Positions 1-64,000 of a stretch of 64,000 nt of DNA are shown here, piece by piece (position 1 is the stretch's first letter; each line of letters opens with the position of its first letter). Both the position numbers and the translations under genes were made by a program. Where the stretch lies: the NCBI GenBank assembly GCA_947561395.2, contig OX387190.1, forward strand, positions 18,842,858 through 18,906,857, written 5' to 3'. Below the pieces are notes generated by a model. It was not told the origin of the DNA, did no database searches, and worked only from the letters and a program-made list of their open reading frames with translations. This DNA is from Buxus sempervirens (lineage: Eukaryota > Streptophyta > Magnoliopsida > Buxales > Buxaceae).

Positions 1-1682
1 GGTTGGGTTTTAATGAGTTTGGGCTCAACCCTAACTAAAATTGGTGAACCCAAACTCTCCTTGGCCCACCCTAACCCAAACTCTTTGAGCCCAAACCCAA
101 CCCTAAAATTATTTCTTGAGTTCGAGTTGGGTTCAGGCCAGCCCAAACTTTTTTTTTCTACTTGATACAATGATATATTCACATTTATAAGACTACAATA
201 TTTCGATATATATATAATAAAGTTTATTGGCATACATTGATTTGTTTGTATATTAGGTTAAAAAATGATCTCTATAAGTCCACCAAACTTTTGATGTGTG
301 TAAAGAGCCTTAGAACAAAATATTCACTAAGATATTTATGAGTTTCACATGTCTTCCAATCTGATGCAACCATCCATCATAACGCATGGAATTACAGCAA
401 TACAACAAATACAGTAGTAGAATTAATCCTAACAAGGCATCCTCTACTCTCAAAGAAACAATAGATAGAAAATGATGACTTGATTAGCAAGGCATCCCTA
501 TATTTCCCACTCAATCACTGTTTCACAAAAATTGCAATGTTGCATACAGGACCTACCCCATTTGAAAATCTAGAATTAGTTTTATTGCATTTTCACATTG
601 TTTAAGTATTCAAACCTTAATCTAAAAATAATACCTTTTACAAAATCAATCAACTTTTGTAATTTTAAATAGACTTAATATTCATGTTTCCTATCTCTTC
701 CAATTACTTTAGAATCTACGTTTTTTTTTTTTTTTTTTTTGCTGAGTTAGAATCTACGTTTCAAATATTAGAACCACGAAATTACGTAAGAAACACATAA
801 CTCATTTGCATATGACCAAACAAGAACAATAAATCAAGATTTTAGGGGATATATATTGATGTTAAAAATAACATAAAATAAAATACTACTAAAGTAACAA
901 GATTTTCTGTTTTGCTACCTTATCAGAAAGCAAATTTTAATGAAATTTTGCATCCAGCAGTAAAATACTGGGGATTGAAATATCTGAACTAACTTTGTAA
1001 TCAAAGAGGGGTAAATAGTTTTAGATTATATGGTACATAGCTGAGGAAGAGAAACAAACCCTCCCAAGCACACATTAATGGATCTCATCCAGATCGAGTA
1101 CTAGAAAAGAGAAGAATTAAACAGTGCCTGAAAGCAGTGAACAAATGGGGAAAGATGAGATGTCCGATTTAAAGAGAGATGCCCGATTTGACAAAAATAG
1201 CAATCGTAAATCCCTTGTGACTTGTGAGCGATGGAACTATACCTCACTGTATTGACGGCGATACCGACGGCAACTGTATTGCTAGCTCCTGCCGATCGAG
1301 CTCCTTTGTTGGGGGTTTCTCTAGCTAGGTTGTCTTTGAGATGTGAGGTATTGATAATAGAAGAAAGGGACGGTGAGTCACTGAGAGGGGTGAGCAATTC
1401 CAAATTCCGTGGTAAAGATATGGGAGGAGACAATCGTGTGGGGGTTTGCAGGAGACAATCGTGTGAAGGTTTGTAGGAGGGGGTTTTAGTGGTGTATATA
1501 TTTTGGGTTATTCGGGTTTTTTCGAGTTGTACCTTGTGAGCCCGAGCCCAGCCCGAATTCAACTTCGGGCTCAAGATTGAGCCCGGCCCAAACCCAAACC
1601 CAAACTTATTTCTTAAATCAAGCTGTTATTCAGGCTGGGTTGGGCGGGCTTCGGGCGGTCAGGGCCAAACTTACAGCTCTAG
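1..1682. mobile_element. Non-autonomous hAT-like element, right part
   Basis: The right end, read on the minus strand, begins CTAGAGCTGTAAGTTTGGCC and continues into GGGC/GGGTT-rich subterminal DNA, a composition typical of plant hAT elements. Bases 1-150 carry the same kind of GGGTTTGGGCTC motifs in the opposite sense, so both subterminal regions are probably present and the left tip lies just outside the window. The interior (about 150-1500) is AT-rich with no transposase homology. It includes a poly-T run at 721-740. The 8-bp TSD cannot be tested because the left tip is missing. Confidence 0.5.
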
Positions 1683-1796
1683 TTTGGAGGGTACCTTATG
1701 CTTATTTGGAGATACCTAAATCATATCTGGAGGGTACCTATGGCTTATTTGGGGAACCTAAGACTTATTTATTTGGGGGGTACCTAAGGCTTATTT
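1683..1796. repeat. 22-bp minisatellite, about 5 copies
   Basis: Imperfect tandem copies of a roughly 22-bp unit, consensus close to TTTGGAGGGTACCTATGCTT, lie directly beside the hAT end and before MULE1. No coding potential is seen. Confidence 0.75.
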
Positions 1797-1845
1797 TGTT
1801 GTAAAATGTCTTACCCTCAATAGAGGAAGATATTCATTAAAAAAA

Positions 1846-2265
1846 GGGAAATTTACAGCAACACCCCCTGAGGTTTGGCGAAAGGGCACGGACACCCCCT
1901 GTGGTTTAAAAATGATCACTTATAGGCCCTGAGCTTCTTGAAACCGTCGCTTTGCACCCCCACCGTGAGTTAGAGAGAAACGGAATTAACTTTACACTTT
2001 TCAAAGACAAAATTGCCCCTTCTCTTAAAAGACATGCCATTCGCGCTCCTCCTTCTTCGCAAACAAAAACCACCTTCGTCTCTAACCCACCTAGAGCGAG
2101 CGACCATCGCCGAAGAGCTGCTAGTTTCAGACGATTCGAAGGAGCTGCCGACGGAGGTTTTCCGGTAAGAACACCCCCATTTGATTCTTCTTCTTCCTAT
2201 TCAGTGATTTTTTTTTCTTCTTTCGTTCATTTTGTTTTCGTTTTTTAGGGTTTCATTTCGTTTAC
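1846..2265 (+). repeat. MULE1 left terminal inverted repeat
   Basis: About 420 bp that match the reverse complement of 8469-8888 with only scattered differences. The inner end carries TTTTTTAGGGTTTCATTTCG motifs, which recur at 2280-2345. Long TIRs of this kind usually contain the element's promoters. Confidence 0.93.
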
Positions 2266-2516
2266 GGATTCATTTTGGTTTAGGGTTTCATTTCGTTTTC
2301 GTTTTCATTTTTTAGGGTTTCATTTTGTTGAGGGTTTCATTTCGTTTATCCTCAAACAGAGACCTCTCATCTTCATCTACCGTGCTTTCTCTTCGTTTAT
2401 CCTCAAACAGAGACCTCTTCTCTCAAGTAATTCCATTAATCTTTCTAATGTTTAAATGAGATTATCTTTCACTTCATTTTGTTGGGAAAATTTTTCGTTG
2501 GAAGTTGCGAAATGAA

Positions 2517-2690
2517 TACTGAGTTAGATAAGATCATATGTATACTTTCTTACTGAGTTAGATAAGATCATGGTTAATGGGAAATGAGGCTGGATTTATG
2601 AGATCATGATTTCGTACTGAGTTAGATAAGATCATGCTTTTGTACTGAGTTAGATAAGATGCTTTCGTACTGAGTTAGATAAGATCATGG
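2517..2690 (+). repeat. Interspersed short repeat GAGTTAGATAAGAT in MULE1
   Basis: Five copies of TACTGAGTTAGATAAGAT, most followed by CATG, occur between the left TIR and the transposase gene. Spacing is irregular, about 26 to 64 bp. The position upstream of the transposase frame would suit binding sites or a 5' leader, but nothing further supports a role. Confidence 0.7.
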
Positions 2691-2974
2691 TTCATGGTGA
2701 ATTGCTCGAAAGGGGTTGATTTCACTCTTCAAAAATTATACTCAAACTCTGTATATAGTTGAGCTGTGTTTATTCTCATTTGCTTTTTAAGCTGTGATTG
2801 AATGCCTACACTTTAAGTCTACAAAATGCCTACACTTTATGTCTTTGGTTATTTATATGCATCATGTATTAAAGCTAGGACTTGAAGCACTTGGATTCAG
2901 TCCCAAAATATTTAGGTTTCACCCATGTATGCAATTAAACCACACTTCATGGTGAAGATGGTCTTGATTTTTCT

Positions 2975-5472
2975 ATGATCTTCCCTCCCTTTAGGTGCTG
3001 TTGTGATAACATGTATACTATAGTGGTTCATCATTCAAGAGGAGTTGAATACATTGATGCTGTGGATGAGGATAGATACAGTTACATAGATTTAGCAACG
3101 GATGTGGCAGATGCAATTGGTGTTAAACTTGGGAATACATTGACCATTAAATTCCAAGTTCCTCGATCACAGGATTTTTGTATTATTGATGGTGAAGCAC
3201 CCCTTATGCAGATGTTCGCATTGCATAGAGGGTTGCCTGAAATCTATATAGTAGGAGAAGAAATTGTGCAACCGTGTTGCACAAGTGGCAAGTAAGAATG
3301 CAACCTCATCGGGTGCTGGCAATAAAGATGAGCACGGTCAAGCTGCAGAAGCAGCAGAATTAACAGAAGATGAAGATTGGATAGATGAAGAAGTTGTAAT
3401 TAGTGATAGTGAAGAAGAAGAAGTAAGCAATGAAGAAGAGAGAAATGAATCACCCGAGGCGGATATAGGTGAGGGCAATGAAGGAGGGGATGAGGATGCG
3501 CTATCAAATTGTGAGTCTGATCCTGATTACCGAAGCCTAAGTGATTCTGATGAAGATAGTGGAAGTGGGGGGGATTAATTTGACATGGAGCATGGCATGG
3601 AGGACCCCAAGTTCCAAAGGGGTACCCAATTTGCTAATATTCATGATTTTAGGAAAGCACTGGCTGAATTTGCAATCAAAGAAGGTTTTAACCTGAAGAG
3701 GATTAAGAATGAAAAGAAGAGGATTACAGTTGCATGTGCCGTTCAATATTGCAAGTGGAGATTACACGCATCCATGAAAGCAGATGGGATCACATATATG
3801 ATCAAGACATTTCAACCAGAACACATTTGTACACGTGTCCACAAGAATTTTGAAGCCAATTCTAGATGGATATCAAACAAGATTCTCCCACAAGTTCGTG
3901 CAAATCCGAAGGTGCGGATTTCAACCATTAGGGAGATGGTTCAAAGTCAGTTTGGTGTCGAACCTAGTGAAATGCAGTTGAGGAGGGCAAGGAGGAAAGC
4001 CATTGAGGTCGTAGAAGGAAGTTATAGATTGTCGTATGGCATTTTATGGAGATATGCTGAAATAATTAGAGCTACCAACCCTGGGAGTTTGGTGAAAATT
4101 GAGGCAGAGAGGGTTGCTACATCTTCAGCTCCTATGTTCAAGAGGATATTCATTAGCTTTGCATCGATGAGGTTGGGGTTGCTTCATGGATGTCAACCCT
4201 TCATTGGATTAGACGGCTGTCATTTGAAGGGTCCATATGGAGGTGTGTTGTTAACTGCTGTTGCCTTAGATGCCAATGGAGGATTGTTTCCTATAGGATA
4301 TGCAGTGGTAGAAGCAGAGACATATTATAGTTGGAGTTTTTTTCTACAGAACCTCCATGTGGTCCTTGGTGTAGTGGATCGACCATGGACAATTATGACT
4401 GATAGGCAAAAGGTATGTACTAATTTAATCAACATTATTTGTTACAGTTGCATGTCGAAATTTTTACATGTACTTACCACTGAACTTGCTTTTTGACTGT
4501 AAGGTATACTCAAGGCAATTGGGGAGGTGTTACCCCATGTTAATCAATGTTACTGTACATGACATATGTACAGTAACTTTAAGACACTTCACAATGGGGT
4601 TTTTGTTGAAGAATTTGTTCTGGGCAGCAATTAGAGCATACAATGTGTACGATTTCAATGATGCAATGGACCGGCTGAAGAATGCATCAATTGATGCATA
4701 TAATTGGTTGAAGGAAACTCCAATGGAGACTTGGTCAAGACACGCATTCGAGAAGCGTGTTAGAAATGATCATGTAACAAACAATTTGACGGAGTCTTTC
4801 AATCAGTGGGTTGGGGATCTAAGAGAGAAGCCAATTTTGGCATTGTTGAAGGGTATAAGGATGAGGTGGATGGTGAAGATCCAGAAAATGCATCACAATG
4901 CATCTTCTTGGACTAAATTGGTTACTCCAAGAATTTTTGCAACCTTGGATGCAAGGAGAAAGGCCGCTAGGAGTTGTACTGTATTATTTGCTGGTAGGGA
5001 CGAATATGAGGTAGTTGATGAAACTGGCAGATATACTGTGAAGTTGAATACCAGATCATGTACATGCCTAGTGTGGGATGTGTCGGGGATACCGTATAAA
5101 CATGCAATTCAATCCATGTTACATTGCAGGAATAATCCAGAAAAACTTTGCGACCCTTACTTCACAGTTGATGCATACTTGAGAGCATATGAGCAGATTA
5201 TCCATCATATTCCAGACGAAAGGATGTGACCTACCGTTGATACAGACCCATTAATGCCCCCAACACTTCGTCGTCTAACCGGAAGACCTAGGAAAAATAG
5301 AAGGAAGGAGATAGATGAACCAAGGGATGGAAGCTAGATACGTAGATCAAGTACCCTACGTTGTTGCATATGTGGTGAATTCGGCCATAATCGAAGGACT
5401 TGCCAGCGTGGCCCGACAAAGGCTAAAGGCAAAGATTCTACTTCTAGGAATACACAGGGGGGAGAAAATTAA
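2975..5472 (+). pseudogene. MURA-like MULE transposase, broken
   Basis: Domains in order: an N-terminal MULE-associated segment (2975-3290), an acidic linker (about 3300-3575), a MuDR DNA-binding region (about 3600-4010), the MULE catalytic domain (FIGLDGCHLKGPYGG at about 4200, then IMTDRQK at about 4395), a SWIM region (5059-5102) and a CCHC zinc knuckle (5362-5403, CX2CX4HX4C). It is inactive: there is a frame change near 3264-3295, TAA at 3576, a GT-AG type gap after 4412, TGA at 4560, a frame change near 4600, TGA at 5227 and TAG at 5335. The third SWIM cysteine reads Tyr (TAT, 5095-5097). The frame ends at TAA 5470-5472. In the family this enzyme binds TIRs and catalyses DDE cut-and-paste transposition in the nucleus. 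Confidence 0.9.
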
Positions 5473-7036
5473 TTAGCTTGTAAGAACACGCATTGGATAT
5501 CTTCATTATTTATTCGCACTGTCAACTTTGCTACTCTCATCCTAAGAATACTTGCTTGTTCATTGCCTAACATTATTTTCTATCATTGAGTTGCATGTCT
5601 CTTAAACTTTGGACAAATCAAAATATGCATCTCATGTTATTGATTATACTGTTGTTTACTAGGTCGATGCTGCTAGGAAGCTTGCTGTACTTTTGCTTTT
5701 GGTGAGTTTTGGCGTTTTTTTTGCCTGCATACCTCCACCTCTTTTGTACATATTATCCTTCTTAATCTAATATACTTTCTTTACTCATTAAAAATAATGT
5801 CTTCATTGAATTGAAGCACATATGAAAATTGGAAAAGTTTTCTTGGTTTTTATGAGACTCTATTGTAGTTAATTGTGTTAATAGGTTATTCAACTTGGAG
5901 ATTTTGCTCTAGTTTGCTGAGATATAATCTTAATTGAGTCAGCCAATAGTTGGTTTTGTTGAAAATCAAACAATTCGAAGATTGCTGGACTTATTTATCT
6001 GATTGACTCATCCTGGTTTTACCTTTATATTGTTGTTTACTGTTGTTTAACTTATTTTGCAGATATTGATTATTTAACTATTGTTTGAATTGTTTGGTGT
6101 TTTGTAGGTGCGTGTTGTGAGAAAAGAGCAGTTGTGAGAACAGAGCATCATGTTCTTGGAGTTTTTTGGTTAATCATGTTGGATTTTAGCTAAGAACCCC
6201 CTAGTTCGTTTCGTTTTAGGAGTTTTTTGGTTAATCATGTTGTTGAGCTGTGGCTTACCTTTGTGTAATATTTAAACGAATGAATGATGCATGCTGTAGA
6301 ATTAATTTAGATGGAATGATGCTAGGACTTGGGTTCTCCGCCAACACATTTAAACAGCATTTACCTTAGACATTTATGGGGTTGGTTTTAACTACTCGCA
6401 AATGATCAATATCTGCATTTATGGACGATGCGAACTCTTTTCTGCGACTGAAATCTACACTTAGGTGCAGATGCTTAGATGACTGTTATTATATGCCAAC
6501 GCTTGCGGCAACAAATATTAATGTGGGATGTTTAATTTCCGTAACAAAACTCAATTAACGTTGCTCACTAAGAACCAAATCAAATAGTAGGATCACCAGT
6601 CACCTATGATCTTAAGAAAAGGATAGTTAACAGCAACTCTTCCTTGAACGCTTTAAACCAAATTCAGCACACGCAGGAGTCATTGTTATCTTAGGAACAT
6701 TACCTAATCACAATTCTTTCCCTTGAAGAATATAACTTAGTTAATTTGTCTCTTACGTGAGGGTACGATCTCATATGTGCTCAACATCACAGACCACAGC
6801 CCAACACAAAGGTAAGCCACTGATATAGAAAATTAGATTCTAATATAGAGGTTAAACAAGTGCATCCAAAATTTACAGCAACACTCGTACACACAATAAT
6901 TATGGAATCTTAAGATATATACAATGAAAAATGAAAACAATAGAACCATTTTAAACGAATTAAACGAGTTAATTGACACAAAACATTCAACGATAGTCAC
7001 TACAACCATGTCCTAGTTACAAATTGACTATATCAT
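5473..7036. other. MULE1 interior, non-coding
   Basis: AT-rich DNA between the two convergent genes of MULE1. A 20-base direct repeat, GAGTTTTTTGGTTAATCATG, occurs near 6157 and 6221, and a short inverted repeat pairs GTGGCTTACCTTTGTGT near 6249 with its complement near 6800. No coding region was recognised. Confidence 0.6.
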
Positions 7037-7815
7037 CTAGAACATATGTAAAATCACTTGTAGTACAATTGCTACTAAAAGGAGTAACTTCAACCCTTTC
7101 ATTTCCTCTCGTAGACCCATTAATTCTTCTTCTAGGGATTTCAGATCCTCCATTTGGTCATTAATCTGGGTCATTCGTGAACTAAGACTGTCAATTGATG
7201 CTCTAGTTGAATCTTCAAACATGCCCATACTGTAATTTGTCTTCGTAGAACTGCATTTCTCATCCATAACCGGAAAACTACGCATACGTACAGGAGTATA
7301 CCATTCGAAGAATTCGCATGATGGTTTAAATGTAGAAACCTACAATAGTAAAGTAATTTTTCATAAGACAAGGGAAAAAAAATAAAATTAATAAAAAATA
7401 GCTATACTTACCATGACCTTCCTAGCACATGTATAGAATAGTCTATTGGGATTGGCAGACGTCTCAGATACTCTTATAATAGCTTTCCTTTTACACTTAC
7501 AAACACGACTTTCGTATTTCAATTGACTAAAACCACACGGTGCTATAGGCTCACACCATTGGAAAAAATTACACCATGATTCCGAAGTTGTACCCTACAA
7601 GTCCATAGCTATATTAGTAGTACGAATAAGACATTTACTAAACACATAAATAAAGTCAAGATGATACTTACGGATACATTTCTTTCACATGTATAAAACA
7701 ATTTATTTGGGTGTTCAGTTGTCTCTGATACTCTTATGATTGTTTTCTTTTTGCAGAAGCAGTTTTTGCTTTCGTACTTCAAGTCAAACACACAATTTTC
7801 AATAGATGATGCCAA
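7037..7815 (-). CDS. Tandem GRF zinc-finger protein with C-terminal membrane anchor
   Basis: The gene model is my own: three exons on the minus strand, 7815-7672, 7594-7412 and 7339-7037. Introns have GTAAGT donors and TAG acceptors and are phase 0, giving 209 residues with no stop. Two GRF-type zinc fingers are visible. Each begins CxC, continues through N(K/R)LFYTC and finishes CxFFxW (CNFFQW, CEFFEW). In both, the intron falls at the same place between the third and fourth metal ligands, so the second arose by tandem duplication of an exon-intron unit. The usual GR is replaced by NK or NR. The C-terminus has a heptad-like coiled coil (about residues 150-190) and a hydrophobic tail (LLLLVAIVLQVILHMF), so a tail-anchored membrane protein is likely. 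GRF fingers bind nucleic acids in other proteins; the role here is unknown. It lies in MULE1, convergent to the dead transposase, and may be captured or element-borne. Confidence 0.75.
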
Positions 7816-8468
7816 GCCAATTTGAATAGACTAAATCTTACAAAACAAATTGCAAAACAATTCCTACAAACTCATCAATTAAATTGTGATAAAATATCAA
7901 AATATGATTATAACAAACTATGATAAATTCTGTGAGTTGGGCACAAACTGTATCTTGGTGAGGTGTAAACAATGGAATAAATAAGTTATTGGCATTGTGA
8001 CTGTATCTCCACAGTTTCTTTTCTTTGAAGTTGATTGGTGTGTTGATGTACAGGGTTTCCACCTATAGATCTACCTGGATAAACATTTTATGCTACTAAA
8101 GTTGTTGCCAAAAATCACCAAAATACACAAACATCGTTAAGATTAATCTACTTTTTGACCTTCAATTCAAAAATTAACCTTTAACATTTTTCATTTTTTT
8201 GACTTGGGAAAGTGATAAAAAGGGAATAACCCAAACAGTAAAACTAATCTTCGTTTGATTTTGAACCCCACTAGTCACTTAGTCACCTTTTATGCACTCA
8301 TATTCACCTTTTATGCACTCGTAATCACATTATCCAACCATCACTTTGTATGTTCGATAACCGACAAAGAATCATCATATTCAAAGGATAAAACAAAAAA
8401 ATTGTAAAGTTGTGACGAACAACTTGTAAAGTACCATTTCGTCTTTTCGATTTCCAGACACAAACACT
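7816..8468. other. Upstream region of the GRF gene, non-coding
   Basis: AT-rich sequence between the GRF start codon and the right TIR. It presumably holds the gene's promoter or 5' leader, since transcription would start in or near the TIR. No clear TATA element could be chosen. Confidence 0.4.
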
Positions 8469-8888
8469 GTAAACGAAATGAAACCCTAAAAAACGAAAAC
8501 GAAATGAACGGAAAAAGAAAAAAAAATCAATGAATAGGAAGAAGAAGAATCAAATGGGGGTGTTCTTACAGGAAAACCTCCGTCGGCAGCTCCTTCGAAT
8601 TGTCTGAAACAAGCAGCTCTTCAACGATGGTCGCTTGCTCTAGGCGGGTTAGAGACGAAGGTGGTTTTTGTTTGCGAAGAAGGAGGAGCGCAAATGGCAT
8701 GTCTTTTAAGAGAAGGGGCAATTACGTCTTTGAAAAGTGTAAAGTTAACTCCATTTCTCTCTAACTCACGGTGGGGGTGCAAAGCGACGGTTTCGAGAAG
8801 CTCAGGGCCTATAAGTGATCATTTTTAAACCACAGGGGGTGTCCGTACCCTTTCGCCAAACCTCAGGGGGAATTGCTGTAAATTTCCC
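8469..8888 (-). repeat. MULE1 right terminal inverted repeat
   Basis: Inverted partner of 1846-2265. The pairing covers the whole stretch, including a GC-richer block around 8575-8700 that mirrors 2040-2160. Confidence 0.93.
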
Positions 8889-8897
8889 TTAAAAAAA

Positions 8898-9518
8898 TAA
8901 AAAACAGCTTACCATGTTTGTGTCATTTTCATGAGAGTGGTGGTGGCCCCTTCCTTACCAGCTTACCAAGGTTTCTATCATTTGGGGATGCCTAGTAAAA
9001 GTTGTTCTGAAGGTGATGGTCCCTTCCTTTCAACAAGTAGGGGTTTTGTAAGGATGACTTACAAAATAGAAATGGAGTTGATGTCAATTTCGTAGAGATT
9101 ATGATGGAAGATGAGGAGTATGACTTGTAAAGAAGAGAAGAGGAGGTTGACGAGGATACGTTTTAATCGCTTGTGTATGAGTTGTAATTAAAATTACTAT
9201 TATAGCCCTGGATTAATTTGGGTCATTGGATTGCGCTGCACGGGGGAACACAGAGGATTCACTACACAGAGGACCCCAAGCGATTAATTTTAGGTACCTT
9301 AAATGGATTTTCAATATATTTAGAATATTCTAAGAATGTATCGTATCATCAACGAAAGGAAAAAAAATTCAATAACAAAGTGTCTGAAACTTACAACTGA
9401 TTGCATTTAAGAAGACTAAGTGTCTGAAACCTTCCCATTCTCTTAAAAGAAGCTCCTTGCCCCAATTTTTTTGGTTAAAAGGAACATTTTACCTATTGCT
9501 AGATGTCTATACTTAGTT
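8898..9518. other. Inter-element spacer
   Basis: Unique-looking DNA between MULE1 and the CACTA element. No convincing gene is present; the short open frame at 9218-9400 has no recognisable features. Confidence 0.5.
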
Positions 9519-10000
9519 CACTACAAAAATGCCAACTTTTACCGACGGTAGGTTTCTGCCAGTAAAAGTCGCATTACCACCGTTAAATGTTTAAGCGGCG
9601 ATAAAGCGTCCCGCCGCTAAACCAATTGACGATGGTCTCAATGGCGGTACAAAATTTATCGCCGATAATTCGAATAAATAGCCAACGAGGCTTTGGCTGC
9701 AGTAGTTACCGCCACCAACAGTCGTTTTACCGGCACTAACTACCGCCGCTTAATAAGAAAATATTAACGGTAGAAATAATTCCCGCCGCTAATACGTAGT
9801 ATCATCAGCAGTAATTACCGCCGCTAAAAACCTCACGTGCTTCCATTTATTTATTAGAGACGGTAAGTCCCGCCGCTAATACTTGCTATATATTTTGCAG
9901 CGGTAGGTACCACCGAGAAACCACATTATGTTTCACGGTTTAAGCGGCGGTAAACTTTTGGGGTCTTTAGCGGTGGCTGCTACCGTCGCTAAAGACCTAT
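9519..10000. repeat. CACTA left subterminal repeat region
   Basis: Roughly fifteen copies of GCGGCGGTA/TACCGCCGC variants in direct and inverted orientation. In En/Spm these short motifs are bound by the TNPA-type protein. Confidence 0.85.
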
Positions 10001-10476
10001 ACCTGTAAAAACAAACTATATAATTAATGCCATTATCCATAAAATCCTGTAAAATACCTCATTTCGTGACAAATTTTATAATAAATAGAACAAGATAATT
10101 ACAACAACAAAAAATTGAATTAGAAGAGATTCCAATAAAATTAAAGTACTGCAAACATTCATGTCATATAAATTAAACTAAATAAAAGTAAATTGGTGGT
10201 TTCCATTAACAAGTGACATTGTAACTCGTATCAATTTAATAGCCCTGCATGAAAATAGCAATGAATCATGCATCAGTAATATAATAATTTTGAATTCTAA
10301 AATTATAAGTAGACAAATCAATTTAGCCAAATATATATATATATTGGACCGAAGCTATCTTGTGTTACTCACCTCAAATAATAAGAGTTTCTAGCTAAAA
10401 TCCCGAGGAGAACTGTCATTTGCAGAAGTTTCTCCAGAATGTTATACATTGTAAGAAAGATCATTAAGTGTAGTAT

Positions 10477-12442
10477 TTAAATATAAAGTTGATATGATTT
10501 TGTGCTATATGTATTTTTAAGGCATTTATATAATACCTGTGTTTGAAAGTTACTCATCATTAAGTTTCTAAATTCTGCAAATTCTCTAACATGTTGTGCA
10601 ACAGTTGCTTCAATTGTTTCTCGTTGTTGCCTCTCCTCTTCTAGCCGCTCTTCCGTATGTTGCAATTGTTCTCGCAACCTATTAAACTCATCCATATCGA
10701 TATACCGAGATGGCATACTCGAGAATGCGCTACCCCACAACCTAGTGGGAGTGTGGCCTAGCCTACAACACCTCACCCTACCATGTGTGTCATGCTCCAT
10801 GACTTGAGTATATACATCATCTCAAGCCATAGAATTTGGCTTGCCTTATTCCATAATAGTTCACATTTGACCTGGAAAAAATATTTATACAATCATTTAA
10901 CTATCAAAATAGATGCTAATAAAGTTAATCGTATTGTACCATTACACTTACAATAAGAAGAAATAACTTACTATCTTGTCAGCCGCTTTATCATTGATTG
11001 GCGTGCCATCTTTTCGAGTATGTGTTCTTATAAAAGTCTCAGCACGGCGCGCTAATCCCTAATGAAAAAAGTATAGTGTTAATTCATCATAAATCATTTA
11101 AACATCCATAGGCAAACATTAATACAATTGACCCGATTAAAAAGATGAAGAAATATAAAAACAAAGAACACAAATAAAGAAAAAATAATACAAATTTCGA
11201 TAGCATCTCCCCTAAAAATAGAGCATTGTCCCGACCAAATTGGTCTAAAATAAAGTCATTGAACCTAAAAACAAAAAAAGAGCGCAAACATTGCATTCAT
11301 ATACAATCCTCATTCACATACACATTTAATCTTATCATACATATTATTTTAACTGCAATGCTATTATTTTCCTTGGATTAACTTTTTATTCCTGACATGT
11401 ACCAACTCGTTGTCATTCCCTTTTTCAATATTCATGCTACTATAATTAGAATCTCTTTATCTAGCAATTGTTTGGAAATAGATAAGATAAGCGAGTGATC
11501 GCTGAGACAGCTTCATGAAACATTACTTTCTATATGAAAAAGTAATATTCTAAATAAAACATTACTTTTTCATTGCAAGAAAATAGAAAAACTACTATAC
11601 AACTTAGAAAAAGTAAGCAATGAAGTGCAAGTAGGATATGAAGACCAATCATCATGTTGAAAGGGTGACCAGATTTATAATTGTATATCAAGACATTCAT
11701 AAGTGGCCATTTGTTATACATGTTCGTTTCTGACCCTTGCAAAGCTCTTTGTCTCAGCCATATGACTAAATATCTGGTTGGTACGAGTACTTTTATTCCT
11801 TGCTGATGCGTTCTGCAACATATAATCATACAAAATCAATAAACAAGGATGCAGTAGCTTTAGAAAACATATTAACTAATTAACAAATTACCTGTGCGCT
11901 TTGCGAGTTCGAGTACTCTACTATAATTGCCCACTGCTCCTCCACCACATCTGGTGGGCAATAACTTATACATTCAGCATTTGTTTCATATGGATCGTAA
12001 TAGTTCAGCTTCAAATCGGACTTATAATCCCTCCATTTTTATTAATTGATTGCATGATAACATCCCGTAACCTATCTTCAACCTCAAGCTTTTCCTACGG
12101 TGCATAACAAATTGAATTTTAAAAGTTAACACCAATTCATTAAATATGTGAACATTTTGAGCAATTAACTACATTAAAATTTAGATTATTTACCTTTATA
12201 AGTAACCACGCTCGGTCCTTCTCCATATCTGTAACTTCTCGCCAGCCAAAGCGTTTCAAGGGTATAACACGTTCATCGCGTGCCAGTATCCCACAAAAAC
12301 TAGCTAATTTGGAGGCATTTTGTCTAATTGGCTACCTCAATTCATCTACATCGATGCTGTAATTTTCTCCAGGTCGAAGTTTTTGTAAATCAAGGCATCT
12401 AGTAAGGCCTCTACCCCTCCTAGCTGCCCCATCCTCTGTCAT
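10477..12442 (-). pseudogene. CACTA second gene, Transposase_24 (TNPA/Ptta)-like, broken
   Basis: Read on the minus strand from ATG at 12442: a basic start, then NASKLASFCGILARDE and IPLKRFGWREV (about 12330-12220). An exon follows with YYDPYETNAECISYCPPDVV (about 12030-11930), then FSHMAETKSFARVRNEH (about 11760), then GLARRAETFIRTHTRKDGTP (about 11058-11000). The last exon has TPTRLWGSAF and a coiled coil (10800-10540). This order is characteristic of the plant En/Spm-associated Transposase_24 family. An in-frame TAG interrupts the first exon just before NASKLAS, and frame changes occur later. Exon edges have GT/AG consensus (for example GGTAAAT near 12195). The product would bind subterminal repeats; this copy is a relic. 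Confidence 0.75.
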
Positions 12443-12693
12443 CTAATAAAATACACTATATGCTGTTGAAAATGAAATCATACAAGTCAATAACAAACTG
12501 AACAGATAGAGGCATTGATTGTTAGTTAGTTTAATTGGAGAAAGTGCAAAGTTCATCAAGTCAATAACAAGTTTAATTGGATAGAGGCATTGATTGTCAA
12601 TAACAAGCTGAACAAAAAATGAAGTGCAAAGTTCAGCATTTTTGTAAATTTATCAAATACAATTCATTTCTGGTCATCATCAGAATCCGATCC

Positions 12694-14690
12694 CTATTCG
12701 TCATGAACAGGATCACTAGAAAATGCGAACTGTTCTGTAATCGTATGAGAATGAGCATCAACTGTTATACCAGGTACGTCTTCCCTTGCCCAACTCAACT
12801 CATCAACCTCTTCTTCATTATTTGTTACAATTTGGGTAGCATATGGCTTGCAATCAAAGGGTTGATCATCATTCATGATCAACTCAAACAAGTCCTTTGG
12901 CTTAGTCTTTACAACAAAATTTCATTCTTCATCGATTGGATCCACCACAAAGAAAACTTGCTCAGCTTGAGATGCGAACACAAACAGATCATCCATGACA
13001 TGTTGACCAATATATAATAACCGTTTGAAGTTCACAAGCATGAATCCTAACTCATCTGTCTTAATGCCTCTTCCTTGTGTCATGATATCAACCCAATCAC
13101 TCTTAAACAGCACATATCTAAGCTGCTCTGAATATGCCAATTCGAGCAAATTAGTCAGACGCCCGTAAAAAGACATGTAACTTATTGGATTTTTATCTTA
13201 CCTACTAGCGTAGCTAGTAGTGCTTGCTTTTACCACAACACCGTTATTGACTCTTTGAGAATTTCTTTCTCCAGCGTGCAAAAACGATATCCATTACTTA
13301 TGTATCCCTTGAATCTTTTTGTCATTGATTGTGGCCCTACAACATAATATCCTCGGAGACAGTACTATTTGATGCTTTTAGTGTCTCCACCTATAAATAA
13401 GGGGCCAAGTAGGTTAAGAAATGCAATATTAAACAACACATGTGGAGCTATAACTCTATAAATGAAATAAGGTTTCTTACATGTTGTAGGAAGGGAAATT
13501 TTGAGATTAAAAAAATGCCAAATGACAAAATCTCACAAAAGTGTGGACCCCACTTAGAGATAAAATTATATAATCTCTAAAATAGCTAATAAATTGCTTG
13601 TGGGGCCCCTTTGAAGGATTATTATATTAATAATTCTCAAAATAAATGAATTATCTTTAAATATGGATAATTATTCAAAAAATGGAAAATTATCACAAGT
13701 TGTAAATAATTCTCTCAAGAATTTTAGATCTAGAGAGCTCTATCCTCCCAAAATCTATAAATATGGGGTTCTCTCTTCATTCAAGACACATGAAGTCTAC
13801 AGAAGAAAAGAAGCAAATTTCTGCTACTCTGAAGACCTAAGCTCTGAAGAACTGAAGCTTTGCTGCTCTGAAGATTTAAACCCTGAAGAACTGAAGCTAT
13901 GCTGTTCTTAAGACCTAAATCACTGAAGAATTGAAGTGCTGCTGTTCTGAAAATCCAACAAGCCTTGAAGAATTAAAGACTAAAAATTGCATTCAAGATC
14001 TGAAGATTCATACATTCTGTCTCTGACACACTCTACAGCCCAGAGATCTACATCAAATACCGAAGTTTTTCTTAAGATCTTCAACAAGCCTACAAGCCGA
14101 AGACTTCTCCCAAATCCAGCACAGATCTACACGTGAAATCCACCAAATCTATCACTTTATCTGTCTTTCGTGAAGTTTGGAAAACCGAAGACTAATTTGG
14201 GGTCAAACTATTTTAGCCCTCAAATCGAAAATTTTTTGAAAAAAAGAATCAAAGGAATCACAGAACGAGGGAGAGGGGAGGGGGGAATCCTCTCCATCTG
14301 GCATAATACTTGTGCAATACTATTTTGAAATCGTCTCAAGTCATCAACTTCACAAACTTTGGAGCACAATTGTTGAAACAAGTTGCTAAACTCTATCAAT
14401 ACAGATGCTACATTCTTCGGCAACACTTTTCGAATAGCAAGAGGCAATAGTTGCTGCAGCAACACATGACAATCATGCCTTTTAATACCAAATGTCTTCT
14501 GCTCTTTACTACTCACCCATTTAGCAATGTTGGACGAATAACCATCTGAAACCTTTATACTTTTCAGCACTTTTCAAAACATATCTTGTTCCTGTTTGTC
14601 TAGTGAGAAGCATACAACTGGCAAATATGCTTTCTTTCTATTTGGAATATAGGAATTTGGTGCCCTTTTTCTTCCCACATAAATTTCAAT
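12694..14690 (-). pseudogene. CACTA TNP2-like transposase, 3' half, broken
   Basis: Minus-strand frames match the C-terminal half of plant CACTA transposases. One block has KAYLPVVCFSLDKQEQDMF, a stop, then DGYSSNIAKWVSSKE, IKRHDCHVLLQQLLPLAIR and VLPKNV (14650-14290, DUF4218-like). After a gap come YISNGYRFCTLEKE and NNGVVVKASTTSYAS (about 13310-13205), and MSFYGRLTNLLELAY to FASQAEQVFFVVDPIDEE (13176-12925, DUF4216-like). A TGA at 12922-12924 sits where the family has Trp, and the acidic C-terminus runs to 12694. The catalytic Transposase_21 core expected upstream of 14690 was not found. The block between the two halves (about 13480-14220) looks inserted. Confidence 0.78.
13482..14222 (+). 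mobile_element. Possible solo LTR (copia-like) inside the TNP2 pseudogene
   Basis: About 740 bp interrupts transposase homology. It starts TGTTGTAGGAAGGGAAATTT and has a promoter-like CTATAAATATGGGGTTCTCT near 13756. It also has a short tandem CTCTGAAGAACTGAAGCTTTG-like repeat (13830-13950, quoted in part) and ends near CCCTCA. No matching TSD was found with these ends, so boundaries and class are tentative. Confidence 0.35.
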
Positions 14691-14699
14691 TCTTGTGAG

Positions 14700-16489
14700 A
14701 ATTCATTAACCGAACAAAAAGAAATGGAATGAATTTGTCAAATACTCACTGGTCTCCCTCTCATGAAGGGAGAATCGGGATTTGTCTTTGAATGAACACA
14801 ATTATATATTTAGCATTTTCAAGTAAAATAAGCAAATGAATTTTGATTTTTAAAACAGTGCAAAGGTCATAGGGATTGGTTAGACATCCAACATAGACTA
14901 ATCAAAGATTTTTAAAACAGGCTAACAAACTAGCTCAGCTTATGATAAACCAGCCCTCCCAGCACTTTTACTTTTCAAAAATTTTCTAGGTTTGAATTCC
15001 ACATTTAATAACTCGTCATAACTGAGGAGCCAAGAGAGAGAACAAGAGTCATAGGAGTAACCAAATGCTTGTCTCAAATATCCTCCCCACTAATAGCCTT
15101 TTCAGAGATGGACAATGTTTAAGTGGAACCACCCAAATGTCCAACCATCCAACACAATATTTCAGACACAACCCATATCCCAAAATCTTTATCACTTTCT
15201 CCCTTTTTTTTTTATCAAAACATTGTTTCTTCCTATATTTTTAATACTTTATTTCATATTTAAATTCCAAATTTTTGGCCTTTCCACTCACTTTCTATAT
15301 AATTTTTAAGTCGAAAACCAGGATGGTCTACGAGAAACGAGTCATTCTGTTGCGTGTTATGTTACATCACTGGAATCCCTAGAATGGGTTAATAGAGTCC
15401 TATGCGTTGAAGCAATAAATTTCAATTAAAACAAAGAGTCATTCTCCCCCTTTTCTGATGCTTAAATCAGTTAATTATCCTTCTTCCATGGCACTGAAGG
15501 ATCCAAAGGTTTTCTTTTTTAAGTTGGTTGTCAAAGTGGGATCTTGACATGCTAGCACCTTAAGCCTTTTGTTTTGATTAATCAATCTTCATGGGGAATT
15601 TACTATAAGTATTTGATAAGATACGTGTAATTTCCCTCTCATCCGCTGTTGAGAAATAGTGACCAACTTCACAAGGAGCCCTAGTTTTGACTGAAACCAC
15701 ATATTCATACCAAAAAGAAATATAATATCACTGTGCTGGTCAAAGTGTTTGATAAACAAGCTAGCTGGGTGTTGATCATCCATCTACCAAACAAAAAAAC
15801 TTCTACAAATTTCTGTTCAACTGCATTACATTAGTAGTAGATATAATATCACTGTGCTGATCTATCCCAATAAATCAACCGAATTAGTAGCAGATATACG
15901 ATATCATTTCTATCAAATGAACATTAAGAAAACAATACAATGCCATGAGGATCACATTTTCGTTGGGGCTTTTCATGAATTTAAGCAGTGGTTTCTCGAA
16001 TATATGCAATGATATCGACAAGAACGTGACTATCAAAAAAAGATATCGACAAGAAAGTAAAAAGAAATCACAAGACAGGAAAAGAAAAGAACTCGCTAGT
16101 GCTTTTATGCAATGAAAATCGTCGGAGGCAAGGGAGACGCCTTGACCAATAGCTTTTGTCAAATGGAAGAAGGTCGCAACCATTCAAGCAAAGGAAAGCA
16201 GATCAGAAGTAACTTCCCTTCCTTGTGTTGCAATTGGCAAAGGTTCGTTGCTTTCTCCTCCGTTTCTCTCTCTCCCTCCAAATTCGCTCATATTACAACA
16301 AGCGAGAAAGGTTTTGTATCGATGGCGACGGTGAAGGTCGATGGTGAAGTCGACGGCGGTCTCATATCGACGACGACAGTGAAGAATCAATGGCGAAAAA
16401 ATAAGTGGGCAAAGAAATTTACAGTGAAGCAAAGCAGAAGAGGTGCGGAGGGTTCGTGTGAATTGGGGATTTTATTCCCCTTTAGCGGT
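14700..16489. other. CACTA 5' half, no recognisable coding
   Basis: The transposase catalytic core expected here was not recognised. A minus-strand frame at 15589-15783 (with SLFIKHFDQHSDI) continues in another frame with GHYFSTADEREITR. It has a protein-like composition and could be a captured host fragment, but its family is not recognised. A motif ATAATATCACTGTGCTG is duplicated near 15721 and 15843. Confidence 0.4.
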
Positions 16490-16865
16490 GGCAATTAATT
16501 ACCGTTATTTTTTGCGGCGGTAGCTTCCGCCAGTGTATTAACGGTAGTAATATACAACCATTAATAACACTTTTTATCGGTGACTAAACCCATCACAAAA
16601 AAAGCGTCAATGATGGCGGTAATTACCGCTGTCTAATATGCAAAATAAATTTATCGGCGAGATCACCGCCACTAAACAATGCGCTAAAACCTCGTGCCAA
16701 AATGGGTTGTTGGCTCGCATATTTTTAGTAGCGGTAGCTTCATAATGCCTCCTTCACGGGCAGCAATTCCTATACCGCCGTTTAAGTGTATAAAATAGGT
16801 ATTAGCGGCAGTAAAAGGCTACCGCCGCTAAAAGTCCACCGCTAAAGCCACGCATTTTTGTTGTG
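16490..16865. repeat. CACTA right subterminal repeat region
   Basis: Multiple AGCGGCGGTA/TACCGCCGCTAAA variants end at the TIR TTTTTGTTGTG. They mirror the left subterminal region. Confidence 0.83.
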
Positions 16866-18288
16866 ATTATACAAATTAGTGACTCCCCATGCCTTAAGCC
16901 TATGGACAATAGCAACTCCATACCCGTCAACTTCCAATCAAAGGTCAAAGTAACTGGAGAATAACATTGTAGCACCTAAAATAACATATAAATAAGGAAG
17001 GGGAATACCTGAAACAAAGCATTGAGAGGGTAGGTCACTATAACCAAGAAGCCTCCAAAATGGAATACCTACTTGACAAGAAAGGCAAAGAGGAAAAATG
17101 ATTTTGTAATAACATAAGGAAAACAAAAACAAGCTTAGAAATTGAGTAGAACTAGCCATTTAAATAACTCATATCGATTAATAAAATAAAGAACTTGAAT
17201 TATAATTAAAGAACTATTATGTAGTATCTAAAAATAAAAAGTTAATGAAACAAAGTTACAAAATGAGGTATATTGGTTCAAGAAATGATGCAATAAACAA
17301 AAATATTACAAGTTATGAGGAATGAGAGTAGAAACAAAAAAAGATCAACATTCATGTTGTGATCAAACATTCATGAAGTTGATCCCACAAAATCACAAGA
17401 AAATATCAATACGTACCTTCATTTGGTCATAGAGTTTCTTCCTCACAGCTCCTTTTGTGGTATTTGCAGTAGTAGCCACCTCTCTGGAAGATTGGCAAAA
17501 ATAAACACCGGCATTTTATTAATATTCATGAAGTTGATCACATAAAATCACCATAATAAGAAACATAAAGATTGAAAAAAATATGAAATATGACTTTAAA
17601 CATATATCAGTTTAAGAAAATGACTTTAAAAATATAAAATATGACTACACAGTAACAGAACCTTCCTACTCAGAGACTATTCACCCGTAAGTGTACTACA
17701 TGGTATGAACTTAATTGGCAATTCAGATCACCCTACAAAGCAGGGTATCCAACATCCTTTCCTCTACCTAACTCAAAGCTACTATCTGTATACAATCGTA
17801 TTAGAAAAGGGGGTTTTTGCTCTCAACAACAAGAGATCAGCTGAAGACTTTGGCAACAATAGATCAAGAATTACTTTTTTCCCAAAATAAGCCTCTATAT
17901 CCAAATGACATAGATACATGTATTTGCTTTGATAATATGTAAAATACCCAGATATAATAAAGCAGAATAATATCCAAGATAAGCACAGGAACCAAATTAA
18001 TAAGCAATTATAATGAAATGAACATGAACTGAAATGAAGAACTAATCCCTTAATCCCTTAATCCCTTAAAGCAATAAATGTCACATTAAAAGGAACAAAA
18101 ATAAGAAAGTCTCGAAATCAAAATTGAACTCGAAAGGAAGATAAGGACCATAATAAAAAAAATATTATAAACAAAAAATATTAAAAGAAAAAAAATGAAA
18201 CTAGCCAAATATAAACACAGATCTTGAAGAGACTACGGAATAATGAAACGGAATGCCGGAATCATAAAAGTTATGGGAGTGTACTTAC
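16866..18288. other. Low-information DNA with an isolated exon-like segment
   Basis: AT-rich DNA right of the CACTA end. Apart from the exon-like stretch 17417-17483 on the minus strand, no coding, RNA or element features were recognised. Confidence 0.4.
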
Positions 18289-18350
18289 AAATGGACAACA
18301 GAGGGGGATTCATTCATGTTCTGAATCATGAAACGTAATGCCGGAATCAT
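18289..18350 (-). CDS. Possible first coding exon of a minus-strand gene
   Basis: An ATG at 18350 opens 20 codons plus two bases and ends at a GTAAGT donor (18288-18283). A second exon-like stretch at 17483-17417 (TTCCAG acceptor, GTACGT donor) has compatible phase and reads EVATTANTTKGAVRKKLYDQ and onward. Upstream are a minus-strand TATA box and an AAACCCTAG box. Downstream exons could not be followed and the CACTA end at 16865 may truncate the gene. The protein is not recognised; this could also be a chance set of signals. Confidence 0.28.
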
Positions 18351-18420
18351 AAGCGAGAAGACAGGATGTATGGATCGGGAAGCACCAGTTGAGAGCACCA
18401 AAAAGACACCGCAAAGGGAC

Positions 18421-18453
18421 CTAGGGTTTCGGTTGTTATCTTGTTTATTTATA
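18421..18453 (-). promoter_or_regulatory. Candidate promoter: TATA box and AAACCCTAG box
   Basis: On the minus strand TATAAATA (18453-18446) is followed about 17 bases later by AAACCCTAG (18429-18421). This pairing is common in promoters and leaders of plant translation-related genes. It lies upstream of the candidate exon at 18350. Confidence 0.35.
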
Positions 18454-18529
18454 GTGAGGGGCTGTGAGACCACTTTCCCTTTTGGGTTTGGCCCCTCTAT
18501 TTCTATCCATTGGATTGATGGGTGATCGA

Positions 18530-19155
18530 TTCGACCGAGGGTGCAACTCAGTCCGATTTGGTTCGGGCTCACCTCAACCCAAAACGAAGCTGTGGTCTAT
18601 GACTATCAACCCAAAACCAAACCAATCCAAGTAGAGACCCGACTATTCTAACTCGAACATCAAATTGGGAAAATATATATATGTATATCCCTAAAACCAA
18701 ACCAAACTAACTTAAATTGCACATTCAGCTCAGTTTGATTTGGGTTAGGCCAATTTCACCTATTTAAATTACTTTTAAACAATATAAAATCAATATATGG
18801 TAACTATTACCAAGTTACCAACCATTAGTCATTAGTTCATTATTATATATAAGGTATATAATATATACTATAAATTTAGAAACACTATCACATAAATAGC
18901 TAATACATATATATTATATAATATATATTTGGTTCGGTTTGATTCTGTTTATAATGTAATGTAGGTAAGTCGGGTTTCAATTTGGTTCGATTTAACCGAG
19001 GCTTCAATCCAAAACCCAAACCGAACTAATTCAGTTTGTTATTTTTGAAACCATAAGTAATAAAAACCCAAACCAAATCAACCAAATTTAGCTTGGGTTG
19101 GGCAGTTTTTGTTTTACCCAACCCAAGCTGACCCTAAATTTCGACCTGTAAGGGT
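18530..19155. repeat. Degenerate AACCCAAACC-rich, hAT-like subterminal DNA
   Basis: Many GGTTTGGGTT/AACCCAAACC variants lie in both senses around an AT-rich centre. This resembles a decayed non-autonomous hAT-type element. No clean TIR or TSD could be fixed. A similar GGGCTTGGGCTT patch continues near 19740-19880. Confidence 0.35.
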
Positions 19156-19204
19156 GCTTAATAGTTTTTTTTTCCCATTTGCGTCTCCTACAACATACAT
19201 TGTA

Positions 19205-19297
19205 TACACCCCCTCACATTTATTGGGAGGCCCACCATTCATTTGGGGTCCCACCATTCATTTTGGGGGCCTCACACATCTCATGTGAGGGGGTGTA
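19205..19297. repeat. Short hairpin, MITE-like
   Basis: A perfect 15-bp inverted repeat: TACACCCCCTCACAT at 19205-19219 and its complement at 19283-19297. It encloses two copies of CCCACCATTCATTT. It may be the core of a small MITE; no TSD was defined. Confidence 0.5.
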
Positions 19298-21119
19298 TGG
19301 ACATGTCCATGCGTTTTTTTCTTTTTAATGATTATGGTGTTGACATCTTGCAAGTTTTTATTCTTCGGGAAAGATATGGCCAAGTGGACATATGACATTT
19401 TTTATAAAAGAAAAATTTTTGCATTTACAAAAAATTATTAACAGTTGTCTCTCTCAAATTGTACAATGAATGAGGGAGAAAAGTGTAATTTCCCAATGTT
19501 GTTTGGTGAGAATGATACTCCGTTTCCATTAGATTGGGCTACTGCTAGCAATTCTGTGGAATTTTGAACAAATTGCAAAACGCTAGAGATACCTTGTTCT
19601 ATATGGATAGGCACGTCATTTTTTTCCTTTTTTTGGGGCCTCTTAGGGTGAACGACACACACATGGACACATGAATACATGGAACTGTGATCAGAAGTTG
19701 CAAATTTTGTCCCACCCCGTTAGGCCTGATGAGACTAGCCGTAGTTCAACTGGGCTTGGGCTTGAAATTTGAGGCCCACGAACATATTTGCTATTATTCT
19801 TAAAAAGTTTGAAATTAGTAGGGCTGGGATTAGGTTAGGCTTGTTGAAGCCTGGTTTGGCTTGTCTAGGCCCAACCAAATTTTGAATTTCATTGTATATA
19901 TTAAGCTAGTTTTGTAACGCCCCGAACCCAAACTGTTCACTAAAGATATAGTCTATCTTCGGAACGCCACGTAAGGTCCCAGATTCAACAATATCTCACC
20001 TGATAGACGTAGATCAATATAAAATTAGAGTGCACAATAAATGAAATGAAACGTGGGTGTGTGTTAATCAAATAAAAAGTCTATCAGATTACAGTCTAAC
20101 AAAAAGTATACAAAAGACTGTTTTACAAGCCAACTAATATTTGCAGTACAAGATTCCAAAATGAATATACAACATGTACAAGGATGACTGCCCAAAAAGA
20201 TCACCAAAATTGGTCACTAGATCCCTCCACTGAGCCTGGAGATAATATGCCTCTGGCTGATAATCATCAGTACGATCTTCCTGCCTCTGAACCTCAGCTC
20301 TCTCTCTCCCATAGCAGTAACTGAAAATAAATCCGATAAAACAACGGAAAACAAAACATAAATAGAACAAGATGCATATATCAAATAGTCATGCTTGAAA
20401 TAGTTAATGCATAAATAGAACAAGATGCATATATCAAAACTGCTGATAAATCGGCAATCAAGTACATAAACAAAATCTACAAGATGCATAACTATACAAC
20501 GCTAAATAGAAACACTTGATCATATACATCAAATCTCACTACCAAAACAATCAAACACAACATGACCATCAACCTCAATAAACTCATATCACATAGAATG
20601 CGGTGTCTGTGCAAGACTCATGGACTAGAATATCTTATATAAGGTAACATCATAATCTAGCTGCCACCTCACGAACTTACAAGACGAAAGACCAAGCCAA
20701 GGTCAAACCCCAAGCGGAGAACCTAACTATAGGCTGGCATGAAGCAACCCCCAATGAAACAACATAACCAAGGTCTGAGGTGAGAGGATCAAACTCACAA
20801 CCTCAGCCTACAATACCATAACCACAATCTGGGGTGGGAGGATAAGACCCACTACCCCCAGTCTGAAATACAATAACCACGTTGAGGTCTCACGACAGGA
20901 TGGGTGCCGCAGCCAATTCCGCTCCCCAAAATGGCCTCACCAGAATCACATGGTGCAACACTTGCTGGATAGCTGATATTACACCTATAAAGCTATTCTA
21001 ACGCACTACCTAACTCACATATGGATCCATATATGACTATGCCCACTACACAACTGTGAAATGCAACTCAACTCATAGTGTGCCCCTGACGCATGTAAAC
21101 ACTTACCAATTGTGGTGAA

Positions 21120-21310
21120 CATTGTTTACTTCCCACAATGCTAAAATATGGGTGAACTCATATCCACAACCCTAAATGAACAACTTGTTCACAATCCTAG
21201 GTGGATTTGATGTTCACAACCCCACAGTTATCATCATTCGTGGTGAACTTGTATTCACAACCCACAGTATCAACTTGTCTATGGTGAACATTAGTTCACA
21301 ACCCACAGAC
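21120..21310. repeat. GGTGAAC/TTCACAACCC minisatellite in G1
   Basis: Alternating GGTGAACN and TTCACAACCC motifs recur about every 40 bp across 21114-21305. E and G2 have unrelated minisatellites at a similar distance from the same LTR end. Confidence 0.6.
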
Positions 21311-21664
21311 TCAATGCAAAACCAAAACACATTTTCTAATATCAATACAAACCCCTTGGCACTACTGTCATCAACACATTTCTTTTCAAATAACAAAAAC
21401 ATTGTTTTCCAAAACCAATATTCAACACAAGTTAGGATTAAACCAATTTCATGCTCGGAGAACAACACAAAATTCCCACATTGAAACCATCACTCAACTT
21501 AACATTACCTAAATTCTAGATATCTGATTAAACAGCCCAAAAGTATGCCACTATGTTTCCAAAGAATCATTTTACAATCATTTATAATAGTGAAGTCATT
21601 CCATACAATGGTTTCAAGAACCAAACTTATATCAGTCCCCTGCATATCAATTCTTTTAACTCTC

Positions 21665-22015
21665 AAAATGGATTAAACCTGATCTAATCTGTAAGGAATT
21701 GGTATGTATACCATACATCGTTGGAAAGCTCTACAAGTCTAGTTCCCAACGCATTAAACGGTATGTAATTTGAAGTTTCCTAGAGGAAGTTGTAGCCGTT
21801 TTACCACAAATGGTTTGCAGTTACCGTTTACTCTGCAGATCTAGTTTTGACTTGTTAAGAAAATGCTAAATCTGATCTAATCTTTAAATAATGGATATTC
21901 ATGCTATATACCACTGGAAAGATCTATGAATCTAGTTTCTAACACAACAAACGGTGCACAATTTGAAATTTCTTACAGAGAGTCATAGCCGTTTTACTAC
22001 AGGTGGTTACAAACA
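21665..22015. repeat. Tandem duplication of about 170 bp in G1
   Basis: Two diverged copies, each running from CTGATCTAATCT through CACTGGAAAG or CGTTGGAAAG to AGCCGTTTTAC and GGTTAC or GGTTTGCAGTTAC. The theme (GGAAAG...CTAGTT...AACGGT...GTAGCC) resembles the tandem modules in the A-family LTRs. Confidence 0.6.
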
Positions 22016-23205
22016 GCCGCAAAACCCAATGGATGTGAACCATCAATTTTTCTTGCATTACCCTGAGTTCCATTCAGTCCTAAATCAGTTCCATTCAATT
22101 ATAAACACATTAAACTAAATTTTAAGCTATAAGCTTGATTTTTTACAAATCATTTTCATGTCTTCGCACGTCAACGAAATATTACACGGTTTTGAAACAA
22201 TTAACAGAACTGTTTCCATTCATAAACTTCCAAAGCTCATTTCCAACACCATCTTTTGTTTTTGTCCTTCCCAGATCTACTCATCGCCATCTTACCATCA
22301 CTAATTATCATTAAGAACTCTCCAATTACACCCCAACACAAAACCAAAATGTTTACACTACAAAACCCCCAAATCTGGACCTATTTCAAAGGTTAACATT
22401 CCAACATCTAAACCATCCATTAGAAATCTACTTCCTATACCAATAATCCATATCATGCTCTCTATTTACACAAGTTTCCATCAATTTGAACATGTATAAA
22501 CAACAATTACAATATTTACAACAAATTTGAAATCAAAACCCCATAAAAAAATCTCAAAGACAAGAACACAAAAGATTACTTTTTTTCAAAGCTAATTCGA
22601 TCAATACTTTTAGAAGGATTGTTACTCACCTCATTTCAAGCTTAAATCAGATCTTTGACAACAATTAGGGCTCAAATCTCTGCTGTAGAAGGTTTGGACA
22701 GCATTTTAATGGAACTTTCTTGTTGAAATCCGCTCTACAGGCTTACTTTAACTCACCTTAGCAATTGAGGTAATAAGCTACAGCATGCAGGCCCTCACTC
22801 TTCTCTCCTTTTCCTTCTTCTTCCTCTCTTCCCAGCTCTCTTTCTCTCTTTTCTTTCACAGCACAAAAGGCTATACGATTTAAGCAAGGAGAATGGTTTG
22901 GTTTAGTTTGAGTTTTTCTTCAATGAACCAAGATCACTTAAACCATGAACCAGTGAACCATATACCATTTGAAATTAAACCACTTTATTTCATAATTACA
23001 TTAAACCTAACAAATTTGGTCATTGATCTAGTTTATACAAAATGTAATTATACAACATTCAAATTCAGTCCATTACATATTAAATTACCATTTGTTTTGT
23101 TATGCCATCTATTGAATTGACATCTTCAACTCTCTAGCTCCATCTTACCTACAAATCAAAGGGAATGGTTCAATACACTCAAAAGATATGGGGTTTCACA
23201 AGTTT

Positions 23206-23495
23206 AATTATGAATTCAATTTTTTAATTTTTGCCTGGGTTGATTTATTGAAAAATAAGCATCAAAATTCCATAAATTATTTGAAGTATAAATATTTCAA
23301 CAATTTCTTATCCACCCACCGTACCTTTTAGTGTACCTTTCAACAGTTTCTCATCCACCCGATGTAAATACCTTCACATCTGTTGCTCTACTTCTTCTAC
23401 AGGACGAATTTACGCCAACCATGAATAGCGGCTTACACATCTACAAGAATGCACCTTTTTAGCAACATTTGAGAAACGTTGCTAAATGTGCCGGA
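23206..23495. other. Spacer with a CACTA-like tip
   Basis: AT-rich DNA between G1 and element C. Its last 55 bases read CATCTACAAGAATGCACC, then TTAGCAACATTT and GTTGCTAAATGT as an inverted pair. This resembles a degenerate CACTA terminus with its first subterminal motif. Confidence 0.3.
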
Positions 23496-23826
23496 TGTCA
23501 CAGACTTGCTTACTCATGAGCTATCTATGCGGTAATTTAACAATCACCAATCTTATAGTAATGTCAAGTCAGCTTTTCTCCCTTGACCAAGTTAGGAATG
23601 AAACCAAAATTGCTAAGGAAGAAAGTACAAGAGAGTTTGTGAGAATAAGAATGTATTGCACTATGAATCTCTTAACTACAACTCTTGGTTGGTCAAGGGG
23701 GAAAGGCTAACTTGACATCACTAAAAGGTTAGTGTAAGCACCTCATTTTTGCACCTCCCGGAAGTGTCGAAAATGAAAACCCTAATTGAAAAGTCAAACC
23801 CTAAAGGGGGAAATTTTGACTTTTTG

Positions 23827-24395
23827 ATCAGGTGCTAATCGGCCACCATGCTTCTACCCAATGGATAGAGGATTTTGATACGGTTCTAACACAACTAAGT
23901 TTGCCCAAATCGGAGTCCGGATGAAGAAGTTATAAGCTGATCAAACCTAGAGGTAGCAGAAATTGACTTTCTGCTCAAACCCAGATTAACTGCCCAATTT
24001 TATTCCAGCAGATAGAGGATTCCGACATGATTCCGATGCAACTAAGTTTGCATGAATCGAAGCCCAGATGAAGGATTTATGGGCAGATCAAGTCCCGGGG
24101 GAGCAGAAATTGACTTTATGCTGAAACCCAGATTCTCTGCTTTCTCTATCCCGGAAGAAAGGAAATTCCAATACGATTCCGACACAATTGAATTTGCCAG
24201 AATCGGGGCCTGGAATAGGGAGATATGAGCAGACTAAGATTCCATACGCGACTTCGGCTTTCTGCTAAAAACTTGAATTTATTGCAAAACCCTATCCCAA
24301 TGGATAGAGGATCTCGACCTGGTTCCAGGACAATTGAGTTTGCCAGAATCGGAGCTCGGATGAGAGAGTTATGAGCAGTTCAAGCTCTCGGCGAA
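23827..24395 (+). repeat. Four tandem modules of about 147 bp in A1
   Basis: Units begin with GGATAGAGGAT-type sequence at 23863, about 24010, about 24154 and 24302. They run through CAACTAAGTTTGC, AATCGGAGTCCGGATGA and TATGAGC. A2 and A3 have two such units each, so copy number varies between LTRs of one family. Confidence 0.8.
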
Positions 24396-24727
24396 GTTGC
24401 AGAAAACTGCCCATGTGGCAAATGTGTAGAAATCTGCCACATGGCCAAGAAATGACAATAAAAGAAAATATCTCAAATATAATATTAGAATCTTAAAAAA
24501 TATCTTGAATAAAATAATGTTTAGTAGAATATAATATTAACATGTTAAAAAGATCTTGAATAAAATAATACAATTCCCCATGTGCTCATTCTCCATTTGA
24601 TACCTTACTCTCTCTCTCTCTCCTCCATGTGTCCCTCCGTCACAATTCCCCATGTTTTAATTCTCCATTTGATACCTCACCCTCTCTCTCTCCTCCATGT
24701 GTCCCTCCCTCATTGATTTGTCCCCTC

Positions 24728-24735
24728 TATAAATA
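24728..24735 (+). promoter_or_regulatory. TATA box of LTR A1
   Basis: CTATAAATAGCCCC lies about 1 kb into the LTR and is followed by a CT-rich leader. It sits in the same relative place as the TATA boxes of A2 and A3. Confidence 0.65.
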
Positions 24736-26007
24736 GCCCCCCATTCTAACCCTCCACACACAAGCCCATATGACTACTTTTGGCTCATTGACCTCTCCAT
24801 CTCCATCTCCCTCCCAACTCTCTCCAAGCTCTCCCATTGATCTCCTTCTCCAATTCCTCTTCTTCTCCATCTCCCACTCCCACTATCCTCTCCTTCTCTT
24901 CTTCTTCGCCTTTGCTCAAGGAGGAGACTTGGAAGTACTTGTTACTTGGAGGTAAGAGTGCTCAAGCTACTGGTGGAGCTTCCAAGGAGCTCAACACACT
25001 TCAAGAGGGATCCTAGACCCCAAGGTAAGACTCTCCATCACATTGTGTTTAATATATATAAAAATGAGCTTGATCCAAGTATGTTGATTTTTATGATCTT
25101 TATATGAGACTCCTTCTTGGCTCTAGCATATTTCTTTCTCTTTTCACATGTTCTACCTCTTCTCCTCAAGAGTTAGAGCTCCCATGGTAAAGGGGAGGTA
25201 ATTTCAGCCTACAAGAAGTGGAGAATGAGAGGTTGTTTTGCATATGTTAAGAGTAGTCCTCAAAGCAAGTGTTCCCTTTTATGTCTCTTAGTTTCCTTCT
25301 TGATTTAAAAGAGGGGAGCATGTTCCCCTCCTTCCCTTTTTATCATATGTATCCCTAAATCCCCTCTTATCCTTTCTTTTAATGACTTTCTTTTCAACTT
25401 TATGCTTGCTGTTTTTTGGAAGTATTGTAAGCCATGGGGTATGCCTGCATAGAGCTAATGTTGTTTGCATGCTCCCAAAACCCCCTATGTGCCATGATGT
25501 TTTTGGCTACTGTTTCAAAGTAATGTGTATGCTCTCTTTCTCCTTTCCATGAGCACCTATTGCACATGCATATAGATCTCCCATGCTATGCTCCTCTTCC
25601 TCCCTTTAGCTACTGCTTCACACCATCTAGCATGTCCCCATTCTTCCCCTAGATCCACCACTCACACACACAGGTGCATGAACCTCAATAGGAAGCATGC
25701 TAGGTTCTTATTTAATCACATATCCTTTGTATAGTCACTTGATCACATATACACACTTACATTGTAATTTTAAGCATATCTAAAAAAGGTGTTTGTTATG
25801 TGATGTTTTGTTGCTGTTTGGTTGCTGTTATTTGATGTGAGATGATGTTTAGTTGTTGTTTGGAGGTTTAGTTGCTGTTATGTGAGGTTTTGATTAAGTG
25901 TTTGTTAAGTGGAATGCCTGGCCTGGCTGCCAAGGGCTTGGGGTAAGGCCCCTAGCCTCCTCCCTTGTTTGGTTCCCAAAACACCAAAATGATCAATAAT
26001 GGGGTCT

Positions 26008-26030
26008 CCCCCCCCCCCCCCCCCCCCCCC
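26008..26030. repeat. Poly-C run of 23
   Basis: An uninterrupted C homopolymer inside A1. Other A copies lack it, so it may be a local expansion or a sequencing artefact. Confidence 0.8.
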
Positions 26031-27743
26031 AATTCTCTAAGCCACTGTGGGCCCACACAGTTGCTGGAACACCCAAGAAGCCCAAGAAATCAGCCCTCTC
26101 CCAGAAATCCCAAAAAACAGGTTTTTCTGGGCTTTGTGAGACATGGGAAAAAAAATCAATTCAATGACTTTCCTACTCATCACACGGGCTCAATAAAAAA
26201 TCATGGAGTCGCCACCATTCAATTTTAGGGTGTGAATGGACACCAAAATAATCAAACAAAATAAATAATAAAAACAACAAAATTAGAGTAAAAATAACTC
26301 TAATTAAAAAATAAATAAACCAGAGATGGGTAAGGAGATTAGGTTATGAATAGGGGAAGGTGTTAGGCACCCCTATTCATCCACACAAGGTGGTTGCCAA
26401 GTGTCGTTCATGTTTTAAAAAGGCTTGCTAATAAAAATCAAATCAAAAGTAAAAGATAAAAAATTACAAGATGTATGGTTTTTTTTCCATATGAATGATC
26501 CAATTAATTCTGGATCCTTCCTATGAATACACCATTTTTTGGGCTTCATGATTGACTAAAATCAAGATAAAGAAAACAATCCTAAAGTAAAAACTTCAAA
26601 AATTAGCTATAAGTTAAATCCTTGAAATTTAGGAATTACATAATAATGAAAAAAATTATTTTTACAAAATATTGAAGAATTGAACCTGAACAATCTAGGG
26701 TACAAATCTGGCCCAGATTTCTCATTAATTAAGAAATCTAAACCAAATACACCATGTTGATGAAAAACATCAAAAGGAGAGAGTTTAGACCATAGGGTCT
26801 TTTCTCAAAATTGAAAATAAACCAAAAATCACTTTGTGAATTTGAAGAATGAATCAAAACCATCTAGGGTACAGATCTGTTCCAGGTTTCTCATTAATTA
26901 AGAGATCTGAGCCAAATTCACCCATATTGATGAAAAACATCAAAATGAGAAAGTTTAGACCATAGGGTCTTCTCTCAAAAATCAAAACAATTCCAAAATC
27001 ATCTCCTAATATTGAAGAATAAATCAAAACCATCTCGGGTACAGATCGGATCCAGGTTTTTCATCAATTAAGAGATTTGAACCAGATTCACCCATATTGA
27101 TGAAAAACATCAAAAAGGGAGAGTTTAGACCATAGGGTCTTCTCTCAAAAATAAAAAATAACTCAAAAATCACCTCATGAAACCCTAGAGATTACTTTAA
27201 GGCTTCTAATTCTAGATCTACCATATTGACCATGGCAGATCCAAGATCCTAGCCTAATGATTAAAAACATGAAAAGAAACATAAAAGGGGAGAAAACAAG
27301 ATGAAAAATCAAAATCAAGGAGGAAAATGAGATCTAATGCTATGAACAGCATAGATCCATGGTATTCTTCCATATTTTGTCAATAAGCAATCCCGCAATC
27401 TAAACAAAATATTAAAACTACACATTTCTAAGATTACAACATATGGGGGTTTGCCCTGACGGATCCATTCCTGTCCTCCTTTCCCCTAGAGCTCTCTTCA
27501 CGTTTTACGGTTAGAAAAGATATTTGATGTACTTAGATTTAGGTTTGGGGTTATAATTACACACAAGCCTTATTATACAGAAATGGAGAAGATCAAAATA
27601 ATCCTAGAAATTAAAACTAGAAAATAAAAGGGGAGAGAAACTTACCTGGACTTGAGAAAGCAGAGAGGTAGGGGTTCGATCTCTTCTTCACTTGGAGCTG
27701 TTCTAGCTTCAATTCTCAACCATTTGCTTGAGGTGAGGCCCTC

Positions 27744-27751
27744 TATTTATA
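27744..27751 (-). promoter_or_regulatory. TATA box of LTR B1
   Basis: CCTATAAATAGAGGGCC on the minus strand, followed by TCAAGCAAATGG. B2 has the equivalent CCTATAAATAGGAG and GAGCAAATGG. Confidence 0.65.
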
Positions 27752-27953
27752 GGAAAATTCAAAGGCAAGGGTGGTCCCAAGGGTATCTCAAACTAAGGTT
27801 CTAGAATGTTCTAACTAAGTTTTAAAACTTGAGTTGGGGTAAATTTGAGAACCAAAAGAAGGTAAAATGGGGAAGACGCACCTCCTAGAGAGAGGTAAAA
27901 ATAGTAAATATGGCTCAGAAATCAAGTAATTAAAAATTCGTAGAAAATATGCA

Positions 27954-28035
27954 CGACCGCATTTGAATTGCGATCATGCCTTGACCGCATTCCAAATGCA
28001 GTCATGCCTTGACCGCATACCAAATGCAGTCATGA
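27954..28035. repeat. GACCGCATT-type minisatellite in B1
   Basis: Three copies of a unit of about 32 bp (GACCGCATNCCAAATGCAGT then CATGCCTT). They sit about 200-290 bp upstream of the B1 TATA box, where B2 instead carries TATCCGGATAC dyads. Confidence 0.75.
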
Positions 28036-28095
28036 CCAAAATGGCCTGTCTGCACAGATTCTACAAAGCTTTGACTCTTACCTGCACAGGCAATA

Positions 28096-28177
28096 CTTAT
28101 TTACATATAATATCATTTAAGTAAATGTTCTTGTATTTTTTAATCTCCATTTACTTAAGATATTACATATAAATAAG
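28096..28177. repeat. Near-palindrome, MITE-like hairpin in B1
   Basis: The arm CTTATTTACATATAATATCA... (28096-28127) pairs with 28148-28177 with few mismatches around a loop of about 20 bases. Absent from B2, so it may be a small insertion. Confidence 0.65.
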
Positions 28178-28312
28178 CAAACACCCCGCCCCCCTCCCCC
28201 CAATTTGAATCCATTAAAAATAGTTCTGTAGACACCCCAAATTGCACAAACAATCATCAAAAATTATTATCTCCTGGAAAGCCAGCACAGAATTTGAAGA
28301 AAATAAACTTTT

Positions 28313-28460
28313 ACCTGTATCCGGATACTCAATCCGGATACAAGTACTCCTTCCCGTATCCGGATACTCATACCGGATACATGTGAGCCTTAGTGTATCC
28401 GGTACATGGTACCGGATACCTTAAGGCCCTTTGTTATCCGGTCTGATATACCGGATACCT
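28313..28460 (+). promoter_or_regulatory. Array of TATCCGGATAC dyads upstream of the B2 TATA box
   Basis: Several overlapping dyads such as TATCCGGATACTC, ATCCGGATACAAG and TATCCGGTACATGGTACCGG occur 150-300 bp before the TATA box. A-family LTRs have a similar GTATCCG...CGGATAC array in the same position. Binding by a plant factor is an inference. Confidence 0.5.
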
Positions 28461-28614
28461 TAAGTTTGCTCAAAATTAGGGTTTTCCGAGAGCTTTTCAC
28501 TTTTACCATCATGTCCCTCATTAAATGAGGGGAAATCGCGGAAATGACCTTAGGGTTAAGGTTGGAGGGGTTCTAGACATTAAGTTGTGTCCACCAATGA
28601 CCTTAACCTTTGCC

Positions 28615-28622
28615 TATAAATA
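28615..28622 (+). promoter_or_regulatory. TATA box of LTR B2
   Basis: CCTATAAATAGGAGCC, followed by a short leader with a CAGGTAAGC splice-donor-like site near 28729. Confidence 0.65.
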
Positions 28623-31600
28623 GGAGCCTCCTCCTTGAGCAAATGGCACACAACTCTTGTTTTGAATTCTCGCAAAGAAGAACTCCAAGAGAAGAAGAAA
28701 ACCGCTGTGGAATCGCCTCCAGAACTCAGGTAAGCCTCAACTTTTCTTTTTATTTTTTGTCTTTACATTCCTAGATCTAGATCTCTTCTTCTACCTTTCT
28801 GTAGTGTAAAGCCTTGTTTGTATGTGTGGAAATCCTTCCCCGGCTCAAAGTATCTCAAGACTCCCCTAGCCGTAAAACGTGAAGGCGGATCTAGGAGAAA
28901 CGAGACTGGGGATTGACCCTAGTGCTAGAACCCATGTAGCGTAAGGCTTTTGAATGTTTGAAAACCGTTCCATATTCAAAGTACCCTTGATTATCTTAAA
29001 GAGAACAAAGGGAAACGATAATGGAACGGAACCCTAGGCTATGCTAGAACCTATTTTGTTGAATCTATATGCATGTGTATGGATCTTGCTTGGTTTTTTT
29101 CACTTTTGCACACATATCACTATTTTGGCGGGATAGGCTCATATTTGGGGTTTATTGCATTTATTGTGATAAATCTCAAATAAATGGCCTCAATCAATAC
29201 TGGAATGTCTTTCGGATGATTTTAAAGTATTTGTGTTCATCTTGCACGAATTTCATTTTTATCAATTTTCGGACTTGGTTTTACTCAAAATGGCTTAGCT
29301 TGACAACACCTGTACCCTTACTTCGGACGTCCGTAACTTCATCATCCGGATGAATTTTGGGGCGATTCCAGAACCATGGGAAAGGTGAGGCTGTCTAGTT
29401 TATGTCCACCAAATTTCATGAATTTCTATCTAGCCGATTTTTGACACTTCTCTGTCGAAGTTAAGTGGACAGTTCAGGTCCAAGTACAGAACTTGTCACT
29501 TCGACGGACCGCCATGTGTTCGTTTTAAGTCCGATTCGAGTGGTTTTTATTTCTGAGTACTCCTTTTTGAGTCTATTTTCAAATCCAGTTGATTTCATAA
29601 TTTTTGGATTCCATTTGAATTATTGGTAGCCGATTTACTCAGAACTGCTCATTTGCATTTTTCTGGGTAAATCTGTGATCTTCGGGGCCTGTTCGGGAGA
29701 CCACCCAAGGCACATCCGAAGGGATTTTTGTATGAGGCTAGTTTCTATGGAAAGATGGCCATACAAACTTCAATCACACCAAATTTCGTGGACTCTTGTA
29801 TAGTGGATTTTTCTAGACAATTTTCCAAAGTTGCCCACTTACCACTTTTAAAAATCCCCAACAGCAACTTCAAAGGAGCATAACTCCTAGATTTTTCATT
29901 GGAATGAAGTGAAATTTTGCATGAGACTCTTATTTACCCTAATCTTTCAAATGGATTTGGTTTGGTTCAATTCAGAATTGGATTTGAATGATTTTAAGGC
30001 AAATGGCATACTTTTTACCGAATTTTCCGGATTTGATTTAACTTGGTTTTATGCAACCTCTACTTTGATTTCCATCTTTTGAAATATTCCAGAAGTGATA
30101 TTGACATAAGAGAAGATCTAAAATCCATTTGGATCTTCATGTGAAAATATCATACATTGTTCCTTTTTCAAGGTTTCTCATGATTTTTAGCAAGCTTTCT
30201 TATTTTGTTTTTTGCATGAATATACACTTGGCAACCACTTCGTGTGGATGAATGGGGGTGCCTAACACCTTCCCCCGTTCATAATCTAATCCCCTTACCC
30301 ATCTCTGGATTTGATTTTCAAGTAGGGTTATTTTTATCCTAGAATTTGTCTTTTGGCTATTTTTGCCTACTTTTGAATCTTTGGTGTCCATTCTCACCCC
30401 AAAATCATGAATGGTGGCGACTCTCCCAATTTTTGCGTTGAGCCCGTGTGTTGACGGAGGGATGATCACTCCGGTGATTTTTTCCCATGTCTCACAAGTT
30501 CTAGACCCAAATTCCAAGTGAATAAAAAGTCAACTTTCCAGTTCAAGGCTAAATTCCGGTTTTTCAGGTCCGGTAAAAAGATTCAACATGTTAATACCAA
30601 GGTATTCATCAAGATTTAAAGGCTCAAAAAATTCATTTATACAATAAAATTGCTAAAAACCTGATTACCAGGAAAAATTATCTTGAAATCTTGCCTTAAA
30701 AATATTTCATTTTTTTTAGGATGAAAAGTCAACAAAATTCAACTGGAAAAAGTTTGACTTTGCGCAAAAGATTGAATTTGGGCATTTTCCTTTGTGGTTT
30801 TGGATTCAAATGGGTTAAGGATCTCAAACCCAATGCTAAGAATTGAAAATTCCAATAAAATATTTCTCTTCTTCAAAATTTATCAAAAATCGTGCAATTT
30901 TAGAGTGTCTACAGGCTTATCCGAAAACTCAGGTCGGATAAGCCCTGAACTGCTTGTATTCGAAATGTATTTTCGGATACACTTTTTTAGGGTGTATTCG
31001 AAATAGTATTTCGGATACACACAGTTATTTCCAAAAATCAGGTTTTTTCAACCCTTTTGCCAATTCCCATTCATTTTCAAGTAACCCAATCAAACCAATA
31101 TGGTTTCTAGGTCAAGCTGAAACCCAAAGTGGGCCTTGGACCCATTGTGTCCAATTTGATTTCCTGTGGGTCGTCCAACGGGGCCCACTCAATCAAACCC
31201 AGATCACTTAATAAAACAAGATAAAATCAAATAAAGGGACCCACACCACTCAGGTGGTCCCCACCAGACTCAATAAAGTGTGCAGTCTTGGCTTAGGAAT
31301 TGGGTGAGATAGACCGAATTGACTCAAACTAGGGAGACCCGAGTGACCCGTCAAACTGGAGGGGCGAACCGGGGTGTTTTCGGACATCCTCGGACCGTAA
31401 CTAAGACCTTAGTCAGAATCTCAAGCCGCAAACCATCTAAATAGACCAACCTAGGTACCCAGGTGTCTGCCTGCACCCCATAAAGCAGTGGCGACTTCGA
31501 TTTCCCGATTTACCCTTTAGGAGGCACGCACTTCATGCGTGCCTCGCGGAGCGACCCCGCGCACAGTTAGTGATTGCTCAAGTGCCGCACAGATAGCTCG

Positions 31601-31623
31601 TGAGTAAGCAACTCCGTGGCAGT

Positions 31624-31636
31624 TGGTATCAGAGCC
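31624..31636 (+). promoter_or_regulatory. Primer-binding site of element C
   Basis: TGGTATCAGAGCC is the standard complement of the 3' end of initiator tRNA-Met and starts two bases after the LTR end. This marks the start of the retrotransposon's internal region. Confidence 0.85.
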
Positions 31637-31675
31637 ACATTTACGTGGAAGATCGTCTAAGGGAGAAGAGACATC

Positions 31676-32836
31676 ATGTCTTCAAATGAGGAAGTTACCA
31701 CTTGTGAGCAATCCCGTGATAGGGATCGCAACCCTAGCAAGGGAAAGAAGGACAAGTCTCGCAATGCTATGGAGACATGGTTAGCAAGGGTGCAGTTTGT
31801 CGTGGCCGACTCAAGGGAGTGACTTGACGTAATGGAGCAGAGCCTAGAACATGAGGTAGGGGACCTCAATGGAAAGCTCGAGGAGCTAAGGGGCGATGTG
31901 CTGGCTACTGTCAACTCTGTAGCACACGAGGAGCATCAAGCGAATGCATCTTTCCAAGCTAAGGTGTTGGATATGCTTGCTAAGTTTGAAGCTCGCTCGG
32001 AGAAGGTACACCAAGACTGGGCCATATACAAGAAGGCCATGGCCGGGGGAGCTATGTCCTTCCAAGGACCCTCCAAGGTTGAGGTACCCAAACCCAAAGC
32101 CTATGAAGGCAAGAGGGATACCAAAGAGGTAGACAATTACCTATGGCAGATGGAGCAATATTTTGAGGCAATGGTGGTAACTAACGAGCAAGAGAAGGTA
32201 CAGACCACTACTTTCTACCTTACTGACACAGCAATATTATGGTGGTGTAGGAGGCATGCTGACATCAAGAAAGGTATGTGCATCATAGATACTTGGGATG
32301 ATTTTAAGAAAGAACTTAAGAAACAATTCTATCCTTAGGATGTTGCCTACCTAGCTCAGAAGAATTTAAAAAGGCTAAAGCATATTGGTTCTACTCAGGA
32401 TTATGTAAAGGAATTCTCTACAATCATGCTTGAAATCCCGAATATGACTGACGAAAAGTTGCTTTTTAACATCATGGACAACCTACAACCTTGGACGGAG
32501 CAAGAATTACGATGCCGAGGTGTACAAGACCTTGCAACGGCCATGGTAGTAGCGGAGTCCCACATTGATTATAGGAGGGGTGACTCATCGCCTAAAGACA
32601 ACTCATCCAAAAAGAATTATGTCAAAGGTGGGGGAGACAAAGGCACCAAAGGTCCGCAATACAAGCCCCCTACTGGTAGGGAAGGCAAGAACAAATAAAG
32701 GAAGGAGGGATTTAAACCTAAAACAGATTGCTTCCTATATGGTGGTCCTCATTGGGCTCGTGATTGCCCAAAGAGTCATGCTCTCAATTCTCTTATAGCT
32801 AAAAAAGTTGACCATGACATGGAGCTGCTACTAACT
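31676..32836 (+). pseudogene. Ty3/gypsy-type gag of element C, broken and truncated
   Basis: ATG at 31676 opens a frame with a charged N-terminus, a coiled coil, the retrotransposon gag core (VPKPKAYEGKRD at about 32080; MEQYFEAM; FYLTDTAILWW; WDDFKKELKKQFYP at about 32330) and a zinc knuckle near 32729. The frame is kept but three stops break it: TGA at 31820 (expected Arg), TAG at 32336 and TAA at 32696. The second knuckle cysteine is Tyr (TAT 32738-32740), leaving CFLYGGPHWARDC. Homology stops at about 32836, before protease, and gives way to unrelated repeat DNA. Gag would form the virus-like particle around element RNA; this copy cannot. Confidence 0.88.
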
Positions 32837-33125
32837 CTTTTAGAGGCATTTTCCAAAATGCCGGTAATACTAGTGGCATTTTGTACAAACGCTGCTGTAC
32901 GTCATGCTTAATTACCAACGTTGTGTTGTGAAACGCCTCTCAAAGTTATTTTTTAGAAGCACATCAAAACCGCCGCTACAACTTTCCCCCAACAATACCA
33001 GCATTTTGCTGGTGATATTAGTGGCATTTTTTTTTTGGTAATAGCGGCATTTTGAGAACAAAAAATGGGGCATTTTTAAAAACGTCGTTAGATTGTATAA
33101 TTAGAGGCATTTTTATCATTGCCCT
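32830..33125. repeat. CACTA-like subterminal repeat fragment
   Basis: Many direct and inverted AGNGGCATTTT/AAAATGCC motifs, plus ACGCTGCTG and ACCGCCGCTAC, as in CACTA subterminal DNA. No CACTA tip was found, so it is a fragment. It truncates the gag sequence of element C. Confidence 0.45.
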
Positions 33126-33543
33126 AGAAATTTCTTCATCCTGTATGCCATTGGTTGCAGCAAATATTTTTTATACCTATCAAGTCTTATAATTTATAAT
33201 AAAATATAAGGTAAATTCATACATACACATTTCATGTAAGCAAATATTTTTTATACCTGTCAAGTCCTATAATTTATAATAAAATATGAAGTAAATCCCT
33301 ACATACACATTTCATGTAATTTAATCTTCTATTTCATATTTTGTACGTGCAACATCAGTAATTCAATTACAAAGAAGTCATCTTCATAAAAAAAATCAAC
33401 TAAAAATGGAGACTAACAAAAATTGATTCCATAAATTTATTTACAAGTTCCAACTAAAAGTTTAAGAATAAAAAGAAGGTAATAATATAGTTCCTAAAAA
33501 AAATCTAAGATGGAGACCATATACAACAGCTTTTCATCTTCAC
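33126..33543. other. AT-rich DNA, no gene seen
   Basis: Contains a near-identical duplication of about 65 bp: GCAAATATTTTTTATACCT at about 33160 and 33240, with the following TCAAGTC and TATAATTTATAATAAAATAT. No coding or RNA gene was recognised. Confidence 0.5.
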
Positions 33544-33800
33544 TTATTTATCCGAAGGTTTTTTTTTATCAGTAAGCAGATGATATAATATATTTGTAAA
33601 TAATGGAAAAGTTACGTGTACCAAGACATAAACTTTAAGCTATCTTCCCCTCATGCATACCCACCAAGTGGGAGCAATTTCCACCTCTTAGGTCCCATAC
33701 AACACCCCTCCCAAATCAAAAAATGTATCGCATCTTAAAAAGTCTTAAAGGGGGATTTTAGCTCCTTCCGGACAGCAAACTAACCAACTATGCAATAATC

Positions 33801-34300
33801 TCAAGACATCTTTCTCCAAGTTCTCCTATTCCTTTCTCCCCAAACTATCCAAGCGGTGGCTGCAAGAACTAAATTCCAAATAATATCTGCCAGAGCTTTT
33901 CCTTTCCTCCATGCCCACACTTCTAGAGTTTGTTTGAAGTCCTTTGGTTGTGCCCAAGATATTTCGAACCTTTGGAGCAACACATCCCATAGTCTTGCAA
34001 CACCTATGCAGTGCACCAACAAATGTGCTACTCCTTAAATATACAACATCTATTTGGGAGCTGCCAACCCCTATTCTTCAGATGATCTACTATTAAGATC
34101 TTGTCCAAGGTTTCTGTCCATACAAAGAAGGCCACCATACTAGGGATCAGTTGGTTTCACATGTTTTTAAACACCGATGACTCCATACCTAATGATTGCA
34201 GAATTGCAAAAGCCAATTTCACTGAGAATGCTCCAGATCTTTCGTCAAACCATATTCTATTGTCTTCCTCCTGCCCCAAAGCCTTATAGTACAACTCAGT
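33801..34300 (-). pseudogene. LINE ORF2 C-terminus (zf-RVT region)
   Basis: The minus-strand sequence retains the zinc-binding reverse-transcriptase-associated domain in pieces, ending in an open stretch with HCIGVARLWDVLLQRFEISW. Upstream parts have stops (for example after SSVFKNM) and a frame change near 34036. It lies inside the truncated LINE and is non-functional. Confidence 0.75.
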
Positions 34301-34441
34301 CAGGAAAATTTTGAAGCTACTGACTTCCTAGTCTAATAGGTTGCACCTAAGATTGATGTTTCATACAGTTCCAGCTTCCAAACGGTGGCATTATAGCACA
34401 CTAGCGCTTGTTTATTGTTGCACACATTGTAGATCAAGGGA

Positions 34442-34640
34442 TATGTCACCTTTAGTTTTGAGTCTCCACACCAAACATCCTCCCAAAACCTTGTTCTTCT
34501 ACCATTTCCCACTTTATACTAACACTTTTTCTCCATTGATATGTCTCCTTTAATTTTGAGTCTCCACACCAAACATCCTCCCTAAACCTTTGTTCTTCTA
34601 CCATTTCCCACTTTGAACTGACACTTTTTCTCCATTGATA
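34442..34640. repeat. 98-bp tandem duplication within the LINE
   Basis: AGTCTCCACACCAAACATCC recurs at 34461 and 34559, with the flanking CTACCATTTCCCACTTT also duplicated. It is specific to this copy as far as can be seen. Confidence 0.8.
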
Positions 34641-34818
34641 TGGTCAGATTTGCTATGGGTCTCCAAAGGCTACACCCAAATTCCTGTTTTGATGGGTTAG
34701 GAAACCAGCCATTAGAGGATGCTCCATACTTCTAAAATAGTATTTCTCTCCATAAATTATTCCTCTCACATCCAAACCTCCAAACCCACTTTTGAAGGAC
34801 TTTATTTATCCGAAGGTT

Positions 34819-36487
34819 GAGTTTGAGAAGCATGTAAGTCAGAACAACCTTGCTCTGTAAGCTGCATATTGTTCCACAAAATCAGTACGTATATTTAAGC
34901 AATAAAATTCAATTAGTAGTAAAGCAAAAATCATTAAGTTGATTACATAAAGCTATGATTGCATGTAATTGGAGACTGAAAGCATTGATGACAACCAAGT
35001 ACAAGGCTAGCTTATTAACATATTTTTGAACCTGAAAGTTCATGGCTTGCAACTTAATTACATTCTTATCAGGAATGAAAATAACTTATGTTTTAGACAA
35101 AAACAATGGGAACAGTAACTAACCTGTGCACAAGTTGTCCATCTGTGTAAAATATAGAGCTGAAGGGTCATTAAAAAAAGGTCAGTAATCATCAAAGGCT
35201 ACTCAACCACCCAAATGTGTCTGATACATACACTCAACAACTATAGGTGTGCCTCATACTTGATAAAGGGTAAGAAGCTAAAATTGGAGATGGAATCGAA
35301 CATTATTTCAGAAAACATTCAAGTTCCCCTCAGTTTGAGAGAATGATCCAAGTAAAGTTGTTAGCACACATGTCACATGTGGTAGCAACAACCAACCATT
35401 CTATGGCCCACTGAACTTCAAATGCAAATAGTTTTCATTGTTCTTATAAATATTGCAATTGCAGATGGTGACAGCCATTTGGACATCTAACTATCATCAT
35501 AAAATTAGCATCTAGAAGTAAATTATTCTCATCTGAAAATCATATGCTAGAGACCCATAACATTAACTAAAAAAAGTGGAAAACACTAATCTTGGCCTAG
35601 AGTCATGTGGAATCATTCTTCCATATGTAAACACCCAAAATTTCCAAACTATTTGAGGTTAAGTTACAAATGGCCGGTTCAGCAACAATTTAGACATTCA
35701 TAGAAGAATATGCAGGCACGGAATGATAATCGATACAAAGCATATAGTCAAGATCATGAGAAAACAACAAAGATGCCCAATTGCACTTTTAAACAATTGG
35801 TCTTTGTCCGCAAGTCTAAATCACCTTACTTTCAATAAAATAGGATATCTCAAGTTGTTTTTGAGAGTTCTAACAAAATTAGAGACTGTTTAAATTGTAG
35901 ATCCATACAGAATCCAACACCTTCCTTCCAACCATTGAGTAAATCAAGACCTAATCATCAAACCATGAAGGAAAATGGAAGTAGAAATGAAAATGAGCAT
36001 TCAAAAACAGCACCAAGGTTTACATATCCAGGAAAAGGATTATGGGCACAAGCACTACCAAGAAATATCAAAACCCAACTGCACTCCACAAATTTTCACT
36101 CTCAACTCTCTACACTAGATCTTCTCACACCCATGCATATTAGGAGCAGTAGATCCTCCCACAGCCAACTCTAATCACAAATCCAGTCAAAACATTCTAC
36201 CTCTCTTAACAGAAACCAACTTCCTCCTTCAAGAGCAATTATACCCTGAGAAATTCAGCTTCTTCAAGCGTAATCAACAAACACTTGTTCCCAGAATCAG
36301 AACCACATACAAACTTTGAATAATAAGAGAAAATTAAATTGTTCACAAAATTTCAAAGCCACAAGAAATACCAAAAAGGATATTTCCAGAAATACTAAGC
36401 TAAATTGATCTGCAAGACCAGCTTTGTGACATACACCAATTCAATCCTAGTACCTTATGGCCTAAACCACAAAATTACTAGAATTGG
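34819..36487. other. Unassigned DNA
   Basis: AT-rich, without recognised genes. Bases 36348-36424 are a near copy of 48541-48616 in the same orientation. The plus-strand open frame at 35935-36174 shows no protein features. Confidence 0.5.
36348..36424 (+). repeat. Left copy of a direct repeat of about 76 bp
   Basis: TTTCAAAGCCACAAGAAATA through AAATTGATCTG to AGACCAGCTT closely matches 48541-48616. The two copies bracket a 12-kb block containing LTR E and its internal DNA. Confidence 0.75.
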
Positions 36488-37559
36488 TGTGTCGAGCGAC
36501 AAGTAAATCCGGGTCTTAATTAAAATTTAAGACAATAAATCCGAATTCACTCATCTATGAACACTAACAATCATCTGATACCAACAGATAATACATGCTC
36601 ATAAAATATATCAGAGTGCAATAAATCTAATAATGGTAAAGCGGAAGACTTAAATGAATATCTATCTCGAAATCATAATCTCAGAATGTAAAAACACTAA
36701 AATGAAATACAATTAAGTACAATGAATAAAACGATAACTGCTATACCTCTACATCTGGATCTACCCGAAACCAACTGCCAATACTCTGGAATCTGCACAG
36801 TCTATATATAATAAACTAAATGAGATCGGAGATCCCAGTACGCCATCATATGAGAAATTAAATAAACATGCAGATATATCTCAAATCATAATACATCACA
36901 AGTAATCATGTGCAAGTGAGACAACCCTATATCTCACTAAATAATATGAATTCACTGTAAGCACCCAAATTTTGATCAAACAAAAAAAAAGAAAAAAAAA
37001 GAAGAAGAAAAGAAAAGAAGAAAACAAAAAATGTGCTAAAAGACAGCAGAAAAGTCAAACCGCGAGGGGACAAAAGTTTAATTTTTGATCAAGTGCAATT
37101 TGGCCACCATACTTCCTCCTAATGATTAGGAAATTCCGACACGATTCTAACGCAACTGAGCTTGCTCAGATCGGAGTCCGGATGAGGAAGATATGAGCCG
37201 GTCAAACTTGAAGGGAAGCCGAAAGTTGACTTTTTGTTAAACCCCGAATCAATTGCTTAGTCTTATCCCAATGGATATAGGACTCCGATACAGTTCTAAC
37301 GCAACTGAGTTTGCTCAAATCGGAGTCTGGATGAAGAAGATATGATCTGTTGAAGTTTTCGGGCAACAAAAGCCGGAAACTGCACACGTGGCAAGAAACG
37401 CAGGAAAATATCTCGGGGGGCAATCCGTGAATATCCAAACATGCAAGATATCTCAGGGACTAAATCAAAAAGTCGCAGGGACCAAATCTGTGAATATCCA
37501 AGTTTATCGGAGTAATCTGCAAATATCCAGGGAGCAAATATGTAAATATCGGATTTGTA

Positions 37560-37805
37560 TCCGATCATATATGTCAGATACACATATTTTTGTGTATATC
37601 CGACATTATTGGTCAAATACAAGAGATACGATGTGCGATTCACGTCGATTCACTGACGGATTTGCATAGAAAAATTAAAATTTTTGAAATAATTGTGTTT
37701 GTATTTGACATTTTATGTCGGATACAAAGGAAGTACAGTGTATCCAACATAAAATGCCGGATACAAAGGAAGTGTAGTGTATCCGACATTAAATGCCAGA
37801 TACAA
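37560..37805 (+). promoter_or_regulatory. GTATCCGACAT dyad array upstream of the A2 TATA box
   Basis: Repeated GTATCCGACAT/ATGCCGGATAC half-sites form imperfect palindromes about 39 bp apart, the last ending about 10 bp before TATAAAAA (37815). The arrangement is shared with A3 (42470-42715) and resembles B2. Confidence 0.5.
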
Positions 37806-37814
37806 AAATTTGCC

Positions 37815-37822
37815 TATAAAAA
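37815..37822 (+). promoter_or_regulatory. TATA box of LTR A2
   Basis: CCTATAAAAAGGCAGCAGC, matching TCTATAAAAAGGCAATAGC in A3. Confidence 0.7.
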
Positions 37823-40800
37823 GGCAGCAGCAGCCCCATTTCGGGGGTTGGCTGTTTTTCCCCTTTCTTCCCTCTTTGTTCCTGCTCTGAAATCCCTTCC
37901 TCTTGTCCCCCTTTGGCTCCCCAAACCCTTCAAGCATTACCTCAAGGCTCTCCCACTCTCTCTTTTCTTCTTCTTCTCCATTTTCCCCCAAGCAAGGAGG
38001 AGGTTTGCTGCTGTTAGTGGTGCAAGAGGACTGTCCAACTACTGTTTGGCTTCAAGAGGAGTTCCATACTCAACGAAAGGGTTCTAAAACCCTCAGGTAT
38101 TGACTCTCATCATCTTTGTTCATACATATATGAAAATGAAGGCTTTTTAGAGTGTTTTGCTTTCCTTAGCATAAGTCTATTCTCATGTTCAGTTTCCACA
38201 TGTTTTTCCTTTGTCTCTCTAATATGGAAGTCTCCAAAGGTAAGGGAGGCCTATCCATGATCCAATGGGAGGATGAGGGCTTTTCTCCATATTTTTTGGT
38301 GTTCCTGGCTACTGTATTACATGTTTGGTTTCATTTTGGGTGGGAGCATGTTCCCTTTTAAGAACCCATCCAATGTATCCCTAATGTAACCCCCCAATGC
38401 TCTTTCCCTTATTTCTTTCTTTTCTATATTTTATTTTCTTATGATGAATGTTTCTAACATGCTATAAGTTATACGTAGCATGCATGTATAGGTGCATGAA
38501 AATCCCACCAGCGTGCTCCTACCCCCTTTGTCTATACCCCACTACCAACTTTTACATGCCATGATAGGAAATTTGTCGATTGCTCTGTGGATGTTCTCTT
38601 TTGGGAAGCACGCCTAAGTGAGTATGTGTTTGTATGCACCATGTCTTGACTAGTGTTTTTTTTTGGTTTTTTTGTTTTCTTAAGCCCCATGTGATCCCCT
38701 TTTGTGTGTTTAGTTTGCTGTTAGATGAGATAGTGAGTAGAATTCGCATGTGCTTAGTTGCTTGGTCATCTATCCTCTGGTTTTGTTCACTTGTTGGTAG
38801 ATGGACTAAGTGAGACCAAAACAGGGACGGCTTGGTCCCTATTTCATGAAAGATGGCAATCCAAATGGGAGAAAGCAACTCCCTATGCCTTCTCCTCCTT
38901 TCCCATGATGCAAACCCCCTAAAAAAGACAAAGAGAGGGGGTATTCCCCCTCCACAAAACCATGGTGGGCCCACGTAGGGGCCCACGCAGCTCCTGGAAC
39001 ATCTCCAAGAGCCTGGAAACCCAATCCCCTTGCATAAGGCCCGAAAAAACCTCTCTAGGTGCTGATCCGACAACTCAGGTCAGATCAGCCTATGTTCATT
39101 TGTAGCCGACATCTAAGATCGGCTACATATGCTCCCGTGTGTAGCCGACAACTCAAGTCGGCTACACTGCTGAAATCTCATTTGCTGTTTTTTTTGTGTT
39201 ACATATAATGTTCTTGCTCTCTTAATCGAACCGAATGAACCAGTAGGGTTTTCGGGCGACCCGGAAACCCAAAATGGGACGGAGACCATTCCGGTCCAAT
39301 TTGGTACCTGGTGGGCTTTCCAACGGGGCCCACCAATCCCGACCAACTCACTAGGATGTAAATAAGAAAACTAAGTTAATCGAGTGGGCCAGACCATCCG
39401 AGGCCCACCAAGGCCCAATCTTGAAGCATGATGGCTTAGCTTAGGTTGTGGTTTGGCCAAGACCAAGGGCAAGGCCTGTCGGGCCCACTAAGTCCATTGA
39501 ATCAACAAGGTTAGGGTTTCCAAACCCTAACTCAGGAAGCCTCGGGCTTTCAAGCCCAAACCCAGGTAAAGGGCCCCAAGCCCAAAGCCTGGTCCATTTT
39601 GGCATAACTAATCAAGATAACTCAAATCACTTGGCAACCAATTGTGTGGCTCACCCAGGGGCCCACGAAGCAATCCTGGCCCACTTGGCATGAAAATCAT
39701 CTAAAATCCTAAACCTGAACTTCAAAGTAAACTCAACTCAACTGAACCAAAGCCCAAAGGGCCTCTCAGGCTAGACTGAGGCCCACCAGGGGGCATGTGG
39801 ACTTAACCAAGCCCACCAAGGAATCCACGAGCCTTCCAACGGGGCCCGCCCAACCAGACTCATCTCACTTTAACTAAAGAAGATAAAATCAAGTAAAGGG
39901 ACCCACACCACTTTGGCAGTCCCGCAAGACTCAATAAATGTGCATGCTGGAATAGGATTCGGGTGAGAAACCAAATTGACTCAAAACTAGGACGGGACCC
40001 GTCACCTGACGGGGTGAACTGGGGTGTCTACGGACTTCCCCAGACCGCAACCGAGACCTTAACCAAAATCTCAAGCCGCAGACTGCCTAATAGAAAAACC
40101 TAGGTACCCAGATGTCTGCCTGCACCCCATCAGGCAGTGGCGACTCCAACCTTCCCGAATTACCCTTTAGGAGGCACACCCACCCATGCGACCATGCGCA
40201 CATTCACAACAAGGTTCAAAAGAATTACAATAATCATCAAATGGAATATATAAATCAATTTATAACTTAGAACCAAACCAATTCAATTAATCCGATAAAC
40301 CATTCATATTATATCACAAGGCTAATCAATGTAATGTCCAGCCGAAACTATAGACATCGGCCAGGACTACAACTATAGTATTTAGACTGGGATGCACAGT
40401 CCTTGGATCATAAGATCACCACACACAACACATTTCGGGTAAATCCCCTTTTACCGGGAAATACCAATCACATCGCTCACACTGCCAAGAGGAATCAAAT
40501 GTCTCGACTGGCTTTGCCAAGAGGAATCACACATCTCGACTGGCTCACATCACAAAACAAATAAAAACATACCGAGAGGAATCCTCAACATAACCAGCTT
40601 CGTCGCTCTAATCAGTACAACTCCCTTTACTCCTATACTGATGAGCCCTCACACACTCAAGTTTTAATTATCTTTTTATGCATCCACACAAACTGCTGGA
40701 TATCCAAAACATAATAAGGATCTCTCTTAAGATCAAATAGTGAAATTCATTTGGCCCTTACTAACCAGTAAATTGCTAACCCACTATTGATAAGTTAAAC

Positions 40801-42469
40801 TTATCACAGGGTAAAGCCATTTTAATAAGGGTGCAATATACACAAATCAAAACTATAAATACTCAAGTGTGGATTGACCTAATCAAATATGCATATTTTT
40901 CAAAAATAAGCATACTATAATATAAAATGCAATTTGGAAATATGCTAGTGGAATTCACAAAAAATATTTAATAACAAGGATAAACATCATTGTTTGAAAC
41001 TTACTACAGATATATAATCGATAAAACCCAATTAGGGCTCTCTAATGCAAATAAATGAATCATCACACAACCATTCTCGTACAATTCCCCACTTTTAATT
41101 AAATTGACCAAAATTCTCTTTCATGCAATAGGCTAAATTTCACCTATATTACAATTTTCTCTTTACTTTTATTAAATTGACCTTATCATATTTTTAAATT
41201 AATTTATAAATCTTAAAAATCACTTTTAAGCACTTTTTCATTGAATTTTAATTTTCTTTCAAGTTTTGACTAAAATGTAATTATTTATTAGGATTTGAAA
41301 CTGATTTGTTAAATTTAATTTAAATCTGAATAAAAACTTAATTCTTTAAGTACTGTACACTAATTTATAAATAGCTCTCACATTATATACTAAACCTAAA
41401 TATTGATTCTATATATAACTGTTTTCGGATTAATATACAAATTTTGTACTGAAAATTACTTACTTTCCACGTGTCGACGATAGCACTATTCATTCATTTT
41501 CTGTGATTAAATGACCTACTTTGAGGATTTCTCTAGATCAATCCAGGAATCCTCTTAACCTAAAATCAGTTCCTACGTAATCTACACTTGGTAAACTAAT
41601 TTTTAAGCTATTAAACTAAGATTTAGAATAATGTTTACATAGTTTTGAAGACATCCCAGAACTTCTCAAAACCATTTGAAACAAATGAACTAAAGAGAAA
41701 AAGAGAGTTTCCGTGATGCTCTCTATGATCCAACTGAAATCAATTCAAATCTTAATAATGCCAAGCCACAACCATTCATTGAATTCCAAGCCATGGATTA
41801 TACTTAGGATCTAAGGATGCACAGGAGTTAAGATGTCAACTTCAATAAGCCCAGAATAGTAAAACCAGTTGTAAGCACCTTATTTTTGCACCCCTGGAAG
41901 TGTTGAAAATGAAAACTCTGGCAGAAAGTCAAACCCTGAGGGGACAAAAAGTTGACCTTTTGATCAGGTGATAATTGGACGCTTTGCTTTATCTCAATGG
42001 ATAGAGAATCCTGACACGAGTCCAACGCAACTGAGTTTGCTGGAATCGGAGTCCGGATGAAGGTTCTGTGGGCCGGTCAAACTTGAGGGTGAGCCGAAAG
42101 TTGACTTTTTTTGAACCCCGTGCCAGGTGCTTAGCTCTACATCGTTGGATAGAGGGCTCCGATACGATCCTAACACAATTGAGTTTGCCCAAATCGGAGT
42201 CCGGATGAAGGAGATATGAGCTGTCAAAGGTCCCGAGCAGCAAGCCGGAAGCTGCACACGTGGCAAAGAAACTGCACACGTGGCAGCGAACGCAGCAAAA
42301 TATCTCAAGGGGCAATCTTTAAATATCCAAAACTTGCCAAATATCTCAAGGACTAAACCAAAATTCGCAGGGGGCAATATGCAGATATCCAAAAGTGTCA
42401 AATCGGTCGAATCAGTCAAATCGGTCAAGTCGAGGGGCAAATCCGTAATTTTTTCAATTTGTATCCGAT

Positions 42470-42715
42470 CAAATATGTCGGATACACATGCTTTTATTCA
42501 TATCCGACATATAATGCTGGATACAAGAGATTTGCCCGCGAGATTCGCGCAATTCGCTGACAGATACGCGCAGAAAATTAAATTTTGGAAATGATTGTGT
42601 TTGTATCCGATATAATATGCCGGATACAAAGGAAGTGCAGTGTATCCGACATAATATGCCGGATACAAAGGAAGTATAGTGTATCCGACATTAAATGCCG
42701 GATACAAAAATGTTT
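42470..42715 (+). promoter_or_regulatory. Dyad array upstream of the A3 TATA box
   Basis: At least four units with GTATCCGACATAATATGCCG or close variants, each followed by GATACAAAGGAAG, end just before the TATA box. Half-sites are conserved while the central three or four bases vary. Confidence 0.55.
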
Positions 42716-42716
42716 C

Positions 42717-42724
42717 TATAAAAA
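42717..42724 (+). promoter_or_regulatory. TATA box of LTR A3
   Basis: TCTATAAAAAGGCAATAGCAG directly after the dyad array. Confidence 0.7.
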
Positions 42725-45700
42725 GGCAATAGCAGCCCCATTTCCGGGGTTGGCTTCCCATTTCTGTTCTTCCCCTTTCTTCCCCCTCTGAGCCAGCTCC
42801 GAAACCTCCAACCTTTGCCCCTCCTTGCACCCCAAACCCAACAACCTCCTTGCTTGACCATTTTACCCTTCCCTACTCCCTTCTCTCCCTCACTCAAGAA
42901 CTTGAAGAAGGGGAAGAGGCTACTGTTGGTGGGAGGAGGTGCTACTCCAGCTGCTTCCTTCACTTTAAGGAGGCTCCACACATCTCATTCCAGGGTTTTA
43001 ACCCTAAGGTATTGTTTCTTGCTACCATTTGTTTCACATATATAAAAATAAAGTGATTTTGAGAAGGTTTTAAGAGTCTTGTGTTTTTTGTTTGAAATGC
43101 ATCTTTTGACATGGCTTTTATGTGTTTCCCCCTTTGCTTTCTTCGCATAAGATGCCTCCCGTGGTAGGGGGAGTGAGTATGGTCTCAAGCAATGGAGGGT
43201 TCCTATTTGCATGTGGTCTTAAAGGCATTTTTTATGCCATGTGTCGCCATGACTTTGTTCCATTCGAATGGGGGGAGGGTTGTTCCCCCTTGGTTGATCA
43301 TCCAATGTAACCCCTATAACCCCCCTTTTCTCAACCCTTCTTGGTGGTTTCCTCTCTCGCTAAGTAAGGGGCTGTTTCAAGCATGGTTAGAAAGGAAGCA
43401 TGCATATGTGTAAATGTGGGAATGTTTAGTGATTAGGAAGTATGTATGTCTGTGTATGAGCATGATCCCTCTCCCCTTCTTTCCTGTCTTTTCCTCCGTT
43501 GGTGGTTGCTGTTCTGGGCGCAAGCAGCGACCTTTGCATGTTAAATGAGCAAGCTTATGAGTCATTCTTGAGGTTGCTGTTATTGGCAGCAGCAGCGCCT
43601 TACTTTCTTTTAATAGTCTTCATTAACATTCTATTATTCACCGAAATCACAGCATGCTCCCCAACCCCCTTTAGATGCTTGTTGCGTTGTTCATTCCCAT
43701 GCACCCTAGGACGAAATATAGGCCTCAAATGGAGCATTGTTTTTTATGGATTCCTTTCTCTTGTTGATCATATTGATTGCTGCTCCTTTGGCTGTGAACA
43801 ACCGGAACCGAGGTACACGACCTCTGTTCCTTTGACGGATTCAACCCAAGAGAAAGACAAAGAGGAAGCCCCCACTTGTCTCCCTAGTTTGGCTTGGAAA
43901 GCCCCAAAGAAGAGCCGAGTGGCTCTCACCTGAACCAATGTGGGCTCACACAGGAGCCCACACAATCCCTGGAACCCCTGAGAAGCCTAGGAACCCAACC
44001 CCAATGCAAAAATCTGGAAAAAGGCTTTTGTATGTTAATCCGGCAACTCAGGCCGGATCAACAGAGCCCCATTCGTAGCCGGCAAAAGATGCCGGATACA
44101 CTGAGCTCTGTGTGTAACCGGCATCTCAGGCCGGCTACACTGCCAGAATACCATTTTTCGCCATTTTCTGATCTTGTGCTATATTTTTGGTTTGTTTGAT
44201 CAATCCGGGCGAACCAGTAGGGTTTCCGGGTGACCCGGAAACCCAAGATGGGCCATGGACCGACCCGGTCCGAATTGCTTCCCGGTGGGCCTTCCAACGG
44301 GGCCCACCAAGCTCGACAAACCTATTGTGCTTAAATAAGATGATTAAGAGAGTTGAGTGGGCCAGACCCTTTGAGGCCCACCAAAGCCCAACTGGGGCAA
44401 CATGCATGTTTAGATCTAGGTTTGGTTTGGCCGAGACTGCGGGTAGGCCCGATCGGGCCCGCTAAAGCCCATTAAATCGAACCAATTTTAGGGTTTCCAA
44501 ACCCTAACTCACGAAGACTTGGGCTTTCAAGCCCAAGCCCAGGTAAAGGGCCCCAAGCCCAAATCCTGGCCCACTTTGGCACAGATTAAGAAAGATAATC
44601 AAAAATACTTTGCAACCAACTGTGTGGCCCACTCAAGGGCCCACAAAGCAATCCCGGCCCACTTTGGCATGGAAATCCACTTAAATAATCGAACTTGAAA
44701 TCCAAATAAAATTAATTCATTTGAACCAAGCCCAAAGGGCCTTTCAGGCTAGACCGAGGCTCACTAGGGGACACGTGGGCTCAACCAAGCCCACCAAGGA
44801 ATCTACAGACCTTCCAACGAGGCCCGCCCAATCAGACTCATCTCATCTTTAACTAAAAAGATAAAATCAAGTAAAGGGACCTACACCGCTTTGGCGGTCC
44901 CATTAGACTTAACCGAATTGAATGCTGGATTAGAAATCGGGTGAGTGAGAGACCAAAGTTGACTCAAACCAGGAACCTATGGGACCCGTCATTTGACGAG
45001 GTGGACTGGGGTGTCTACGGACTTCCCCAGACCGCAACCGAGAACTTGCTTAGAGTCTCAAGCCGCAGACCAAGCCTTAATAGACAAGAATAGGCACCCA
45101 GGTGTCTGCTTGCACCCCATCAGGCAATGGCGACTCCAAACAATCCCGAGGCACGCATCGCTTTGCGTGCGCCTCATCGTGCGACCGAAATCAGGTGCGC
45201 ACACCAGTAAACTTCAATAAGCCAAGAACTTACATCTGAAACCAGATTTAAGCTATTTAACTAATTGTTTTGCTAATTCCTAATACGTATAGTAGCGATT
45301 AAATCTTTCAATTCAAAATCAACATAAGTGATGGTCTTACCTGATTTTGCAGATTCAAAACTCAGTTGGAAGATGATGATGTCTGCGGTTCCAACCCCAA
45401 TCACCAACTCTAAGCTACTCCAGTTATATACTCTTCTTTGGACTCTACCAGAAGCAATGGATTGAGAGAGAGTAGAAGATTGAGAGGGAGAAGAATAGCA
45501 GATGGGAAGAACAAAGCTGTGGGCAGGAAATTACGAAGCTGTCGACAGGAAATTGAAGGCGGTTTCTCTCTTTCTCTCCCGACTCCATTCAATCTAAAAT
45601 CTTAAATAAACTTAAACCCGCTCCTATACTCTACACCTCCACCTAACTATCCTACGAATTGCTCCCAATCAATCCGATACATACCTAAACTAAAATAGCC

Positions 45701-45897
45701 CCTAGGGTCCTATTTCCAAACACCATATAACCATCCTCAGAAACTTGCCACCCAATGAAATAAAGCAATATATTAAAATTGTTTAAATTCTAATTAAATC
45801 CCAAAATTTGCAATAAATTCCCAATAACTTACCAAAATTAGTAGAAAATATCATTTTTAATCCAAAGCACCAACTTCAAGAATTTTTGGATGTTACA

Positions 45898-48540
45898 AAA
45901 CCTCCCCTCTAAAAATAATTCCGTCCTCACAATTACAAAATAAGGTAGGGATGAAATTATTACAATCTAAAATCAAAACCACTTCTTAATTAAAATTAAA
46001 TAATGTTAGTTATAAACATGGAATTCAATCCGGTATCAGTCATGATTCAATGTGTCAGTATCACCTGACAATTAGTCGAGGTCAAATGAACTCTGTTCAC
46101 AACCGATCCTGGGACCTGTGGGTTATAGGCCCACCAAAATTAATGAAAACTTTTTTCATTTGAATTTACACAACAGACAAAATAACTTAAAATTCACTCA
46201 TGCTCAAAAGTTCAAAATATCTGAGCAAATATTGATAACTACACAACACTGATATTTGACTCGGTTAAATTAAGTTAAAATGCATAACTCATAAGGTTTG
46301 GTTTTCCGCAAATAGCAATATCAAATTACAACTGATAATCTAAAAATGCATTAAACATCATTCTCTCAAAGTTTGAAATCCAACTAGAACAAGAGAACAA
46401 TTTAAACTGATAAGAAAATTGGTTCGAAATTCATAAACCTATGGCAATCTTATTTATCTTCATAATGTTAAGAGAAACAATATAAAGCAATTTATAATTC
46501 TAATATTCAAAGCTTATATATGAAATTAAAATCACAATTAACACTCTAACTAAACATATTAAGAACTTGAAACTTTGAAACACAAGGATTGTACAAAATT
46601 ATAAAATGAATTGCTTAACAAGGCAACTCCATATTAGTTCATTGATAAATCAATGTAAAACTAAGCACAATTTATAACTATTTGATAAGGCAAATATTAA
46701 TTGGTATACAAGGTCTTACTAAAGCATGGAGAGAAATAATACAACATTTTAATTAGTAATGACATACAAAAGGTAAATGAAACTTCAATGAACTGCGAAG
46801 AAAACATAAGATTCGAAATCATATTGCAAAATTGGAAATATGAATTCCCAAATAATAAAATTGTCATAACAAATTCAACAATGTAACTTAGTTAATTAAG
46901 ATTGCAAAAGGATCCAATTGATCCAATCTGCACATAGATATCTTAGACATAACTTTTAAAGCAAACTAATTAGAGGAAAAGTTCAAAACCATGTAAATGC
47001 TCACAAATTGCTAAACTAAGGAAGAGGTACGAAATATCAACGAGATATGGCAGCATAAAAACAAGAAGGCAAAATAGAAAATGATGGATATGGGCATCCT
47101 AAGATGGGATCTTGAACTCATCAAGTGCTACCTGCTCTTGTCCTATGCTACAAACATTTACTATGATTGAAATCTTCAAAATACTTTCATACATGCAAAA
47201 TTGTTTCATCAGTTAAAATTGTATAAAGCTAATCTCATAAACTTATCAACAATGATTAAAATTCAACATAAATATTCCTAGAATTTATATAAATTCATCA
47301 CTAAAGCACAATGTCAAATAGTTTACTAAATTTTATTAAATCATAGAGAAAATAACATAACATCGTAAAACAATAAAATGTAAAAGATAATTGAGATCCT
47401 TTATGAACTGCAGAACCAAATATTAAATTTATTGTTAAAAAAAAGTATCAACTAACTTATAAGGATCTTAAGAAATCAAAAGGAGAGATAATATAAGATC
47501 TTAAATAAAATGAAGTACAAGGAATAGGTGGAATGGGAATGAACTGCCAGATGAATCTAAGATTCAAAAGCATCTAAAATCCATTACTAAACCAAATATC
47601 AACTGGTAGAAAGAATAACATAATATCTTAAATAGGAGTGAAATATAAGAAGTAAATGAAATTTCAATGAGCTGCAAAATAATTATAAGGCTTAGAATCA
47701 TATTGTAAACTTGGAAATATCGACTGAAAAATCACAAAATTATAATGACAACATTCAACAATATAATTCAATTAATCAAAACCACAAAAATGTTCAATTC
47801 CACTGTACTAAATACTTAAGTATCTTGAAGAAGTCTTGAACCGGCTTGAGCAAATAAAAGGTTACAAATCATAAGAATATCCACAATATGATAAATCAAG
47901 GAGAAAATATAAAATGTCAACAAAATATGATAACATTAGAACATAAAAGAGCAAAGCAGAAATAATGGACATAACCAATCTAGAATAGGTTATGAACCCA
48001 TCACAAACTACTTACACTAGTCTTATGTCATAAACCACACAAAATTTAAATCTTTAGAACACTCGCGAAATTTAAAATTATAAAACCTCATAAAGTAGTG
48101 ACAAAATAATTGAAGCTAATTGAAGAACCATTAAAATGACTTCCAAATGCCATAAACAATCTTTGACAAAATTAACAATAAAAGGTGAAAGAATTTAAAT
48201 CAATTGTCCTTAAAATTTCCTATGCAAAACGTAATTATCCTAAAGCCAAGCTCCACTCAAATTGAATAAATAAATTATTGTGAATCCCAAAGCTTAAAAT
48301 ATAAACCTTGTACTATATAAAATGGTAAGATGAATTAATTACAAAAAATTCATTAAACATTTGTTCAAAATCAAAATTCACATTACAATGTAAAAAGATA
48401 CAAGAAATGGGGAGAAATAGAATTTTAAATATTTATAGCAAAATCAAAACAAATAAGGATTGCATCAATCAAATCATAAGATCGTAACTTTAACTAAACA
48501 AATATGTGGTAAAACTTCGAGAAATCTGATGGAAATGTAT
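45898..48540. other. Non-coding internal DNA next to LTR E
   Basis: Very AT-rich with no gag-pol homology except the pol-tail-like bases beside the LTR. It includes an 880-bp tandem duplication. It could be the untranslated internal part of E or a non-autonomous derivative. Confidence 0.45.
46741..48500. repeat. Tandem duplication of about 880 bp
   Basis: Diverged copies align from AAATGAAACTTCAATGAACTG (46777; quoted in part) with AAATGAAATTTCAATGAGCTG (about 47656) through GGGATCTTGAACTCATCA (about 47107) with GGTTATGAACCCATCA (about 47988). Confidence 0.7.
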
Positions 48541-48616
48541 AAATTTCAAAGCCACAAGAAATAACAAAAGAGATATTTCCAAAATACTAAGATAAATTGA
48601 TCTGAAAGACCAGCTT
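48541..48616 (+). repeat. Right copy of the direct repeat of about 76 bp
   Basis: Near copy of 36348-36424 in the same orientation. Too long and too diverged to be an ordinary TSD. Confidence 0.75.
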
Positions 48617-49538
48617 ATAATGCAGAAAATCCTTATATCAATTCTATTTTCTGTCTGAAAACGAAACAACCCAGAAGCAAAACGCTCTTTTATCGCTCAA
48701 CCCCACTGAGAAAAATTCAGTATCATCCTTTCATATTCTCAAAGGACATATAGCAGCAAAAAATAGAGAAAACACATTCCATCTTTTTGATCTTGATAAA
48801 CATTATTCTATCATGGCCTTGCTCACCAAAAAATACAAATTAAGAACACGAGCATGAGATTTTTCCGAAAGTTTTGAAGTCAACTGCATTTTAAACAAGT
48901 ATCTACAAATTCATGTTAACAATAACAAACAAAATAATGCTCAGCTCTAGAAGCTCAAGAAAATTTTAGTGATTTTTGATAAAAAAAATACTAAAATTTG
49001 GGGAAATTTGTAACCATGACTACCGGACTTATGGTGGACTTATTTAGTGAATCAATATTTGCATTTCTAATGGAGGATTTTCTGGTCTAAGGTAAGACTT
49101 TCAGAAAACTCTTCTAGGGGTTTGGTTAGGGATTTTATCCTCCATGAAGTATAATGACAAAGAAAAATAATTGTAGACATCAATGAGCTGGTGTCAGAAC
49201 CCCAATTTTGGGGGTTTAAATTCAAGAAACAGTAAAGGGGACTTTTTGAAATAAAAGTTGAAAAATAGGAGAAATTTGAAATTTTAAAAATTAATTTTTT
49301 ACCCTGAACTTTTTAAAATATCAAGAGTGGAATTAACTTTCTTAAATTTTCAAAAATGTGCCCCAGAATCTCATGAATGTGCTTTTTCTTTATTTGATAC
49401 ATGGGTTGTCATTTTGGCAACCAAAATCAAGAAAAATTATGCTAAAACAAATCCTATGTCAAATAAAGTGGTTAGGGTAAGAATTAGAAGGTTTCTTGAA
49501 GAGATTGACGATTTTTTTATAATTTCAAAAACTTTCTA

Positions 49539-49960
49539 GGGAGAAAATTAATTTTTAGTGATACTTTATGAAAATATTTAAAATTTAGTTAGCTAGGTTT
49601 TGACTTGTGTTTCAACACACCTTTATCAAACTAATTAACATTTAGTGGCATTCCACTGTTGCAAACCCATTTATTCCAAGAATGCCCTTTACCTGATTCG
49701 TACGAAAAGTTAAAAGGTTTCCGGTAGTGTGTTTCAGTACACCTTTACCAAACTAATTAACTTTTAGTGACATTCATTATTACAAGCCGAATGCTTCCAA
49801 GAAAGCCCTTTTCTCATTTTAAGTAAAATAGAAAATTAAATACATAGATTTCAAAGAATGCCGTTGTTATTGGAGATTTATTGAATTAAATAAATTTCTA
49901 AAAGTACCATTTTGCCCCCAACATTCTGCTACGTTTTCTTTTTTTTTTTAGAAAATAAAG
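49539..49960 (+). repeat. MULE2 outer TIR, left
   Basis: Non-satellite outer part of the arm. Within it GTGTTTCAACACACCTTTAT and GTGTTTCAGTACACCTTTAC (about 49608 and 49728) show an internal duplication of about 120 bp. The inverted partner is about 56540-56962 and a diverged direct relative is 58391-58720. Confidence 0.85.
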
Positions 49961-49984
49961 AAAGAAAGGGAAGAGAGAGAGAGA

Positions 49985-51715
49985 GAGAGAGAGAGAGCGT
50001 CTCAATAAAATGATTTGTAAAATACTTAAAACATTTTTACCATTTATTAATTAACTTCTACAATATCATGTATTGACTTATATAGCTATAAGGTAACATG
50101 TCCCACTTATTATAATGATTTTCACAATATATATATTGTACCGACTTGTATGATTATTTACAACTTGTACGACTCAATAAAATAACTTGTACCTTCTATC
50201 AATTGATTTGTATAAAAATATGCACTAACTTATATGCCTATGGAGATTTTATACATCTATGAGATGAATTGTACAATGCTATATACTAACTTATGCAGCT
50301 ATAAGGTGACTTGTACCACTCAACCAAATGACTTGTACCCATTATAAGTTGACTTGTACAACAGTATACACTAACTTGTATACTTATATAGACTTATACC
50401 TCTTTGTCAGATGACTTGTACAATGCTGTATACCGACTTGTACATTTATGGGATGACCTTTACCACTCAACCAAATGACTTGTACCTTCTATTAATTGAC
50501 TTGTACAACAATATACATTGACTTGTATGCCTACAGAGACTTATAAATCTCTGTCAGATGACTTGTACAATGCTGTGTACTAACTTGTACATTTATAGGA
50601 TGACCTATACCACTCAACCAAATGACTTGTACTTTCTATCAATCGACATGTACAAAATACACACTGACTTGTATGCCTACAGAGACTTATATTTATCTAT
50701 CAAATAACTTGTATAATGCTATATATTGACTTGTATATTTATAAGACAACCTGTACCACTCAACCAAATGACTTATACCTTCTATCAATTGACTTGTACA
50801 ACACTATAAACTACTTGTATGCCTACAGAGACTTACACGTCTTTGTCAAATGACTTGTACAGTACTGTGTACTGACTTGTACATTTATAGGGCGACCTGT
50901 ACCATTCAACTAAATGACTTGTACCTTCTATCAATCGACTTGTATAACAATATACACTGACTTGTATGCCTATAAAGACTTATATTTATCTATCAAATGA
51001 CTTGTATAATGCTATATACAGACTTGTATATTTATAGGATGACTTGTACGACTCAATAAAATGAGTTGTACCTTTTATAAATTGACTCGTACAATAATAT
51101 ACACTAACTTGTACAACAATATACACTGCTATATACTAACCTATGAGATGACTTGTACTAACTTGTATAATTCTATATACAAACTTTTATAACTTCTATG
51201 AGATGACTTGTACACTGCTATATACTAACCTACACAGCTATAAGGCAACTTGTACCACTCAACCAAATGACTTGTACCTGTTATCAATTAACTTGTACAA
51301 CAAGATACACTAACTTATATGCCTATATGGACTTATATCTCTTTGTCAGATGACTTGTACAATGCTATGTACTGACTTATACAGCTATAAGGCGACTTAT
51401 ACCACTCAACCAAATGACTTGTACCTGTTATCAGTTGACTTGTACAACAATATACACTGACTTGTACACCTACAGAGACTTATACATCTCTGTCAGATGA
51501 CTTAAACACTGTGTGTGCTGACTTGTATATTTATAAGGCAACCTTTACCAATCAACCAAATGACTTGTACCTTCTATCAATTACCTTGTACAATAATATA
51601 CACTGATTCGTATGCTTACAGAGACTTTTATCTTTCTATCAAATGACTTGTACAATGCTATCTACTGACTTATATATTTTTAAGACAATCTGTACCACTC
51701 AATAAAATAACTTGT
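49985..51715 (+). repeat. Satellite array of about 147-bp monomers, MULE2 left arm
   Basis: CAAATGACTTGTACCTTCTA recurs with spacings of 147, 146 and 146 bp (50472, 50619, 50765, 50911). Within each monomer GACTTGTAC recurs about every 20-30 bp, so the monomer probably grew from a shorter unit. Some monomers towards the centre are partly deleted. No protein is encoded. Confidence 0.9.
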
Positions 51716-51829
51716 ACTCTCACTCCCTCCCCCCTCTCTATCTCTCTCCTTCTCAAGGATTTTACAAGTCATTTGATTAACACCCTCCCTTCCTACCTCC
51801 CCTTCTCTTGCTTCCCCGTTCGCCTTATA

Positions 51830-52257
51830 GCTGCAAAGTCAGTACATAGTACTATATAAGTCATTTGGTGGAGAGATATAAAATCTCTATAGGCATACAA
51901 GTCAGTATATATTGTTGTACAAGGCAATCGATAGAAGTTGCAAGTCATTTGGTCGATTGGTAAAGGTTGACTTATAAATTTACAAGTTAGTACACAGCAT
52001 TGTACAAGTCATCTGACAGAGAAGTATAAGTCTATATAAGCTTACAAGTTAGTGTATACTATTGTACAAGTCAACTAATAATAGGTACAAGTCATTTGGA
52101 TAAGTGGTACAAGTCGCATTATAGCTGTATAAGTCAATACATAGCATTGTACAAGTCATCTGACAGAGAGATATAAGTTTATATAGGCATACAAGTTAGT
52201 GTATATTATTGTAAAAGTCAATTGATAACAGGTACAAGTCATTTGGTTGAGTGGTAT
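51830..52257 (-). repeat. Satellite array, MULE2 right arm, inner part
   Basis: Same monomer in inverted orientation (GTACAAGTCATTTGGTTGAG). The array is cut at 52257 by solo LTR A4 and resumes at 55442. Confidence 0.9.
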
Positions 52258-55200
52258 TGTGCGTGCGTGGGAAACGTGGCACGGGGGAATTCGGAGTCGC
52301 CACCGCCTGATGGGGTGCAGGCGGACACCTGGGTGCCTCAGTTTGTCTACTTTAGGCTTTGGTTTGCGGTTTGAGATTCTAAGTCGGGGTCTCGGTTGCG
52401 GTCTGGGGAAGTCCGTAGACACCCCAGTCCACCCCGTCAGATGACGGGTCCCGTGGGTTCCCTGGTTTGAGTCAGATTACTTTGGTCTCACCCAATTCCT
52501 AATCTAGCATGCCATTTGTTTAAGTCTGGTGGGACCACCTGGGTGGTGTGGGTCCCTTTAATTGATTTTATCTTGTTTTACTTAAGTTATCTGAGTCTGA
52601 TGGGGTGGGCCCTATTGGAAGGCCCACGGTGTCCTTGGCGGGCTGGGGTGAGCCCATGTGCCCCTGGTGGGCCTCTGTCTAGCCTAGGAGGCCCTGTGGG
52701 CTTTGGTGAGGTAACTTGATTTTATTTAGTTTATTCAAGTTTGGAGCCTAATGTGATTTTCATGCAATAAGTGAGTTCGAATTGGTTTGCGAGCCCTTAG
52801 GCGGGCCCCCATGGTGGTTGCCAAAGTATGTTGGATTTGCTTTATTTAAATTTGCCAAGATGGGCTGGTCACTAGGCTTGGGGCCCGTGATCTAGGTTTG
52901 GGCTCGAAAGCCCAGTTCTTTGAAGTCTAGGGCTTGCACCCTAACTTGGTTCAGTTAGCGGGCTTTGGCGGGCCCGATAGGCCCTAGCCCTTGGTCTCGG
53001 CCAAACCATGCAATTCGTATATTCATTCCACACAACAAGGTTCGGGTGGGCCGCATTGGGTTTGGCCCACCCGGTTCAATTAGTTCACTTTATTTAATCT
53101 TACTTATTTGCATGCTTTGGAATCCGTCGGGCTTGGTGGGCCCCATTGGAAGGCCCACAAATGTGCCATATTGGACCGGTGGTCCAGGTCCCAAGTTGGG
53201 TTTCCGGGTAACCCGAAAACCCTATTGGTTCACTTGGTTTGGTTCAAATCATCACCAAATTCGGCTAAGGATCAAGAAGACACAAAAAAATTATATTTCT
53301 GCATGTATCCGACCTTAGTTGTCGGATATACACAAGCTTTAGGTGATCCAGCCTGAGTTGCCGGATCACCACAGAATTGCCTTTTTTGGGGTTTTGCCAG
53401 TTGGGATGCCTCTGTGGGCTCCTTGGGGTCTTTCTACAAGCTGTGTGGGCCCCTGGATGGGCCCACGTTGGTTCAGGTTTGCGAGAGAGGCCTCATTTGG
53501 CCTTCCTTTGGGGACTTTCCAGCAAGGCAATGGGGGGAAGAGGCATCCGGGCTGCCTCTTCCACTTGGGATCATGTGTGTAACATGGCAGGGACCAAGGT
53601 GTCCCTGCCTTGGTTTCTGAATCTCCATCCCAGCCTACAACAAGGGTCCATGGAGAACCCTTTGAATCAAGGACTGGAGGCATGCTCCCACGATTGACCA
53701 ACACATGCATGCTTACTACTTTAACCCTGGAGATAGCCATCGTGTGGAGGGGTTCAACATGCTTACGCCTACGCATGCAAGGAAATGCTTTAACATGCAT
53801 GAACAAGTAAGTACAGCTAAGGAAAGCTAGAACTTATTACCAATCAGTAGAATAAAAAAAACCACATAGCATGTGAGAAACAACAGAAATCAGCAAAAGG
53901 AAACTCGACGCATGCAAGGAGACCAATGGGACTAATCATGATTCTGACGTGCATTTCCTACACCTCTTAGCAATATCTGAACCCAAGGCTTCATGCTTAA
54001 GCCTACGAAAATGTAGAGAAGGGTGAGAGAAGGGGGTTTACATAGGGATACATTAGATGGGGGGGGCCAAGGAACATGCTCCTTGAAAAATATGCTTGGG
54101 TCAACCCTATGGACAGAGACTAGTGAACATTATCAATGGCATAGAAAGAAGACTCACATGCTCCCAAGGAGCCAAACGTAGACCCTTGCTCGTGGAGGGT
54201 CTCATGCCATGCAGAGGAAGATAAGTGCATGCTTGAACAACATAGACATGAACTCATGCAAGAGGTGAAGACAAACTTGGAAATCATTTTATAAAATCCC
54301 TATTTTAACATATGTGCAATAAGACATAGTGAGGAACATTACCTGACAGCTCTTGACCTCTTGTATGGGGTGGAGACACCTCTTGGTGGCAAACCAGTGG
54401 CTGGAAGCTCCCCTCCTTGGCAGCAGCAGCAACTAACCACTTTTTGTATTAGTGAAGAGGTGGTGAAGAAGGAGAATCCAAGAGATGGAGTGGTCTTGTA
54501 ATGGTAATGGGGTTATAGAGGGCAAAGAGGGTTGAAGAAGAAAGGACTCAAGTGGGAAAAAGTGGGGGAAGAAGGTAAAAAACACGCAAGAAAAGCCAAC
54601 CCCGGAAATGAGCTGCTGTTTGCCTTTTATAGACAAACTTAATGTATCCGGCAACTCAGGTCGGATACACTAAGCACTCTTCATATCCGGCCTCTATTGC
54701 CGGTTACACAGGTCTTCCTTTGTATCCGGCATTCAATGCCGGATACAAAACATAATTATTTGAAAATTTAATGCCGCCGCGAATTTGTCGGGCGATCGGC
54801 GCGAATCTCGCGCAAAAATCTTTTTGTATCCAATATTTGAGTCCGGACATACATAAGGGTATGTGTATCCGGCATATTTGACCAGATACAAATCAAAAAA
54901 TTACGGATTTGCCCTTCGACTTGATCGATTCGACCGATTCGACACTTTTGGATATCTACGGATTGCCCCCTGTGAATTTTGGATATTTAAGATTTAGTCC
55001 CTGAGATATTTTGCTGCGTTGGCTGCCACGTGGGCAGTTCTTGTGCCACGTGTGCAGTTTCCGGTTTTGCTGCTCGGAAACTTCGACAGCTCATATCTCC
55101 TTCATCCGAACTCCGATTTGGGCAAACTCAATTGCGTTAGACTCGTATCGGAGCCCTCTATTCAATGACATAGGGCTAAGCACTTGGCATGGGGTTCGAG

Positions 55201-55441
55201 GAAAAGTCAACTTTCGACTCATCCTCAAGTTTGACCGGCCCACAGAACCTTTATCCGAACTCCGATTCCAGCAAACTCAGTTGCGTTGGACTCGTGTCTG
55301 GATTCTCTATTCAATGATATAGAGTAAGGTGGCCAATTATCAATTGATCAAAAGGTCAAAATTTTCACCCCTTAGGGTTTGACTTTTTAGCTGGGTTTTG
55401 CATTTCCGGCTTTTCGGGAGCGCAAAAATGAGGTGCTTATA
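52258..55441 (-). mobile_element. A4: solo LTR of family A inside the satellite array
   Basis: On the minus strand it starts TATAAGCACCTC (55441; one base from TGTAAGCACC) and ends CACGCACGCACA. The TSD is GGTAT (52253-52257) against GGTAC (55442-55446), one mismatch; the satellite sequence GTGGTACAAGTC shows GGTAC was original. It is 3,184 bp, with a minus-strand TATA box and the same dyads as A2 and A3. The 3' part is GGGCCC-rich. Confidence 0.9.
54624..54631 (-). promoter_or_regulatory. TATA box of LTR A4
   Basis: TCTATAAAAGGCAAACAGC on the minus strand, preceded by GTATCCGAC/CCGGATAC dyads (54640-54750). Confidence 0.65.
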
Positions 55442-56350
55442 GGTACAAGTCACCTTATAACTATACAAGTTAGTATATAGCAATGTACAGGTCATCTCAT
55501 AGATGTATAAAATCTCCATAGGCATACAAGTTAGTGTATATTATTGTACGAGTCAATTTATAAAAAGTACAAGTCATTTTATTGAGTCGTACAAGTCATC
55601 CTATAAATATACAAGTCAGTACACAGCATTGTACAAGTTATCTAACAAAAATGGATAAGTCTCTGTTGGTGTACAAGTCAATGTATGTTGTTGTACAAGT
55701 CAATTGATAGAAGGTATAAGTCATTTGGTTGAGTGGTACAAGTTGTCTTAAATATACAAGTCAATATATAGCATTGTACAAGTTATTTGATAGATAAATA
55801 TAAGTCTCTGTAGGCATACAAGTTAGTGTATATTTTGTACATGTCGATTGATAGAAGATACAAGTCATTTGGTTGAGTGGTATATGTCGCTCTATAAATG
55901 TACAAGTTAGTACACAGCATTGTACAAGTCATCTGACAGAGATGTATAAGTCTTTGTAGGCATACAAGTCAGTGTATATTGTGGTACAAGTCAATTAATA
56001 GAAGGTACAAGTCATTTGGTTGAGTGGTACAGGTCTTCTCTTAAATGTACAAATCAATACACAGCATTGTACAAGTCATCTGACAGAGAGGTATAAGTGT
56101 ATATAAGTATACAAGTTAGTGTATACTGTTGTACAAGTCAACTTATAACATGTACAAGTTATTTGGTTGAGTGGTACAAGTCGCCTTATAGCTGTATAAG
56201 TTAGTATATAGCATTGTACAAGTCATCTCATAGATGTATAAAATCTCCATAGGCATATAAGTTAATGTATATTTTTATACAAGTCAATTGATAGAAGGTA
56301 CAAGTTATTTTATTGAGTCATACAAGTTGTAAATAGTCATACAAGTCGGT
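55442..56350 (-). repeat. Satellite array, MULE2 right arm, outer part
   Basis: Continues the inverted monomers. TTGTACAAGTCATCTGACAG and CATTTGGTTGAGTGGTACA motifs recur every 146-148 bp where intact. Confidence 0.9.

Positions 56351-56353
<3 letters not shown>

Positions 56354-56435
<82 letters not shown>
56354..56435. repeat. (TA)n microsatellite, about 41 units
   Basis: The paired place in the left arm (about 50131-50150) has only ACAATATATATATTGT, so the run expanded in the right arm after the two arms formed. Confidence 0.95.
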
Positions 56436-56438
<3 letters not shown>

Positions 56439-56539
56439 GAATACATGCTATTTTAGAAGTTAATTAATAAAGGGTAAAAATGTTTTAAGTACTTTACAAA
56501 TCATTTTATTGAGACGCTCTCTCTCCCCCCTTTCTTTCT

Positions 56540-56962
56540 TTATTTTCTAAAAATGAATAAATAACAAACGTAGCAGAATGTTGGGGGCAAAATGGTACTT
56601 TTAGAAATTTATTTAATTCAATCGATCTCGAATAACAACGGCATTCTTTTTAATCTATGTATTTAATTTTCTATTTTACTTAAAATGAGAAAAGGGCATT
56701 CTTGGAAGCATTCGTCTTGTAATAATGAATGTCACTAAAAGTTAATTAGTTTGGTAAAGGTGTACTGAAACACACTACTAGAAACCTTTTTACTTTTCGT
56801 ACGAATCAGGTAAAGGGCATTCTCGGAATAAATGGGTTTGCAATAGTGGAATGCCACTAAATGTTAATTAGTTTGATAAAGGTGTGTTGAAACACAAAGT
56901 CAAAACCTAGCTGATTGAATTTTAAATATTTTCATAAAGTATCACTAAAGATTAATTTTCCC
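56540..56962 (-). repeat. MULE2 outer TIR, right
   Basis: Inverted partner of 49539-49960, ending ATTAATTTTCCC before the TSD AACTTTCTA. Confidence 0.85.
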
Positions 56963-57134
56963 AACTTTCTATCAACTAGCTAACAGTCGACAAAGACTCT
57001 CTAGGATATGCCCTCTCCCTCTCATTCAATTTTCCCTTGATCTGAGATCTTCTAGATGGGGCTGGAGATTCTTTCTTGCTAAAGCTAAGCTCTTTCCAAC
57101 TCTCTCTCTCTTTTCCGAAAGGACAATCAGCCGT

Positions 57135-57142
57135 TATAAATA
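57135..57142 (+). promoter_or_regulatory. TATA-box-like site in F
   Basis: GTTATAAATATCAAGC is followed by a strongly CT-rich stretch, including (CT)n at 57263-57285, and then a CAGGTAAGTC donor-like site (about 57626). The layout fits an LTR or gene leader. Confidence 0.4.
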
Positions 57143-57639
57143 TCAAGCTTTTCTCATCTTCGGAGGACGATTTTTTCTACGAAGAAAAAACTCTTCAAAC
57201 AAACCTTTGTTCCTCTCTATCTCTGTCTTGCAAGTTCTCTCACCCCAACTCTCTGTCGCACCCTCTCTCTCTCTCTCTCTCTCTCTTGCGCCATCTCTCT
57301 GTTGTAGCAGCAATCCTTTCACTCTTGCAACTCCCTACCGGCATCAACCCCTCTGTGTCACACTCTCTATTGCTCGCCATCACTTGCAGCAACTCTTTTG
57401 CCACTGTCATTTCCCCTCTCGCTGTCTCTCTTCGTCGTAGGAGAGTTCTCTCTGTCTCACATCTCTATGGGGTCTTCTCTCTGTTATCATATCTCCAAAA
57501 CAAAGAAGCTATAACGTGCACCAGCATAGGCAATTAGCAATTCTTTCCTTCTTTGGAGCATTTCTTTGTAATCTTCTCTGGCAACTTGATCATTGTCTTC
57601 TCCATTCATCCTCTATTTCAAACTCAGGTAAGTCAATAC

Positions 57640-58390
57640 TTATTCCATGCCTGTCTGAAATTTGAATAGAAAAGAGTGAATCCATGTTTTTCTATTTGTA
57701 AAACAATAGATGTTCACTAAATTTGGATGTTCTTTGTAATGAGATTTTAATGAAAATATGCAAAGATGTTAGCATGAATATACTGATCTGATTAATTCAT
57801 TGTTTGTCCTCTTTTATCTTGCATCTTGTTGGATTTTCAGTATACTGCTCTTGTTACATAGGAATACAAATGCATGTTCAAATCTGCTGTTTCATGGTTC
57901 TAAGAATGTAAACATTGTGCAGATCTAAATTTTTTTTTATTTAGTGGAGAATCAGTGAGAAGTTTCTTTAGATTATTGCTTAGTTACACGGATTAAGAGT
58001 TGTTTCAATATGGACTATTTCAAATGCATAACCTTGTCTTTCAATTTTTTTTTTTTTATAGATTAAATTTGTAATGCAAAAGGCTTTCATTTTTTAGTTT
58101 CTCATCCAAAAACTTGAATAAATTTTAATTGCAAGGATAAATGTAAAGAAGGAATCTATAAACTTTGCTGATTGTTAAAAAAAGGGGAAAGATAAGAGGA
58201 AGGAAGTCCCCTTATATTTTATAGGATTTGTAATTTTTTGCATCTTTAATTTTTAGAAATCTGTAAATATTAGGATGTTAGAAATATTCCTCTCGTATAA
58301 GCTTTAGCAAACATAGAAACTTTCCCCTTGTAAGAATTTTTTATTTTTTAAAATCTGGCCATTCTAAAAATATTTCCTTAGTTAGAAATT
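57640..58390. other. AT-rich DNA between F leader and MULE3
   Basis: No coding region or RNA gene recognised. It may be the intron that follows the donor-like site at 57626. Confidence 0.4.
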
Positions 58391-58709
58391 GGGAAAATTA
58401 ATTTTTAGTGATACTTTATCAAAATATTTAAGATTCAGTCACCGAAGTTTGGACTTGTGTGTTTTAGAGCACCTTTCTCAAATTATTTAAGATTCAGTGG
58501 TCATTCACTGTTCCAAACCATTATGCCCTTTTCTCATTTAAATAAAATAAAAATTAAATACACAGGTTTCCAAAATTACCCTTGTTACGTTTGGAATTGA
58601 TTGAATTAAGTGTATTTCCAAAAGTGCCCTTTGCCCCAACTTTCTTATTTTTTGTCTTTATTTTTTTTCAAAAATAATAAAGAAAGAAAATGAGGAGAAA
58701 GAGGGTCTC

Positions 58710-60709
58710 AACAAAATGACTTGTACAATAGTGTATCTAGATTTGTACTGTTATAAAATAACCATACCACTCAATCAAATCACATATATATAATATGTGC
58801 CTATAGAGAGACTTGTTATCTTTACCAAATGACTTGTACAATTTTATGTACCGACTTGTACAACTCAATCAAATGACTTGTACCTTCTATCAATTAACTT
58901 GTACATCAATATACCCTAACTTGTATGCCAATATAAACTTACACTTCTTTATCAAATGACTTGTATAATGATACGTACTGACTTATACCTTTATAGGAGC
59001 ACATGTACCACTCAATTAAATGACTTGTACCTTCTATCAATTGATTTGTACAACAATATATACTAATTTGTATGCCTATACAGACTTATACCACTCTATC
59101 AAATGACTTGTACAATGCTAAGTATTGACTTATACATTTATAAGAGGACTTGTACAACTCTATCAAATGACTTGTACTTTCCACCAATTGACTTGTACAA
59201 CAATATATACTAACCTGTATGACTAAATAGACTTATACCTCCTTATCAAATGACTTGTACAATAGAATGTACTGACTTGTACCTTTATATGGATACCTGT
59301 ACTACTCAAGTACATGACTTGTACCTTCTATCAATTGACTTATACAACAATATACACTAACTTGTACGATTATATAGACTTATACCTCCTCTATTAAATG
59401 ACTTGTACAATGCTAAGAACTGACTTGTACATTTATAGGAGAACCTGTACAACCCGATCAAATGACTTGTACATTCTACCAATTGACTTGTACAACAATA
59501 TATACTAACTTGTATGACTAAATAGAAGTACCTCTTTATCAAATGACTTGTATAATATAATGTAATAACTTGTACCTTTATAGGGATACCTGTACCACAT
59601 ATTCAAATGACTTGTACAACAATATACACTAATTTGTACGATTATATAGACTTATTCCCCTTCTATGAAATGACTTGTATAATGTTAAGTACTGACTTGT
59701 AAATTTATAGGAAGACCTGTACAATTCAATCAAATGACTTGTACATTCTATCAATTGATTTGTACAACAATATATACTAATTTGTATGACTAAATAGACT
59801 TATACCTCTCTATCAAATGACTTGTAGAATACAATGTTCAGACTTGTACCTTTATTGGGGGTACCTGTACCACTCAATCAAATGACATGTACCTTCAATC
59901 AATTGAGTTGTACAATAATATAAACTAACTTATACGATTATATAGACTTATACCCCCTCTATTAAATAACTTGTACAACGTTATGTACTAACTTGTATAT
60001 TTATAGGAGGACCTGTACAACTCAATCAAATGACTTGTACATTCTACCAATTGACTTGTACAACAATATATGCTAACTTGTATGACTAAATAGACTTATA
60101 CCTCTCTATCAAATGACTTGTACAATACAATATTCTGACTTGTAGCTTTTTGGGTACCTGTACCACTCAATCAAATGACATACATTCTATCAATTAACTT
60201 ATACAGCAATATACATTAACTTATACGATTATATAGACTTATACCCCTCTATTTAATGACTTGTACAATGTTAAGTACTGACTTGTACATTTATTGGAGG
60301 ACCTATACAACTCAATCAAATGACTTGTACATTCTACCAATTGACTTGTACAACAAGATATACTAATTTGTATGACTAAATAGACTTATACCTCTTTATC
60401 AAATGACTTGTATAATACAATGTTCTGACTTGTACCTTTATAGGGGTACCTGTACCACTCAATTACATGACTTGTACCTTTTATCAATTGACTTGTACAA
60501 CAATATGCACTAACTTATACGATTATATAGACTTATACTCTTCTATTAAATGACTTGCACAATGCTAATTACTGACTTGTACATTTATAAGAGGACATGT
60601 ACAACTCAATCAAATGACTTGTGTATTCTACCAATTGACTTGTACAATAATATATACTAACTTGTATGACTAAATAGACTTATATCTCTCTATCAAATGA
60701 CTTGTACAA
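58710..60709 (+). repeat. Satellite array with dimeric higher-order structure, MULE3
   Basis: Two monomer types alternate: one with CAACTCAATCAAATGACTTG then ATTCTACC and AAATAGAC, the other with CCACTCAATCAAATGAC then CTTCTATC and GATTATATAGAC. Start-to-start spacings at 60021, 60166, 60311, 60458 and 60605 are 145, 145, 147 and 147 bp, so the dimer is about 290-294 bp. The array is interrupted by G2 at 60710. Confidence 0.88.
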
Positions 60710-61257
60710 TGTAACGCCCCGGATCCGTGTTCTTCATTAAAGATATAACACGTCTCCTAGGGGTTAGTTAAGGATCTCAATAATGGTGATCACTGGATAA
60801 TCACCCACATTTTATATCACATCAGAGTGCACAATTCAAAATTTATATCCAGGCAAGTTATGTAATCATCACATACATCAGATGGGCCCAAGTTTACTAT
60901 CTTATTACAATTCCTCAAATTCAACTTAACAAGTTTAAGACCAAACAACCTGCTGGACTAAGGTCGGTAGTAATAATCCTCCTCCCTATATGTATCAGCC
61001 GGATCTACCCCCGTAGGCACCTCACCACGAATATCTGAAAAACAAAGCAACAACGAGGGAATGAGATACGAATATCTCAGCGAGTGACACATGCATGCAG
61101 AAATAGTTAACACAGTTATAAGACATGCTTCGACAAATAACCAACGATAATAACAACATAATTCCGATAACAACTCAAACCAGGTCAATGTTATGCATAT
61201 GGTTACATTGATTAATTTACATGCCAAGTAGATACTCCACACCTCCATGTACACAAT

Positions 61258-61385
61258 TCCGGCCTACTCAGGGTTTCGGAAACTCTGAAATGACGGCCTA
61301 CTCAGGGTATCGTCATCCAATGCCGGCCTACTACGGGTATCGGCACTGACAACCAGGCCTACTCAGGGTATCTTGCTGCTCTACA
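61258..61385. repeat. GGCCTACTCAGGGTATCG minisatellite in G2
   Basis: Four imperfect copies, GGCCTACTCAGGGTNTCG and variants, spaced about 33-40 bp, in a place equivalent to the minisatellites of G1 and E. Confidence 0.75.
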
Positions 61386-61911
61386 CTGGTCGTGGCAACA
61401 CACGTGGCCATGCAATTACACCAACAAACACATACCATCACATTACTAAGCTTAACAAGGATCCATGGGAAGCTAAACCCAAACCGATAAATAACCGTTT
61501 AAAACTCTGCATTAGTACACATCACCTGTGGTCCCAACCAGAACATCAACTCACACAAGTGTTCCAACCAGAACATCAACTCACACAAGAAATCAAGTAA
61601 ATAATATTTACAACTTAATTCAAAACTTGCCATCAAAACGGGGTTTAATAAATCAAATCAAGTACCAAACAGTGCATGCTTCAAGAGGACTAAAATAAAG
61701 CCCTAGTATGTAGATATCCCGAACATCTTCGACTTATTTCCCAACATCTACTTCATAAGCCTTTACTAAACCTAGGATCTATCTTCAATGTTCTCACAAG
61801 CAAATTTTTATCTCTAATGTCGTAAACAATTATTTGGGTAAGTGGTCGAAGACCCTCTAGCATCCCAAACCCCTTGGTTTTATGAAATTATAGGATTCGG
61901 CAAGAAAAACA

Positions 61912-62170
61912 ACTGGGCGCTCACTTCCCTAAGTGGGCGCCAGGTAGGCGCCAAGTGGGCGGTGACTCATTTCATGAAAATGAGGCTGGCGCTCACTCGT
62001 GGACGAGTGGGCGCAAGCCAGGCGCCAGACGGGCGCGAGAAGAGCGCGAGAAGGGCGCTGGAAATTGAGGTAGGCGCGAGCTGAGCGCAGAGTGGGCGCT
62101 AGCTCGGCGCCGGGTCACATTTCTGGGCGCTTACTTCCCGAAGTGGGCGCCAAGTGGGCGGTGACCCACT
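61912..62170. repeat. GC-rich GGGCGC minisatellite in G2
   Basis: Dense GTGGGCGC, AGGCGCCA and GGGCGCGAG variants, with CTTCCCTAAGTGGGCGCCA near 61924 and CTTCCCGAAGTGGGCGCCA near 62132. A sharp GC island in otherwise AT-rich DNA, in the promoter-proximal part of the LTR if it reads on the minus strand. Confidence 0.75.
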
Positions 62171-63071
62171 GCGACTTTCAGTTCTCTGTTAATCCCAGAA
62201 CTCCAACTCTGGCTGAATTTTTCCTGTCTGTAACTACTTATCTAGCCTCCCAACACTCCCAGGACACATTCAAACCTATTGTGGATTTAATCTAACATGA
62301 TTTCCAATTATCCCCAATTCCACTGTACAAAACCCTCCGTAACTGTTTTTGCCCAGAAAACACCGAGAATACTTCAATCATAAACAATGCATTCATTCAA
62401 CCAAATACACGAATAAACCCGAAACCTCAGTTGTAAAACTCTGCCACTCACTTGTATGCGCTTAATCCTAGAACAACAGCTTCTTCCAAAATCGGCCGAG
62501 CACGACTCCGGCTGCGCGCGAAGATGAAATGGTAGCCGAACAATTCCTCTGCTCGCGAGAGAGATAACCCGCAGAAATCCGACTCCAATGAACTCCTAAC
62601 AGTCCTTCCGAGTCTTGCTCTTCATGGAATAACCCCAATCGCCATTACAGCCGCAATTGCCAAATCGCCCAGCCCTCTCCAGCTAACGAGACTAATGAAA
62701 ATTACTTCCGTAAGTTACGTGTATTCCTACAACCCAAACCCTACTTTCCCTTTTCGGTATCTTTACCTCGCGAGACATACGCCGCTTGATAACTTTCCCT
62801 TTTTCCTTGATCCTATGCGCGCTCGCCCGCTGGAAACCCTACATATTCCGCATCCACTTACGTTAATAAGCAGACACTATACTTTAATAATAATAAAATA
62901 ATAATATAATTTTTTCCAGAAAAACGGCTATATAACGCCTGTACATACGAGTATGGGCTAAGCCCTCAAACCACAAAAATCACCTGATAAACACAGTATA
63001 TATATATATATATCAAACTGAATAACTAAATAAATAAATAAACTCACCAAAAATCAGGGTCTTACATACAA

Positions 63072-64000
63072 TACAATGTTCTGATTTGTACCTTTATAGG
63101 GGTACATGTACCACTCAATTACATGACTTGTACCTTTTATCAATTGAATTGTATAACAATATACACTAACTTATACGATTATATAGACTTATACCCTTGT
63201 ATTAAATGACTTGTACAATGCTAAGTACTGACTTGTACATTTATAGAAGGACTTGTACAACTCAATCAAATGACTTGTACATTCTACCAATTGACTTGTA
63301 AAACAATATATACTAACTTGTATGACTAAATAGACTTATACCTCTCTGTCTACTAATTAATATTAAATTATAAAATATCTACAATCTCCCTAAATTTAGA
63401 GTTAAAATATGGACAATTAAGTCAAATTATGGTTTAGATAACCCAAATCGTAATTTAAATTTGAGAGCCTGTTCTTAAAATTTCTAATCCGCGTATTTGG
63501 AACGAATTTAGATAAAGTGCGTCAATTCGTGTTTTGAACATGGGAGCGGGAAGAGATTCACACAAATTAGGTAACTAAGCCTGTACCACTCAATCAAATG
63601 TTTTGTACCTTTTATTGATTAACTTGTACAATAATATATACTAACTTGTATGCCTATATAAACTTATACCTTTCTATCAAATGACTTGTACAATACAATG
63701 TACCGACTTCTATTATTACAGGGCCACTTGCACGATACAAATCAAATGACTTGTACCTTGTATCGATTGACTTGTACAAGAATTATATGTTAACTTGTAT
63801 GCCTATATCTCTCTATTAAATGACTTGTACAATGTTATATACTGACATGTACACTTACAGGGGGACTTGTACCACTCAATTAAATGACTTGTAAATTTTA
63901 TCGATTGACTTGTACAACAATATACACTAATTTGTATGCTTATATAGACTTATCCCTCTCAATCTAATGACTTGTATAATGCCCGCATTAACTTGTACAT
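63072..64000 (+). repeat. MULE3 satellite array, continued to window end
   Basis: The array resumes after G2 in the same phase. Bases about 63345-63580 are non-satellite AT-rich DNA ending before CCTGTACCACTCAATCAAATG, then monomers continue to the window edge. Confidence 0.85.

Follow-up and report, generated by a model that had tools for sequence, protein, structure and literature searches.

Two copies of a foldback element, A and B, are found in a window of 64,000 nucleotides from Buxus sempervirens (C12:18842858-18906857; the assembly searched comprises 676.5 Mb in 247 contigs). Copy A spans positions 49539-56962, and copy B starts ∼1.4 kb from it (Table 1). Each arm of copy A consists of an outer terminal inverted repeat (TIR) of ∼460–610 bp and, inward of it, an array of monomers with a period of 147 bp. 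The arms are inverted with respect to each other around an unpaired centre. The start, the end, the inverted arms and the monomer period are as given in the first-pass annotation of this DNA, which had put the centre at ∼115 bp; it measures 118 bp.

Table 1. Coordinates in the window of the parts of copies A and B and of their inserts
Feature	Position	Strand	Remarks
Left target site duplication AACTTTCTA, copy A	49530..49538	.	identical to 56963-56971
Left outer TIR, copy A	49539..50000	+	tip GGGAGAAAATTAA, 2 extra bases; 85 bp direct repeat inside (49606-49690/49728-49811)
Left array, copy A	50001..51717	+	12 monomer hits, ∼147 bp each
Centre, copy A	51718..51835	.	118 bp, pyrimidine-rich on + strand
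Right array, inner part, copy A	51836..52257	-	
Nested solo LTR, copy A	52258..55441	+	TG...TA ends, flanks GGTAT/GGTAC; not foldback sequence
Right array, outer part, copy A	55442..56353	-	
Right outer TIR, copy A	56354..56962	-	tip GGGAAAATTAA read on minus strand
Right target site duplication AACTTTCTA, copy A	56963..56971	.	identical to left one
Left tip GGGAAAATTAA and outer TIR, copy B	58391..58705	+	72–83% identical to copy A, two aligned pieces
Array, copy B	58706..60709	+	294 bp (dimer) period
Solo LTR-like insert, copy B	60710..63066	+	TG...CA ends, flanks TACAA/TACAA
Rest of array, copy B	63067..64000	+	further insert ∼63357-63579; continues to ∼64300 outside window

The perfect 9 bp target site duplication (TSD) that was reported for copy A is present at both ends; a perfect 9 bp match at both tips is expected by chance at ∼4e-6 for random bases of equal frequency, and somewhat more often in AT-rich sequence. 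The arms had been described as ∼2 kb each. This holds when the nested insert is left out (2,179 bp on the left and 1,942 bp on the right), but the right arm as it stands also contains a solo LTR of 3,184 bp, an insert absent from the first-pass annotation. In an alignment of 2,228 columns, 335 of which contain gaps, the arms are 92.2% identical at aligned positions; the outer 420 bp of left and right are 95.4% identical over 415 aligned positions. The tips themselves do not match as first thought: the right one has the exact GGGAAAATTAA sequence that is found in 26 of 33 family tips listed, and the left one displays two extra bases.

Monomer hits number 12 in the left arm of copy A and nine in the right. 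The outermost left monomer (50001-50156) is divergent, and it is common to other copies by rank. A (A/G)A(C/T)TT(G/A)TA core is matched six times within the 147 bp monomer, at intervals of 18–22 bp. Simple repeats are also found in copy A: an (AT)41 run at 56354-56435, at the inward end of the right outer TIR, is absent from the left arm, and an (AG)13 run at 49972-49997 in the left arm is shorter in the right.

Copy B is represented by its left arm, with no inverted arm or right end up to window-equivalent coordinate 79843. Its array segments are ∼85% alike at an offset of 294 bp.

Related elements are abundantly found elsewhere in the genome. The outer TIR gave at least 50 matches on 12 contigs (40 of 1,384 candidates scored), a 120-base tip probe at least 66 matches (40 of 968 scored) and the monomer at least 308 (40 of 539 scored); these counts are lower bounds and are biased to close relatives. 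The 12 two-tipped copies analysed are those with both tips found among the fetched copies. Outside this set are L017 and L027, which have one end without a clear tip, a pair of tips on C15 (L020/L019) and L032, which was fetched without its left flank; the remaining fetched loci have one tip, a partial tip or none.

Seven of the 12 two-tipped copies have flanks that match at 8 or 9 of 9 positions: copy A, L012 and L016 at nine, and L011, L013, L018 and a 29.3 kb copy on C1 at eight. The remaining five match at seven (L023), six (L010) or three positions (L009, L014 and L015); L023 reaches 8/8 if its duplication is 8 bp, and L009 reaches seven with a 1 bp shift. Among 110 mis-paired controls, built from 11 of the 12 copies, none reaches 8/9, and the best value, seven, occurs once. 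The first-pass annotation had raised the prospect that most genomic copies of the outer TIR lack 9 bp duplications, and this is not borne out by the two-tipped copies.

With low-complexity filtering, no mutual match at E 1e-5 is found among the 400 bp flanks of the same 11 copies together with copy B's left flank. In a wider comparison, a 179 bp stretch, 72% identical, is common to L010 and L017 in their right flanks, at different distances from the element. An empty site is seen for L023, where a paralogous stretch 1.3 kb downstream is identical in 258 of 334 columns across the junction. No empty site was found among the fetched loci for the other ten of 11 joined flanks. The L012 element, with a perfect TSD and arms 98.7% identical, looks young. 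Because of the TSDs, the unrelated flanks, the empty site and the dispersal of the copies, the spread of the family is by transposition and not by local duplication. The two neighbouring copies of the window might suggest that a palindromic locus was multiplied by segmental or local duplication, as had been considered earlier, yet with outer TIRs on at least 12 contigs in addition to the flank, TSD and empty-site evidence this is exceedingly improbable.

Two widely spaced tip pairs are also found. The C1 pair was considered as an autonomous element and rejected: it is one element with flanks matching at 8/9, enlarged by insertions that include a stretch bounded by a pair of 95% identical direct repeats, and it displays no match to any of the probe proteins. 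The tips of the C15 pair are 31 kb apart, and their flanks do not match by eye. The 2.5 kb loop of L023 has open reading frames of less than 100 residues only.

Mutator-like elements (MULEs) produce TSDs of ∼8–11 bp, typically 9 bp, and their TIRs usually begin with G. The flanks of the two-tipped copies, compared with the mis-paired controls, and the predominance of exact GGGAAAATTAA tips agree with both features. The long inverted arms, which constitute most of the element, and the tandem-repeat structure are those of foldback elements. The sole transposase probe, the window's own unrelated MULE fragment, gave no transposase in the fetched loci. With none found that has these tips, Mutator membership rests on the TSDs and the tips. 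The original designation as a Mutator-type foldback thus stands as far as a mobile, Mutator-like foldback family is concerned, but a 9 bp TSD is typical of this superfamily and does not define it. A transposase of another superfamily that makes 8–9 bp duplications would leave the element a foldback but not a Mutator. Galileo, a P-type foldback element (PMC4079207, PMC3169594, available text), provides an example, and the search of the fetched loci with the one MULE-fragment probe is compatible with such an origin; the 9 bp duplications and the G-rich tips point the other way, and this alternative is very unlikely.

The MULE transposase fragments of the window, at 3579-5229, have DBD_Tnp_Mut, MULE and SWIM domains. 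The 13-mer GGGAGAAAATTAA occurs at 5460, just downstream of these fragments, and was considered as a sign of an autonomous partner. The outer-TIR search gives no match there, and the 13-mer represents copy A's altered tip and not that of the family; its occurrence at 5460 is therefore taken as coincidence.

Inverted arrays are present in 11 of the 12 two-tipped copies. The exception is L018, an element of 606 bp that consists of TIR only and is a MITE-like form of the family. Monomer hits per arm number 9–12 in eight copies, 2–5 in L013 and L015, and 4 and 13 in the C1 copy. Array-free palindromes of ∼340–430 bp with related tips are also found (L014:840-1201, L015:2382-2769, L028:9584-9919 and L051:500-930), some of which adjoin or sit inside foldback elements; no usable tip pair was found by script in these four.

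The centres of ten of the 15 copies compared are related (copy A, L009, L010, L011, L014, L016, L017, L022, L023 and L028), and those of the other five are without relation to the rest. With nine copies oriented according to centre sequence, the likeness of same-side arms is 0.855 vs 0.845 for opposite-side arms of different copies, and five of 256 orientation sets do as well as the centre-based one. Opposite arms within one copy are 0.860 alike. Since opposite arms are about as alike as same-side arms, some exchange between arms is possible.

The order of monomers within arms is informative with respect to the history of the arrays. Rank was counted from the outer end of each arm, and 1000 rank shuffles within arms served as control; the test covers the closest copies scored by the searches. 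In a first set of 286 hits, of which 244 were near full length (42 were left out), the nearest relative of 232 monomers is in a different arm. Among the 232, 69.0% pair within one rank and 49.1% at the same rank, compared with shuffle means of 27.8% (maximum 39.7%) and 9.6% (maximum 19.0%), respectively. Without the outermost monomer and copy B (n = 207) the values are 66.7% and 48.8%, with shuffle means of 29.7% (maximum 42.0%) and 10.8% (maximum 21.3%). Between copies, same-rank identity clearly exceeds different-rank identity at ranks 0–4 (0.852 vs 0.769 at rank 1), and the excess is nearly gone by ranks 9–10. As the excess fades inward, the inner arrays are either less ordered or the rank numbers drift there.

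A larger set of 461 hits, of which 97 incomplete ones were left out and 364 used, gives a similar picture. The nearest relative is in another copy for 291 monomers, in the opposite arm for 52 and in the same arm for 21. Of the last, copy B contributes 12, L035 six, the C1 copy two and L040 one, so the own-arm homogenization typical of classical satellite DNA is confined to 21 of 364 monomers, of which copy B and L035 account for 18. Since a monomer mostly has its nearest relative in a different copy and at a similar rank, the monomers are positional orthologues, and the array travels as an ordered unit in most copies. The two-armed array most likely predates the spread of the family and was inherited in order with little homogenization. 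Copy B and L035 look to be the only arms with clear local re-amplification; 12 of 18 monomers in copy B, and six of seven in L035, have their nearest relative in their own arm.

The relationship of the arrays to free-standing satellite DNA was assessed at 31 array loci counted by hand among the monomer matches listed, a part of the 308. A family TIR accompanies 28 of these 31, contrary to the earlier concern that arrays at unrelated sites might be tip-less. At 27 loci the TIR is in the fetched stretch or in the outer-TIR search (the locus at C10:42.846 Mb is known to have one from that search alone), and at L048 a tip lies ∼3 kb further on. One of the 27, at C12:22.55 Mb, is interrupted by ∼8 kb. 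The other three loci, L041, L047 and L050, display no TIR within the 3–4 kb fetched and have six, five and seven monomer hits, respectively, arranged head to head; they are element remnants. L041 may be the other half of L040, a tipped half-array at a distance of 22 kb. A long tip-less 147 bp array is not among the 31 loci, a partial census with 40 of 539 candidates scored.

Where the monomer came from was also considered. Its alignment to the outer TIR scores 11, compared with a shuffled median of 10 and a 95% point of 14, which is no similarity beyond shuffles. There is therefore no sign that the monomer arose from the TIR, and a derivation from it was dropped.

That the family can move and amplify satellite DNA, as the first-pass annotation proposed, is supported in part: tandem repeats are carried round the genome, but amplification as stated is not supported, most arrays being passed on by rank. 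On this proposal the family is an active disperser of satellites, in which monomers amplified in the arms are released as free satellite loci. The own-arm relatives in copy B and L035, the 294 bp period of copy B and the precedent of Tetris, a foldback element of Drosophila virilis (PMC4079207, available text), favour such a process. On the other hand, for 343 of 364 monomers the closest relative lies in another arm, for the most part at a similar rank, and the three loci of 31 that are without a family TIR among the matches listed (40 of 539 candidates scored) are inverted remnants of 5–7 hits, so that this is distinctly unlikely as a description of the family. Copy B and L035 display local re-amplification, and thus the family could still provide a route for the seeding of satellites. 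Alternatively, a pre-existing genomic satellite might have been captured between MULE ends, the elements being only carriers. The dissimilarity of monomer and outer TIR, a point on which the family differs from Tetris, is in keeping with capture; no free-standing parent array is seen among the loci examined, however, and the rank order common to the arrays points to one founding array. Capture is a possible origin, although a rather unlikely one.

It is highly probable that the family is a dispersed non-autonomous foldback transposon that is moved by a Mutator-type transposase in trans and whose array was built once. The family plan consists of an outer TIR of ∼420–600 bp, an array that in well-kept copies numbers ∼9–12 monomers of 147 bp, and a short centre, purine/pyrimidine-rich, beyond which the mirror image follows. 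A Mutator-type transposase made elsewhere would bind the outer TIRs, and the whole palindrome would be cut and pasted, with ∼20 monomers moving as ordered cargo. A single founding array would have been built before the family spread, and later unequal exchange may have re-amplified arrays in a few arms (copy B and L035). Deletion would give rise to the array-free MITEs.

FARE of Arabidopsis is a plant foldback family classed with MULEs and has long palindromic ends. It is cited in the available text of two reports on other Mutator foldbacks (PMC4486113, PMC3169594). One of these concerns MuTAnT of Medicago truncatula, which, like the Buxus family, is a plant MULE family with foldback structure. 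MuTAnT elements differ in that they are mostly 200–300 bp, target (TA)n and have a known putative autonomous member, and satellite-sized arrays are not mentioned in the available text (PMC4486113). Among the entries listed from mostly non-subscription literature, titles and abstract openings revealed no plant foldback of the Mutator type whose arrays are of satellite length.

A close likeness is seen with Tetris. According to the available text of its description, Tetris is non-autonomous with no transposase found, and its TIR comprises an outer flanking domain, satellite-sized tandem repeats (∼220 bp) and an inner part. Its TSDs are 8–10 bp, with Mutator membership suggested by the authors, and it has a MITE relative without repeats, DAIBAM (PMC4079207). 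All of these features have a counterpart here, the last in the array-free form. The two families differ in the plant host, the 147 bp monomer, the 9–12 hits per arm in well-kept copies and the inheritance by rank. In addition, the Tetris monomer shares 37 bp with its outer TIR, and here there is no detectable likeness; Tetris repeats also occur as satellite arrays with as many as 66 copies, and here a partial census displays no long free array (PMC4079207, available text). Judged by these likenesses, Tetris is a close precedent of the architecture, and its seeding of satellite DNA is already on record. It is cited by two reviews (PMC9659126, PMC12628747, available text).

Shorter repeats are found in two other animal families, as far as the available text of the reports goes. 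Tm1, a Mutator/Foldback family of root-knot nematodes, has composite TIRs with tandem repeats as seen here. Its TSDs are most often 9 bp (8–10 bp in 45 of 53 complete elements), and there are MITE-like members. Unlike the Buxus family, Tm1 has repeats of ∼14 bp, 1–9 per TIR, and some members encode a Phantom-like transposase (PMC3169594). Muta1 of Aedes aegypti, called a type 2 foldback, and its relatives are MULEs with 8–9 bp TSDs, again as here, and subterminal tandem repeats are present in ten of 12 long-TIR families. Differences are the repeat length of 9–15 bp and a Muta1 transposase that is active in yeast (PMC5225508). Compared with the known Mutator foldbacks, the ordered inheritance of arrays is the distinctive new point.

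An architecture described from a fly, a foldback whose arms contain repeats of satellite size, is extended here to a plant family of many copies. Arrays moved as ordered cargo and arrays that re-amplify (copy B and L035) can be compared in one genome, and the step from transposon part to satellite could thereby be measured. If the genome has no free arrays, the family represents a counter-example in which satellite-like repeats alone are insufficient to seed satellites. A more speculative idea, to which we give little credence, is that the transposon retains the ordered array as a part of itself, and not as junk. The nucleosome-length 147 bp monomers, made of 21–22 bp subunits, would be held in rank either for transposition, as repeated protein sites, or for silencing, through a 2 kb hairpin transcript, with single copies such as copy B and L035 occasionally breaking the order and re-amplifying. 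Mu killer is a precedent for silencing by inverted repeats. If the idea is correct, copy B and L035 would represent the birth of plant satellites from a Mutator foldback in progress.

Other sequences neighbour the foldback copies. Beside copy B, outside the window, is a broken gene (L029:1118-4244, minus strand) with plant-mobile-domain/DUF1985-like and Ulp1 protease parts. It has relatives 81–86% identical at four other places in the genome, among 150 matches listed that go down to ∼35%, and one protein in a large protein collection is 41% identical. With respect to the gene as cargo of the element, the 2 kb beside one of the four relatives are without array, TIR or shared flank. An open reading frame at 31823-32338 displays weak similarity to Ty3 capsid/gag, below Pfam cut-offs. 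Relatives of the solo LTR nested in copy A are found in the window on the minus strand at 31166-31506, 37038-40147 and 41872-45140, the main pieces being 71–80% identical, and some of the related pieces carry TGTATCCGGCAT-type tandem repeats. A further relative outside the window, which extends from L029 into L030, has TG...CA ends and is flanked by CTAAC/CTAAC.
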